In this document: positions 1-44,119 of the stretch, piece by piece
Layout: each line of letters starts with the position of its first letter
Position numbering within the stretch: position 1 is the first letter of the stretch
Source: Ruegeria sp.
GTDB lineage: Bacteria > Pseudomonadota > Alphaproteobacteria > Rhodobacterales > Rhodobacteraceae
Direction of reading: 5' to 3'
Length of the DNA: 44,119 nucleotides
Assembly (NCBI RefSeq): GCF_028066395.1
Contig: NZ_JALCBM010000008.1
Location: 9,995-54,113 of the forward strand
Notes under the pieces: model-generated
What the model was told of the DNA's origin: nothing
Seen by the model: the letters and a program-made list of their open reading frames with translations, nothing else
Database searches by the model: none
Position numbers and translations under genes: made by a program

Positions 1-335
1 TGATGCGCAAAGACATCGACGGGCCGATCAACGCCACCGCGCCGGAACCGGTACGGAACACTGAATTCACGCAGGCGCTTGCGCAAGCCCTTCACCGTCC
101 AGCCATGATGAAATTCCCCGCGCGGATATTAACGACCCTTTTGGGGGAGATGGGCCGCGAGACAATGGTCAGCGGCCAGCACGTTCTGCCAACTCGGTTG
201 CTGAACCACGGGTTTAGGTTCACCCATCCGGCATTGGCTCCGGCCTTACGTGTGATAACCGGGGCGAAACCTGGCAGGGCAGAAAGGCCAGATCAGGAAA
301 ACCCGGCCCAAACCCCGTTACTCCGGAGCAAATGA
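1..335 (+). CDS. YfcH/TIGR01777-family NAD(P)-dependent epimerase, C-terminal end (5' cut by window edge)
   Basis: The frame is open from the window start (first full codon at base 3) to TGA at 333-335, so only the C-terminus of a longer gene is present. The residues resemble the end of the SDR-type epimerases of the TIGR01777/YfcH group: NATAPEPVRNTEF, then ALHRPA, LLGEMGRE, SGQHVLPTRLLNHGF and a final ALR. In this family that stretch is the C-terminal DUF1731-type segment after the Rossmann domain. The tail after ALRVITG is longer than usual and looks unstructured. The cofactor domain lies outside the window, so activity cannot be judged. The substrate of the family is not settled. Confidence 0.8.
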   Translation, partial: MRKDIDGPINATAPEPVRNTEFTQALAQALHRPAMMKFPARILTTLLGEMGRETMVSGQHVLPTRLLNHGFRFTHPALAPALRVITGAKPGRAERPDQENPAQTPLLRSK

Positions 336-523
336 CAGGACGGTCAGGAACAAAAATGCCGAAGGCGGGGTGGGATATTGGCGGTTCACCCTGTTCCTGA
401 AAAGCTTTGATCCAATCCACCAGTTGGCTGGCTAAGCGACGTGAATCCAAACCCGCACGAGACCACAGTCAAATTCGGCATGGCGGGCAAACAATCCGTG
501 ATCCCGAGGCAGCAGCAGCCCCC

Positions 524-718
524 TCAATAATGCGGCGGGCGTTCGTCTCCGAATACAACCCCGCCTGACCCTTCCTGTGCCCGCTCAGCCTCGCGCTGCA
601 ACAGCATCTCAACCCGGCGGGTCAGGCGGTCGATCTCGGCCTGTTGGCTTGTGACGACCGTGTTCAGCTCTTCGACTGTGCGGGTCAGATGGGCGATCTG
701 TTCTTCCAGATGCTGCAT
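524..718 (-). CDS. slyX: SlyX family protein
   Basis: This encodes a 64-residue protein with the SlyX layout: an N-terminal heptad-like helix (MQHLEEQIAHLTRTVEELN) predicted to form a coiled coil, and the hallmark C-terminus ERPPHY. Length and ending match the family well. SlyX is a small soluble protein of unknown biochemical role that is widespread in proteobacteria. A good ribosome site (AAGGAG, read on the minus strand) lies six bases before the ATG. The gene is divergent from hisS, with about 125 bases between the two starts. Confidence 0.9.
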   Translation of the reverse strand: MQHLEEQIAHLTRTVEELNTVVTSQQAEIDRLTRRVEMLLQREAERAQEGSGGVVFGDERPPHY

Positions 719-843
719 TGGGTTCTCCTTATACGCTGCTCATAGCGACCCTGTGACGCCGTGGCCAGAGAAACCCCGCCTTGCCCCGATGCGGGGCATG
801 GGATAGACCGCGCGCGGAACACTCAGCCCCAAGGACGCCCCAC

Positions 844-2331
844 ATGGCCAAGCCCAAGAAACAGCCCCGCCCCAAGGCCGTCACGCCGAAAGGGTTTCGT
901 GACTATTTCGGCCAGGAAGTCACGCAGCGCACCGAGATGCTGCGGACCATTGCGGGTGTCTATCATCGCTATGGGTTCGAGGCGCTGGAAAGCAGCGCGG
1001 TCGAAACGGTCGAGGCGCTGGGCAAGTTCCTGCCCGATGTGGACCGCCCGAACGAAGGCGTGTTCGCGTGGCAGGAGTTTGACGAGAACGATCAGGGCGA
1101 CTGGATGGCCCTGCGCTATGACCTGACCGCACCGCTGGCCCGGGTCTATGCGCAACACCGCAACGATTTGCCCACGCCCTATCGCCGCTATGCGATGGGT
1201 CCGGTCTGGCGCAACGAAAAGCCGGGTCCGGGGCGGTTCCGGCAGTTCTATCAATGCGATGCGGATACGGTGGGCACGGCCTCGATGGCCGCTGACGCGG
1301 AACTCTGTGCCATGCTGTCCGATGCGCTGGAAACCGTGGGCATTCCGCGCGGCGACTATCTGGTGCGGGTAAATAACCGCAAGGTTCTGAATGGCGTGCT
1401 GGAAGCGATGGGGCTGGCCGAGGACGCCGGTGCCCGCGACAACGTGCTGCGCACCATCGACAAGTTCGACAAGGTGGGTGAACAGGGCGTTCGTGAGCTG
1501 CTGACCAAGGGCCGTCTGGACGCCTCGGGCGCGTTTATCGACGGCGTGGGCCTCAGCGACGATCAGGCCGAGCCGGTGCTGGCCTTCCTGACCTCTAAGG
1601 CCGCTGACACCGGCGGAACGCTGGCCAATCTGCGCGCCGCCGTGGGGGCCAGCAAAATGGGGGCCGAGGGCGTGGCCGAACTGGAACAGATCGGCGCGCT
1701 GCTGGACGCAGGCGGGTACGGCTCGGACCGGATCGAGATTGACCCGTCCATCGTGCGTGGTTTGGGGTACTACACTGGCCCGGTTTATGAGGCGGAACTG
1801 ACTTTTGAAGTGCTTGATGAAAAGGGCCGTAAGCGGCAGTTCGGATCGGTCTCGGGCGGCGGTCGCTATGACGATCTGGTCAAGCGCTTTACCGGGCAAG
1901 AGGTTCCGGCCACCGGCGTCTCGATCGGTGTGGATCGCCTGCTGGCCGCGCTGCGCGCCAAGGGACGGCTGAGCGCCGAGGCGACAGGGCCGGTTGTTGT
2001 CACCGTCATGGATCGCGACCGGATGGCCGATTATCAGGCAATGGTGGCCGAGCTGCGCAATGCTGGTATCCGGGCCGAGGTCTATCTGGGCAATCCCAAG
2101 AACTTTGGCAATCAACTGAAATATGCGGACAAGCGGAACTCTCCCATCGCGGTGATCGAAGGCGGTGACGAAAAGGCCAGCGGGATCGTGCAGATCAAGG
2201 ATCTGATCCTGGGCGCCAAGATCGCCGAAAGCGCCACGTTGGAGGAATGGAAAGAACGCCCCAGCCAGTTCGAAGTGCCGCGCGGCGATCTGGTCGCCAA
2301 GGTGCGCGAGATATTGGACAGTCAGGGCTGA
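844..2331 (+). CDS. hisS: histidine--tRNA ligase
   Basis: Class II aminoacyl-tRNA synthetase of 495 residues that charges tRNA-His in the cytosol. Visible features are motif 2 around residues 115-145 ([21 protein letters not shown]), the HisRS-specific signature [14 protein letters not shown] near residue 306, motif 3 ([13 protein letters not shown]) near residue 358, and a C-terminal anticodon-binding domain beginning around VVVTVMDRD. The chosen ATG gives [21 protein letters not shown], the normal N-terminus, with AAGGAC upstream; the frame is open further upstream but that part looks non-coding. Only three bases separate it from hisZ, so hisS-hisZ-hisG is very likely one transcript. Confidence 0.97.
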
Positions 2332-2334
2332 CCC

Positions 2335-3423
2335 ATGACGAACACCTCTCAGATACAGGCCCGCGCCGCGATGATGCGTGTCCGGTTCGAGGCCGCAGGC
2401 GCGCAGGTCGTGGACCCTCCGCTGTTGCAACCGGCGGAAACGCTGCTGGACCTTTATGGCGAGGATATCCGCGCCCGCGCTTATGTGACATCCGACGCGC
2501 TGCGCGGCGAACAGATGCTGCGCCCGGATTTCACCCTGCCCGTGGTGCAGATGCATATGAATGAAGGCGCTGAACCCGCGCGCTATACCTATTCCGGCGA
2601 GGTGTTCCGGCGGCAGGAGCATGACCCGGACCGGCCCAATGAGTACATTCAGGTCGGCTATGAAGTGTTCGACCGCAATGATCCCGCTGGCGCGGATGCC
2701 GAGGTATTTTCACTGTTTGCGCTGCAATTGCGCGGCCTGCCCTTGCGCGCGGCGACCGGCGATATCGGCATCCTGACGGCGGCGGTTCAGGGTCTGCGCA
2801 CCACCGACCGGCGCAAGGCGGCGTTGATGCGGCATCTGTGGCGTCCGCGCCGGTTCCGCGTTCTTCTGGACCGGTTCGCAGGGCGCAAACCGGGGCCGGA
2901 AGGGCGAGATACTCTGCTGGATGCTGAAAACCCTCTGGGCTTGGATGTCCCGATGATCGGCAAACGCCGCGCCTCCGAAATCGAGGCGCGTATCGAAGCC
3001 CTGCGCGAAGACCGTGACACCCCGCCAATTTCGGATAACGAGTTGGCCGGGCTGGAAACGCTGCTGAATGTGCGCGAGACGATGCCGTTTGCCTTGGAAC
3101 AACTGCGTGATATTGCGGTCGATCTGCCCCAGATCACTCCGGCGCTGGATCGGCTTGAGGCGCGCGTCGCCTCGCTGCAGGCACGGGGTGTCGATGTCGA
3201 ACGGCTGGATTTCGAGGCCTCGTATGGCCGCACTTCGATGGAATATTACGACGGGTTCGTCTTTGGTTTCTACGCCGAAGGCCGCCCTGATCTGCCACCC
3301 ATCGCCACCGGCGGGCGCTATGATGCGCTGACGCGGCAATTGGGCAACGGCGCGGAAATCCCTGCCGTGGGCGGCGTGCTGCGGCCTGACCTGATGCTGG
3401 AGATTGAGGAGGACGCGCAATGA
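2335..3423 (+). CDS. hisZ: ATP phosphoribosyltransferase regulatory subunit
   Basis: A 362-residue HisRS paralogue without tRNA-charging function. It keeps the class II synthetase core (LRPDFTLPVVQMH, GEVFRRQEHDP, EYIQVGYEVFD, ATGGRYDALTRQLG) but has no anticodon-binding domain, as expected for HisZ. In species with short-form HisG, HisZ forms the hetero-octameric ATP phosphoribosyltransferase and carries the allosteric histidine response. It sits directly between hisS and a short hisG, which fits. Its stop codon overlaps the hisG start in an ATGA arrangement, implying translational coupling of the two subunits. Confidence 0.96.
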   Translation: MTNTSQIQARAAMMRVRFEAAGAQVVDPPLLQPAETLLDLYGEDIRARAYVTSDALRGEQMLRPDFTLPVVQMHMNEGAEPARYTYSGEVFRRQEHDPDRPNEYIQVGYEVFDRNDPAGADAEVFSLFALQLRGLPLRAATGDIGILTAAVQGLRTTDRRKAALMRHLWRPRRFRVLLDRFAGRKPGPEGRDTLLDAENPLGLDVPMIGKRRASEIEARIEALREDRDTPPISDNELAGLETLLNVRETMPFALEQLRDIAVDLPQITPALDRLEARVASLQARGVDVERLDFEASYGRTSMEYYDGFVFGFYAEGRPDLPPIATGGRYDALTRQLGNGAEIPAVGGVLRPDLMLEIEEDAQ

Positions 3424-4109
3424 GCCTGAAACTTGGCGTGCCCTCCAAGGGTCGGTTGATGGAAAAGACCTTCGGCTGGTTCGAAAAGCGCGGCATCACC
3501 TTGTCGCGCAGCGGATCGGATCGCGAATATGCGGGCAAGGTCGAAGGGATCGACGGGGTCTCGCTGATCCTGCTGTCCGCCGGGGAAATCCCGCGCGAAC
3601 TGGCCGCCGGACGTATCCATATGGGCGTCACCGGCATCGATCTGGTGCACGAGAAACTGCCGCGTTGGGAGCAGCAGGTCGAAGAGGTCTCGCGCCTTGG
3701 GTTCGGCAAGGCTGACCTGATCATCGCCACACCTGCCTGCTGGGTTGATGTGGACACTCTGGATGATCTGGACGCGGCAGCGGCGGCCTTTCGCAAGACC
3801 CACGGGCACCGGCTGCGGATCGCCACCAAGTATCACCGGCTGGTGCGCGAATTCCTGACCGAGGCGGGCGTGGCCGATTACAATCTGGTCGACAGTCAGG
3901 GCGCGACCGAGGGCACGGTGGTGAACGAAACCGCCGAGGCCGTGGCCGACATCACCTCGACTGGTGAGACCTTGCGGGCCAATCACCTGAAAATCCTGTC
4001 GGACGGGCTGATCCTGCAATCGCAGGCAACGCTGTGGCGCAGCCGGGTAGCGAAATATACCGAACAGGATAAGGCCGCCTTGTCCGCACTGCTGGATCGT
4101 CTGGCCTAA
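3420..4109 (+). CDS. hisG: ATP phosphoribosyltransferase, short form
   Basis: Catalytic subunit (229 residues) of the first step of histidine biosynthesis, joining ATP and PRPP. The N-terminus LGVPSKGRLMEKTF and the block AGEIPRELAAGRIHMGVTG are typical of HisG, and the lack of the C-terminal ACT-like regulatory domain marks the short form that depends on HisZ. It overlaps hisZ by four bases. Its stop codon overlaps the stop codon of the convergent DUF1489 gene by three bases, so there is no room for a separate terminator between them. Confidence 0.96.
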   Translation: MSLKLGVPSKGRLMEKTFGWFEKRGITLSRSGSDREYAGKVEGIDGVSLILLSAGEIPRELAAGRIHMGVTGIDLVHEKLPRWEQQVEEVSRLGFGKADLIIATPACWVDVDTLDDLDAAAAAFRKTHGHRLRIATKYHRLVREFLTEAGVADYNLVDSQGATEGTVVNETAEAVADITSTGETLRANHLKILSDGLILQSQATLWRSRVAKYTEQDKAALSALLDRLA

Positions 4110-4537
4110 AGCACCCCGATTTCCGCCAGCGCCCGGTTCAGATCGTCCGGCAGGGCATCGTCCTGCTCACGGGTCTTGGGCAGGTCGGCGGGCGTGTCTT
4201 CGGGTTTCAGATAACGCCAGCCCTGGAACGGACGTTTCAAAGCAGCCTGGGTGCGATGGACCTCGGGGTCCAGCACGATGGCGCAGCGGCGAATGCCGTC
4301 CTCGCCGCGCACTTCATCCAGCCGCAGGATGCGCTGGCGACACTGGATCACGCCCTTGATGACCCAATAGATCGACCCGCCGTTCAGAATCTCGGCTTCG
4401 CGCTTGGGCCACATGCGGGTCACGTGGCGCGGGCATCCGTCCTCATACAGCGGCTTGCGGCTGTCCTGCCACGCCATCAGCGTGTCGACACTTTCCGAGC
4501 CAACCGAGAGTTTTATGAGGTTTACGTACTTATCCAC
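4106..4537 (-). CDS. DUF1489 family protein
   Basis: A 143-residue cytosolic protein of the alphaproteobacterial DUF1489 family. Recognisable blocks are LIKLSVGSESVDTL at the N-terminus, HVTRMWPKREAEILNGGS, and IYWVIKGVIQCRQRIL. The biochemical function is not known. The only good start is a GTG at 4537; no ATG is available upstream in frame. This start lies inside a perfect DnaA box (TTATCCACA, 4530-4538). The gene is divergent from nrdJ and convergent with hisG. Confidence 0.88.
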   Translation of the reverse strand: MDKYVNLIKLSVGSESVDTLMAWQDSRKPLYEDGCPRHVTRMWPKREAEILNGGSIYWVIKGVIQCRQRILRLDEVRGEDGIRRCAIVLDPEVHRTQAALKRPFQGWRYLKPEDTPADLPKTREQDDALPDDLNRALAEIGVL

Positions 4538-4550
4538 AGCTTTCCCACAG
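4530..4550. promoter_or_regulatory. DnaA box plus a second DnaA-box-like repeat in the DUF1489/nrdJ divergent region
   Basis: TTATCCACA at 4530-4538 equals the consensus DnaA box. TTTCCCACA at 4541-4549 repeats it with two mismatches, 11 bases on. Both lie upstream of nrdJ. In E. coli the nrdAB ribonucleotide reductase promoter is controlled through DnaA boxes, so a similar link between replication and dNTP supply is plausible, but it is inferred from sequence only. A single 9-mer can occur by chance. Confidence 0.4.
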
Positions 4551-4569
4551 AGTCGTCCAGATGCCCCGC

Positions 4570-4630
4570 TTGATATTGTAGCTCGGTATTCACTTTCATC
4601 AAGGTGTAGTGGGTGCTAGGTTATTAACCT
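4570..4630 (+). promoter_or_regulatory. putative nrdJ promoter region: repeated TGTAG motif and a palindrome
   Basis: Two related half-motifs, TTGATATTGTAG (4570-4581) and ATCAAGGTGTAG (4598-4609), lie 28 bases apart and partly resemble NrdR boxes, the usual paired operators of ribonucleotide reductase genes. They do not match the consensus well. A 13-base palindrome AGGTTATTAACCT at 4618-4630 sits 22 bases before the nrdJ start and could be an operator. I see no B12 riboswitch fold here despite the B12 dependence of NrdJ. Confidence 0.3.
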
Positions 4631-4652
4631 TATTCAATTCAAGGAATCACCA

Positions 4653-6935
4653 ATGAGCCGCTTTGCCGCCCCCATCGCCGAGCAGATCTGGGACATGAAA
4701 TACCGCTTTAAACAGGCGGATGGCACGCCCATCGATCAGACGATCGAGGACAGCTGGCGGCGTATCGCCCGCGATCTGGCGCGAGTCGAACAAGACCCTG
4801 CGCATTGGGAGGAAAAGTTCTATCAGGCGCTGGAGGATTTCAAATACCTGCCCGCCGGACGCATCACCGCGGGCGCGGGCACCGCGCGTCAGGTGACCCT
4901 GTTCAACTGCTTTGTCATGGGCACCGTGCCCGACAGCATGGGCGGCATTTTCGACATGCTGAAAGAGGCCGCGCTGACCATGCAGCAGGGCGGCGGCATC
5001 GGCTATGATTTCTCGACCATTCGCCCGCGTGGCGCGGATGTGCATGGGGTCGCCGCAGACGCCTCGGGGCCGCTGTCGTTCATGGATGTGTGGGACGCAA
5101 TGTGCCGCACGATCATGTCCGCAGGCTCGCGCCGGGGGGCGATGATGGCGACCATGCGCTGTGATCACCCGGATATCGAACAGTTCATCACCGCCAAATC
5201 CGACCCGGCACGCCTGCGCATGTTCAACATGTCGGTGCTGGTTACCGACCCGTTCATGGAGGCCGTCAAGGCCGATGGCCCGTGGGAACTGGTCTTTGGT
5301 GAGAAGGTCTATCAGACGGTTCAGGCACGTGACCTGTGGAACAAGATCATGCAGGCGACCTATGACTACGCCGAACCGGGCGTGATCTTCATCGACCGGA
5401 TCAACGCGGCCAACAACCTCAGCTATGTCGAAACCATCGCGGCCACCAACCCCTGTGGCGAGCAACCCCTGCCGCCTTATGGGGCGTGTTTGCTGGGGTC
5501 TGTGAACCTCGCGCGGCTGGTGGCTCAGCCGTTCGAGGACGCGGCCCATCTGGATGAGGACGCTCTGCAAGAGCTGGTCGCCACTGCGGTGCGCATGATG
5601 GACAACGTGGTGGATGCGTCGAGATTTCCGCTGCCGGAACAGGCTGCCGAGGCACAAGCCAAGCGCCGCATTGGGCTGGGCGTGACGGGTCTGGCGGATG
5701 CTCTGTTGATGCTGGGCCTGCGCTATGGGTCTGAGGAGGCGGCGCGTCAAACCGAGCGCTGGCTGCACGCGATCGCCCGCGCCGCGTATCTGGCGTCGGT
5801 GGATTTGGCGAAGGAAAAAGGGGCCTTCCCACTGTTCGATGCCGAGAAGTACCTGTCTAGCGGCACGATGCAGCAGATGGACGAAGACGTGCGCGACGCG
5901 ATCCACGAACACGGTATCCGCAACGCCCTGCTGACCTCGATTGCGCCGACGGGAACGATTTCTTTGTACGCCGGAAACGTGTCCTCGGGGATCGAGCCGG
6001 TCTTTGCCTATGCCTACACCCGCAAGGTGTTGCAGAAGGACGGCTCGCGGACCGAGGAAGAGGTGGTGGATTACGCCGTTCAAATGTGGCGTGACAAGTT
6101 CGGCAACACGGACCTGCCGGACTATTTCGTCAACGCGCAGACGCTGTCCCCGTCCGATCACGTGCGCATGCAGGCGGCGGCGCAGAAATGGATCGACAGT
6201 TCGATCTCGAAGACGATCAACTGCCCCGAGGATATTTCCTTCGACGCCTTCAAGGACGTCTACATGCAGGCCTGGGATCATGGCTGCAAAGGCTGCACCA
6301 CCTATCGCCCGAACGATGTCACCGGCTCGGTCCTGACGGTGTCAGAGAGCGACGACAAAGCCCCCGGAGAAACCGCCAATGCCCCGCATGAAGTGGATGG
6401 CGGCGAGGTCGTCTACATGTCCGAACCGCTGGACCGCCCGCAATCTCTGGAGGGATCGACCTACAAACTGAAATGGCCCGACAGCGAGCACGCGATCTAC
6501 CTGACCATCAACGATATCGTCATCGGCGGACGTCGCCGCCCGTTCGAGGTGTTCATCAACTCGAAGAACATGGAGCATTACGCCTGGACGCTGGCACTGA
6601 CCCGCATGATCTCGGCCGTGTTCCGGCGGGGTGGGGATGTATCCTTTGTGGTCGAAGAGCTAAAGGCGGTGTTTGATCCCCGCGGTGGGGCTTGGGTCAA
6701 GGGCAAGTACATCCCGTCGATCCTGGCCGCGATTGGCGGTGTGATCGAACAACATCTGATCAATATCGGCTTCCTTGAGGGCGAGGGCATGGGTTTGAAA
6801 TCCGACCCTCAAGCGCAAGTGGTCAACATGGATGGGCCGAGAGGCAAGGCATGCCCGTCTTGCGGCCAGTTTGATATGGCGATGATTGAGGGGTGTATGA
6901 CTTGTCGCAGTTGTGGATATTCGAAATGTAGTTAG
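4653..6935 (+). CDS. nrdJ: adenosylcobalamin-dependent ribonucleoside-diphosphate reductase (class II)
   Basis: Class II ribonucleotide reductase of 760 residues. It makes deoxyribonucleotides using a B12-generated thiyl radical and needs no oxygen. The active-site block NPCGEQPLPPYGACLLGSVN begins near residue 266, supplying the family's Asn, Cys and Glu. A GLGVTGLADALLML block and GTISLYAGNVSSGIEP are also typical. The C-terminus is Cys-rich, with CxxC at 734/737 and Cys 748, 751, 754 and 759; these may bind zinc and/or shuttle electrons to the active site. AAGGA lies seven bases before the ATG. It is the last core gene before the accessory island and is followed by a hairpin terminator. 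Confidence 0.96.
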   Translation: MSRFAAPIAEQIWDMKYRFKQADGTPIDQTIEDSWRRIARDLARVEQDPAHWEEKFYQALEDFKYLPAGRITAGAGTARQVTLFNCFVMGTVPDSMGGIFDMLKEAALTMQQGGGIGYDFSTIRPRGADVHGVAADASGPLSFMDVWDAMCRTIMSAGSRRGAMMATMRCDHPDIEQFITAKSDPARLRMFNMSVLVTDPFMEAVKADGPWELVFGEKVYQTVQARDLWNKIMQATYDYAEPGVIFIDRINAANNLSYVETIAATNPCGEQPLPPYGACLLGSVNLARLVAQPFEDAAHLDEDALQELVATAVRMMDNVVDASRFPLPEQAAEAQAKRRIGLGVTGLADALLMLGLRYGSEEAARQTERWLHAIARAAYLASVDLAKEKGAFPLFDAEKYLSSGTMQQMDEDVRDAIHEHGIRNALLTSIAPTGTISLYAGNVSSGIEPVFAYAYTRKVLQKDGSRTEEEVVDYAVQMWRDKFGNTDLPDYFVNAQTLSPSDHVRMQAAAQKWIDSSISKTINCPEDISFDAFKDVYMQAWDHGCKGCTTYRPNDVTGSVLTVSESDDKAPGETANAPHEVDGGEVVYMSEPLDRPQSLEGSTYKLKWPDSEHAIYLTINDIVIGGRRRPFEVFINSKNMEHYAWTLALTRMISAVFRRGGDVSFVVEELKAVFDPRGGAWVKGKYIPSILAAIGGVIEQHLINIGFLEGEGMGLKSDPQAQVVNMDGPRGKACPSCGQFDMAMIEGCMTCRSCGYSKCS

Positions 6936-7020
6936 CCGATACGAAGTGTTGTTGTTGTGGCGTTTCACGCGACATGACCTAAACGTTTCAATAGATCATT
7001 TTGGCGGGTGATATGAGAAA

Positions 7021-7047
7021 ACGGCCTCGGATTTCACCCGGGGCCGT
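7021..7047 (+). terminator. hairpin terminator after nrdJ
   Basis: ACGGCCTCGG (7021-7030) pairs with CCGGGGCCGT (7038-7047) over ten pairs, one of them G-T, around a seven-base loop. An AAAA run precedes it and a weak T-rich stretch (TTCGCATCTTTG) follows. It marks the end of the nrdJ transcript and the left limit of core sequence. Confidence 0.6.
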
Positions 7048-7071
7048 TCGCATCTTTGATTGTGTCGGTGA

Positions 7072-7485
7072 AGAACGAATGCGCTGGGCTGGCGGTTCTA
7101 TCAAGAGCTGAAGCCAAAGGCGGCTAATCGGAAGTTCGCGGCGGTCACAACACCACCAATAACGTTCGGCTATCTCGATGCGGCAAAACTGTCGCGCGGC
7201 AAAACGCTTGAGACGTCGGCATTCGCGCGACGGTTGCTACATGCGGCCCGCTACGAGTTCGGGTCGAAAATTGGGCTGATCATATCGGCTATCAAACTAG
7301 CATTGCGCGATGGGAACCAAACCCTGGAACAAAGTCACTTCGCGGGCGCCTATCGGAAACAGAAGCGTTGTGTTGATGCGTTGAACCCCTTCATTGTAGA
7401 GAATTTCCGCTCCATTAAGACGGGTCAGCTTCTCAGCGGTGCAGAGCTAGAGATAGCGCCAGCAACCAAGAGGGGGGCTGCATAA
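7072..7485 (+). pseudogene. tniB remnant, C-terminal part only
   Basis: The frame is open from 7072 to TAA at 7483-7485. The last ~90 residues resemble the C-terminus of the TniB transposition ATPase: FARRLLHAARYEFG, then a helix, and DALNPFIVENFRSI close to the end. Walker A and B motifs, which lie earlier in TniB, are missing, so about two thirds of the gene is lost. A TTG at 7234 is the best start if anything is still translated. The stop overlaps the tniQ start as TAATG, which preserves the native tniB-tniQ coupling. The residues before 7200 are not clearly TniB and may be unrelated sequence at the truncation junction. Confidence 0.65.
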
Positions 7486-9350
7486 TGCAGGTATTGCCGA
7501 TCCTCATCTCATTGATGTCGGGGGAGACCCCGGCATCCTTCGCATCCCGCCTGGCCTGGGCGAATGGTCTTTCCTTTGCCTCGGAGTTCTGCACCGATCA
7601 GGGCTTTACGCTTCAGGCCATCGCTGACGGCGATGAACGGGCTCTTTCGATCCTCGCCCAGCTCGGCGGAGTGGAACTTGCTCAACTGATGTGTGGTGTT
7701 GTTTGCAAAGTGTCGATTGGGCAGTACCGGCTGGCCGGGCAGCTTATCGAGAAACGCTGGATCACGCGCAGGCGCCTGCGGTTCTGCCCGGTGTGTGTCG
7801 TAGAAGACATCATGGCAGACACGGCGGGTGGTGCGGCACAGCGATGCGCGTGGCATGTGCCTTCGATCCGGACATGCAGCCACCACCAGGTTAGGCTGTA
7901 TGACGACGACAGCTATTCACATAGCCGAGGGCCCCATGATTTCGCCGGGCGTATCCGCGATCTCAATTTGGGCACAGATCAGTTGAGAGATCTGGGTGCA
8001 TCGCAGGTCTCAAACGGTCTGGAAGAATATCTCACCCGCCGATTGGCGGGTGAACAACAGGGCACATGGCTCGACAATATCGGGTTCGGTGCGGTTGCGC
8101 TTGGCGCTGAGATCTTCGGAGTTGTCGATCTGTTTGGTATCGATGCTAAGCTGAAGCATTTATCCGACGCAGAAAAGCGTCGCGCAGGTGCAAGGGGTTT
8201 TGAGCTCCTGTCCGAAGGTGAAGAAAGAGTGTTTCACCTGCTGCGTCGACTGCATCGTGAGGCCGGTTCCCCCATATCTCTTTCGCGCAGAAACTACGGC
8301 TGCCTGTTCAACTGGCTGGAACAATCCCATGCAGAGCAATACGAGCCCTTGCGAGATCTTGTCAGAAAGTTCTTCGTCGAGACTTATCCCATTGGAAAAG
8401 GCGAGCCGGTGCTTGGCAAACCCTGTGCAGCCCGTCGTGTCCACAGTGTTGAAACCTTGCGGCGGGATCTGGGGCTGGGGCGTCGTCAGACAGTTGAGCT
8501 GCTTGGTGCCAACGGCTTTCTGAAGCCGGAGGGTCAGGTAGGTAACTCTGCGAAAGGTGTTGTGCTCGACGCACAGGCATTGGCGCCACTGGTCAAAAAC
8601 TTTGCGGGGGCGATCTGTCAGGTAGCGGCTCAGAAAAAAATCAATGCGCCGAGAGCACAGTTTGGCGCTCTTGTTGCAGGTGGGATCATCCGACCCATCG
8701 CGGGTTCTCCAGCCGGGCAGCCTTATTATGATGAGAAGCAGCTTGATACGTTCCTCGCCAGTATCGCGCCGCGCACAACGATGGCCAAAGCGGATGGGCT
8801 GGTCGGTATTCAGTCGGTCTGCCGCAAAGCTGTTGCTGGTGCAGTCGATGTGGTGCGACTGATCCAGAATGGCGAACTGAAGACTGTGGTCAGGGATGTC
8901 GAACAAGATGGATATCTGTCGGTGCTCCTGGACCCAAGGGAGGTCGCTGAAGCGTTGCGCCTGATCAGACCGGACGGGTATCTGCGCTCGACCTTGGCGG
9001 AGTTCCTCGGTGTCAATGCATCTACCCTCCGCCATCTGGTGGACAAAAGCCATCTGAAAATGGTTCGAGCGCGTCATCCTGTGTCCCGGAAGTCGGTGCA
9101 GGTGGTGCCGTATAGCTCTGTCGACCGTTTTCTGGAGCGCTATATTCCTGCAAAGCACTATGCGGAATTTCTTGGGGGCAGCACCCGGAAAGTCGGCGAC
9201 CAGCTCATAAAGGAGCGGGTTCCGTTTATCCAAATGCCGGAAGAGTGTGGTGGACGCATATTCAGGCGGAGTGAGGTGACCTCCGGCGTGGAAGAACTGG
9301 CCAATCGCCTCCCGCTCTCGCATGATGAAATTGCCTGGCCGGAGTTGTGA
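7485..9350 (+). CDS. tniQ: TniQ family transposition protein
   Basis: A 621-residue TniQ/TnsD-like protein. In Tn5053- and Tn7-type elements such proteins help choose or load the target site together with TniA and TniB. The N-terminus (residues 1-100) has the family's GETPASFASRLAWANG block. A zinc-finger pattern follows, with C101-P-V-C104 and C131-S-H-H134 as probable ligands. The remaining ~480 residues contain several helix-turn-helix-like segments such as TLRRDLGLGRRQTVELL and TLAEFLGVNASTLRHLV, suggesting DNA binding. It overlaps the truncated tniB upstream and is closely followed by kptA. It appears intact although its partners are gone, so it may survive for another role or be a recent relic. 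Confidence 0.82.
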   Translation: MQVLPILISLMSGETPASFASRLAWANGLSFASEFCTDQGFTLQAIADGDERALSILAQLGGVELAQLMCGVVCKVSIGQYRLAGQLIEKRWITRRRLRFCPVCVVEDIMADTAGGAAQRCAWHVPSIRTCSHHQVRLYDDDSYSHSRGPHDFAGRIRDLNLGTDQLRDLGASQVSNGLEEYLTRRLAGEQQGTWLDNIGFGAVALGAEIFGVVDLFGIDAKLKHLSDAEKRRAGARGFELLSEGEERVFHLLRRLHREAGSPISLSRRNYGCLFNWLEQSHAEQYEPLRDLVRKFFVETYPIGKGEPVLGKPCAARRVHSVETLRRDLGLGRRQTVELLGANGFLKPEGQVGNSAKGVVLDAQALAPLVKNFAGAICQVAAQKKINAPRAQFGALVAGGIIRPIAGSPAGQPYYDEKQLDTFLASIAPRTTMAKADGLVGIQSVCRKAVAGAVDVVRLIQNGELKTVVRDVEQDGYLSVLLDPREVAEALRLIRPDGYLRSTLAEFLGVNASTLRHLVDKSHLKMVRARHPVSRKSVQVVPYSSVDRFLERYIPAKHYAEFLGGSTRKVGDQLIKERVPFIQMPEECGGRIFRRSEVTSGVEELANRLPLSHDEIAWPEL

Positions 9351-9360
9351 AGGTGTTGAG

Positions 9361-9918
9361 ATGAGCAGAGAAAGCAAATTCCTGAGTTTGGTGCTTCGGC
9401 ACAAACCTGAAGAGATTGGTCTTCAGCTCGACAGGCATGGCTGGGTTCGCGTTGAAGACCTGCTGCGGAAGCTGAAGAAAGCCAACCGCAAGCTAAGCCG
9501 CGACGAACTCGTTCAGCTTGTCGAAGGTAACGATAAGAAGCGCTTCACCCTGTCTGATGATGGCCAGCGCATCAGGGCAGCCCAGGGACACTCAATTGAT
9601 GTGGATCTGGGCCTGGAACCCCAACGCCCACCGGATGAACTATACCATGGCACCGCCAGCGCCAATTTGGATGCAATATTTGCCGACGGGCTAAATCCTG
9701 GGCGTCGCAAGCAGGTTCATCTTTCATTGGACCCTGATACAGCCGAGCGCGTCGGTCAGCGGCACGGAAAGCCGGTTGTTCTACGTGTCGAGGCGCAACG
9801 CATGTATGAGGACGGTTTTGAGTTCTTTCGTGCTGACAACGGTGTTTGGCTCACAGACAAAGTGCCCGCGACCTATCTGGGGTTCGGTATGATCGCAGAG
9901 CAGTGGCAATGCACCTGA
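9361..9918 (+). CDS. kptA: RNA 2'-phosphotransferase (Tpt1/KptA family)
   Basis: A 185-residue enzyme of the Tpt1/KptA family, which removes an internal RNA 2'-phosphate by transfer to NAD+. In fungi this finishes tRNA splicing; the bacterial role is uncertain. Seen here: SKFLSLVLRHKPEEIGL with the catalytic Arg-His at 13-14, HGWVRVEDLL, IRAAQGHS, the NAD-binding YHGTA, and VHLSLD. The start at 9361 is preferred over in-frame upstream codons because MSRESKFLSLVLRH is the normal N-terminus and GAAGGTG lies just upstream. The gap to tniQ is ten bases, so the two are probably co-transcribed, which makes kptA a likely passenger of the element. Confidence 0.93.
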   Translation: MSRESKFLSLVLRHKPEEIGLQLDRHGWVRVEDLLRKLKKANRKLSRDELVQLVEGNDKKRFTLSDDGQRIRAAQGHSIDVDLGLEPQRPPDELYHGTASANLDAIFADGLNPGRRKQVHLSLDPDTAERVGQRHGKPVVLRVEAQRMYEDGFEFFRADNGVWLTDKVPATYLGFGMIAEQWQCT

Positions 9919-10432
9919 CCACAAGATAAATGGCCAAGATGCTGCATTCGAGCGTCGCTGCGTAGGCACGCCTTCAAAGTGTTCCTGTAGTGCTCACCTT
10001 TCCGCACCAGTGGGCTTCCTCCAGTTTACTCCGCCTCTTCTAATCAATGTGTTTTGTACCGTGCAGGTTGTTTTCCCTTGGCATGTCTCGACATCGCGAG
10101 CCATTGCGATTGTCGAAGATAATCTCACCCTGGACACGTTGATTTTCGGCACTCGGTTCGCTAGGGGACTTGGAAAAGATGGGTGCAAGTCGCGCCATTT
10201 GCGTGTCCGTAAACCAGATGAACTTAGGCTTGTTAACAGCTCGTTTTTGACGCGTATAATACGCAGTCTTGGCGAAACTAATCGGCTGATACTGGACTGA
10301 TGGTGGCCATTTTGCTATCGTCAACCCTATTAAAACGACGATTATAGTCCAAAAAATTTAAACAAGTAGGTTTAAGCGACATCCGACGACGGTGCTGATT
10401 ATGACCTTCACTTGTTGGGAAGGTAGCGATTT
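9919..10432. other. 514-base intergenic stretch between kptA and the Hh-domain gene
   Basis: It contains the decayed IS5-family fragment described separately and AT-rich sequence from about 10320 to 10380 that could hold the promoter of the downstream genes. GGAAGG lies about nine bases before the ATG at 10433. I could not identify a convincing -35/-10 pair, terminator or complete gene. Confidence 0.5.
10040..10225 (-). pseudogene. IS5-family (IS427-like) transposase, N-terminal fragment, degenerate
   Basis: Read on the minus strand, the residues IWFTDTQMARLAPIF, then RVQGEIIFDNRNGSRC and RDMPRE resemble the N-terminus of IS427-group IS5 transposases (typically FWLTDAQMARL..., RVLSGIIFVNRNGLRWRDAP). 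Key positions have drifted and a stop follows about 60 residues in. The downstream frame shows only faint further similarity and the catalytic DDE part is absent. It is an old relic and another sign that this stretch has received mobile DNA. Confidence 0.7.
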
Positions 10433-11404
10433 ATGCGTGGTGGAATCCCGTTCTTTTTCGGCGGATTGATCGCTGTAGCCCTGCTAATGCTATTCGGTTG
10501 GTCGGTGTATCAAATGATACAGGAGGTTTTGGCGCATTGCGGCCATGTGGAAGGTCAACCGCCTGTGGATTGCCAGCCTCCCGACACACCGCTAGTACGA
10601 GAGGGGCTGATCTATGTTGTCACAACCGTGGGCGGTCTGGTCTCGGCACTAGTTATTGCCGTACTCAGCGTCACTAGACCGGGTGGTGCCCCCGAGATGG
10701 CGGGTTTTTCGCCCACCGGTAGATGGACGCGCCGGCTGACGAATGGCGTTGTTTCGCTTTATCTGATCTTATGGCTCATCGCGGGCCTCAGCGCCTTGGT
10801 GTACGGTGTGATGTGGTACCCCGGCATCCTGCCGACGTTAGGCGATATCGGTACAACCTGGCTCGGCCTCGCCGTATCAGCAACCTATGCTTATTTCGGG
10901 CTGAATCCGCCGGCAAAAACCGAAAGAGCGGACGCAGAAGGACCTCGGACCGAAAGGACGACTGGCGATCTGGTGCTGCATCAGAAAGTTCCCAATGCCA
11001 GTGAAGTTGCCAGTTCCGGTGCGCTGGTCAAACGCATCAACAGAACAGACCCTGAATTTGCCCAGCTTGTCAGCAACCAAAACGCGCAGATCATATTCAA
11101 GGATGAGGAAGGTACCGGCGCCGACAGGGTGATGTCGGCGCGGCTGATGGAAAAGCTCGACAAGCTGGCTACAGCTGTGGCGGCAGAGTGGAGTGGAGTC
11201 AAACTGCGCGTGACAGAAGCGTGGGATGAAGACGGCGAACATGCCAGCACCTCGTTGCACTACGAGGGCCGCGCTGCAGACCTGACGGTGTTTCCGCTGG
11301 ATGGCGACAAGCTGGGTCGTTTGGGGCGGTTGGCCGTCGAGGCGGGATTTGACTGGGTCTTCTTTGAGGACTCCAGCCACATTCATGTATCCGTCCGCAC
11401 CTAG
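10433..11404 (+). CDS. multi-pass membrane protein with a C-terminal Hedgehog N-terminal signalling-type (zinc DD-peptidase fold) domain
   Basis: This 323-residue protein has hydrophobic segments near residues 6-28, 57-80, 104-127 and 140-157, a linker, and a C-terminal domain (about 215-323) strikingly like animal Hedgehog N-terminal domains. Blocks seen: FKDEEGTGADR, VKLRVTEAWDEDG, SLHYEGRAADL, LAVEAGFDWVFFE and HIHVSV. Positions matching the Sonic hedgehog zinc ligands are H276, D283 and H318; E312 and H270 match its pseudo-catalytic residues; E225, E226, D231, E262, D265 and D267 match its calcium ligands. There is no Hint autoprocessing domain and no N-terminal palmitoylation-type Cys. 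Bacterial Hh-like domains are known and share the fold of zinc D-Ala-D-Ala peptidases, so a peptidase or metal-dependent binding role is possible. Loop 1 carries two cysteines (36 and 47). It stands 63 bases upstream of the first giant gene, suggesting one transcript. Confidence 0.88.
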   Translation: MRGGIPFFFGGLIAVALLMLFGWSVYQMIQEVLAHCGHVEGQPPVDCQPPDTPLVREGLIYVVTTVGGLVSALVIAVLSVTRPGGAPEMAGFSPTGRWTRRLTNGVVSLYLILWLIAGLSALVYGVMWYPGILPTLGDIGTTWLGLAVSATYAYFGLNPPAKTERADAEGPRTERTTGDLVLHQKVPNASEVASSGALVKRINRTDPEFAQLVSNQNAQIIFKDEEGTGADRVMSARLMEKLDKLATAVAAEWSGVKLRVTEAWDEDGEHASTSLHYEGRAADLTVFPLDGDKLGRLGRLAVEAGFDWVFFEDSSHIHVSVRT

Positions 11405-11467
11405 TGAGCCATTTTTTTATGATTTTCCGGCTAGCGGCTCGACGCAGGCTAATATGGGGAACATCCG

Positions 11468-14400
11468 ATGACGTTAGTGCAAAGATCTTTCCGCTTGTTT
11501 GGCAAGTTCCGGTTCGGACGCCGACCTGATGAGAGCGACGCTCAACCAACTCTTGGTAATCTGTTGGAAATTTTTCATGCGCCGTATCCGGGCGAGCAGG
11601 GATTACGCAGTTTTGCGCGAATACGTCGTGTTGGTCCAGATGATCCGCTGCCTGCGCCACCGACGGAGGCCGAACTTCCACTTGTCGAAGACAACATTTT
11701 TCTCGATGACGCACGCGATGGGATCGAGGCGGAGCTGAGGACACAAGCCAACGTCACCTTCTGGATCAGTGAACCGCCAGAAAATCACGCCGGAACCGGC
11801 GGGCGACGGTTGTTTCTGTTTGACGCCCTCTGTTTGGATCAGTTCGTGCAGAGCACGGCCCAAATCGCGTCGGACCGCTACCCGCTGGTTCCGCGCTTCA
11901 CTGAGGATTACCGGCGTCGCAGTTCTAGGGTGACGTTCGGCAGTGGACCAAATACTTTCCTGATGCGGCTGGAGCTTGGCTTTGCCATGCCATTGCCGAT
12001 GGGTAGCCGGGCGGAGATGTCGGACGGACCTGGCGGAGCGTTGTGCCTAGGAGGCACATACAACACGACCCATGCCACTGCGGATGAACTTACTGTCTCA
12101 CAAACGACTCTGATCGGACCATCGAACGATACGACGACCGTTAGCCGCCGAAGCCGGTTCGGCCGCTACGGCGTCGGGGAAAACCCGCCAGGCAATAGGC
12201 CGATTATCCGCATCAGTGAGGCCCGAGGCGCCCCCCAAACGCGAAGCCTGCTGGCCGCGTTAGGGCTTGTGGGTCAGAGTGAGGCGTCAGCCAGCGATCA
12301 TGTGGTGGAGTTCACATCCGCCTATATTGACGGTCCCAAGGGGCCGCACCACCACTATGCGGTGGCCTGCCGTCGCCGCGTCCAACTGGAACGTGCCACC
12401 CATGTCGACATAATTAGCGGCAAGGCACGACTGGATCTGACGAATCAACTGGGCGGGATGCTTGAAATCGACCAGCGCAGTGTGCTGGTTGAATGTCATT
12501 GGGGGATTGATCTGAGCGACGACGCGGTGCGCGCCACTCTGCATGGCGGTGCGGACCCTTTGAAAGCCAAGCTGAGGGCCAGTCTGCGCTGGACGTCTAC
12601 TGCACGGCTGGCCAACGGTACATTGGGACAGGCGGAAACCGGAGAACCACTGGATCGCAGGAATCGTTTGATCCTGCGCGCTGGCGGTTTGGAAGAAGCC
12701 GCGCGCATGTCATCGGTGGCGCGCAATGCGTTGACTGCAACCGACCGCCAGCCGCAGTCAATCTTGCCAACCCTGTCAGACTCTTCTAGCAGCTCCAGAA
12801 AAGCGGTGCCATTGATCGCCTATGCGCGCCGATTGAGCAGTTCGATGGTGCTGGGCGGAAAGCCCAGCATTCAGCGGGGCAATGCCGACTCTGACGGACT
12901 GGCGCGGTTCGGCATCACGCTGGACACCGATGTTTTGGCTGGGGCGCAACAATCGGGCCGCAGCCTCGATTACGTGCACCTGCCATCTATCAAGGAGGGT
13001 TGGCCTGAATCGAAGCCTTGGATCTATCCGCCGAGTTTCCCGCCTCCGCTGCCGATGCGCATGGTGTTGGCAGGATTTGACGACAAGGAACCAGACCCGA
13101 ACCCCACGGTCCATCACAACCACATCCGCCTTGGCCACGATGCGCGAATAATCCACGAGGCCTCGGCAAGTATATTTGACGACGGCTCCGTGAATGACGG
13201 TGTTTTCATTGGCATCGGCAATGACAATGACGCCGCGGAAACACCGCATGAGGGCGACGCTCATTTCGCCGGACTGGAGGCTCGACTTGGATCGCTGGCT
13301 TTCACACGCGCGGGACCGCTCCTCGTTGCTGACCGGTCCGCCGCACTGGGCAACCAAAGCCGGCTGGTGATCCGCAGGCGCGACCGACGCGCAATCAACC
13401 GGCGCGCCGCCGCAGCGCAGATGCCCAGCCTCGATATCGAATGGACGCTTGCGTTCGCCATCGACACCGCGCAGCCGGTCACCACGGATATCCCTCATGG
13501 GGACCGAGATGAGCGCCCGAGCGATCTATTAATTCGTGAAACGCCGCTGGATGAATTTGCGGATTTCGGGACGGTTTCGGCCTTTGAATTGACTGTCAAG
13601 GAGCGTCTGCAGGACGACCATGACCGGCGTTTGCAAGCCGAACTGCACGAAAACACCAGCGCGGGTGCTGACGGCGTCGCCACTTTCACCGTGCTCAGCC
13701 AGGCGCCGTTTGCCGCCTATCGCTTCAGCCGACGTCCGCTATCGGCAAGTGCTGATCCGACAAAACCGGTGGCAACGTATGACAGCGATGCCCGCGAATG
13801 GCGCATGCTGAAAGCCGCCGAAACCTATCAGTACACACGCCCTGCTGGCGCGACTGGTGAGGACGCCGACAAGCCCGGCATGTTGGAAATTCACGACCCC
13901 GCCCATCGCGAGGGCATCATTTTACCGGCTCTGCCGCCGGAAAACGGTGTCGAGCGTAGGCATGTGCTGGACATGCGTCTGTCGCCACCGAGCACGATCT
14001 GGGTAGATCCCAGCGATCTGACCCGAGATTTCTTTCTGCCGGAATACGCCGGGCGGGAGCTGTTCCGCCAGCGCGGTGACTTCGGACTTGGCATGAAATT
14101 GACAGCGTTGCGGTCCGAGCTTCTTTACGGCCTGTCGCTTGGCCTTCTGGTGCCGCAAGGTGATGACGGCACGCCGGGGCCGCGCATCGCCGAACTGCAA
14201 ACCTTGACTGGGCGCATGGTCGGTCGCGCCGATGGCGACACAAATCTTACCTTGCGCCAGCGCTGGCGTGACCTGCGCCGCGCTTTTGAGGAGCGGCCTG
14301 AACGGCTGGAGGTCTGGACACTGGATGCGGCGCGGGAAAACCCCTTCGTACCAGCGAAATTTAGTGACGGGCTAAGCTTTTCACTCCGCCACACGGCGCT

Positions 14401-17400
14401 TTTGGCACCGCCTGTCAAGTCTGGTGACTATGCGCCCCAAAGCGCGACACCAGGCAATGTCGAACCCCCGCGCTTTCATCCACATGGCCTGTCAGGCGGC
14501 GCGCTTTGGCCGCTGGAATCCGCCAACATCAACCGCGTCGTCGCCGGTAACCCCGTTGGCAGCGATGGCACGCTTGACGGCGTGGTCTTGTCACCACTGG
14601 GCGACAGCGGCAATCAGACGGTCCGGTTTCTGGACGGCTACGTCACCATCATCACGGAGACCCGGGACGGCCATCTTCACAAGCAGCGGGTCGAAATTCT
14701 AGGCCGTATTGCCGGGCTTTGGCACCGAGCCAAACATGTGGTGATCTATGAGCGCACCACTGCGCCGTCGCCGCAATTCACCCCCAATCCGCATCAGGAG
14801 ACCCGCTCCCGGCGACCAGTGCTCCGCAAGGTAGAGGAATTCGTTGAAATCCTGCAGCCGAGCCGCCGCTATCCCGATATGACCGATATCGCCCCGCGGT
14901 CGCGAGGCTTTCTGGAAGAGGTACGTTTCAATTCCAAGATCATCCATGTCAACAGCGCCTGGGGGCGCGATGTGGGTACGCAAGGCTGGGAAGTGCCGCT
15001 TTGGAACCGGGGTGAGGCAGAGGTGCGTCCGCAGATCTACCCCTATCCAGATGTCGCGTTCCTGACTGTGGGCGAAGGGAACAGCACAGCACCACAGGCC
15101 ATCCAGGAATGTCTGGATGTTGACAATCTTTATTTCTACACCGATGCCCAAGCCGCCGAGATCACGCCCGATACCGACGCATGGCCGGTAACGCACGGTG
15201 TGGACACCTGCAGTCTCGGATCGCCCAGTATCGTCCACAAGATCATGACTGACGCGGCCAAAGCGGCCGAAGATGGTGCAGGAAGTCGGCGCACTGCTGC
15301 TTCGCGGATATTGCCGGGACTACGGCGCTTCACTTGGCGGCTCGCACCCTCAGTGACGCGCACGCGGATCAACAATGAACGCGGAACCAAGCCGATTTTC
15401 GCGGGGCTGGAATCCGTCACACTGATGCGTGATCCAGGCGGATCTGTTAAAGATCAGGAAAGCGTGACAACAGCACTTGCTAAACGTCCGAATTTCATCA
15501 GGTTCTCAGACAATCTGCCCGCCGGTCTGTCGCTGCCGCTGAGCCGTGCCAACCCGCCTACGGACGTGCCCGCCTATCAGAGTGTCGTTGACGCGGTAGA
15601 GGCGATCAGCAACGCCGGATCTCCGAGCGTGGACCAACTACGAAACCTGGCAAACGCGCTGGACGCGCTCGCCACAAAGGACACCGTCAAACTCATCGAT
15701 GAGGTGTTGGATAAGGACAGATCCGGTCTTGTCGAAAAAGCGAAAACCCTGCTCGGCACCGCCGACAAGCTGGTCAGCCGCGCCCGAGATCTCGATGCGG
15801 AAGATTGCCAATCGATCGCGGCAAGGGCGGCTGCGACGATCCGCCAACGCGAGCTGTTGGCGATACAGATGGCGCGCCAGGCGGAATCCGAGGCATTGGC
15901 GCGTATTCGCGCGCTCGACGTTGTCAGCCGCGAAGATGCCAAGCAGATCCTCTATGACATGCTCGTCGACAACACGCGCGACCTTTTCGATCAGGCGGCA
16001 CAGGGCCTCGGGGATGTGCGCGGAGGAGTGGCCACAGCCCGCACCGTTGTCGCCGACTGGCGCAACGATGTCATTGCCGCGCTCACCCGCGCGCGCGCGC
16101 GGGTTTCCGTTCTGCGAAATAACTATGACGACAGCAAACCCTGGTCGCGCAACCGTATCGATCAGGCCCTGGCGCGTGTCAAAGCCGAGTTCGACGGCGC
16201 TGAGAAGGAGGCGCTCGCCGCACTCGATGAAGCTCGGCTGCGCCTTGCCACCGAAATCGACGCCGCGGCCAATGGGGTCGGTGCGCGGGTGACCCAAACC
16301 ATCGCGCAGGTGTTGCGCACCGAACAGAAACTACTAACGCGATACGCCAGCATCGCGGATGCGGTGATCAATGGCGCGGTTGCCACCTCAGATCAGATCG
16401 ACAAGCTGCCAAGCCAGGCCAAGCTCGATGCGGCAGTAGCTGAGCTGGATACCAAGGCGAATGGGCTTAGCGACGGCACCATCAAAGACAATGCGCTAGC
16501 CACTGTTGCCACGCTGAATTCTGCAATCGTTGCCATCGATATCGACACGCGAAAATCTGATGCGAAAACAATGATCAAAAAAACGCTGGAGGTCACCGAA
16601 AGATCGCTCACGGACATCAGCAAGGCCACCACGAAGGCCGCCAGCGATGCCGCCACCGCGCTTCAGGATGTTCAGACGCTGATCTCGGCTGCCCAGACGG
16701 CGGCAAATGAGTTCGTCGACGAAGAGACCGGGGAACTCAAAGGCTTTGCCAACCAACTGCACGGTGAAATCTCCGCCGCCGCAGAAGAGGTTGCACAGGC
16801 GCTGAAGGACGAGTTGCGCCAGTGGAAAGACGAAACCGATGCGCTCGATCAGGCGGTGGCAGAGGCCGAAGCCTGGGTCGATACCAATAAACGTATTGCC
16901 GAAAATGCCGCCAATCAGGCGTTGAGCGCCATCGATCAATGGCTGGCGTTCTTTGACGACCGTCTGGAAGCTGCCGAAGATGTTCTGAACAACCAGTTAC
17001 GCCAGCAATTCGCAGCGCAGGTGATAAACCCCGCGGTCGATGCGGTTTTTGAAACAACCAACTGGCCGGATCCTTCAGAGGCTGCCGCCGTGAAAGCGCA
17101 TGCCATTCTGGTGGTTCAGACCCTTGCGGACCGCTTTGAAACCAAGCTTCGGGCGTTCACAGAAATCCCGCTGGCGCAGATCGAAGAGGCGAAACAAGCC
17201 TGCATTGCGCTGATGGGTTACAAGGACAAGCTGTTTGAGGGCATCGACGCGCTGGCCACGCAGGCCGAACTCGAGATGAAGGCCGCGCTGGCGCCCTACA
17301 AAGAGCTGCTGAACGAAGTAATCGCCACTCCAGCCGACTGGGCGGAGCACGGCGCGGAAATCCTCAAAGGCACCAACAAACTGCTCGACACCACCAACGA

Positions 17401-18931
17401 GATCGGCAACCAGATTGCCGAGGCAGGCGAAAACGCACGCGCCTATCTTGATCGGGGCGCAGAAATCATCGCACGCGCCGGCGACGCCAAGCCCACCGAG
17501 TTACCGGGACTGGCCCTGCAATTGATCTCTGCGGCGACGCAAGCCCCAGAAATCGCAGCCTTCCGCACCAATGCCGACCGCATCCGCGTGCTGATGGATG
17601 ATGCCAAAGAGGTGTTGGAAACTCCTGCCATTCGAGGGGCTCTTGACCAATTGGGCGATGCACTGAAGGCGTTAGGGCTGGACTTCGATTTCAAGGAATT
17701 CGGCGACAGCTTCAATTTGGATGCCAGCAAGGAGGGCCTTCTGCGCCGTCTAATCCCCGATCTGGGCGGGATCAAGCTTTCGGATATGTTGCCGCGCGCC
17801 AACATTCCCGGCGGATTGAAGAATGCAGTCAAGGTCACCCACGATCTGGACACAAAGGCGGGCCGCGCATGGGTGCAGGCGGATGTCAATGTGCCGCTGC
17901 CCGGGCGTGAAACGCTCTTCACTATCGGTCCTTTCACGCTGTTTTTGAAGAACAGCCGCCTGACGGCTTTTGTCCGCGCCGAAGCCAGCAAGGATCAGAA
18001 AGAGGTCGCGCTGTCAGATCAGGCGCTGTTACTGACCAACATCGAGGCAGTGGTGGCCGGTCAGATCATGGTCACGCTGCAAGATGTCTCGATCAGCTAT
18101 TCCAGCAGAGATCAGCTTGATTTCAACATCGATCCCAAAAAAATCCGCATTCATCAGACCATGCGCTTCATACAGGATACGCTGGGATCCATCTTCGGCG
18201 ATGAACTGGGCGGGCTGAAATTCATCAAGGAAAGCGGCATCCCGGTTGGTGTCGAACACCAGTTCGCCATCCCGCCGATTTCATTGATGTATGGCACCTC
18301 TGGTGTTAGCAACTTGCAGATTTCGAACCGTTTTTCGCTGCGCGCGTATCCCGATTTCATCATCGCCAACCGGTTCAACCTGTCGCGCAGAGAGCTGCCG
18401 TTCCTGTTCTCGATCTTTATCATCGGCGGCACTGGCTATATTCAGGTCGACACCGAATACCGGCCCTTCGACAAACAACTCATGGTCGTGGTCGAGGCTG
18501 GCGCAGGCGGCTCAGCCGCGCTTGGTTTTGCCTTCGGCCCGGTCTCCGGCAGCGTGTTTATCACGCTTAGCGTGGTGTTGCGCTATCAAAAGCAGCTTGG
18601 CAGCGGTCCAAAAACCGATGACGGATTGTCGGTTTCGGTGGTGCTGGTTATCGCGGGCAGCGTGTCGCTTTGGGGGATGGTTTCGATCTATCTCGGGCTG
18701 ATGCTGTCAATGACCTATCACGAAAGCGGGCGCATTGACGGGCTGGGTCAGCTCTCTGTCGAGCTGCGTATCTCGCGCTGGTTCAAACTGCGGTATTCAA
18801 CCCAAGTTAAGTACCAGCTACGGAACGGCCGCGCCGCAACCCAGGTGACATCGGAAACCTCAACTTCCGGTAAATACAAGGAAGCGCTGAAAAAATTCGA
18901 GACGCTCGAGAAGGCGAGGAAGTCGCTATGA
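11468..18931 (+). CDS. giant protein of unknown function: beta-rich N-terminal region, long coiled coil, hydrophobic beta-rich C-terminus
   Basis: A single uninterrupted frame of 2487 codons with GGGGA six bases before the ATG. I recognise no family. Three regions are visible. Residues 1 to about 1370 mix short beta-like and loop segments with no signal peptide; a stretch near 1040-1110 (DGYVTIITETRDGHLHKQR, GLWHRAKHVVIYERTT) looks like a folded module. Residues about 1373-2100 are almost entirely Ala/Glu/Lys/Asp-rich helix with heptad character, a probable coiled-coil stalk. Residues about 2100-2465 are beta-rich, with alternating hydrophobic strands near 2310-2440 (SIFIIGGTGYIQV, SGSVFITLSVVLRY, SLWGMVSIYLGLML) that could be a barrel or membrane-contacting sheet, followed by a short charged helix. 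Its stop overlaps the next giant gene by four bases. The size and intact frame argue for selection. Confidence 0.85.
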   Translation: MTLVQRSFRLFGKFRFGRRPDESDAQPTLGNLLEIFHAPYPGEQGLRSFARIRRVGPDDPLPAPPTEAELPLVEDNIFLDDARDGIEAELRTQANVTFWISEPPENHAGTGGRRLFLFDALCLDQFVQSTAQIASDRYPLVPRFTEDYRRRSSRVTFGSGPNTFLMRLELGFAMPLPMGSRAEMSDGPGGALCLGGTYNTTHATADELTVSQTTLIGPSNDTTTVSRRSRFGRYGVGENPPGNRPIIRISEARGAPQTRSLLAALGLVGQSEASASDHVVEFTSAYIDGPKGPHHHYAVACRRRVQLERATHVDIISGKARLDLTNQLGGMLEIDQRSVLVECHWGIDLSDDAVRATLHGGADPLKAKLRASLRWTSTARLANGTLGQAETGEPLDRRNRLILRAGGLEEAARMSSVARNALTATDRQPQSILPTLSDSSSSSRKAVPLIAYARRLSSSMVLGGKPSIQRGNADSDGLARFGITLDTDVLAGAQQSGRSLDYVHLPSIKEGWPESKPWIYPPSFPPPLPMRMVLAGFDDKEPDPNPTVHHNHIRLGHDARIIHEASASIFDDGSVNDGVFIGIGNDNDAAETPHEGDAHFAGLEARLGSLAFTRAGPLLVADRSAALGNQSRLVIRRRDRRAINRRAAAAQMPSLDIEWTLAFAIDTAQPVTTDIPHGDRDERPSDLLIRETPLDEFADFGTVSAFELTVKERLQDDHDRRLQAELHENTSAGADGVATFTVLSQAPFAAYRFSRRPLSASADPTKPVATYDSDAREWRMLKAAETYQYTRPAGATGEDADKPGMLEIHDPAHREGIILPALPPENGVERRHVLDMRLSPPSTIWVDPSDLTRDFFLPEYAGRELFRQRGDFGLGMKLTALRSELLYGLSLGLLVPQGDDGTPGPRIAELQTLTGRMVGRADGDTNLTLRQRWRDLRRAFEERPERLEVWTLDAARENPFVPAKFSDGLSFSLRHTALLAPPVKSGDYAPQSATPGNVEPPRFHPHGLSGGALWPLESANINRVVAGNPVGSDGTLDGVVLSPLGDSGNQTVRFLDGYVTIITETRDGHLHKQRVEILGRIAGLWHRAKHVVIYERTTAPSPQFTPNPHQETRSRRPVLRKVEEFVEILQPSRRYPDMTDIAPRSRGFLEEVRFNSKIIHVNSAWGRDVGTQGWEVPLWNRGEAEVRPQIYPYPDVAFLTVGEGNSTAPQAIQECLDVDNLYFYTDAQAAEITPDTDAWPVTHGVDTCSLGSPSIVHKIMTDAAKAAEDGAGSRRTAASRILPGLRRFTWRLAPSVTRTRINNERGTKPIFAGLESVTLMRDPGGSVKDQESVTTALAKRPNFIRFSDNLPAGLSLPLSRANPPTDVPAYQSVVDAVEAISNAGSPSVDQLRNLANALDALATKDTVKLIDEVLDKDRSGLVEKAKTLLGTADKLVSRARDLDAEDCQSIAARAAATIRQRELLAIQMARQAESEALARIRALDVVSREDAKQILYDMLVDNTRDLFDQAAQGLGDVRGGVATARTVVADWRNDVIAALTRARARVSVLRNNYDDSKPWSRNRIDQALARVKAEFDGAEKEALAALDEARLRLATEIDAAANGVGARVTQTIAQVLRTEQKLLTRYASIADAVINGAVATSDQIDKLPSQAKLDAAVAELDTKANGLSDGTIKDNALATVATLNSAIVAIDIDTRKSDAKTMIKKTLEVTERSLTDISKATTKAASDAATALQDVQTLISAAQTAANEFVDEETGELKGFANQLHGEISAAAEEVAQALKDELRQWKDETDALDQAVAEAEAWVDTNKRIAENAANQALSAIDQWLAFFDDRLEAAEDVLNNQLRQQFAAQVINPAVDAVFETTNWPDPSEAAAVKAHAILVVQTLADRFETKLRAFTEIPLAQIEEAKQACIALMGYKDKLFEGIDALATQAELEMKAALAPYKELLNEVIATPADWAEHGAEILKGTNKLLDTTNEIGNQIAEAGENARAYLDRGAEIIARAGDAKPTELPGLALQLISAATQAPEIAAFRTNADRIRVLMDDAKEVLETPAIRGALDQLGDALKALGLDFDFKEFGDSFNLDASKEGLLRRLIPDLGGIKLSDMLPRANIPGGLKNAVKVTHDLDTKAGRAWVQADVNVPLPGRETLFTIGPFTLFLKNSRLTAFVRAEASKDQKEVALSDQALLLTNIEAVVAGQIMVTLQDVSISYSSRDQLDFNIDPKKIRIHQTMRFIQDTLGSIFGDELGGLKFIKESGIPVGVEHQFAIPPISLMYGTSGVSNLQISNRFSLRAYPDFIIANRFNLSRRELPFLFSIFIIGGTGYIQVDTEYRPFDKQLMVVVEAGAGGSAALGFAFGPVSGSVFITLSVVLRYQKQLGSGPKTDDGLSVSVVLVIAGSVSLWGMVSIYLGLMLSMTYHESGRIDGLGQLSVELRISRWFKLRYSTQVKYQLRNGRAATQVTSETSTSGKYKEALKKFETLEKARKSL

Positions 18932-21900
18932 GTGCTATCATTCACATCGCCGCCGAGGCGGAACCGACAGAACTTCATGGTCATGACGACGCATTGGAGA
19001 TCTTTGGCGCGCATCTTGCGATCGAGATGGACGTGGCGGATGAGGACAGCGCCGAGGCTGCGGTAGAGGCGTTTCTGACAGCACTGCCGCTAGGCAAGTT
19101 TTTCCTTTTTGCCATCGACAGTGCAAATGCCGTCACCAACCTCGGCGAACTAGACCGCGCCCACGCGGTTTCGGCCTCTGACGGCGCCGTGATGGCCTGG
19201 CTGCGGGACGCGCGCGACGCTTTTCGCGATCTGGCCAATCAGACGAAGGAATTGAGCACCGGCCTGAGATCCGACGACGATATCGCGTTCTTCAACAGCC
19301 CGTCACGCACCGACGCGGATATGCGCAACGCACGGGCGGTTGATCTGCTCAGAGCGACCGCGAAGTGGCCCGCTCCCATCGCGCAGAACGCTGGTCTGAC
19401 CGTGCCGCTGATCTGCAATATCGCGCGTGACGAGACCAGCCACAATGTGGTGGTCTTCATCGACGCGCACCTTGACGTCGATACCCTCACCTTTGCTGCG
19501 GAAGTGGATGTAAACGCTGAGATTGCGAGACTGACGGTGACAACGCCCGACGGCTCCACATTCAATATCCACACCGGAATTGTCGAGCGCTACGATGAGA
19601 GCACACTTGGCGCGCTTTTTGAAAAAACCGGCAAATTCAAGACGCTGGAAAATGCTGACGCGTTGGCACGCCTGACGTCCCGGATCGAGGAATTGGCACC
19701 GTCGCTACTGACAAGCTCTGCGATAATGGACGACATTGCGCTGAACGAAAATCTTGTGCGCACGCTTGCCGGATTGGCCGATGACGATGCCATTCCGCCC
19801 GAGACAGAATTGCCGGAGGCGGTGCTTCATTTGCTCATGCAGGCCGGGATTGTCACACTCTTCGACGTGCCGATGATCGCGTTGCAACTTCCGGCACCGG
19901 CGCCAAACAACACTGCATTCGCGGTTCCCCGCAGTGCCATTTTACAACGTCTGTCGCGTGGTATTGCAAGCAGGTTTGAGCAGGAAAATCCCGCGCTAGA
20001 TGTCGACGAGGGACTGCTGTATGCAAGGCTGCATGCCGCCCTCCACTCGATCTTAGGGACCTTGCACACCGCCGGTCCACCACAAACCCTCGAAAGGCTG
20101 TGGACCAGCCTTGCACCGGTGATCGCAGATAACGATCGCATGCCATTGCTTGAAAAAGCGGTGGTCGGCGAGATTCCGGAAGCGCGGATCGCATGGTTTG
20201 AATGGCGCGAGAAGGTTGAGGATTACTCCGCGCAGCTTGCCGAACTGGCAGTGTTGCTGGAAAGCGAAGCCGGAGCCGAGTCCTGGTTTCTCGGCCTTTG
20301 CGACAGCGCGTTTCTGAAGGATGGCGCGTTCGCAATTGATCTGGGTGGAACCGGGATTCCCGAAGACCAGATCGATCCCACGCTGACTGGGCCGGAGCTC
20401 GACGAAGCCAGGGCCAATCTGACCGCCAAACTGACCAGCCTGTATCGCGCGTTCCGGGATGATATCGAGGGCCGCTTTAACGCAGCGGAGGCGATGCGGC
20501 GTGATTTCGGTGCGCTCGTTCTGGCGGAACTATCCAAGGGCATCACGCTTGACAACCCCGATGATCTTACGTTTGCGCTCAGCGACAGCGACTGGTTCCG
20601 TCGCCGTGTGGCCGGAGTCAGCAACCCGCCCCGTGCCCTTGACGGGCTGATTGCGCCATGCATCCCGTTGCCGCTGATCAACCAGCCCGCAATCACCGAA
20701 CTTCTTGCATCAGCGTTCCATCAGCGCAGCAAAGAGATCCTCGCGAAAACCGAAGCTCTGCAGCGGTTTCGGCCGGATGCCAGCCCGCAACCATTGCCGA
20801 TCCGCATCACTGACAAAATCGATCCGGAGCAAATCGACAGAGCGAATGCAAGGACCTGCGGCCTTGGATTTCTAATCCGCTCAAAGACAGTCGACGGCTC
20901 GGCCAGCGAGGATCATCACATCAATCTTGTCGCTCTTCTCGACCGCAAGACGGATGACGCAGTAATTGCCGACCCAACGGTGCTGCCGACTCGACCAGTG
21001 ATGACTCCCGGCAGTGCGGGTCTTTTTGTGACCTATGGCGGCGCACCGCTGGCCTCACCAAACCGACCCAAGCCGGGGCAGGGCGGGGCTGATATGGACC
21101 CAGTGCAATTTGCGCAAAGCCAAATGGAAAGGCGCGTGCGCGGTTACCGGATTGAGGACTCCGCCGACACGTTACCCTTGCCGGCGCTGGCTTACGGCCG
21201 CAGATATGCCGTTGCAGGCTATTGGCTGCCGGGCTCCGGCGTGCTGCCTGCCGGTGTCCGTCGCGCCGGATCCAATCTCTTTGCGCCCGGATCACCCAGT
21301 GCGGAGTTTCACGCCCCTGACGACGCCCTGGTACCCTATCTTCGTCGCACAGCCATCGGCGACATGGAGTTGCGGACCAAGACTGATCTCCCCAAGGATG
21401 TCCATCCGTTGGCAAACGACGACCCTCGCCTTGTGCTTGAATGTTTCAACAATGGAAGGCGCCAGATAGATCTCAACAGGCGTGCCGACGGCACAGGAGG
21501 TCTGAAAGGCGAGAACCGGTTCAACGACGACGGCGTGCAAATCGGGCATGGCGGCGAAATAAGTCTTCACGGCGTGGCCTTCAGCGGCGACCTCGTCACT
21601 GATCATCTCGCAGTAAAAGTGCTTGGGGAGGCCGATGCTGAAATCGGGACCGCGACTCTGGCGTTGGATGGCGATATCTTGACGATCGTGGTCGAACTCT
21701 CGGTGCAGAGCGCCGCGTATTGGCTGCGTCTGATGTGGAAGACGGATGCGCCTACCGGCGGGTGTCTTAGCTTCAATGACCCGGCACACGAGCAGCAACA
21801 AGACAGCGCCGGGCGGCAAAGTCCGGTGGCCGTACTGGCACCGGATTCGAGTGGGTGGACCAGCGCCGCATCGCAAGACGTTACGCTCGACGCTCCGCGC

Positions 21901-24900
21901 GTGTCATTCGCCGATTTCGAATGCTGGGCGCGCAATATCTCGCTATGGGCGGACAGCGCAGGCAATACCGAAGAGGCGAAAAAGTTGTTTGCCACCCTCA
22001 GATGGGCACAGGCCGTTTTCGAGGAAACCGGCGATGCCTATGCCGAAAAGATGAACAGGCTGCCGGACCCGGCGGTCCGCTCACTGGAATTGTTTGCCGC
22101 AGGCTCCGATCATTTGGATGGAGATCGGTCACTGGCTGGGCAGGCCCACCTATCATTCGAAATCTCGCCTTATGATCCGGCAACTCTGCCGCTTCCCAGC
22201 TCGCCGGGCATCGCTGTTCCGGGAGCGAATAAGCTGACACCGGATCAGTTGAGGCAAGAAGAGGACGAGATTTTTCTAAGGAAGATCCAAGAATTGCGTG
22301 ATCTGATCGATGCCATTCATGATCGGGCGCGAGTCGTGTTCAAAATCCAGAGCGGAAGCGGCACGCGACCGAGCTTCAGTTTTGATCAGGGCCACATCCT
22401 CACCGTTCCCGAAGGCTGGGTGGTGCGTCTTGCCGCACAACCCGCCGTGCCTCGCCGCTACTTTGAGGGTATGGTTGACGGTATAGCGTTTGACAACGGC
22501 ATGCTACAACTGGCCCAAGGGTCGATCGACGAGATGGTGTTGTTTGACGGTGCAAAGCTTCAGATCGAGGCGATGACCGGCATTCCAAACGAAATGACGG
22601 TGCCCGCTTCAACACTGCAGAGCACGACACGCGGGGCTGAGCGCGCCTACGCGCTGGATTTCCTTCCCCGCGGCGAGGATCGGATTTTCGCCGCCGCCCA
22701 GTTGATTGTGCAGCAATCGCGCCCTACCGGCCGCCCTATCTATCGCTGGATCGATCCCGTGCCGAAGGGGCGTTTTGCCGAACGCCCGGTGGTTGGTATT
22801 ACGTCGTCAGCAGATCAAACCGGCGAAGTTGGCCACGTAACTGCCGCTGCACTGGACGCTTTCGAGGCCGACGCCTTTTTTGGCATCGGGCGGGATGACG
22901 CTGACCGCAAGTCGGTGATCCGCCTGCAGCCCGCACCGGCTGTCACACGGTTGGGTACACAGGAGTGGCCAGAGCGCTCCGCCGCGTATTTTCGCCACCG
23001 GTTGGAACTGCGCAGCCGTTATGTCGGTGCTATGCTCGACCCAACCCTCGCCATCGTCAGTGTCGAAGAAACGGGCGCAGCGAGATGGGCTACCCGGACC
23101 GTTATCCTTGCCGACCCACTTGCCGCCGATCTGACACGGCCGCAACTGCGCGCTTTCTTCCCGGTTCAACGAATGGTGCAGAAGGACACAAACACTCCGA
23201 TCCCACCGGTTGCTTGCGTGCTCGCCGAGCCGCCGTTTGAGCAACTTGGTCTCGCCGACCGGTTGGACGCCGACTTGAAGACTATCAACACCTATCGGAT
23301 CAACGAGGAACCGTTTGGGGATGAGGGCGAAACACGCGACCGTCTACGCGTTGATGGATTACGTAAGGAATTGGGTCCTGACCCACGGCTTAGCTACTTC
23401 CCTGTAGAAGACAAGGAGGCGCGTGCTGCGTTGTTGGCAGTCGAAGGGCCTGTTGGCCTGCATTTTGAGGCCGACACCGTCAGTGCGCCGGCCTTTTCGA
23501 ACAGCCAGTTCCTGCTTCATGTTGCTGTGGACGACACCGGCGTGGCCCTGCCCGCCGAGTTGGAGGAGAGCTTTGCCGGGGTGTCGCTGTCGCGCTACTC
23601 CGACCCTGCCTGGAGCTATGTAAGAGATATTGAAAGCCGATCTGTCCCGGTCGGTAGCTTGCCTGGGTACAGCGCGAGTTGGATTGATCTGGACGCGTCG
23701 CTCAAGATCGGGACCGACGAAACAAGCGATGTCGTTCGTATCGAAGAAACCGGCGGGCAATACACGATCAGCGTCAGTGCAACGGCTCTCTTCAAGGAAG
23801 GTGGCGAGGGTTTCAAGGAACTGTGCCAGGTCGCGGCCAATTCCGCCACGGCCTCTATTCTGATCAGGCCATTGGGCGACGACCGCTATCTGTTAAGCGT
23901 GCACAAAACGTCTGACGCTACATCCCCTGATGAGGTCATGGATCAGGGGCGCATTGATCGCCCGCAACTGATTGCATCGGTTAGTTTCAAGGCTTCAGGG
24001 ACATTGCAATTCCGCCCTGCCGTCCAGGTTCGCGCCACCCGACAGTCGGACGCGACTTTTGTCGAATGGGTCCGAACGGCACGCGATATGTCCCATGTGG
24101 CGCTGCGTGGCGAGGATGATGAAGCACAATCCGATCAGCGGCTCAGACTCGACGAATTGACACCCGTTCTTCCCACATCGGGCCGAGGCAGGCTGGTGTT
24201 CCAGAATGCGAATGCCGAGGAATGCCGGATCAGCAGTCCGATCACGCTCCGCCGCTATCCGCTGCACGTGCACCGTCACCTTGCCTTGCTGGTGCGCAAA
24301 CCATCTGCCCAGATCGGCCATCAGATCGACCTGTTTGATCAGGCTCTTCTGGCTGACGGCTGGGGGCAGGCGGTGCTGGATGTGGCACCGGGAGCTTCAG
24401 TCAGTTTGGCAGAGCTTGAAACCCGTGCAGAGATGGTTCGCGTTCAGGGCGGACCCCCCCGCAATGATGGATTGGAACGCTACAATTCGGGACATTTCGA
24501 TCTCGCCTCGTCTCGCGCCCGGCCCGTCAACGGGCAGGTGCCCAATCCGATCCGTCAAATGCGGTTGCATTTCCGGGCCGCTAACCAGCCTTTGGATCTG
24601 CGCCTACTGCGTTTCGATCTTAGGATTCCCGGTGCGCCCCAGCGCGACGAGGTTGTTCTGTCGCTTGATCCAGCCATCGTGTCCAGCCGCCGGGTCTGGT
24701 CATTTGATCTATTCTTATTTCAGCAGCCGAATGGCCCCGACGGAAACGAGCACATGCCGCGCTGGAGTATTCGCTGGCCAGGTAGCGACGAGGAACAGAA
24801 AGGTGAAATCCCGTCGCTGGCGCAGTTCTTTGGTGCGGAGTCCTTCGATCTGACAGTGGTGGATCAGGCAAATCTAACCGATGATCGCTGGCTGGACGTG

Positions 24901-25101
24901 TCGTTGCTGCACAGCGTCAAGTTGCGCGGATCAAGCCAGTCGCCGCTTGCTGACAGCTTCGATTTCGACTGGCTTTTCGGGACTGTGTCCGGAGACGAGG
25001 CCTTACCTAACGCGCTCACTCCGGTACGGCTCAACCACCTGCCAGAAGCGCAGGCTCGCTTGATCGGGCAATCGGACCCACTGGACATCCAATTCAAGTA
25101 G
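18928..25101 (+). CDS. second giant protein of unknown function
   Basis: An intact 2057-codon frame that starts inside the stop of the preceding giant gene (ATGA), implying translational coupling and probably fixed stoichiometry or a complex. I recognise no family. The first ~570 residues are acidic and mainly helical (MSAIIHIAAEAEPTELHGHD at the start, no signal peptide). The rest is mostly beta-like with many Asp and Pro, interrupted by a charged helix near 1101-1140 (QLRQEEDEIFLRKIQELRD). The extreme C-terminus (DPLDIQFK) shows no sorting signal. I see no transmembrane segment, kinase loop, protease motif or tandem repeat. Together with the Hh-domain protein and the first giant it forms a 14.7 kb co-directional unit. 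Confidence 0.85.
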   Translation: MSAIIHIAAEAEPTELHGHDDALEIFGAHLAIEMDVADEDSAEAAVEAFLTALPLGKFFLFAIDSANAVTNLGELDRAHAVSASDGAVMAWLRDARDAFRDLANQTKELSTGLRSDDDIAFFNSPSRTDADMRNARAVDLLRATAKWPAPIAQNAGLTVPLICNIARDETSHNVVVFIDAHLDVDTLTFAAEVDVNAEIARLTVTTPDGSTFNIHTGIVERYDESTLGALFEKTGKFKTLENADALARLTSRIEELAPSLLTSSAIMDDIALNENLVRTLAGLADDDAIPPETELPEAVLHLLMQAGIVTLFDVPMIALQLPAPAPNNTAFAVPRSAILQRLSRGIASRFEQENPALDVDEGLLYARLHAALHSILGTLHTAGPPQTLERLWTSLAPVIADNDRMPLLEKAVVGEIPEARIAWFEWREKVEDYSAQLAELAVLLESEAGAESWFLGLCDSAFLKDGAFAIDLGGTGIPEDQIDPTLTGPELDEARANLTAKLTSLYRAFRDDIEGRFNAAEAMRRDFGALVLAELSKGITLDNPDDLTFALSDSDWFRRRVAGVSNPPRALDGLIAPCIPLPLINQPAITELLASAFHQRSKEILAKTEALQRFRPDASPQPLPIRITDKIDPEQIDRANARTCGLGFLIRSKTVDGSASEDHHINLVALLDRKTDDAVIADPTVLPTRPVMTPGSAGLFVTYGGAPLASPNRPKPGQGGADMDPVQFAQSQMERRVRGYRIEDSADTLPLPALAYGRRYAVAGYWLPGSGVLPAGVRRAGSNLFAPGSPSAEFHAPDDALVPYLRRTAIGDMELRTKTDLPKDVHPLANDDPRLVLECFNNGRRQIDLNRRADGTGGLKGENRFNDDGVQIGHGGEISLHGVAFSGDLVTDHLAVKVLGEADAEIGTATLALDGDILTIVVELSVQSAAYWLRLMWKTDAPTGGCLSFNDPAHEQQQDSAGRQSPVAVLAPDSSGWTSAASQDVTLDAPRVSFADFECWARNISLWADSAGNTEEAKKLFATLRWAQAVFEETGDAYAEKMNRLPDPAVRSLELFAAGSDHLDGDRSLAGQAHLSFEISPYDPATLPLPSSPGIAVPGANKLTPDQLRQEEDEIFLRKIQELRDLIDAIHDRARVVFKIQSGSGTRPSFSFDQGHILTVPEGWVVRLAAQPAVPRRYFEGMVDGIAFDNGMLQLAQGSIDEMVLFDGAKLQIEAMTGIPNEMTVPASTLQSTTRGAERAYALDFLPRGEDRIFAAAQLIVQQSRPTGRPIYRWIDPVPKGRFAERPVVGITSSADQTGEVGHVTAAALDAFEADAFFGIGRDDADRKSVIRLQPAPAVTRLGTQEWPERSAAYFRHRLELRSRYVGAMLDPTLAIVSVEETGAARWATRTVILADPLAADLTRPQLRAFFPVQRMVQKDTNTPIPPVACVLAEPPFEQLGLADRLDADLKTINTYRINEEPFGDEGETRDRLRVDGLRKELGPDPRLSYFPVEDKEARAALLAVEGPVGLHFEADTVSAPAFSNSQFLLHVAVDDTGVALPAELEESFAGVSLSRYSDPAWSYVRDIESRSVPVGSLPGYSASWIDLDASLKIGTDETSDVVRIEETGGQYTISVSATALFKEGGEGFKELCQVAANSATASILIRPLGDDRYLLSVHKTSDATSPDEVMDQGRIDRPQLIASVSFKASGTLQFRPAVQVRATRQSDATFVEWVRTARDMSHVALRGEDDEAQSDQRLRLDELTPVLPTSGRGRLVFQNANAEECRISSPITLRRYPLHVHRHLALLVRKPSAQIGHQIDLFDQALLADGWGQAVLDVAPGASVSLAELETRAEMVRVQGGPPRNDGLERYNSGHFDLASSRARPVNGQVPNPIRQMRLHFRAANQPLDLRLLRFDLRIPGAPQRDEVVLSLDPAIVSSRRVWSFDLFLFQQPNGPDGNEHMPRWSIRWPGSDEEQKGEIPSLAQFFGAESFDLTVVDQANLTDDRWLDVSLLHSVKLRGSSQSPLADSFDFDWLFGTVSGDEALPNALTPVRLNHLPEAQARLIGQSDPLDIQFK

Positions 25102-25336
25102 GTTGCGGCTAGATTCGAATTTCAACAGCGAGGCTGAGCCGCTGAGGTAAGGCCTCGATCTACAGCTGGAGGATCAGGCAATTCGCTAGGTTGTAAGAAG
25201 AGAACCATGGCTAGCGCACACCCACATTGATCGTGTCTGATAAGGACCAACCGCCCTTGTTTCTTTCTGTTTTTGGGTCCGACGAGAGCGACTTTCATCT
25301 CATCACTTAGTGGATTGTCATGTGGCTTTTATCAGA

Positions 25337-25645
25337 TCACTCAACGCCCACTAGCTTCCATATCGGGGTGGGATCACAGCTACCCCCACAACATTCACAG
25401 CTCGCCGTTCCGCGGTCGCCTTCAGAACCGCCAAATCCGGTTTCCTTAAGGACCAAAACGGTTCGAGGCGTTCCATCCAGTACGCCAAGCAACTTCAAGT
25501 TACCGTCGCGGTCATCGACGGTTCCATCGTCAACGCACAACTCACCGGCCCCATATGTCGTTTCCCAGTCACCCGGCCCTTCGCGAACTTCGATCCTTTT
25601 TAGGTTTTGGTCAGAATCGACGATGTCATAGATTAGAGTCGTCAT
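25337..25645 (-). CDS. small acidic protein with a C-terminal Cys cluster, unknown function
   Basis: This 102-residue ORF begins at an ATG preceded by a good ribosome site (GGAG, five bases away), which decides the start over a frame extension further upstream. The protein is acidic and Gly-rich, soluble, and ends with CECCGGSC at residues 83-90 plus Cys 37, a possible metal-binding cluster. I recognise no family. It faces the second giant gene convergently, with about 235 bases between the stops, in which I see only a weak six-pair stem (CGAGGC/GCCTCG, 25129-25157). The ribosome site and amino-acid make-up favour a real gene. Confidence 0.5.
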   Translation of the reverse strand: MTTLIYDIVDSDQNLKRIEVREGPGDWETTYGAGELCVDDGTVDDRDGNLKLLGVLDGTPRTVLVLKETGFGGSEGDRGTASCECCGGSCDPTPIWKLVGVE

Positions 25646-26273
25646 ACCCACTCCTTCAGCCACCCTTCTCGTCACGCGTGATTGCGCTCTCCGAAGCCAC
25701 GCGAGCTACTTTGAAGGGCGCCTCGCACTGGAAAACAATTGTTCCACAGTTGGGAGAGTATCGCACGGGATTCTTTTGCAAGCAATTCTCACATCAGGAA
25801 TTCAATGCATACTGACCCTAGCTCAATCGAGTGGGTACTTGCTTGCACGGACGTCGGATAGACAATCGGTGACTACAACAAGCGAAGGTAGTTCACTATG
25901 AAATTTTTGGTCAACATTCTCGATCCCAGTGATAAAAGGGGAACGAAAATAAAAAGTTTTTGGTGTGCGGATAGGTAATGTCAGTTGGAGCGCCACAGTG
26001 TGGAACGGCACATAATGTGACATTTATTGACGCCGAGTTGCCATTTCCCGGCGTCAAACCTGCAACTTTCCTAGCAAATTTTTGCGTGTTCCATTGTTTA
26101 AGGCGGAAAGCAGCCGTTCGTTGCACCAACGAGTAGTTTTGTGACGCTATTCAAAGCTGAAGGAGATTCGGGGGATCAGGCCACAGTCAAGGAGTTGACT
26201 CCCATCATACCATACCGCGTTTTCCAATGCTACAAACCCAGAAACGCAAACGAGTTTAAGGTGAAGGCGATAC
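25646..26273. other. 628-base AT-rich stretch without a convincing gene
   Basis: Short open frames occur on both strands but none has a good start, ribosome site or recognisable product. An eight-pair hairpin is present: TGACGCCG at 26028-26035 pairs with CGGCGTCA at 26049-26056. The stretch separates the accessory island from the VOC gene and probably contains the island's right boundary. No attachment repeat was identified. AAGG lies shortly before the VOC start. Confidence 0.45.
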
Positions 26274-26711
26274 ATGAAGCTTGAATTTCATCACATCAAT
26301 TTCGTGGCCGACGATGTGGATCGCATGCACGAATTTTATACCAACGTACTGGGTCTGGACGATATCCCTCAGCAGAACTTCCCACGAACCGAGGCCAATG
26401 CGGAAACCGGCTATGATGGCAAGATACGCTTTGCCACCGAAGGCAGCATGCAGATGCACCTGGCCGAGCGTGCCTTCGACGTCGCATTCCGAAACGGCAA
26501 GGTCATCAACCCGGTCGAGCGTGGTCATATCGCCTTTCGCACCGATGACCTTGCGGGCTTTCTTAAGCTGCTGGATGAAAAGGGCATCCCCTATTCAGAT
26601 TACGGCACGGCCTTTGCAAAGGAATGGCATCAGGTGTTCTTTCACGATCCCGAAGGCAATGTGATTGAGGTCCACCAGCAGGTGACTGCGCAGTCAGATT
26701 CTGCAACGTGA
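26274..26711 (+). CDS. VOC (glyoxalase/dioxygenase superfamily) protein
   Basis: A 145-residue vicinal-oxygen-chelate protein. It starts with the typical LEFHHINFVADDVDRMHEFY strand-helix unit; a second such unit begins at RGHIAFRTDD. The C-terminal block HQVFFHDPEGNVIEVHQ carries a metal-ligand Glu, and the early His (residues 6-7) is another likely ligand. Members bind divalent metal and include lyases, dioxygenases and resistance proteins; the substrate cannot be told from sequence. It is a stand-alone gene, followed after about 135 bases by a composite terminator, and convergent with the FAD/GcvT gene. Confidence 0.88.
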   Translation: MKLEFHHINFVADDVDRMHEFYTNVLGLDDIPQQNFPRTEANAETGYDGKIRFATEGSMQMHLAERAFDVAFRNGKVINPVERGHIAFRTDDLAGFLKLLDEKGIPYSDYGTAFAKEWHQVFFHDPEGNVIEVHQQVTAQSDSAT

Positions 26712-26846
26712 TGAGCGTAAACCAACACTCGCGAGGTTGGGTAGGAGACCGGGGAAACTTGCAGACACCTTAACGACGTCAGAGAGGCTCGGGTCGAAAA
26801 TTTCAGACTTCGTTTGATAGGTTCCGCCCAGTAGAAACCGGCGCAA

Positions 26847-26887
26847 AAGCCTGCTTGCGCAGGCTTGCCTCCGGCGGAGGTATTTTT
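26847..26887 (+). terminator. composite 3'-end element after the VOC gene
   Basis: A perfect eight-pair hairpin AAGCCTGC-TTGC-GCAGGCTT (26847-26866) is followed by the palindrome CCTCCGGCGGAGG (26868-26880) and TATTTTT. An AACAGAAGAAG tail follows. The same palindrome, T run and tail occur in inverted orientation at 27013-27053. This points to a conserved family-type terminator for + strand transcripts. Confidence 0.7.
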
Positions 26888-26975
26888 GAACAGAAGAAGA
26901 AATGATTCCTTAACCAGAACCGTAGATCGTGGCCGTGCGGTACAGGCGGAGGCGCCGATGACCGCAACAGGAGAA

Positions 26976-27010
26976 GGCCCCCTGCCACAAGCGGGGGGCT
27001 GGATCTTTTT
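26976..27010 (+). terminator. intrinsic terminator-like hairpin with T run between two convergent terminators
   Basis: GCCCCC (26977-26982) pairs with GGGGGC (26994-26999) around an 11-base loop, followed by GGATCTTTTT. It lies about 90 bases beyond the VOC terminator and before the mirrored element of the FAD/GcvT gene, so it is not needed by either gene. It could end a short independent RNA starting around 26900, for which I see no convincing promoter. Confidence 0.45.
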
Positions 27011-27034
27011 CACATCCCTGGTTTCTTCTGTTTG

Positions 27035-27094
27035 AAAATACCTCCGCCGGAGGCATGTGCCGCCACAGGCGGCGCATTTCTTGCGCGCCGCCTG
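27035..27094 (-). terminator. composite 3'-end element after the FAD/GcvT gene
   Basis: Read on the minus strand, a ten-pair hairpin (CAGGCGGCGC at 27066-27075 with GCGCCGCCTG at 27085-27094) is followed by CCTCCGGCGGAGG (27041-27053) and TATTTTC, then AACAGAAGAAA. It mirrors the element after the VOC gene. Confidence 0.7.
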
Positions 27095-27108
27095 CGGAAC
27101 CGGGTACG

Positions 27109-29616
27109 TTAACCGTCCTTGCGGATGGTCTCGTTCTTCGGATCATAGGGGCTGTCGCAGGTTACGACCGCATCCCACAGCTTGTCCTGCATTTTGACCT
27201 GCAGCTTAGTGCCTTCGACCGCCAATTCGGGTTTGACGTAGCCCATACCGATGGATTTCTCGAACGCCACCGAGTAACCGCCCGAAGTCAGACGACCCAC
27301 GCGTTCACCTTCTGGCGTATACAGTACCTCGCGGCCCCATGGATCGGCATCGTCCGGACCGTCGATCAGCAAGGTGCAGCATTTGACGCGCACACCGGTC
27401 TCTTCCAGCTTGGCCTTGCCGTAGAAATCCTTGGACAGGTCGACAAAACGCGGCAGGTCGGCCTCAAGCGGGGTCGCATCGCGACCTAATTCAGTGCCGA
27501 AGGCGCGATAGGATTTCTCCTGACGCAGCCAGTTCTGGGCGCGGGCACCGACCAGTTTCATGCCGTGGCTCTCGCCGGCTTTCTCCAGCAGGTCGAACAG
27601 GTAGTTCTGCATCTCGATCGGGTGATGCAGTTCCCAGCCCAGCTCACCGGTATAGGCCACGCGGATCGCGTTGACCGGGCACATTCCCAGTTCGATCTGA
27701 CGGGCCGACAGCCACGGGAAACGCTTGTTGGACAGGGCGGTTTCCGGATCGGCGTCCTTGATGACCTCTTTCAGAACGTCACGCGACTTGGGTCCGGCGA
27801 TTGCGAAGACGCCCCACTGGGTGGTTACATCCTGGATCTCGATATACCCGAACTCCTCCATCTTGTCCTCGGCCGCCTTGCGCAGATAGTCGGCGTCGTA
27901 CTCGGTCCAGGCACCGGCGGAGACGATGTAGTAGTTGTTCTCGCCGTTACGGACGATGGTGTATTCGGTGCGGGTGGTACCATGCGAGGTCAGCGCGTAG
28001 GTCAGGTTGATACGACCGACCTTGGGCAGCTTGTTGCAGGTGAACCAATCCAGGAACTGGGTGGCACCGGGGCCTTTGACGACATGCTTGGTGAAGGCCG
28101 AGGCGTCGATCAGGCCAACGCCTTCGCGGATCGCTTTCGCCTCTTCAACGGCGTATTGCCACCAGCCGCCACGGCGGAAGCTGCGGCTTTCCTTGTCGAA
28201 ATTGTCCGGCGCATCCAGCGGGCCGAAATAGTTCGGACGTTCCCAGCCGTTGACCCAGCCGAACTGAGCACCGCGCGCTTTCTGGCGGTCATAGGCCGGA
28301 ACAGTTCGCAGCGGGCGGCAGGCTTCGCGCTCTTCATCCGGATGGTGCAGGATATAGACATGCTCATAGCATTCTTCGTTCTTGCGGGCCGCGAACTCGG
28401 TAGTCATCCAGTTGGATGAGTACCGCTTGGGGTCCAGCGAGGCCATGTCGATCTCGGCCTCGCCATCCACCATCATCTGCGCCAGATAGTAGCCGGTGCC
28501 GCCTGCGGCGGTGATGCCGAAGCTGAAGCCTTCGGCCAGCCACATGTTACGCAGGCCCGGAGCCGGGCCAACCAGCGGGTTGCCATCGGGGGTGTAGCAG
28601 ATTGGGCCGTTGAAATCGTCCTTCAGGCCGGAGTCGGCGCAGGAGGGCACACGTTCGGCCATCGCCATGTACTGACCCGCGATCCGGTCAAGATCCAGCG
28701 GGAACAGATCGGCGCGGAAGCTGTCCGGCACGCCATGTTCGAACTGCGCGGGTGCGCCATGTTCATAGATACCCAGAATCCAGCCGCCGCGTTCCTCACG
28801 CGCATAGGATTCGTTGTCGGCATCACGGACAACGGGGTGTTCCGGGTTGCCCGCCTCGCGCCATTTGACCAGCTCGGGGTCTTTGTCCATGACGATGAAG
28901 GTGTGTTCAACCGGGATCGCGGGCATCTTGATGCCCAGCATCTTGGCGGTGCGCTGCGCGTGGTTGCCCGATGCGGTCACGACATGCTCGGCGGTGATCA
29001 CCACCTGCTCGTCCGACGGAACAAGGTTGCCACCCTTCTCGACCATCTTGGTGCAGGTGACTTCCCAATGGGTGCCGTTCCAGTGGAACGCATCGGCTTG
29101 CATCTTGCGGACGATGTCGACGCCGCGCTGACGGGCACCCTTGGCCATCGCCTGAGTCACATCGGCGGGGTTAATATAGCCGTCCTCGGTGTGATAGATC
29201 GCGCCCTTCAGGTCCGAGGTTTCGATCAACGGCCAGCGCTCCTTGATCTGATCCGGGGTCAGCCATTCATAAGCGACATCGCAGGTCTCGGCGGTGGACG
29301 CGTAGAGCATATATTCGTCCATGCGGTCCTGCGTCTGCGCCATGCGGAGGTTGCCCACCACGGCGAAACCCGCATTCAGGCCGGTTTCTTCCTCAAGCGT
29401 CTTGTAGAAATCGACCGAGTACTTGTGAATATGCGTCGTCGCATAGGACATGTTGAACAGCGGCAGCAGGCCCGCCGCGTGCCAGGTGGAACCGGAGGTC
29501 AGCTCATCCCGCTCGATCAGCATCACATCGTCCCAGCCTGCCTTGGCCAGGTGATAGGCAATCGAGGTTCCGACGGCACCACCGCCGACGACCAGTGCTT
29601 TGGCTTGGGTTTTCAT
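27109..29616 (-). CDS. FAD-dependent oxidoreductase with C-terminal GcvT domain (dimethylglycine/sarcosine dehydrogenase type)
   Basis: An 835-residue two-domain enzyme. The N-terminal half is a DAO-type FAD domain with GGGAVG at residues 11-16 and STWHAAGL at 43-50, where H46 corresponds to the His that binds FAD covalently in dimethylglycine oxidase. The C-terminal half is a GcvT/aminomethyltransferase fold (IREGVGLIDASAFTKHVV, VAYTGELGWELHHP, SYRAFGTELG), which transfers the released one-carbon unit to tetrahydrofolate. Roseobacters use several such paralogues to demethylate N-methylated amines; the exact substrate is not decidable here. The start MKTQAKALVVGGG is preferred over an ATG 22 codons upstream because it matches family length and has GGAG nearby. 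It ends in a composite terminator. Confidence 0.92.
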   Translation of the reverse strand: MKTQAKALVVGGGAVGTSIAYHLAKAGWDDVMLIERDELTSGSTWHAAGLLPLFNMSYATTHIHKYSVDFYKTLEEETGLNAGFAVVGNLRMAQTQDRMDEYMLYASTAETCDVAYEWLTPDQIKERWPLIETSDLKGAIYHTEDGYINPADVTQAMAKGARQRGVDIVRKMQADAFHWNGTHWEVTCTKMVEKGGNLVPSDEQVVITAEHVVTASGNHAQRTAKMLGIKMPAIPVEHTFIVMDKDPELVKWREAGNPEHPVVRDADNESYAREERGGWILGIYEHGAPAQFEHGVPDSFRADLFPLDLDRIAGQYMAMAERVPSCADSGLKDDFNGPICYTPDGNPLVGPAPGLRNMWLAEGFSFGITAAGGTGYYLAQMMVDGEAEIDMASLDPKRYSSNWMTTEFAARKNEECYEHVYILHHPDEEREACRPLRTVPAYDRQKARGAQFGWVNGWERPNYFGPLDAPDNFDKESRSFRRGGWWQYAVEEAKAIREGVGLIDASAFTKHVVKGPGATQFLDWFTCNKLPKVGRINLTYALTSHGTTRTEYTIVRNGENNYYIVSAGAWTEYDADYLRKAAEDKMEEFGYIEIQDVTTQWGVFAIAGPKSRDVLKEVIKDADPETALSNKRFPWLSARQIELGMCPVNAIRVAYTGELGWELHHPIEMQNYLFDLLEKAGESHGMKLVGARAQNWLRQEKSYRAFGTELGRDATPLEADLPRFVDLSKDFYGKAKLEETGVRVKCCTLLIDGPDDADPWGREVLYTPEGERVGRLTSGGYSVAFEKSIGMGYVKPELAVEGTKLQVKMQDKLWDAVVTCDSPYDPKNETIRKDG

Positions 29617-29702
29617 GTCCGGACGACTCCGCTTGAATTCAGTTGGCACCATATGGCGCAAATCGGCGGGATCACGCGACATTCATCCGACCAGTGATAT
29701 AA

Positions 29703-29732
29703 GAAAAACGACCCGCAGGGGCTGCGGGTCGT
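29703..29732 (-). terminator. intrinsic terminator of the 29753-30982 gene
   Basis: ACGACCCGCA (29708-29717) and TGCGGGTCGT (29723-29732) form a perfect ten-pair stem with a five-base loop. On the minus strand it is followed by TTTTCTT. It ends the upstream minus-strand transcript and separates it from the FAD/GcvT gene. Confidence 0.88.
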
Positions 29733-29752
29733 CAATTTGGGGAATTACCGGG

Positions 29753-30982
29753 TCAATTACCGACCGAACAGCGCTTGCTGCTGCCGATAGAAGAGCAGGA
29801 GGAACTGCCACCGCCCTTGCGCACCCGAACTTCGGTTGGGGCTGGTTCTTCCTCACTGGCAGAGGTCGCCCCGAACTTGGGCAGCATAGCCAGCAATGTG
29901 CCGATGACCCCTTTGGTTTCAGACGGGGTGTCCAAGCTGGCCTCTTGCTGGTCGGTCTGCAGCAAAAGTTCTTGCGCGCGACCGTAACCCACCTGCATCA
30001 GGTTCTGGTTTTCAAACACCTCTCCGCCGGTGATATTCAGCATGCCTTCAGTATTGAAACCTGAACTGGCCAGCGTGTTGACCATCACTGCACCCATATC
30101 CAGGTTTTCGATCTTGTCCTGCGAAATCTTGTCCTGCGCCCGTTGCATCTCGCGGTAGAGGTCATTCATCCTGTCGGCCGTTTCCGGCTGCTGATCCAGT
30201 GCGACCGCAACACCTTGTCCCACAGCGGGCGAGGGATGGGCGAGCAACGCATTGAGCCCTGCGTAATCCACCGCGGTCAAAAGCTGGCGAATCGAGGCAT
30301 CGCTCGCCTTGCCGTGCAGTCGCAGCACAACCTCTTCATCAAACCCGATACGCCCGGTGATCCTCCGGTACTCTGCTGCGTTCGGTTGCCCAAGCAAATC
30401 GCCGGTCTCTTCTGCAAAGGCGACGCCGTCGATAACAGCAAAGCCTTCGCTGACTTTCATGGCGTTCGTGAACGCGGCCTGTCGTCCAAGGGCCAGACCG
30501 GCCAATGTGTTGCGCGCCGATTTTGGTTTCAGCGAGATATCGAACCAGAGGATTTCAGTCCCGTTTGCGAAAACATACCCGGTCTCATTCAGCTTGCGCA
30601 GGGCCGCTTCCCGACCTCCATTTGCCAGACGGGCAAGCTCGACCGGATTGCTGATCGAGCTGATCAGGGGTGTCGGGCCATAATCCGACAAGACGGTCGA
30701 TACCGCTTGGGCGTCTGTGTCATCGATTGCATACCGGCTCCACCCGTCCGGCGCGTTGGGAATGTAAGATTTGGCGCCAGCCTTCCAGCGGTCTTGCCGT
30801 TCACGCTCGGCCTTTTCAGCGACCTTTTCCTGCTGGCGTTCGCTGAAGCGTGACCTGATCGTGTCGATATAGCCTTCTGCCGACAGGATGCCTTCGTGTT
30901 TTTTGTCCTGCTGGTAGTAGTCGAGACCGGCAATAACAATCATCGCGACCAGCGCGAAGCCCAGGAACCGCAACGCGTCCAT
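29753..30982 (-). CDS. membrane-anchored hypothetical protein
   Basis: A 409-residue protein with one N-terminal hydrophobic helix (MDALRFLGFALVAMIVIAG), then a charged, helical segment rich in Glu/Arg/Lys (residues about 45-70), a mixed alpha/beta middle, and a Ser/Cys-rich tail (SSSCSSIGSS). I recognise no family. The start at 30982 is chosen because GAGG lies six bases before this ATG; no better start exists upstream. It follows the D-lactate dehydrogenase-type gene on the same strand and is closed by a strong terminator. A perfect palindrome lies just upstream of its ribosome site and may regulate it. The anchor is probably a signal anchor, with the bulk in the periplasm. Confidence 0.75.
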   Translation of the reverse strand: MDALRFLGFALVAMIVIAGLDYYQQDKKHEGILSAEGYIDTIRSRFSERQQEKVAEKAERERQDRWKAGAKSYIPNAPDGWSRYAIDDTDAQAVSTVLSDYGPTPLISSISNPVELARLANGGREAALRKLNETGYVFANGTEILWFDISLKPKSARNTLAGLALGRQAAFTNAMKVSEGFAVIDGVAFAEETGDLLGQPNAAEYRRITGRIGFDEEVVLRLHGKASDASIRQLLTAVDYAGLNALLAHPSPAVGQGVAVALDQQPETADRMNDLYREMQRAQDKISQDKIENLDMGAVMVNTLASSGFNTEGMLNITGGEVFENQNLMQVGYGRAQELLLQTDQQEASLDTPSETKGVIGTLLAMLPKFGATSASEEEPAPTEVRVRKGGGSSSCSSIGSSKRCSVGN

Positions 30983-31001
30983 AATAAACCTCGGAATCAA
31001 T

Positions 31002-31020
31002 ATTCTGCTCTGAGCAGAAT
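31002..31020. promoter_or_regulatory. perfect 19-base palindrome, operator candidate
   Basis: ATTCTGCTC-T-GAGCAGAAT is a perfect inverted repeat with a one-base centre. It lies between two minus-strand genes, about 20 bases before the start of the 409-residue hypothetical protein. The short centre fits a dimeric regulator site better than an RNA terminator hairpin. Read on the minus strand it has no T run behind it. Confidence 0.45.
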
Positions 31021-31077
31021 GATCACATGAAATTGAGGCGTCGGTATGGCTGGAAAGGGCAGAAGGTTTGGTTGAAT

Positions 31078-32478
31078 TCAGGGCAGGATCTTGCCCGGGT
31101 TCATGATGTTGTCGGGGTCCAGCGCTGCCTTGATCGCGGACATATACCGTGTCGCCGCACCCAGTTCGCGTTCCAGATAGGGCCGTTTGCCTTGGCCGAT
31201 GCCGTGCTCACCGGTGCAGGTGCCCTCCATCGAGATTGCCAGATCGTTCAGCCAGCCAACAAAGGTTTCGGCCTTGGCGACCTCATCCGCGTCGTCCATG
31301 TCGATCAGCAGCAGCGAGTGGAAATTGCCATCGCCCACATGCCCCACCATCGGCGCCAGCAGGCCCAGTTCGACGGCCTTGTTCTGCGTCCGGGTCACGC
31401 AGTCCGCAAGGCACGAGATCGGGACGCAGACATCGGTTGATATCCCCCGTGCACCGGGGCGCAGTTGCAGGCAGGCCCAATACATGTCGTGCCGCGCCTG
31501 CCACAGCTTGTTGCGTTCTTCGGTGGTCGAGGTGGCAGCGAAATCGGTGCCGCCGAATTCGCCGGCGATCTGACCAAAGGTTTCGGCCTGTTCCGCCGCA
31601 CCACTTTCCGAGCCGTGGAATTCCAGCAACAGCAGCGGGGTTTCCGGCAAGCTTAGCCCGGAATAGGCGTTGGCGGCACGGACGGACATGTCGTCCAGCA
31701 GTTCGATCCGGGCGACGGGAATGCCGTATTGGATCGTCATCATCACCGCCTGACAGGCCGCATCGACCGTCGGAAAAGAACACCGGGCCGAGGTGATTGC
31801 CTCGGGGATGCCCTGCAGGCGTAGGGTCAGCTCGGTGATGATGCCCAACGTCCCCTCAGCCCCGATCAGCAGGCGGGTCAGGTCGTATCCGGCCGAGGAT
31901 TTTTTCGCCCTCTGCCCGGTGCGGATGATCTGACCATCGGGCATCACCGCCTCAAGGCTCAGCACATTGTCCTTCATCGTGCCATAGCGCACCGCATTGG
32001 TGCCCGAGGCCCGCGTCGCCGCCATCCCACCGAGCGAGGCATTGGCCCCGGGGTCAATAGGGAAGAACAGGCCCTGATCGCGCAGATGAGTGTTCAGATC
32101 TTCGCGCGTGACACCGGGTTGCACGACGCAATCCAGATCACCCGCATGAACCGCCAGCACCTTGTTCATCTGCATCAGATCGACCGAGACCCCCCCCGCG
32201 GGCGCATTCACATGCCCTTCCAGCGAGGTGCCGGTGCCAAAGGGGATGACCGGCACCTTGTGGGCGGCGCAGGTCCGCACGATCTCGGCCACTTCGTCGG
32301 TTGAATGAGGGAAGACCACGGCGTCGGGGCTTTGGTTATCGATCCAGGTGGTCGTATGACCATGCTGTTCCCGGATCGCCGCGCTGGTTTGCAGCCGATC
32401 CCCAAAGCGCTGTTTCAGGATACCGATGGCAGTTTCGATCCCGGCCTCGTTTCTTGGCAAAGTCGTCGCCTGCACCAT
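31078..32478 (-). CDS. FAD-binding oxidoreductase, D-lactate dehydrogenase (cytochrome)/glycolate oxidase GlcD type
   Basis: A 466-residue flavoprotein of the vanillyl-alcohol-oxidase-like superfamily. The FAD-binding N-terminal domain shows VPVIPFGTGTSLEGH and the block PGANASLGGMAATRASGTNA; the C-terminal FAD-oxidase domain shows GHVGDGNFHSLL, CTGEHGIGQGK and LDPDNIMNPGKILP. This pattern fits D-lactate dehydrogenase (cytochrome) and its GlcD-like relatives, which oxidise D-2-hydroxyacids and pass electrons to the respiratory chain. AAGGA lies six bases before the ATG. It lies downstream of the gamma-glutamyltransferase gene on the same strand, separated by an 82-base gap with a long inverted repeat. 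A 2-hydroxyacid dehydrogenase gene further upstream acts on similar substrates. Confidence 0.92.
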   Translation of the reverse strand: MVQATTLPRNEAGIETAIGILKQRFGDRLQTSAAIREQHGHTTTWIDNQSPDAVVFPHSTDEVAEIVRTCAAHKVPVIPFGTGTSLEGHVNAPAGGVSVDLMQMNKVLAVHAGDLDCVVQPGVTREDLNTHLRDQGLFFPIDPGANASLGGMAATRASGTNAVRYGTMKDNVLSLEAVMPDGQIIRTGQRAKKSSAGYDLTRLLIGAEGTLGIITELTLRLQGIPEAITSARCSFPTVDAACQAVMMTIQYGIPVARIELLDDMSVRAANAYSGLSLPETPLLLLEFHGSESGAAEQAETFGQIAGEFGGTDFAATSTTEERNKLWQARHDMYWACLQLRPGARGISTDVCVPISCLADCVTRTQNKAVELGLLAPMVGHVGDGNFHSLLLIDMDDADEVAKAETFVGWLNDLAISMEGTCTGEHGIGQGKRPYLERELGAATRYMSAIKAALDPDNIMNPGKILP

Positions 32479-32495
32479 GGTCTGTCCTTCCCCGG

Positions 32496-32553
32496 CTTGC
32501 CCCGATAGGGGCCTTTCAGCCCATGACTAAAAGGCCCGTCCGGTCGGGGCAAG
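32496..32553. repeat. long two-part inverted repeat between the gamma-glutamyltransferase and D-lactate dehydrogenase-type genes
   Basis: CTTGCCCCGA (32496-32505) pairs with TCGGGGCAAG (32544-32553), and inside it GGCCTTT (32510-32516) pairs with AAAGGCC (32530-32536). The transcript could fold into an extended stem. No long T run follows on the minus strand, so it may be an inefficient terminator, an RNA-processing hairpin or a DNA site. Confidence 0.55.
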
Positions 32554-32560
32554 GGTTGCG

Positions 32561-34354
32561 TCAGTCTCCCAGCGCAATCCCCTCACGCCGATGGTCGGCT
32601 GCGCCTTTCAGAACCTCTCCGATCTCGATGGCGTGCAGGCCTGAGGTCAGATCGCGCGGATTGACCTCGAACCCCATGGCGATCAGCGCGTCGGAATGGC
32701 CCTCAGCAGCGGTGTCGAGTTCAAGGTCATAGGTGCCGAATCGGTTGACCAGATGTGGCAGCATGACCGCCTCCTGAATGTTCATGCCCCAATCGGCCCA
32801 GGCGATGATCGACTTGGCCACATAGCCAATGATCCGGCTGCCGCCCGGCGAGCCAATGGCCAGAACCGGAACCCCGTCCTGCAACACAATCGTCGGGCTC
32901 ATGGATGAACGCGGGCGCTTGCCAGGCTCCAACCGGTTGGCAATCGGCACGCCATCCGAATGGGTCCGGAACGAGAAATCTGTCAGCTCATTGTTCAGCA
33001 GGAAACCGTTGGTCATGAGGCGCGAGCCAAAACCATTCTCGATGGTCGTGGTCATCGACAGCACATTGCCATAGGCATCCACGATTGAGATATGCGAGGT
33101 CGAGGGCAATTCCAGCGACACATCATCCGCCCAATTCGAGGCATGGTCGAACTCGGGGTTGCCGGGGGCGATATCAACCAATGCGCCGCCCTCGGACAGC
33201 AGCGACCCGCGCTGCGCCAGATAGTCCGGGTCAACCAAGCCTTCGGTGGGCATCGGGACAAAATCGCTGTCGGCCATGTAGCGCCCCCGATCCGCGAAAG
33301 CCAGGCGCGAGGCATCGCCGATCAACCGCCACGCCTCGGGGCTGTCCGGTCCCATCGCAGGCAGGTCATAGCCCTGCACCATGCCCAAAATCTGCCCCAC
33401 GGTCAGCGCACCCGAGGAAGGGGGACCCATGCCGCAAACCTCATAAGCGCGATAAGCGGCGCAAACCGGTTCCCTCTCGATCACCTGATAAAGCGCCAGA
33501 TCGGTGACGGACAACACGCCGGGATTGCCGGGCGCGGTACGGACTGTGTTGACGATCCCTGCTGCGATATCCCCACCATAGAACCCTGCCGACCCCTCGG
33601 TCGCCAGCGTTCGCAGGGTTTCGGCATAGGCCGGATTGGTCAAGCGCTGCCCCTGCGCCAACGGCTGACCGTCGGGCAGGAAATACGCCGCCGTTGCGGG
33701 AAATCGCGACAGGCGCTCGGCGTCCCGTTCGACCAGACCGGCAAGGCGGGGCGAGACCAGAAAGCCCTCATCCGCCAGTTGGATACCATCGACAAACAAC
33801 GACGGCCACGGGCTGCGGCCCCAGCGGCGGTGTGCTTCTTCAAGCAGCGCGGGAGTGCCGGGTGTGCCCACGGACAAACCGCCGACCACGGCATCGAAGA
33901 ATTTCAGCGGCTCGCCATTTTCGTCCTGAAACAGCCTAGGCGTTGCCTCCAGCGGCGCTGTTTCCCGCCCGTCCAGCGTGGTCAGAGTTTCACTCGCCGC
34001 ATCATACCAGACCAGAAACGCACCGCCGCCCAGGCCCGAAGATTGCGGCTCAACCAGACCCAGAACCACCTGCACCGCAACCATCGCATCCGCCGCCGAG
34101 CCCCCGGCACGCAACACACGCGCGCCAGCCTCGACCGCCAGCGGGTTTGCAGCGGCAACCATCCAGTTTTCAGCTTCGACCGGGACGCCATTCGCCTTCG
34201 CCTCCAAGGCGGCGATGACCTGATCGGTCAGGCCCTGAACCTGCCCCTCGGTTGGGGCTTCTGGCGATACGGCATCTGCGGTTTCCTGCGCCAGCGCGGG
34301 CGTGGCGGCAATCGCCGTGGTCAGTAAAATTCCTGAAATCCAATTGGCACGCAT
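32561..34354 (-). CDS. ggt: gamma-glutamyltransferase (exported)
   Basis: A 597-residue precursor of the Ntn-hydrolase family that cleaves and transfers gamma-glutamyl groups, for example from glutathione, in the periplasm. An N-terminal signal peptide ends near TPALAQ (residue 23). The self-cleavage site precedes the catalytic Thr at about residue 419 in LPSTSHISIVDAYGNVLS, which begins the small subunit. MTTTIENGFGSRL and the glycine block AIGSPGGSRIIG are also family features. GGAGG lies five bases before the ATG. The gene is the second of a minus-strand series after the 2-hydroxyacid dehydrogenase. Confidence 0.94.
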   Translation of the reverse strand: MRANWISGILLTTAIAATPALAQETADAVSPEAPTEGQVQGLTDQVIAALEAKANGVPVEAENWMVAAANPLAVEAGARVLRAGGSAADAMVAVQVVLGLVEPQSSGLGGGAFLVWYDAASETLTTLDGRETAPLEATPRLFQDENGEPLKFFDAVVGGLSVGTPGTPALLEEAHRRWGRSPWPSLFVDGIQLADEGFLVSPRLAGLVERDAERLSRFPATAAYFLPDGQPLAQGQRLTNPAYAETLRTLATEGSAGFYGGDIAAGIVNTVRTAPGNPGVLSVTDLALYQVIEREPVCAAYRAYEVCGMGPPSSGALTVGQILGMVQGYDLPAMGPDSPEAWRLIGDASRLAFADRGRYMADSDFVPMPTEGLVDPDYLAQRGSLLSEGGALVDIAPGNPEFDHASNWADDVSLELPSTSHISIVDAYGNVLSMTTTIENGFGSRLMTNGFLLNNELTDFSFRTHSDGVPIANRLEPGKRPRSSMSPTIVLQDGVPVLAIGSPGGSRIIGYVAKSIIAWADWGMNIQEAVMLPHLVNRFGTYDLELDTAAEGHSDALIAMGFEVNPRDLTSGLHAIEIGEVLKGAADHRREGIALGD

Positions 34355-34476
34355 GTGCTCCTCCCTCTCTCAATAACGTCAAACATGGCCTGCCCGCACG
34401 GCAAGACCAAAGGCTCGCGCCGACAGGATGGTAGAATTCGTCACGGGACCGGTGGTCATACGACCGCCGGACATAG

Positions 34477-35463
34477 CTATAGCATCGCGGGCACGACCTG
34501 ATCCGGCGGACGGTGACCGTCCTCGAAGGTCTTGATATTGATAATGACTTTCTCACCCATCTCGATCCGCCCTTCCAGCGTGGCCGAGCCCATATGCGGC
34601 AACAGCACCACATTCGGCAACTGCCGCAGGCGAGGGTTCACATCCGTCCCATGTTCGTACACATCCAGCCCGGCACCCGCGATCTCTCCGGCGCGGATCA
34701 TGCGTGTCAGGGCGTTTTCGTCGATCACCTCACCCCGCGAGGTGTTCACGATCACCGCCGAAGGCTTCATCAGCTTCAACCGCCGCGCGTTCATCAGATG
34801 AAACGTCGAAGGCGTTGAGGGGCAATTGACCGAGATCACATCCATCCGCGCAACCATCTGGTCCAGGCTTTCCCAATAGGTCGCCTCCAACTCCTCTTCA
34901 ATCTCGGGGCGCAGCCTGCGGCGGTTGTGGTAATGCACCTGCATGCCAAAGGCGCTGGCGCGGCGGGCAACGGCCTGCCCGATCCGACCCATCCCGAGGA
35001 TACCCAGACGGCGACCTCCGACCCGACCACCCAGCAGTGCCGTGGGGGCCCAGCCAGACCAGTCGCCCTTCTGCATCACGCCCATGCCTTCGGGCAGGCG
35101 CCGTGTGACCGCCAGGATCAGCGACATGGTCATATCCGCCGTGTCATCCGTCAGCACACCGGGCGTGTTCGAGACCAGAATGCCCCGCTGCCGGGCCGTC
35201 TGAACATCAATGTTGTCGACCCCGGCCCCGTAATTGGCAATCAGGCGCAGATTGTCCCCGGCCTGGCCCAGAATACCCGCATCAATCGTGTCGGTGATGG
35301 TGGGCACCAGCACATCCGCCTCTTTCACGGCGTCCACAAGATCTTCGCGCGACATCGGCGTATCATTGTCGCGCAGGCGCACATCGAAAAGCTCGCTCAG
35401 CCGAGTTTCGACGGCTTCGGGCAACCGTCGCGTAACGACAACACTCAGACGTTCTCTTGGCAC
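34477..35463 (-). CDS. D-isomer-specific 2-hydroxyacid dehydrogenase (glyoxylate/hydroxypyruvate reductase type)
   Basis: A 328-residue NAD(P)-dependent dehydrogenase reducing 2-keto acids such as glyoxylate or hydroxypyruvate. The nucleotide-binding motif is GILGMGRIGQAVA; the catalytic Arg, Glu and His lie in NTSRGEV, GLDVYEHG and LLPHMGSAT. The start is a GTG at 35463 with a perfect AGGAGG six bases upstream; an in-frame extension beyond it has no ribosome site and adds residues not seen in the family. It is divergent from the SH3-protein gene, with about 140 bases between the two starts. Confidence 0.92.
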   Translation of the reverse strand: MPRERLSVVVTRRLPEAVETRLSELFDVRLRDNDTPMSREDLVDAVKEADVLVPTITDTIDAGILGQAGDNLRLIANYGAGVDNIDVQTARQRGILVSNTPGVLTDDTADMTMSLILAVTRRLPEGMGVMQKGDWSGWAPTALLGGRVGGRRLGILGMGRIGQAVARRASAFGMQVHYHNRRRLRPEIEEELEATYWESLDQMVARMDVISVNCPSTPSTFHLMNARRLKLMKPSAVIVNTSRGEVIDENALTRMIRAGEIAGAGLDVYEHGTDVNPRLRQLPNVVLLPHMGSATLEGRIEMGEKVIINIKTFEDGHRPPDQVVPAML

Positions 35464-35601
35464 CTCAGCCCTCCTACCGCTTTGCAAACAGCCGCGCGCC
35501 ATGTCATCGTGGCGCAGGATCAGGCGGGGCACAAGAACCCCAATGACATAGACTCAACCTTTTTTCGAAACACGATCAACAGGCATAAGAGCAGGCAGGC
35601 A

Positions 35602-36123
35602 GTGAGTGCTATTTTTTCGGTGAAACGCCAGGTTTTGGCGCTGTTGCTGGCGTTTGTGGTCACCTGTGGACCGCTGGCGGCCGCCGCGCAGGACGCGCGC
35701 GGGCCGGTGACGCACCTGCCGCTGCCGCGTTACGTCTCGATGAAAGCGGCCGAGGGCAATGTCCGCCGCGGCCCATCCCTGACCCATCGAATCGACTGGG
35801 TCTTCAAACGCCGCGGCATGCCCCTGCAGATCACCGCCGAATACGGCAACTGGCGCAAGGTTCAGGATCGGGACGGCGCAGGCGGTTGGGTCCACTATGC
35901 CCTGTTGTCCGGCGTACGCACCGTGCTGGTCGAGCCCGAATTGCTGCCGGTCTACGCCACCCCAAATCCCGATGCCCAGATCAACGCGCATTTCGAGGCC
36001 GGGGTCGTCGCCCGTCTGGGCAGTTGCACCCCGGACTGGTGCCGAATCTCGGCGGGCGGCTACAAGGGGTGGACGCTGAAATCCAACCTTTGGGGGGTCG
36101 AGCCGTCCGAAATCCGCGAATAG
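35602..36123 (+). CDS. exported SH3-domain protein
   Basis: A 173-residue protein with a signal peptide (VKRQVLALLLAFVVTCGPLAAAAQ, cleaved near AAAAQ-DA in outline) and two bacterial SH3-like repeats. The first is YVSMKAAEGNVRRGPSLTHR...ITAEYGNWRKVQDRDGAGGW, the second LLPVYATPNPDAQ...CRISAGGYKGW. Such domains usually bind cell-wall or periplasmic partners. The start is uncertain: GTG at 35602 is chosen, but a second in-frame GTG at 35620 gives a shorter, more typical signal peptide. Neither has a strong ribosome site. Confidence 0.85.
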   Translation: MSAIFSVKRQVLALLLAFVVTCGPLAAAAQDARGPVTHLPLPRYVSMKAAEGNVRRGPSLTHRIDWVFKRRGMPLQITAEYGNWRKVQDRDGAGGWVHYALLSGVRTVLVEPELLPVYATPNPDAQINAHFEAGVVARLGSCTPDWCRISAGGYKGWTLKSNLWGVEPSEIRE

Positions 36124-36254
36124 CATACGGTTTTGTATCGAGGCGCAGACCTTTTCGACATGCTTAAGACGTTCACTCTGACAGCCCGGATATAGCTACG
36201 GAAACGCGCCCTGAATTATTTGCAAGGTGGGGTGATTTTTTGTCCAAAAACCTC

Positions 36255-36283
36255 TTGAACCCGGAAAGCAACAGTCGTAGACA
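36255..36283 (+). promoter_or_regulatory. sigma-70-type promoter of the tRNA-Gln gene
   Basis: TTGAAC (36255-36260) and TAGACA (36278-36283) are separated by exactly 17 bases, and the tRNA begins 12 bases after the -10 element. The spacing and position are what a housekeeping tRNA promoter should show. Confidence 0.75.
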
Positions 36284-36295
36284 GCCGCTCACCGT

Positions 36296-36370
36296 TGGGG
36301 TGTAGCCAAGTGGTAAGGCAGCGGTTTTTGGTACCGTGTATCGTAGGTTCGAATCCTACCACCCCAGCCA
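36296..36370 (+). tRNA. tRNA-Gln (anticodon UUG), CCA encoded
   Basis: A 75-base cloverleaf. The acceptor stem pairs TGGGGTG with CACCCCA, followed by discriminator G and encoded CCA. The D arm is GCC...GGC with AAGTGGTAA in the loop. The anticodon arm is GCGGT-TTTTGGT-ACCGT, with loop TTTTGGT and anticodon TTG, hence Gln. The T arm is GTAGG-TTCGAAT-CCTAC. It has its own promoter. It stands at the left edge of the AT-richer glycan cluster, but no repeat of its 3' end was found further right. Confidence 0.97.
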
Positions 36371-36663
36371 TGATTTTCCCTTTGTGCCGTCCAGCTTGAA
36401 TTTGGATTTATCCAGCTAGAACACGCAATTCGTCCAAGCAAAATTTAGACTTCGCAACACTTTAGTCTATTGGCGCAGAACAAACCCTCTCGGCTGCCCT
36501 GACACATAAACTGAACCGCCCCGGGTTTACCGGAGAGTAAAACAAACGGGCAACCTCAACCTTTAATCCCAAATCGGTACGATGCTCGCCTCAATCTCGA
36601 CACAAAAGCGGGCAATATCGGAAACGAATTGTTTCCAAGTATCACTTGTCGAGAATTGGGCTC

Positions 36664-36837
36664 ATGAAGAACGAAACCATCTTTGTCGCGGATGTTTTGA
36701 TTTGGACCAGTGCCATTGTGTCCAGTTGGATCACAGCAGACCACATGAGCCCCAGCGCGGTTTCGACCAAAGGGATCGTCCTGACCGCATCGTTGTTACT
36801 TGCTAACCTCCAACTATTTTCGCCGATAGTAACATGA
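36664..36837 (+). CDS. small hydrophobic ORF coupled to the first glycosyltransferase gene
   Basis: This encodes 57 residues (MKNETIFVADVLIWTSAIVS at the start) with a likely transmembrane helix near 5-25 and a second weakly hydrophobic stretch at the end. It is supported mainly by its ATGA overlap with the following glycosyltransferase start. The ribosome site is weak and I recognise no family. It may simply be a leader frame. The 293 bases between it and the tRNA hold no other recognisable gene. Confidence 0.35.
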   Translation: MKNETIFVADVLIWTSAIVSSWITADHMSPSAVSTKGIVLTASLLLANLQLFSPIVT

Positions 36838-37778
36838 CCCAACCCTGGCTTTCTGTGATTATGCCGATCTTCAATGGTCAGGCGACACTGGAAACTGCGC
36901 TTTCCTCTCTTGCCGGACAATGCGAAGGGCTTGAGATTATCGCCGTGGATCAAGGTTCGACAGACGGTAGCCGAGAAATCCTGGAAGCCGCACAAGCCCG
37001 GTTTCCGCTTCAAATCATCGACAACCCCAACGGTCGCTCGTGGACAGAGAACACGAACTTTGGCCTGCGTCAGGCGCGCGCGCCGCTGGTCACAATGCTG
37101 CACCAAGACGATATCTGGTTGCCAGGACGTGCGGCGCTGCTGAAAGACATGAGTACCCGGTTTCACGAAGTCGACATCTGGGTACACGGAGCGGACCTTA
37201 TAGACTCGCAGGGGAAAACCGTTGGGCAGATGTGCCCGCCTTTTGGGGACACACCGCGCGTTCTGTTTCCCGACGAGGCTCTTTCCCATCTGATCGTGCA
37301 AAACACCGTGGCTTTGCCGGCGGTCATGTTCCGACGCGACATTGTGTTGGATCGCGGGGGTCTGGATGAAACGCTTTGGTACACAGCAGATTGGGACCTT
37401 TGGCTAAGATTGTCGCGGAATGGATTGGCATGGAATCCCAGACACGCATCTGCATTTCGAATTCATGCGAAGTCCTTAACCATGACCGGATCGCGTGACT
37501 TGCAATCCTTCAAACGTCAACTGGAGATACCGCTTGACCGGCATTTGGCGGAGTTGCCGGATCAATTAACGACGCGGGCGCGCAAACGCGCGGAGGCCGC
37601 CAACGCGCTCAACGTTTGTCTGGCGGGTCTGCATCATCGTGATCTGCGTGGACTTGGCGCTGCCCTTCGTGCGGCACTCTTGCTTGGTCCATTCGAATGG
37701 CGCGGTTTTCTAAGATCCACACAGATTGTGCAAAGACTGACACCTCGGCTCAAGCTGGCAATGCAAAGAGGAGCGTGA
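36834..37778 (+). CDS. glycosyltransferase family 2
   Basis: A 314-residue GT-A fold glycosyltransferase, probably cytosolic or membrane-associated. The N-terminus WLSVIMPIFNGQATLETALSS, the nucleotide-sugar site DQGSTDGS, and the metal-binding HQDDIW are typical. A later YTADWDLWLRLS block holds the acidic catalytic region of family 2. The donor and acceptor are unknown. It opens a run of envelope-glycan genes and is followed one base later by the GT-C gene. Confidence 0.92.
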   Translation: MTQPWLSVIMPIFNGQATLETALSSLAGQCEGLEIIAVDQGSTDGSREILEAAQARFPLQIIDNPNGRSWTENTNFGLRQARAPLVTMLHQDDIWLPGRAALLKDMSTRFHEVDIWVHGADLIDSQGKTVGQMCPPFGDTPRVLFPDEALSHLIVQNTVALPAVMFRRDIVLDRGGLDETLWYTADWDLWLRLSRNGLAWNPRHASAFRIHAKSLTMTGSRDLQSFKRQLEIPLDRHLAELPDQLTTRARKRAEAANALNVCLAGLHHRDLRGLGAALRAALLLGPFEWRGFLRSTQIVQRLTPRLKLAMQRGA

Positions 37779-37779
37779 C

Positions 37780-39276
37780 ATGACGGCGTTCACGCAGATA
37801 CAGTCCTCCGGTCTCAGCCAGGAACAAAACCTTTCGCGTGCGATCAGCCTGTTCGTGTTTGCGAAAATCGCGATCCTGTTTGTGCTGGCGGTCAATACCC
37901 GCTTTGTGATGGACGAGTTCTGGCACTTTACCCAACCGGTTTATCTTTTCGATGGTATCTTTGAGACGATCTGGCCCAAGAAAGCCGTCGGGTACGTTGT
38001 GTTCTACGAGCTTTCTCATCTGATTGGCTGGGATGCCACGTCGATGCTGATGGTTGGTCGGCTGACCACGGCTGGTCTGGCGGTGGCGTTGCTCTGGGGT
38101 ATCTACAAATGCGCCCTCACGCTGAGTCATGAGCGCCTGACAGCGATCCTGGCTGTGGCCCTCTTGCTGACCTTTTCCAACTTTATCGAACGTGGGTTTC
38201 GCCTCAGATCCGAACCGCTTGCTACGTTGTTTGCGGTTATGGCGGTGTTGGTTGTGGTCCGATATCAAGCTGACCGTGCTAAAACTCTGATATTGGCTGG
38301 CCTGTTGAGCGGGCTTGCCTTTGTGACAACGCAAAAATCAGTCTATTTCAACTTCGCTCTGGGAGCGGCATTGGTGGTCGATGCACTTTGCATGTTGTCC
38401 ATCACACGCGCGATCAAACGCGGAGTGCTCCTTCTTCTGGGTTGGGCCATTGCCATTGCACTTTATGGTGTTTTGCTAGGCGGCTCTGCGATGCCGCAGG
38501 TTCTGGAGGTGCTCTTCCTCGGACCTGCCGAACTGGCACTAAATGGCGGCAGCTACTACGACGGGCTGGACGCATATGTGTGGCAGACGCTTTTTCGCAA
38601 CCCGTTGCAATATGGATTGGTTGCCTTTGGGCTTATTTTGTCTGCCAAACGGATTTTGAAACTCGACTGTGCCGAACGTATTTTTCTTGTCTTTACGGTT
38701 CTGCTGGCCGGGCTGATTTTCTTTCACAATCAGACATGGCCCTATGTTTTCACCATGGTTTTACCGTTTTTAGCGGTCTACGCAGCGTTGGCGGCGACCT
38801 ATCTTCTGCACCATTCGGAAAGATGGTCTTCTATCATACCCGGGCTCCTGTTGGTTATCGCCGTGCAGAGCATTGTGCGGAATGTGCAGTATCTGGACCA
38901 TGACAACCGCGCGCAATTGGTGGTTGTCCAACAGGCCGAAGCGCAGCTGGCGGAAAACGATACCTATTTCGATGGAATTGGCATGATCCCCAGCCGTCGA
39001 ATGGAGCCCCGACTTTGGCTCGATGCCCAAGCCGTGCTCAAGACCAAAGGGGAAGGGCAGAACTCCACCCTTTATAGCGCATTGCTTGAGGCTGAACCTG
39101 ACCTTGTGATTCCCAGCTATCGCACAGACAATCTGGGGCCTGAATTCAACTCCATACTCAAGTCGGAATATGGTTCGCTATCGCCGCACATCTTGCTGCC
39201 GCTGGAAACCAATCCGGACCTTTCACGATCGAAGAGTCAGCGTTTACCACTCTTCAAAGGCATCTACTCGTACTAA
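37780..39276 (+). CDS. GT-C type membrane glycosyltransferase/mannosyltransferase-like protein
   Basis: A 498-residue polytopic membrane protein with about ten hydrophobic segments and an acidic pair in the first periplasmic loop (VMDEFWHF, D45-E46), as in GT-C enzymes that use polyprenyl-phosphate sugars. A soluble C-terminal domain (about residues 385-498) follows. GAGGAG lies six bases before the ATG and the preceding gene stops one base earlier, so it is co-expressed with the GT2. The lipid-linked donor could be made by the DPM1-like enzyme at 39526, which is an inference. Confidence 0.85.
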   Translation: MTAFTQIQSSGLSQEQNLSRAISLFVFAKIAILFVLAVNTRFVMDEFWHFTQPVYLFDGIFETIWPKKAVGYVVFYELSHLIGWDATSMLMVGRLTTAGLAVALLWGIYKCALTLSHERLTAILAVALLLTFSNFIERGFRLRSEPLATLFAVMAVLVVVRYQADRAKTLILAGLLSGLAFVTTQKSVYFNFALGAALVVDALCMLSITRAIKRGVLLLLGWAIAIALYGVLLGGSAMPQVLEVLFLGPAELALNGGSYYDGLDAYVWQTLFRNPLQYGLVAFGLILSAKRILKLDCAERIFLVFTVLLAGLIFFHNQTWPYVFTMVLPFLAVYAALAATYLLHHSERWSSIIPGLLLVIAVQSIVRNVQYLDHDNRAQLVVVQQAEAQLAENDTYFDGIGMIPSRRMEPRLWLDAQAVLKTKGEGQNSTLYSALLEAEPDLVIPSYRTDNLGPEFNSILKSEYGSLSPHILLPLETNPDLSRSKSQRLPLFKGIYSY

Positions 39277-39391
39277 AGGACACGTCGCTTCAAAGGGGCC
39301 TGTCGCCGCCCGCCAAATCAATGCATCTATCAGCAGAAAGATCGCAGTCATGAAGAAAGCCATTTCAAATCAAAGACATCTACAACGGTCG

Positions 39392-39413
39392 CGGCCCTTT
39401 GTGGGTCTTTTTT
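39392..39413 (+). terminator. short hairpin plus T6, possible terminator of the GT2/GT-C transcript
   Basis: GGCCC pairs with GGGTC (one G-T pair) around TTTGT, followed by TTTTTT. The stem is short, so termination may be partial. It lies in the 249-base gap before the next glycosyltransferase gene. Confidence 0.5.
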
Positions 39414-39525
39414 GCAACGTGAATGGTTTATCGCAGCAGGCAGTTTTGCGCGGTCATAGTCACTGGCGTACATACTGCTTGAAAGAGCATCAGTAGTTTC
39501 CGAGTATCAATAAGGCCGATTTAGT

Positions 39526-40524
39526 ATGCGTATTGCAGTCGTCATTCCCTGTTTCAAGGTTACGCGCCACATCGAAGATGTGATCGCACGTATTGGACCC
39601 GAAGTAGAGTTCATATTTGCGGTTGATGATGCCTGCCCGGATGGCTCTGGCGACCACATCGAGAAGACGACAAAGGACCCGCGGGTCAAGGTCTTGAGGC
39701 ATACGTCGAATACCGGCGTTGGCGGTGCGGTTATCACTGGATATCGGGCGGCACTGGAAGCTGGTGCAGAAATTCTGGTGAAGGTCGACGGTGACGGGCA
39801 AATGGCACCCGAACTGTTACCGCAATTTGTTCAGCCAATCGAAGTGGGAGAGGCTGATTACGCAAAGGGAAACCGCTTTTATTCCGGCTCTGCCGTAAGT
39901 GATATGCCACGCGTCAGGCTGTTTGGAAACGCGTTTCTCAGCTTCATAACCAAGCTGTCCAGCGGATATTGGAGTATCTTTGACCCAACCAACGGCTACA
40001 CCGCGATCCACTCCCGCGCGTTGGCCTCCATAGATCTGGACAAGGTTGCCCAGAGGTATTTTTTTGAAAGCGACATGCTCATTCGTCTCGGGGATCTGCG
40101 GGCCGTCGTGGTGGATATTCCCATGCGTGCAGTCTACGCAGATGAAGTCAGCGGGTTACGGATCGGTAAAGTTGTAGGTGATTTTCTTTGGCGCCATATC
40201 ACTGCAACGTTGAAGCGAGTCATCTACATGTACTTTTTACGGGATTTTTCGCTTGCGTCCCTAAACCTTCTGTTTGGTCTCATCCTGTTGACCTTTGGTG
40301 TCATTTTCGGAGCCGTGGCTTGGTCAGAATCCATCATAACCGGGGTTCCTGCTGCGACTGGAACGGTAATGCTGTCGGCCTTGCCCATCGTTCTGGGATT
40401 CCAAATGCTTTTGTTCTTTGCAAGCTATGATATTGCGTCCGAGCCCAAAGTCCCAATTCAACGCCTTCGGTTCAATTCCCACATCCCAACTCGGACCGAC
40501 AAGCGCGCCAAGTCAGACAATTAG
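39526..40524 (+). CDS. DPM1-like family 2 glycosyltransferase with C-terminal membrane helices
   Basis: A 332-residue enzyme whose N-terminal GT-A domain shows MRIAVVIPCFKV, VDDACPDGSGD and the metal-binding VDGDGQM. Two C-terminal hydrophobic helices (near residues 242-262 and 275-305) follow. This layout fits polyprenyl-phosphate mannosyl/glucosyltransferases that transfer sugar from a nucleotide donor to a lipid carrier at the inner face of the membrane. AAGG lies about ten bases upstream of the ATG. The next gene starts four bases after its stop. Confidence 0.9.
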   Translation: MRIAVVIPCFKVTRHIEDVIARIGPEVEFIFAVDDACPDGSGDHIEKTTKDPRVKVLRHTSNTGVGGAVITGYRAALEAGAEILVKVDGDGQMAPELLPQFVQPIEVGEADYAKGNRFYSGSAVSDMPRVRLFGNAFLSFITKLSSGYWSIFDPTNGYTAIHSRALASIDLDKVAQRYFFESDMLIRLGDLRAVVVDIPMRAVYADEVSGLRIGKVVGDFLWRHITATLKRVIYMYFLRDFSLASLNLLFGLILLTFGVIFGAVAWSESIITGVPAATGTVMLSALPIVLGFQMLLFFASYDIASEPKVPIQRLRFNSHIPTRTDKRAKSDN

Positions 40525-40528
40525 AAGC

Positions 40529-41893
40529 ATGGTGATTGATCGGAGTTTAGCCGCGTGCTTTGCGATTTTTTGCGCCGCACTGTGGATCGGCGTGCTGACT
40601 CCGCCATTCCAGTCACCCGATGAATTCGATCACATCGAGCGCGCGTATCTGCTCTCCAAAGGGCAGCTGTTTCTGGAGTCTCCTGCCGGGCATGCGTCCG
40701 GAGGATATGTGGATACAGGTTTGATTGAATACATGTCGTATTTCACGGCATTACCCCATCAATCCGAGGTTCAGATTTCTTCTGAAGAATTGAATGCTGC
40801 GAAAGAAATTCAGTGGTCCGGTCAGGGCGCCTATGAAACATTACCTGGGACGGGATACTATTTTCCTCTCATCTATTTGCCTCAAGCGATAGCACTCTCT
40901 GTCGGAGAGCTTTTGGGTCAAAGTGTGGATTCAAGCTATAAACTCGCACGTGGTTTTTCGCTTGGCGTGGGAACACTACTTTTATTTGCAGCATTTCGAA
41001 CCACAGCACCGCCTGCTTTGGTCATCGCGCTTCTGTTCCTGCCGATGACACTGTTTCAGGCCGCGTCCGCAAGTATCGATTTTTTGTCTACTGCGATGCT
41101 GCTTCTGATAACTGCTCTCTACTTCGATATGATGAAAGAAAAAGAGCAACCTGGGCTCAGGACCCTATTTGCCATGTCAGCCCTTATATTCTTGCTGGCG
41201 GGATGCCGTTTGCACATGGCCCCACTTGTATTATTTCCATTCACGCTTGGCGTGCGCTTTCGAAACGCCCATGCAATTCTTCTTTTTGTCATTTTATGCA
41301 TAGCGATCATTCTGTGGTACGGCTTTGCGTTAACCACGACCGAGGATATGCGGGTAAATTTGGGGGCAACACCATCTCAGATTATCCAGTACTATCTGCA
41401 CAATCCGCTGCAATTTCTTGATGCACTTTGGGCTACTCTTTCTGACGGAAAGCACACCCTTTATTATCTACATTCTTTCCTTGGAATTCTGGGATGGTTA
41501 GATGTTCCATTTACATCGCTGACATATACCATACTTTACACTTTTATTTTGCTGATACTGCTATTGGCGATACTTCAGGGAAGAATTAATGATAAATTTA
41601 TTTCTCTTGCGGTGATAGTCTCTGCGTTCAGCGCGGTCTTCATTGTCTTCTTCTCATTACTCGTAACCTGGACCCCTCATCCTGCGTCAACAATATTGGG
41701 CGTCCAAGGCCGTTACTTTTTGCTGCCTTGCTTATTGCTGGTCAGTTTGTTTGAAACCGGGAAAACGGTCGAAGGTCGTGCAAGAAAGCTTCAAACGACA
41801 GAGAACTTTCTGTTGATCCTCCTGTTTTCGTTCTCGGTCTTCGCAACGGCGGACGCTTTGGAGGCGCGGTATTTTCTTGCGGATGAGCTATGA
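40529..41893 (+). CDS. DUF2142 family membrane protein
   Basis: A 454-residue polytopic protein with about ten to eleven hydrophobic segments. The signature FQSPDEFDHIERAYLLSKGQ after the first helix is characteristic of DUF2142 and resembles the acidic loop of GT-C enzymes, so a lipid-sugar transferase role is likely but unproven. The ATG at 40529 is chosen; an earlier in-frame start would overlap the preceding gene by more than 100 bases. The coding sequence is visibly AT-richer than the core genes. The last codons overlap the next small gene (ATGA). Confidence 0.85.
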   Translation: MVIDRSLAACFAIFCAALWIGVLTPPFQSPDEFDHIERAYLLSKGQLFLESPAGHASGGYVDTGLIEYMSYFTALPHQSEVQISSEELNAAKEIQWSGQGAYETLPGTGYYFPLIYLPQAIALSVGELLGQSVDSSYKLARGFSLGVGTLLLFAAFRTTAPPALVIALLFLPMTLFQAASASIDFLSTAMLLLITALYFDMMKEKEQPGLRTLFAMSALIFLLAGCRLHMAPLVLFPFTLGVRFRNAHAILLFVILCIAIILWYGFALTTTEDMRVNLGATPSQIIQYYLHNPLQFLDALWATLSDGKHTLYYLHSFLGILGWLDVPFTSLTYTILYTFILLILLLAILQGRINDKFISLAVIVSAFSAVFIVFFSLLVTWTPHPASTILGVQGRYFLLPCLLLVSLFETGKTVEGRARKLQTTENFLLILLFSFSVFATADALEARYFLADEL

Positions 41894-42174
41894 AAATGTT
41901 CGACAGAGTGCAGGTTGTGGACGTGAAAAATTATGTCGAAATACCTGATCGGTCGACATATGAGGCGAATTGGCCGGAAAACTATTGCGCCTCAAATCAC
42001 GGGTTGGGCTTACGTGGGTATATCTTGCGGGCAACGCACAATTTGTTGGAAAAGACCGTGATCTATGACCTACACCAAATCGTCACGTTTCATTTTCCTG
42101 AAAGTCGTGTGATGTGGTTTTCAACGCGTGCGGCAGTTCCGGACGTGATTTACGGAGTCAATTGTTTTGAGTGA
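41890..42174 (+). CDS. small protein of unknown function in the glycan cluster
   Basis: A 94-residue frame overlapping the DUF2142 stop by four bases and the next gene by eight. These two overlaps are the main support for it being real. It is soluble, rich in aromatic residues and histidine (VIYDLHQIVTFHFPESR), with two cysteines and no signal peptide. I recognise no family. Confidence 0.6.
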   Translation: MKMFDRVQVVDVKNYVEIPDRSTYEANWPENYCASNHGLGLRGYILRATHNLLEKTVIYDLHQIVTFHFPESRVMWFSTRAAVPDVIYGVNCFE

Positions 42175-43141
42175 TGCATCGAACACCACGACTCGCGGAA
42201 AACGCATTCGCTGGATGCTTGCCGGACTTTTGTCAGGTTTGGCGCTACTGGTTGTTCTGCTACAGGCAAGCGGTGCCACTCCGTCGGGAATACTGCGCAC
42301 GCTTGGCGCTATACATTGGCCGTTTTATGCATTGATCATGGCAGGGCAGAGCGTAATGGTCCTCATTGCCGCCTTGAAATGGCGAATAGTGCTGTCTGAA
42401 ACACTAAATTACAAAGCCATCTCTCTTGGGGCGGCGACTTCGGCCACGGCGACTGGTACTCTTTTAGGGCAGGTGCTCTCTATCCAGATCAGCGTCCCGA
42501 TTGTCCGCGCCTGGGTTGCGAGAAAGTATGGCATTGGCGCGCACGCCGCTGCTGGCACATCGCTGTTTGAACAATCCCTAGAGCTTTTGACACTGGGGTT
42601 GGCGGCCTTGACTGGCGTTTTGCTCGTAACGTTTGGCCCTGTTGTTGCAGGGATTGTTATGTTGGCACTGCTTTTGGTTTGGGTGCCTATTTTGAAGCCG
42701 ACACTCAGATTCAGTTCACAGGCGGTTCGGGCAATCGGCAAATTTCTCAGAATTGGATCGGCCACTACGATACTGGCTGATGGCTTGAATCAAGCGGCAG
42801 ATCAAAGCCCCGCAGTTCTACAAAAACTCATCGGCCTAAGCGTATTGCGGTATGCTCTGATTGCAGTTTTCAACGTCGGTATCGTTATGATGCTTTTGCC
42901 TGGTCTTGATCCACTGCCACTTTTCGTTGCTTATCCTCTGATCTTGCTTCTTTCTTCTGTCCCATTTTTACCCGCTGGGCTGGGTGTGGCAGAGGTAACG
43001 TGGACCAGTGCTTTGCTCCTTCAAGGTATTGATGCAGCCACTGCAGCAGAAACCGCGGTTTCTTTGCGAATTGTTTCATTCGGTGGGTTCCTATTGGCTT
43101 ACCCGTTTCTCTTGTTGATGGGGCGCAAAACACGACAGTAG
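42167..43141 (+). CDS. lysylphosphatidylglycerol synthase transmembrane (flippase-like) family protein
   Basis: A 324-residue polytopic membrane protein of the UPF0104/LPG-synthase TM family, with eight or so hydrophobic segments and the C-terminal block SVPFLPAGLGVAEVTW seen in that family. Members are proposed to move or modify lipids, and are common in glycan clusters. There is no soluble aminoacyl-transferase domain, so it is not a full MprF. The start is a TTG overlapping the preceding frame (MSDASNTTTRGKR...); a later in-frame ATG exists but would shorten the N-terminus. Confidence 0.82.
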   Translation: MSDASNTTTRGKRIRWMLAGLLSGLALLVVLLQASGATPSGILRTLGAIHWPFYALIMAGQSVMVLIAALKWRIVLSETLNYKAISLGAATSATATGTLLGQVLSIQISVPIVRAWVARKYGIGAHAAAGTSLFEQSLELLTLGLAALTGVLLVTFGPVVAGIVMLALLLVWVPILKPTLRFSSQAVRAIGKFLRIGSATTILADGLNQAADQSPAVLQKLIGLSVLRYALIAVFNVGIVMMLLPGLDPLPLFVAYPLILLLSSVPFLPAGLGVAEVTWTSALLLQGIDAATAAETAVSLRIVSFGGFLLAYPFLLLMGRKTRQ

Positions 43142-43430
43142 CTGCTTTGGCAGGTTGTTGACTGCACATTGGCGCAGACGTTGGCAAATCGCTACCATCG
43201 AGCACGTTTCCTTGTGTAGTCAGACAAAAGCCAGAAGCCGCCGTCTATGCCGAGCACCTGAATCTGGTTTGATGTGCCCTCCTGAAGTTCAGGAGTTTGC
43301 AACAGCCCCGACGCCTCAGCCACTACCAAGCCAGTGGGTTCAGAGCGTTGTCAATCAGTTCCAGTGCCAAAAGCTAACCGACATTGATTGAACCAATTTT
43401 TAGCTCGGAAACACCAGTGACCAAAGAAAC
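43142..43430. other. 289-base intergenic stretch between the glycan cluster and dnaE
   Basis: It contains a perfect 17-base palindrome CTCCTGAA-G-TTCAGGAG at 43279-43295 with no following T run. No gene or family of repeats was recognised. It probably holds the right limit of the AT-richer cluster and the 3' end region of dnaE. Confidence 0.5.
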
Positions 43431-44119
43431 CTATATTTCTTCGACCGAGATCACCCCGTCCAGCGACTTGATCGCGCCCTTGATCTGCGGGTTGATCGGG
43501 AAGGGTTGGCCCAGGTCCATCTCGACCTCACCGGGCAGGCCGGGGTCCATCAGGCATAGCTGGATTGGGCCTTTCGCAGCGCCCTTGGCCACGCCTGCGG
43601 CGTCCTCCAGCACGGTGGCGACTGTGGACAGAACCTGCGGCTCCTGCACGAAAACCCGCAGACCGGTCGCGCCAGCCTCGGCCACAACGGCATCCACGGG
43701 GCCAACGGACCGGCCCAGCAGTTTCAGCTGATCGGCTTCCATCGTCGCCTCGGCGGTCAGGACCACCTGCGCGCCGGTTTCCAGAAACGCGCGGCTTTTC
43801 TCCAGTGTTTCGGAAAACAGCGTGACCTCATAGGCCCCCGACGGGTCCGAGAGCTGGGCGAAAGCAAACCGGTTGCCACGCGCCGACTTGCGTTCCTGAC
43901 GACCTGCGACGACCCCAGCCATCTTGGCAATAAACGGGCCAGAGCGCGCCTTTTCCGTCACCTCATCCAACGTCAGCACCTGTTTGCGCCGCAACGCGGG
44001 CATGTAGTCGTCCAGCGGGTGGCCCGAGAGATAAAAGCCGATGGCCTTGAATTCCTCGCTCAGGCGTTCGGCGGGCAGCCAATCAGGCGAAGGCGACAGG
44101 CGCGGTTCGGGCAGGTCAT
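43431..44119 (-). CDS. dnaE: DNA polymerase III subunit alpha, C-terminal end (5' part outside window)
   Basis: The minus-strand frame runs from the window edge to the stop at 43431. The visible ~229 residues fit the DnaE C-terminus: LSEEFKAIGFYLSGHPLDDY joins the helix-hairpin-helix part to the OB-fold domain (AGVVAGRQERKSARGNRFAF, AQLSDPSGAYEVTLFSE), followed by the C-terminal domain ending ISVEEI. It belongs to the replicative polymerase. The polymerase active site lies outside the window. Confidence 0.93.
   Translation of the reverse strand, partial: DLPEPRLSPSPDWLPAERLSEEFKAIGFYLSGHPLDDYMPALRRKQVLTLDEVTEKARSGPFIAKMAGVVAGRQERKSARGNRFAFAQLSDPSGAYEVTLFSETLEKSRAFLETGAQVVLTAEATMEADQLKLLGRSVGPVDAVVAEAGATGLRVFVQEPQVLSTVATVLEDAAGVAKGAAKGPIQLCLMDPGLPGEVEMDLGQPFPINPQIKGAIKSLDGVISVEEI

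What the first reader, a model, noticed from the sequence alone, without database searches (positions are those of the whole stretch)
10433..11404. Membrane protein carrying a near-complete Hedgehog signalling-type domain
Residues 215-323 share long blocks with animal Hedgehog N-terminal domains, and every position matching Sonic hedgehog zinc ligands (H276, D283, H318), calcium ligands (E225, E226, D231, E262, D265, D267) and pseudo-catalytic residues (E312, H270) is kept. Bacterial Hh-like domains are known, but here the domain is fused to about four membrane helices and placed before two giant unknown genes, which I do not know as a described arrangement. The domain may be an active zinc peptidase or amidase, or a metal-gated binding module.
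Basis: partly seen in the sequence, partly recalled or inferred. Interest (0 to 1): 0.9.

Follow-up and report, generated by a model that had tools for sequence, protein, structure and literature searches.

The report
Bacterial Hedgehog-domain enzyme with giant partners
A bacterium carries a membrane protein whose tail closely resembles the animal developmental signal Hedgehog, with its zinc and calcium sites intact, placed in front of two giant genes of unknown function; relatives suggest it is a cutting enzyme used in conflicts between microbes, which bears on where the animal signal came from.

Summary
Window 10433-11404 encodes 323 aa: four predicted membrane helices plus a complete Hedgehog signalling domain (HH_signal E 6e-53; 55% identity to ShhN; model 0.8 A from Shh), with the zinc, calcium and catalytic positions kept. 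Membrane-anchored bacterial Hedgehogs (BacHh) are published (Roelink 2018; Jagers & Roelink 2021), so domain and anchor are known. What I did not find in print is the setting. The gene heads a tight operon with two giants (2487 and 2057 aa, no Pfam family). The trio recurs in two near-identical alphaproteobacterial MAGs; a Phycisphaerae MAG has a bare Hh gene before homologous giants. Searching with the anchor alone found a cassette whose anchor carries a different tail with the H-x6-D/H-x-H motif, again followed by two giants, unrelated by sequence to the first pair. Elsewhere Hh domains sit in contractile-injection loci, beside lysozyme genes, fused to VanY, and in a trypsin/NucA/bDLD2/NACHT-like conflict locus. 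Best reading: a calcium-stabilised zinc peptidase, the exchangeable enzyme of accessory, conflict-type systems. Activity, substrate and topology are untested; four helices would put the domain in the cytoplasm, against the published periplasmic model.

The parts
10433..11404 (+). Membrane-anchored bacterial Hedgehog protein (BacHh), 323 aa
   Evidence: ORF; PF01085 E 6.4e-53; 67, 67 and 61% identical to the L009, L010, L011 proteins over full length
10442..10540 (+). predicted membrane helix 1 (residues 4-36)
   Evidence: AlphaFold2 secondary structure; hydropathy peak 2.21
10601..10669 (+). predicted membrane helix 2 (57-79), strongly conserved in relatives
   Evidence: conservation
10721..10816 (+). 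predicted membrane helix 3 (97-128)
10832..10897 (+). predicted membrane helix 4 (134-155): weak by hydropathy (1.15) but strongly conserved; decides topology
10967..11398 (+). Hedgehog signalling domain (179-322); Zn H276, D283, H318; Ca E225, E226, D231, E262, D265, D267; catalytic E312; H270, H316
   Evidence: model block means of pLDDT 81-98 from residue 181 on, rmsd 0.8 A to 3ho5_H
11468..18931 (+). GiantA, 2487 aa: N-terminal part, conserved middle (about 650-1390), long helical part (about 1390-2050), conserved C-terminal domain (about 2070-2460)
   Evidence: starts 63 bases after the Hh stop; no Pfam family
18928..25101 (+). GiantB, 2057 aa, start overlaps the GiantA stop by 4 bases
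   Evidence: no Pfam family, no PDB match at E 1

Best explanation
The gene encodes a membrane-anchored bacterial Hedgehog (BacHh): a zinc metallopeptidase domain of the LAS/M15 kind, stabilised by calcium, on a four-helix anchor. It is the enzymatic member of an accessory three-gene operon, anchored peptidase - GiantA - GiantB, in which the peptidase is exchangeable. Most likely it cuts peptide bonds in peptidoglycan (own or a competitor's) or in a protein target when the system is deployed in a conflict between cells or with phage; the giants would be the large structural, delivery or sensing part. Shown here: identity of the domain, intact active-site residues, recurrence of the cassette, a sister cassette with another tail, conflict-type settings of relatives. 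Inferred: catalysis, substrate, conflict role, functional tie to the giants, role of the giants.
For: Domain and ligands. Recurrence: L009 and L010 (MAGs whose GiantA is 98.9% identical over the 660 residues shared) have anchored Hh 53 and 54 bases before GiantA; L012 (Phycisphaerae) has a bare Hh 151 bases before a GiantA homologue, then a GiantB-family protein (profile without it: E 6e-36). In the GiantA tree these lie in two clades separated at 100/100, while the fetched stretches of the other members hold no Hh. Exchange: the anchor alone found G576, a 354-aa protein with the same anchor (E 6e-61) and a non-Hh tail with H-x6-D and H-x-H, 50 bases before a 3863-aa and then a 2447-aa gene. 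GiantB of L023 is followed after 22 bases by an Extensin-like_C protein (M15-like fold, recalled). Hydrolase company of other Hh domains: VanY fusion and phage lysozyme gene (L013), its lysozyme homologue (L015), Amidase_2+M23 (L011), annotated N-acetylmuramidase and M15_4 (L004). Conflict settings: baseplate TIGR02243 over cut-off and CIS13 (E 2e-31, below its cut-off) in L016, L017 syntenic; trypsin-NucA-subtilisin, bDLD2-trypsin and NPHP3_N/NACHT-like genes in L011, matching 'System 3' of PMC7159879; defence-type genes near giant pairs: SIR2 315 bases from L007, Septu-like PtuA/PtuB about 5 kb from L008, QatA/PifA-like KAP about 3 kb from L005 with an insertion element between, BrxHI-like about 7 kb from L023.
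Against: No activity was or could be tested; Shh keeps this site yet was reported to signal not as a hydrolase (title of a reference in PMC6027127). If four helices span, the domain faces the cytoplasm, where there is no peptidoglycan. Of 20 giant pairs tabulated, 3 have Hh and 1 a Pfam-supported wall-type peptidase; for most of the rest none was recognised, though many neighbours were not profile-scanned, and the L007/L022 candidates rest on motifs that no library confirmed (L022 also has a sub-threshold U49 match). Of 9 Hh-bearing genomes or records searched, 7 have no GiantA, L011 among them, so the tie is not obligatory. The window genome gave no bDLD2 match (its controls were silent too), and no PADLOC family was found for Hh or GiantB, nor for the L011 NACHT-like protein.
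Confidence: 0.55

Rival explanations
1. Periplasmic housekeeping peptidoglycan peptidase, as proposed for BacHh by Roelink: three membrane segments, domain in the periplasm, trimming the cell's own wall, giants incidental.
For: M15/LAS motif intact; published model; three strong hydrophobic segments and a weaker fourth, found by my hydropathy scan in only 2 of 4 homologues.
Against: Rare accessory gene: in the order only the window's own genome has a full match (1 of 390; two others are partial, profile up to position 91, one of them over the cut-off), and none of the 20 listed same-genus genomes matches; a fourth helix is modelled and its sequence is strongly conserved.
Confidence: 0.17
2. 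Cytoplasm-facing maturation protease: the membrane-bound Hh peptidase processes the giants (or another system protein) rather than the wall.
For: Four-helix model with basic loop 2 in 3 of 4 homologues; anchor-plus-peptidase is the first gene before giants in window, L009, L010 and G576; a proteolytic cascade is proposed for the L011-type system.
Against: The L012 Hh has no anchor; wall-hydrolase company of other Hh domains; no cleavage site was sought.
Confidence: 0.15
3. Non-catalytic binding module: zinc and calcium sites are structural, and the domain recognises a ligand as animal Hedgehog does.
For: Animal Shh acts as a receptor ligand and its site is called pseudo-active by others.
Against: Catalytic Glu and both flanking His kept in 11 of 11 bacterial domains; another H-x6-D/H-x-H tail on the same anchor; VanY fusion; no clear Patched or Smoothened homologue in BacHh bacteria, as stated by PMC6027127.
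Confidence: 0.1
4. Chance neighbourhood: Hh and the giants are separate cargo of one variable region.
For: The region right of the ribonucleotide reductase gene is variable: none of the window's genes beyond it was found within about 17 kb in 6 of 6 relatives fetched (matches over 40% identity); TniQ- and KptA-like genes lie just upstream.
Against: Same order and close spacing in window, L009, L010 and L012, and the same logic with unrelated giants in G576; both partners are rare.
Confidence: 0.08

Closest known systems
BacHh of Bradyrhizobium/Mesorhizobium/Rhizobium (PMC6027127, PMC8052667)
   Same: C-terminal Hh domain with Zn, Ca and catalytic residues behind several membrane segments
   Different: reported with three segments and a periplasmic domain, among lysozyme, amidase, trypsin and endonuclease genes; here four helices are modelled and two giants follow
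Animal Hedgehog signalling domain (ShhN; PDB 3ho5, 1vhh)
   Same: 55% identity, same fold (rmsd 0.8 A), same metal ligands
   Different: no Hog/HINT domain (protein ends right after the Hh domain), membrane anchor in front; Shh H134 is Glu
LAS/M15 D-Ala-D-Ala peptidases (VanY, Peptidase_M15_3, Extensin-like_C)
   Same: H-x6-D and H-x-H zinc motif; VanY is fused to Hh in L013 and an Extensin-like_C gene follows giants in L023
   Different: distant in sequence; activity of BacHh unproven
'System 3' trypsin-NucA conflict system (Kaur et al. 2020, PMC7159879)
   Same: L011, with the same anchored Hh, has trypsin-NucA-subtilisin, bDLD2 and NACHT-like parts nearby
   Different: none of these recognised next to the window gene; the held text of that paper does not contain 'hedgehog'
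Extracellular contractile injection systems
   Same: in Paenibacillus L016 the Hh gene lies two genes after a CIS13-like gene, in a locus with a baseplate gene
   Different: no such genes recognised among the window ORFs scanned

Membership tests
Hedgehog signalling domain, PF01085 (BacHh) | significant full-length profile match | tested here: met
   E 6.4e-53, profile 11-161 of 161
Hedgehog signalling domain, PF01085 (BacHh) | zinc triad, calcium ligands, catalytic Glu | tested here: met
   13 positions compared, 12 Shh-identical; the exception is H134, Glu here
Hedgehog signalling domain, PF01085 (BacHh) | Shh-N fold | tested here: met
   TM 0.93 by target length, rmsd 0.8 A
BacHh as published | three membrane segments, domain in periplasm | tested here: inconclusive
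   four helices modelled; fourth weak by hydropathy
Animal Hedgehog protein | C-terminal Hog/HINT autoprocessing domain | tested here: not met
   protein ends at residue 323; no second Pfam domain
LAS/M15 metallopeptidase | H-x6-D and H-x-H motif | tested here: met
   H276-D283 and H316-I-H318
LAS/M15 metallopeptidase | hydrolysis of peptidoglycan peptides | not testable with these tools
   no experiment possible
Contractile injection system cargo | baseplate/sheath genes in the locus | tested here: not met
   none among the 19 window ORFs scanned with Pfam; baseplate gene present in L016
Kaur System 3 | NucA endonuclease and trypsin genes | tested here: not met
   none among the 19 window ORFs scanned; both present in L011

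The most novel reading that the evidence does not exclude
An undescribed class of three-gene conflict system exists: a four-helix anchor carrying an exchangeable LAS metallopeptidase (Hedgehog-type or another), followed by two giant proteins that can themselves be exchanged. The Hedgehog signalling domain of animals descends from such bacterial effector enzymes, so that the ligand domain joins HINT and SuFu as a Hedgehog-pathway part taken from bacterial conflict systems.
Probability: 0.35. Interest if true: 0.85.

Novelty: new variant of a known kind. Interest (0 to 1): 0.62.

Why it matters
The Hedgehog ligand is a central animal signal whose origin and enzymatic past are debated, and the BacHh papers I read leave its bacterial function open. 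Finding the domain as a seemingly exchangeable enzyme next to giant gene pairs, in contractile-injection loci and in a death-like-domain/NACHT-like conflict locus gives that debate a testable setting, and offers an anchor-free bacterial version (L012, 148 aa) to assay. The giant pair itself is a rare family without a Pfam name; its C-terminal GiantA domain reaches Alpha- and Betaproteobacteria, a Streptomyces and a Phycisphaerae MAG.

Tried and rejected
Viral and phage collections: no Hh relative and no anchor relative. PADLOC: nothing for Hh or GiantB; a LmuB match to GiantA at E 0.004 lies in its helical part and was set aside. NCBIfam: nothing usable. Giants against the PDB by profile: only helical, coiled-type proteins for GiantA, none for GiantB. 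AlphaFold2 of the GiantA C-terminus was poor (mean pLDDT 50); its porin-like Foldseek hits (best E 1e-4, TM about 0.2-0.3, rmsd about 20 A) are only a hint of long antiparallel strands. Apolipoprotein Pfam hits in 3 of 6 GiantA members were read as helix matches. Two PF01085 matches in the order (G175, E 6e-5, 24 bits, over the cut-off, profile 3-89; G322, E 9e-4, below it, profile 3-91) cover only the first part of the profile, without the zinc and catalytic half, and were dropped from the Hh set. Of 14 genomes with anchor matches, the 12 other than G000 and G576 (E 5.8e-6 or weaker) were dropped, as was G1474 (E 6e-4); four of the twelve were looked at in part and their surroundings looked by eye like transporter permeases, untested. 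That all giant loci carry wall hydrolases was rejected. An empty-site test failed: the window's right-hand genes are not near the reductase gene in 6 of 6 relatives. The family around L011 held no second Hh in 394 genomes. The Hh tree does not resolve where ShhN attaches; it had one animal row with a long branch. GiantB of L012 has no BLAST match to the window's GiantB; its membership rests on matches to other family members and a profile built without it.

Full report
1. The observation. The ORF at 10433-11404 (+) codes for 323 residues. Pfam's Hedgehog signalling domain matches residues 172-320 with E 6.4e-53 over profile positions 11-161 of 161. Against the PDB all 25 sequences matched at E 0.001 are named Hedgehog proteins, best E 1.3e-45. 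Over 143 aligned positions 78 (55%) are identical to ShhN; the 11 bacterial domains range from 53 to 59%. Thirteen metal and active-site positions were compared: in the window protein twelve are Shh-identical, the exception being Shh H134, which is Glu in all 11 bacterial domains. The zinc triad, the Glu177 equivalent and the H135 and H181 equivalents are kept in 11 of 11; the position of D267 differs in five (L012, L015, L016, L017, P. gei) and E262 is Asp in two (L016, L017).

2. What is already published. Roelink (PMC6027127; parts 1-3 of 4 read) described about a dozen bacteria with highly conserved HhN domains, over 50% identical to ShhN in some, a few in Rhizobium and Bradyrhizobium behind three predicted membrane segments, with the domain placed in the periplasm and precise function unknown. 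Jagers and Roelink (PMC8052667; passages read) call them BacHh, class them with M15A peptidases, and list lysozyme, amidase, M23, trypsin, matrix-metalloprotease-like, endonuclease and S53 neighbours in Mesorhizobium and Bradyrhizobium. So the fusion itself is not new. Seven paper searches combined Hedgehog with bacterial, peptidoglycan, contractile-injection, STAND/conflict and toxin-origin terms or sought the conflict systems themselves. Among the papers listed (one search listed 20 of 11,505, 25 of 247, 15 of 49; the rest in full) I saw none on an Hh domain beside giant gene pairs or in contractile-injection loci; the one paper holding both 'contractile injection system' and 'hedgehog' uses the latter for something else.

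3. The operon. The Hh stop and the GiantA start are 63 bases apart and GiantA and GiantB overlap by 4 bases. GiantA (2487 aa) and GiantB (2057 aa) have no Pfam family. GiantA has a conserved middle, a long helical part and a conserved C-terminal domain. Homologous pairs lie on Rhizobium and Sinorhizobium plasmids, in two contigs of the viral collection and in scattered genomes: 3 of 289 in a class sample and 5 of 398 in a phylum sample, the window's own counted in each. The C-terminal GiantA domain also reaches Cupriavidus, Diaphorobacter and Streptomyces. In the three most distant GiantA relatives (L040-L042) the N-terminus looks like a twin-arginine signal, read by eye.

4. Hh and the giants. 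The genome-contig scan found 9 Hh loci, to which I add the window and Pararhizobium gei: 11 in all. In 4 of 11 (window, L009, L010, L012) the gene directly before GiantA is the Hh gene, 63, 53, 54 and 151 bases away; L009 and L010 are near-identical, so three are independent. L012's second giant matches other GiantB members (BLAST E down to 4e-8) and a profile built without it (E 6e-36), though not the window's GiantB directly. Both partners are rare, so chance adjacency in two phyla is improbable (inference). The GiantA tree of 11 C-terminal domains splits at 100/100 into a clade with window and L009 (others: L005, L021) and one with L012 (others: L006, L007, L008, L022, L023, L039); no Hh domain was found in the fetched stretches of those others (L023's GiantA is cut by its contig end, so what precedes it is unseen). 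Either Hh was recruited twice or an old tie was often lost. Against an obligatory tie: of 9 Hh-bearing genomes or records searched with the GiantA C-terminal profile, 2 match (L009, L012) and 7 do not, among them L011, whose anchored Hh is 61% identical to the window's.

5. A sister cassette. A profile of the anchor alone (window residues 1-160) found, in 337 genomes of the class, one strong match besides the window (G576, E 6e-61). Fifty bases on begins a 3863-aa gene, overlapped at its end by a 2447-aa gene, same strand. Neither resembles GiantA or GiantB by BLAST (E 1e-3) or profile (E 0.01; best at full sensitivity 0.19). In L023 the GiantB homologue is followed after 22 bases by an Extensin-like_C protein (E 3.4e-8, over its cut-off). 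L022 and L007 have downstream genes whose motifs suggest, by recall, NlpC/P60-like and L,D-transpeptidase-like enzymes; Pfam at E 0.1 and the PDB gave no support. Of the 20 giant pairs tabulated, these are the only ones beside the Hh loci where I recognised a wall-type enzyme; many neighbours were not profile-scanned.

6. Settings of other Hh domains. Paenibacillus L016: Hh gene in a locus with a TIGR02243 baseplate protein (over cut-off) and a CIS13-like protein (E 1.8e-31, below that model's cut-off), one 364-aa gene lying between CIS13 and Hh; L017 is syntenic. Algibacter L013: VanY and Hh in one protein next to a phage lysozyme gene; Lacinutrix L015 is syntenic with a 70% identical lysozyme gene; the rest of that cluster is unassigned. 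L011: Amidase_2+M23, matrixin, trypsin-NucA-subtilisin and bDLD2-trypsin proteins and an NPHP3_N (over cut-off)/NACHT-like (below) protein, which fits 'System 3' of Kaur et al. (PMC7159879; section 32 and passages read), whose held text lacks the word hedgehog. P. gei L004: astacin, trypsin-PLD and M15_4 proteins, a sub-threshold caspase match and an annotated N-acetylmuramidase, all within about 16 kb. L014: short Hh protein with a lipoprotein-like start, by eye. PADLOC families match genes near the giant pairs of L005, L007, L008 and L023, at 0.3 to about 7 kb; not for the L011 NACHT-like protein.

7. Topology. Hydropathy gives three strong segments in each of four anchored homologues and a weaker fourth in two of them, although the fourth sequence (TTWLGLAVSATYAYFG) is nearly the same in all four; loop 1 holds two conserved Cys and more acidic than basic residues, loop 2 is basic in 3 of 4. 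AlphaFold2 models four helices. Four spanning helices with the N-terminus inside put the Hh domain in the cytoplasm, against the published three-segment model. Of the other seven bacterial Hh proteins, six (L004, L012, L013, L015, L016, L017) show no export signal or membrane segment at their start to my eye and one (L014) looks like a lipoprotein. This is unsettled and decides between a wall enzyme and a processing enzyme.

8. Mechanism and rank. I favour a zinc peptidase used as the enzyme of an accessory conflict-type system (0.55). Shown: domain, site residues, recurrence, sister cassette, settings. Inferred: catalysis, substrate, conflict role, role of giants. Zhang et al. (PMC3482391, passages) and the lipocone paper (PMC12419801, passages) derive the HINT domain and SuFu from bacterial toxin systems; the passages seen do not speak of the signalling domain, and the present contexts would add it. 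That evolutionary step is an inference: the Hh tree did not resolve the place of ShhN.

Noticed in passing
window 7485-9918: TniQ-family protein (PF06527) overlapping a KptA/Tpt1 RNA 2'-phosphotransferase gene (PF01885) just upstream of the Hh operon; no other Tn7-type genes recognised among the window ORFs scanned.
   Followed up: no
L078 and L077 (G576): Four-helix anchor with a non-Hh H-x6-D/H-x-H tail followed by 3863- and 2447-aa giants unrelated by sequence to GiantA/GiantB.
   Followed up: partly
L013 9113-10438; L015 9320-10438: In L013 a VanY domain is fused before the Hh domain, beside a lysozyme gene, in a gene cluster shared by Algibacter and Lacinutrix that I could not assign.
   Followed up: partly
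L012 4521-4967: Bare 148-aa Hh ORF without evident signal or anchor before giant homologues in a Phycisphaerae MAG; a convenient assay protein.
   Followed up: partly
L040, L041, L042: Distant GiantA relatives of about 2600-3060 aa begin with RR-type, twin-arginine-like signals (by eye), which would mean export of very large folded proteins.
   Followed up: no
L004 19200-20438: The P. gei Hh protein has a DUF5675-like N-terminal part (E 0.0012, below the cut-off) and lies on a plasmid typed as conjugative.
   Followed up: no
window 36001-43000: Lower-GC block (0.46-0.56) with glycosyltransferase and DUF2142 membrane protein genes.
   Followed up: no
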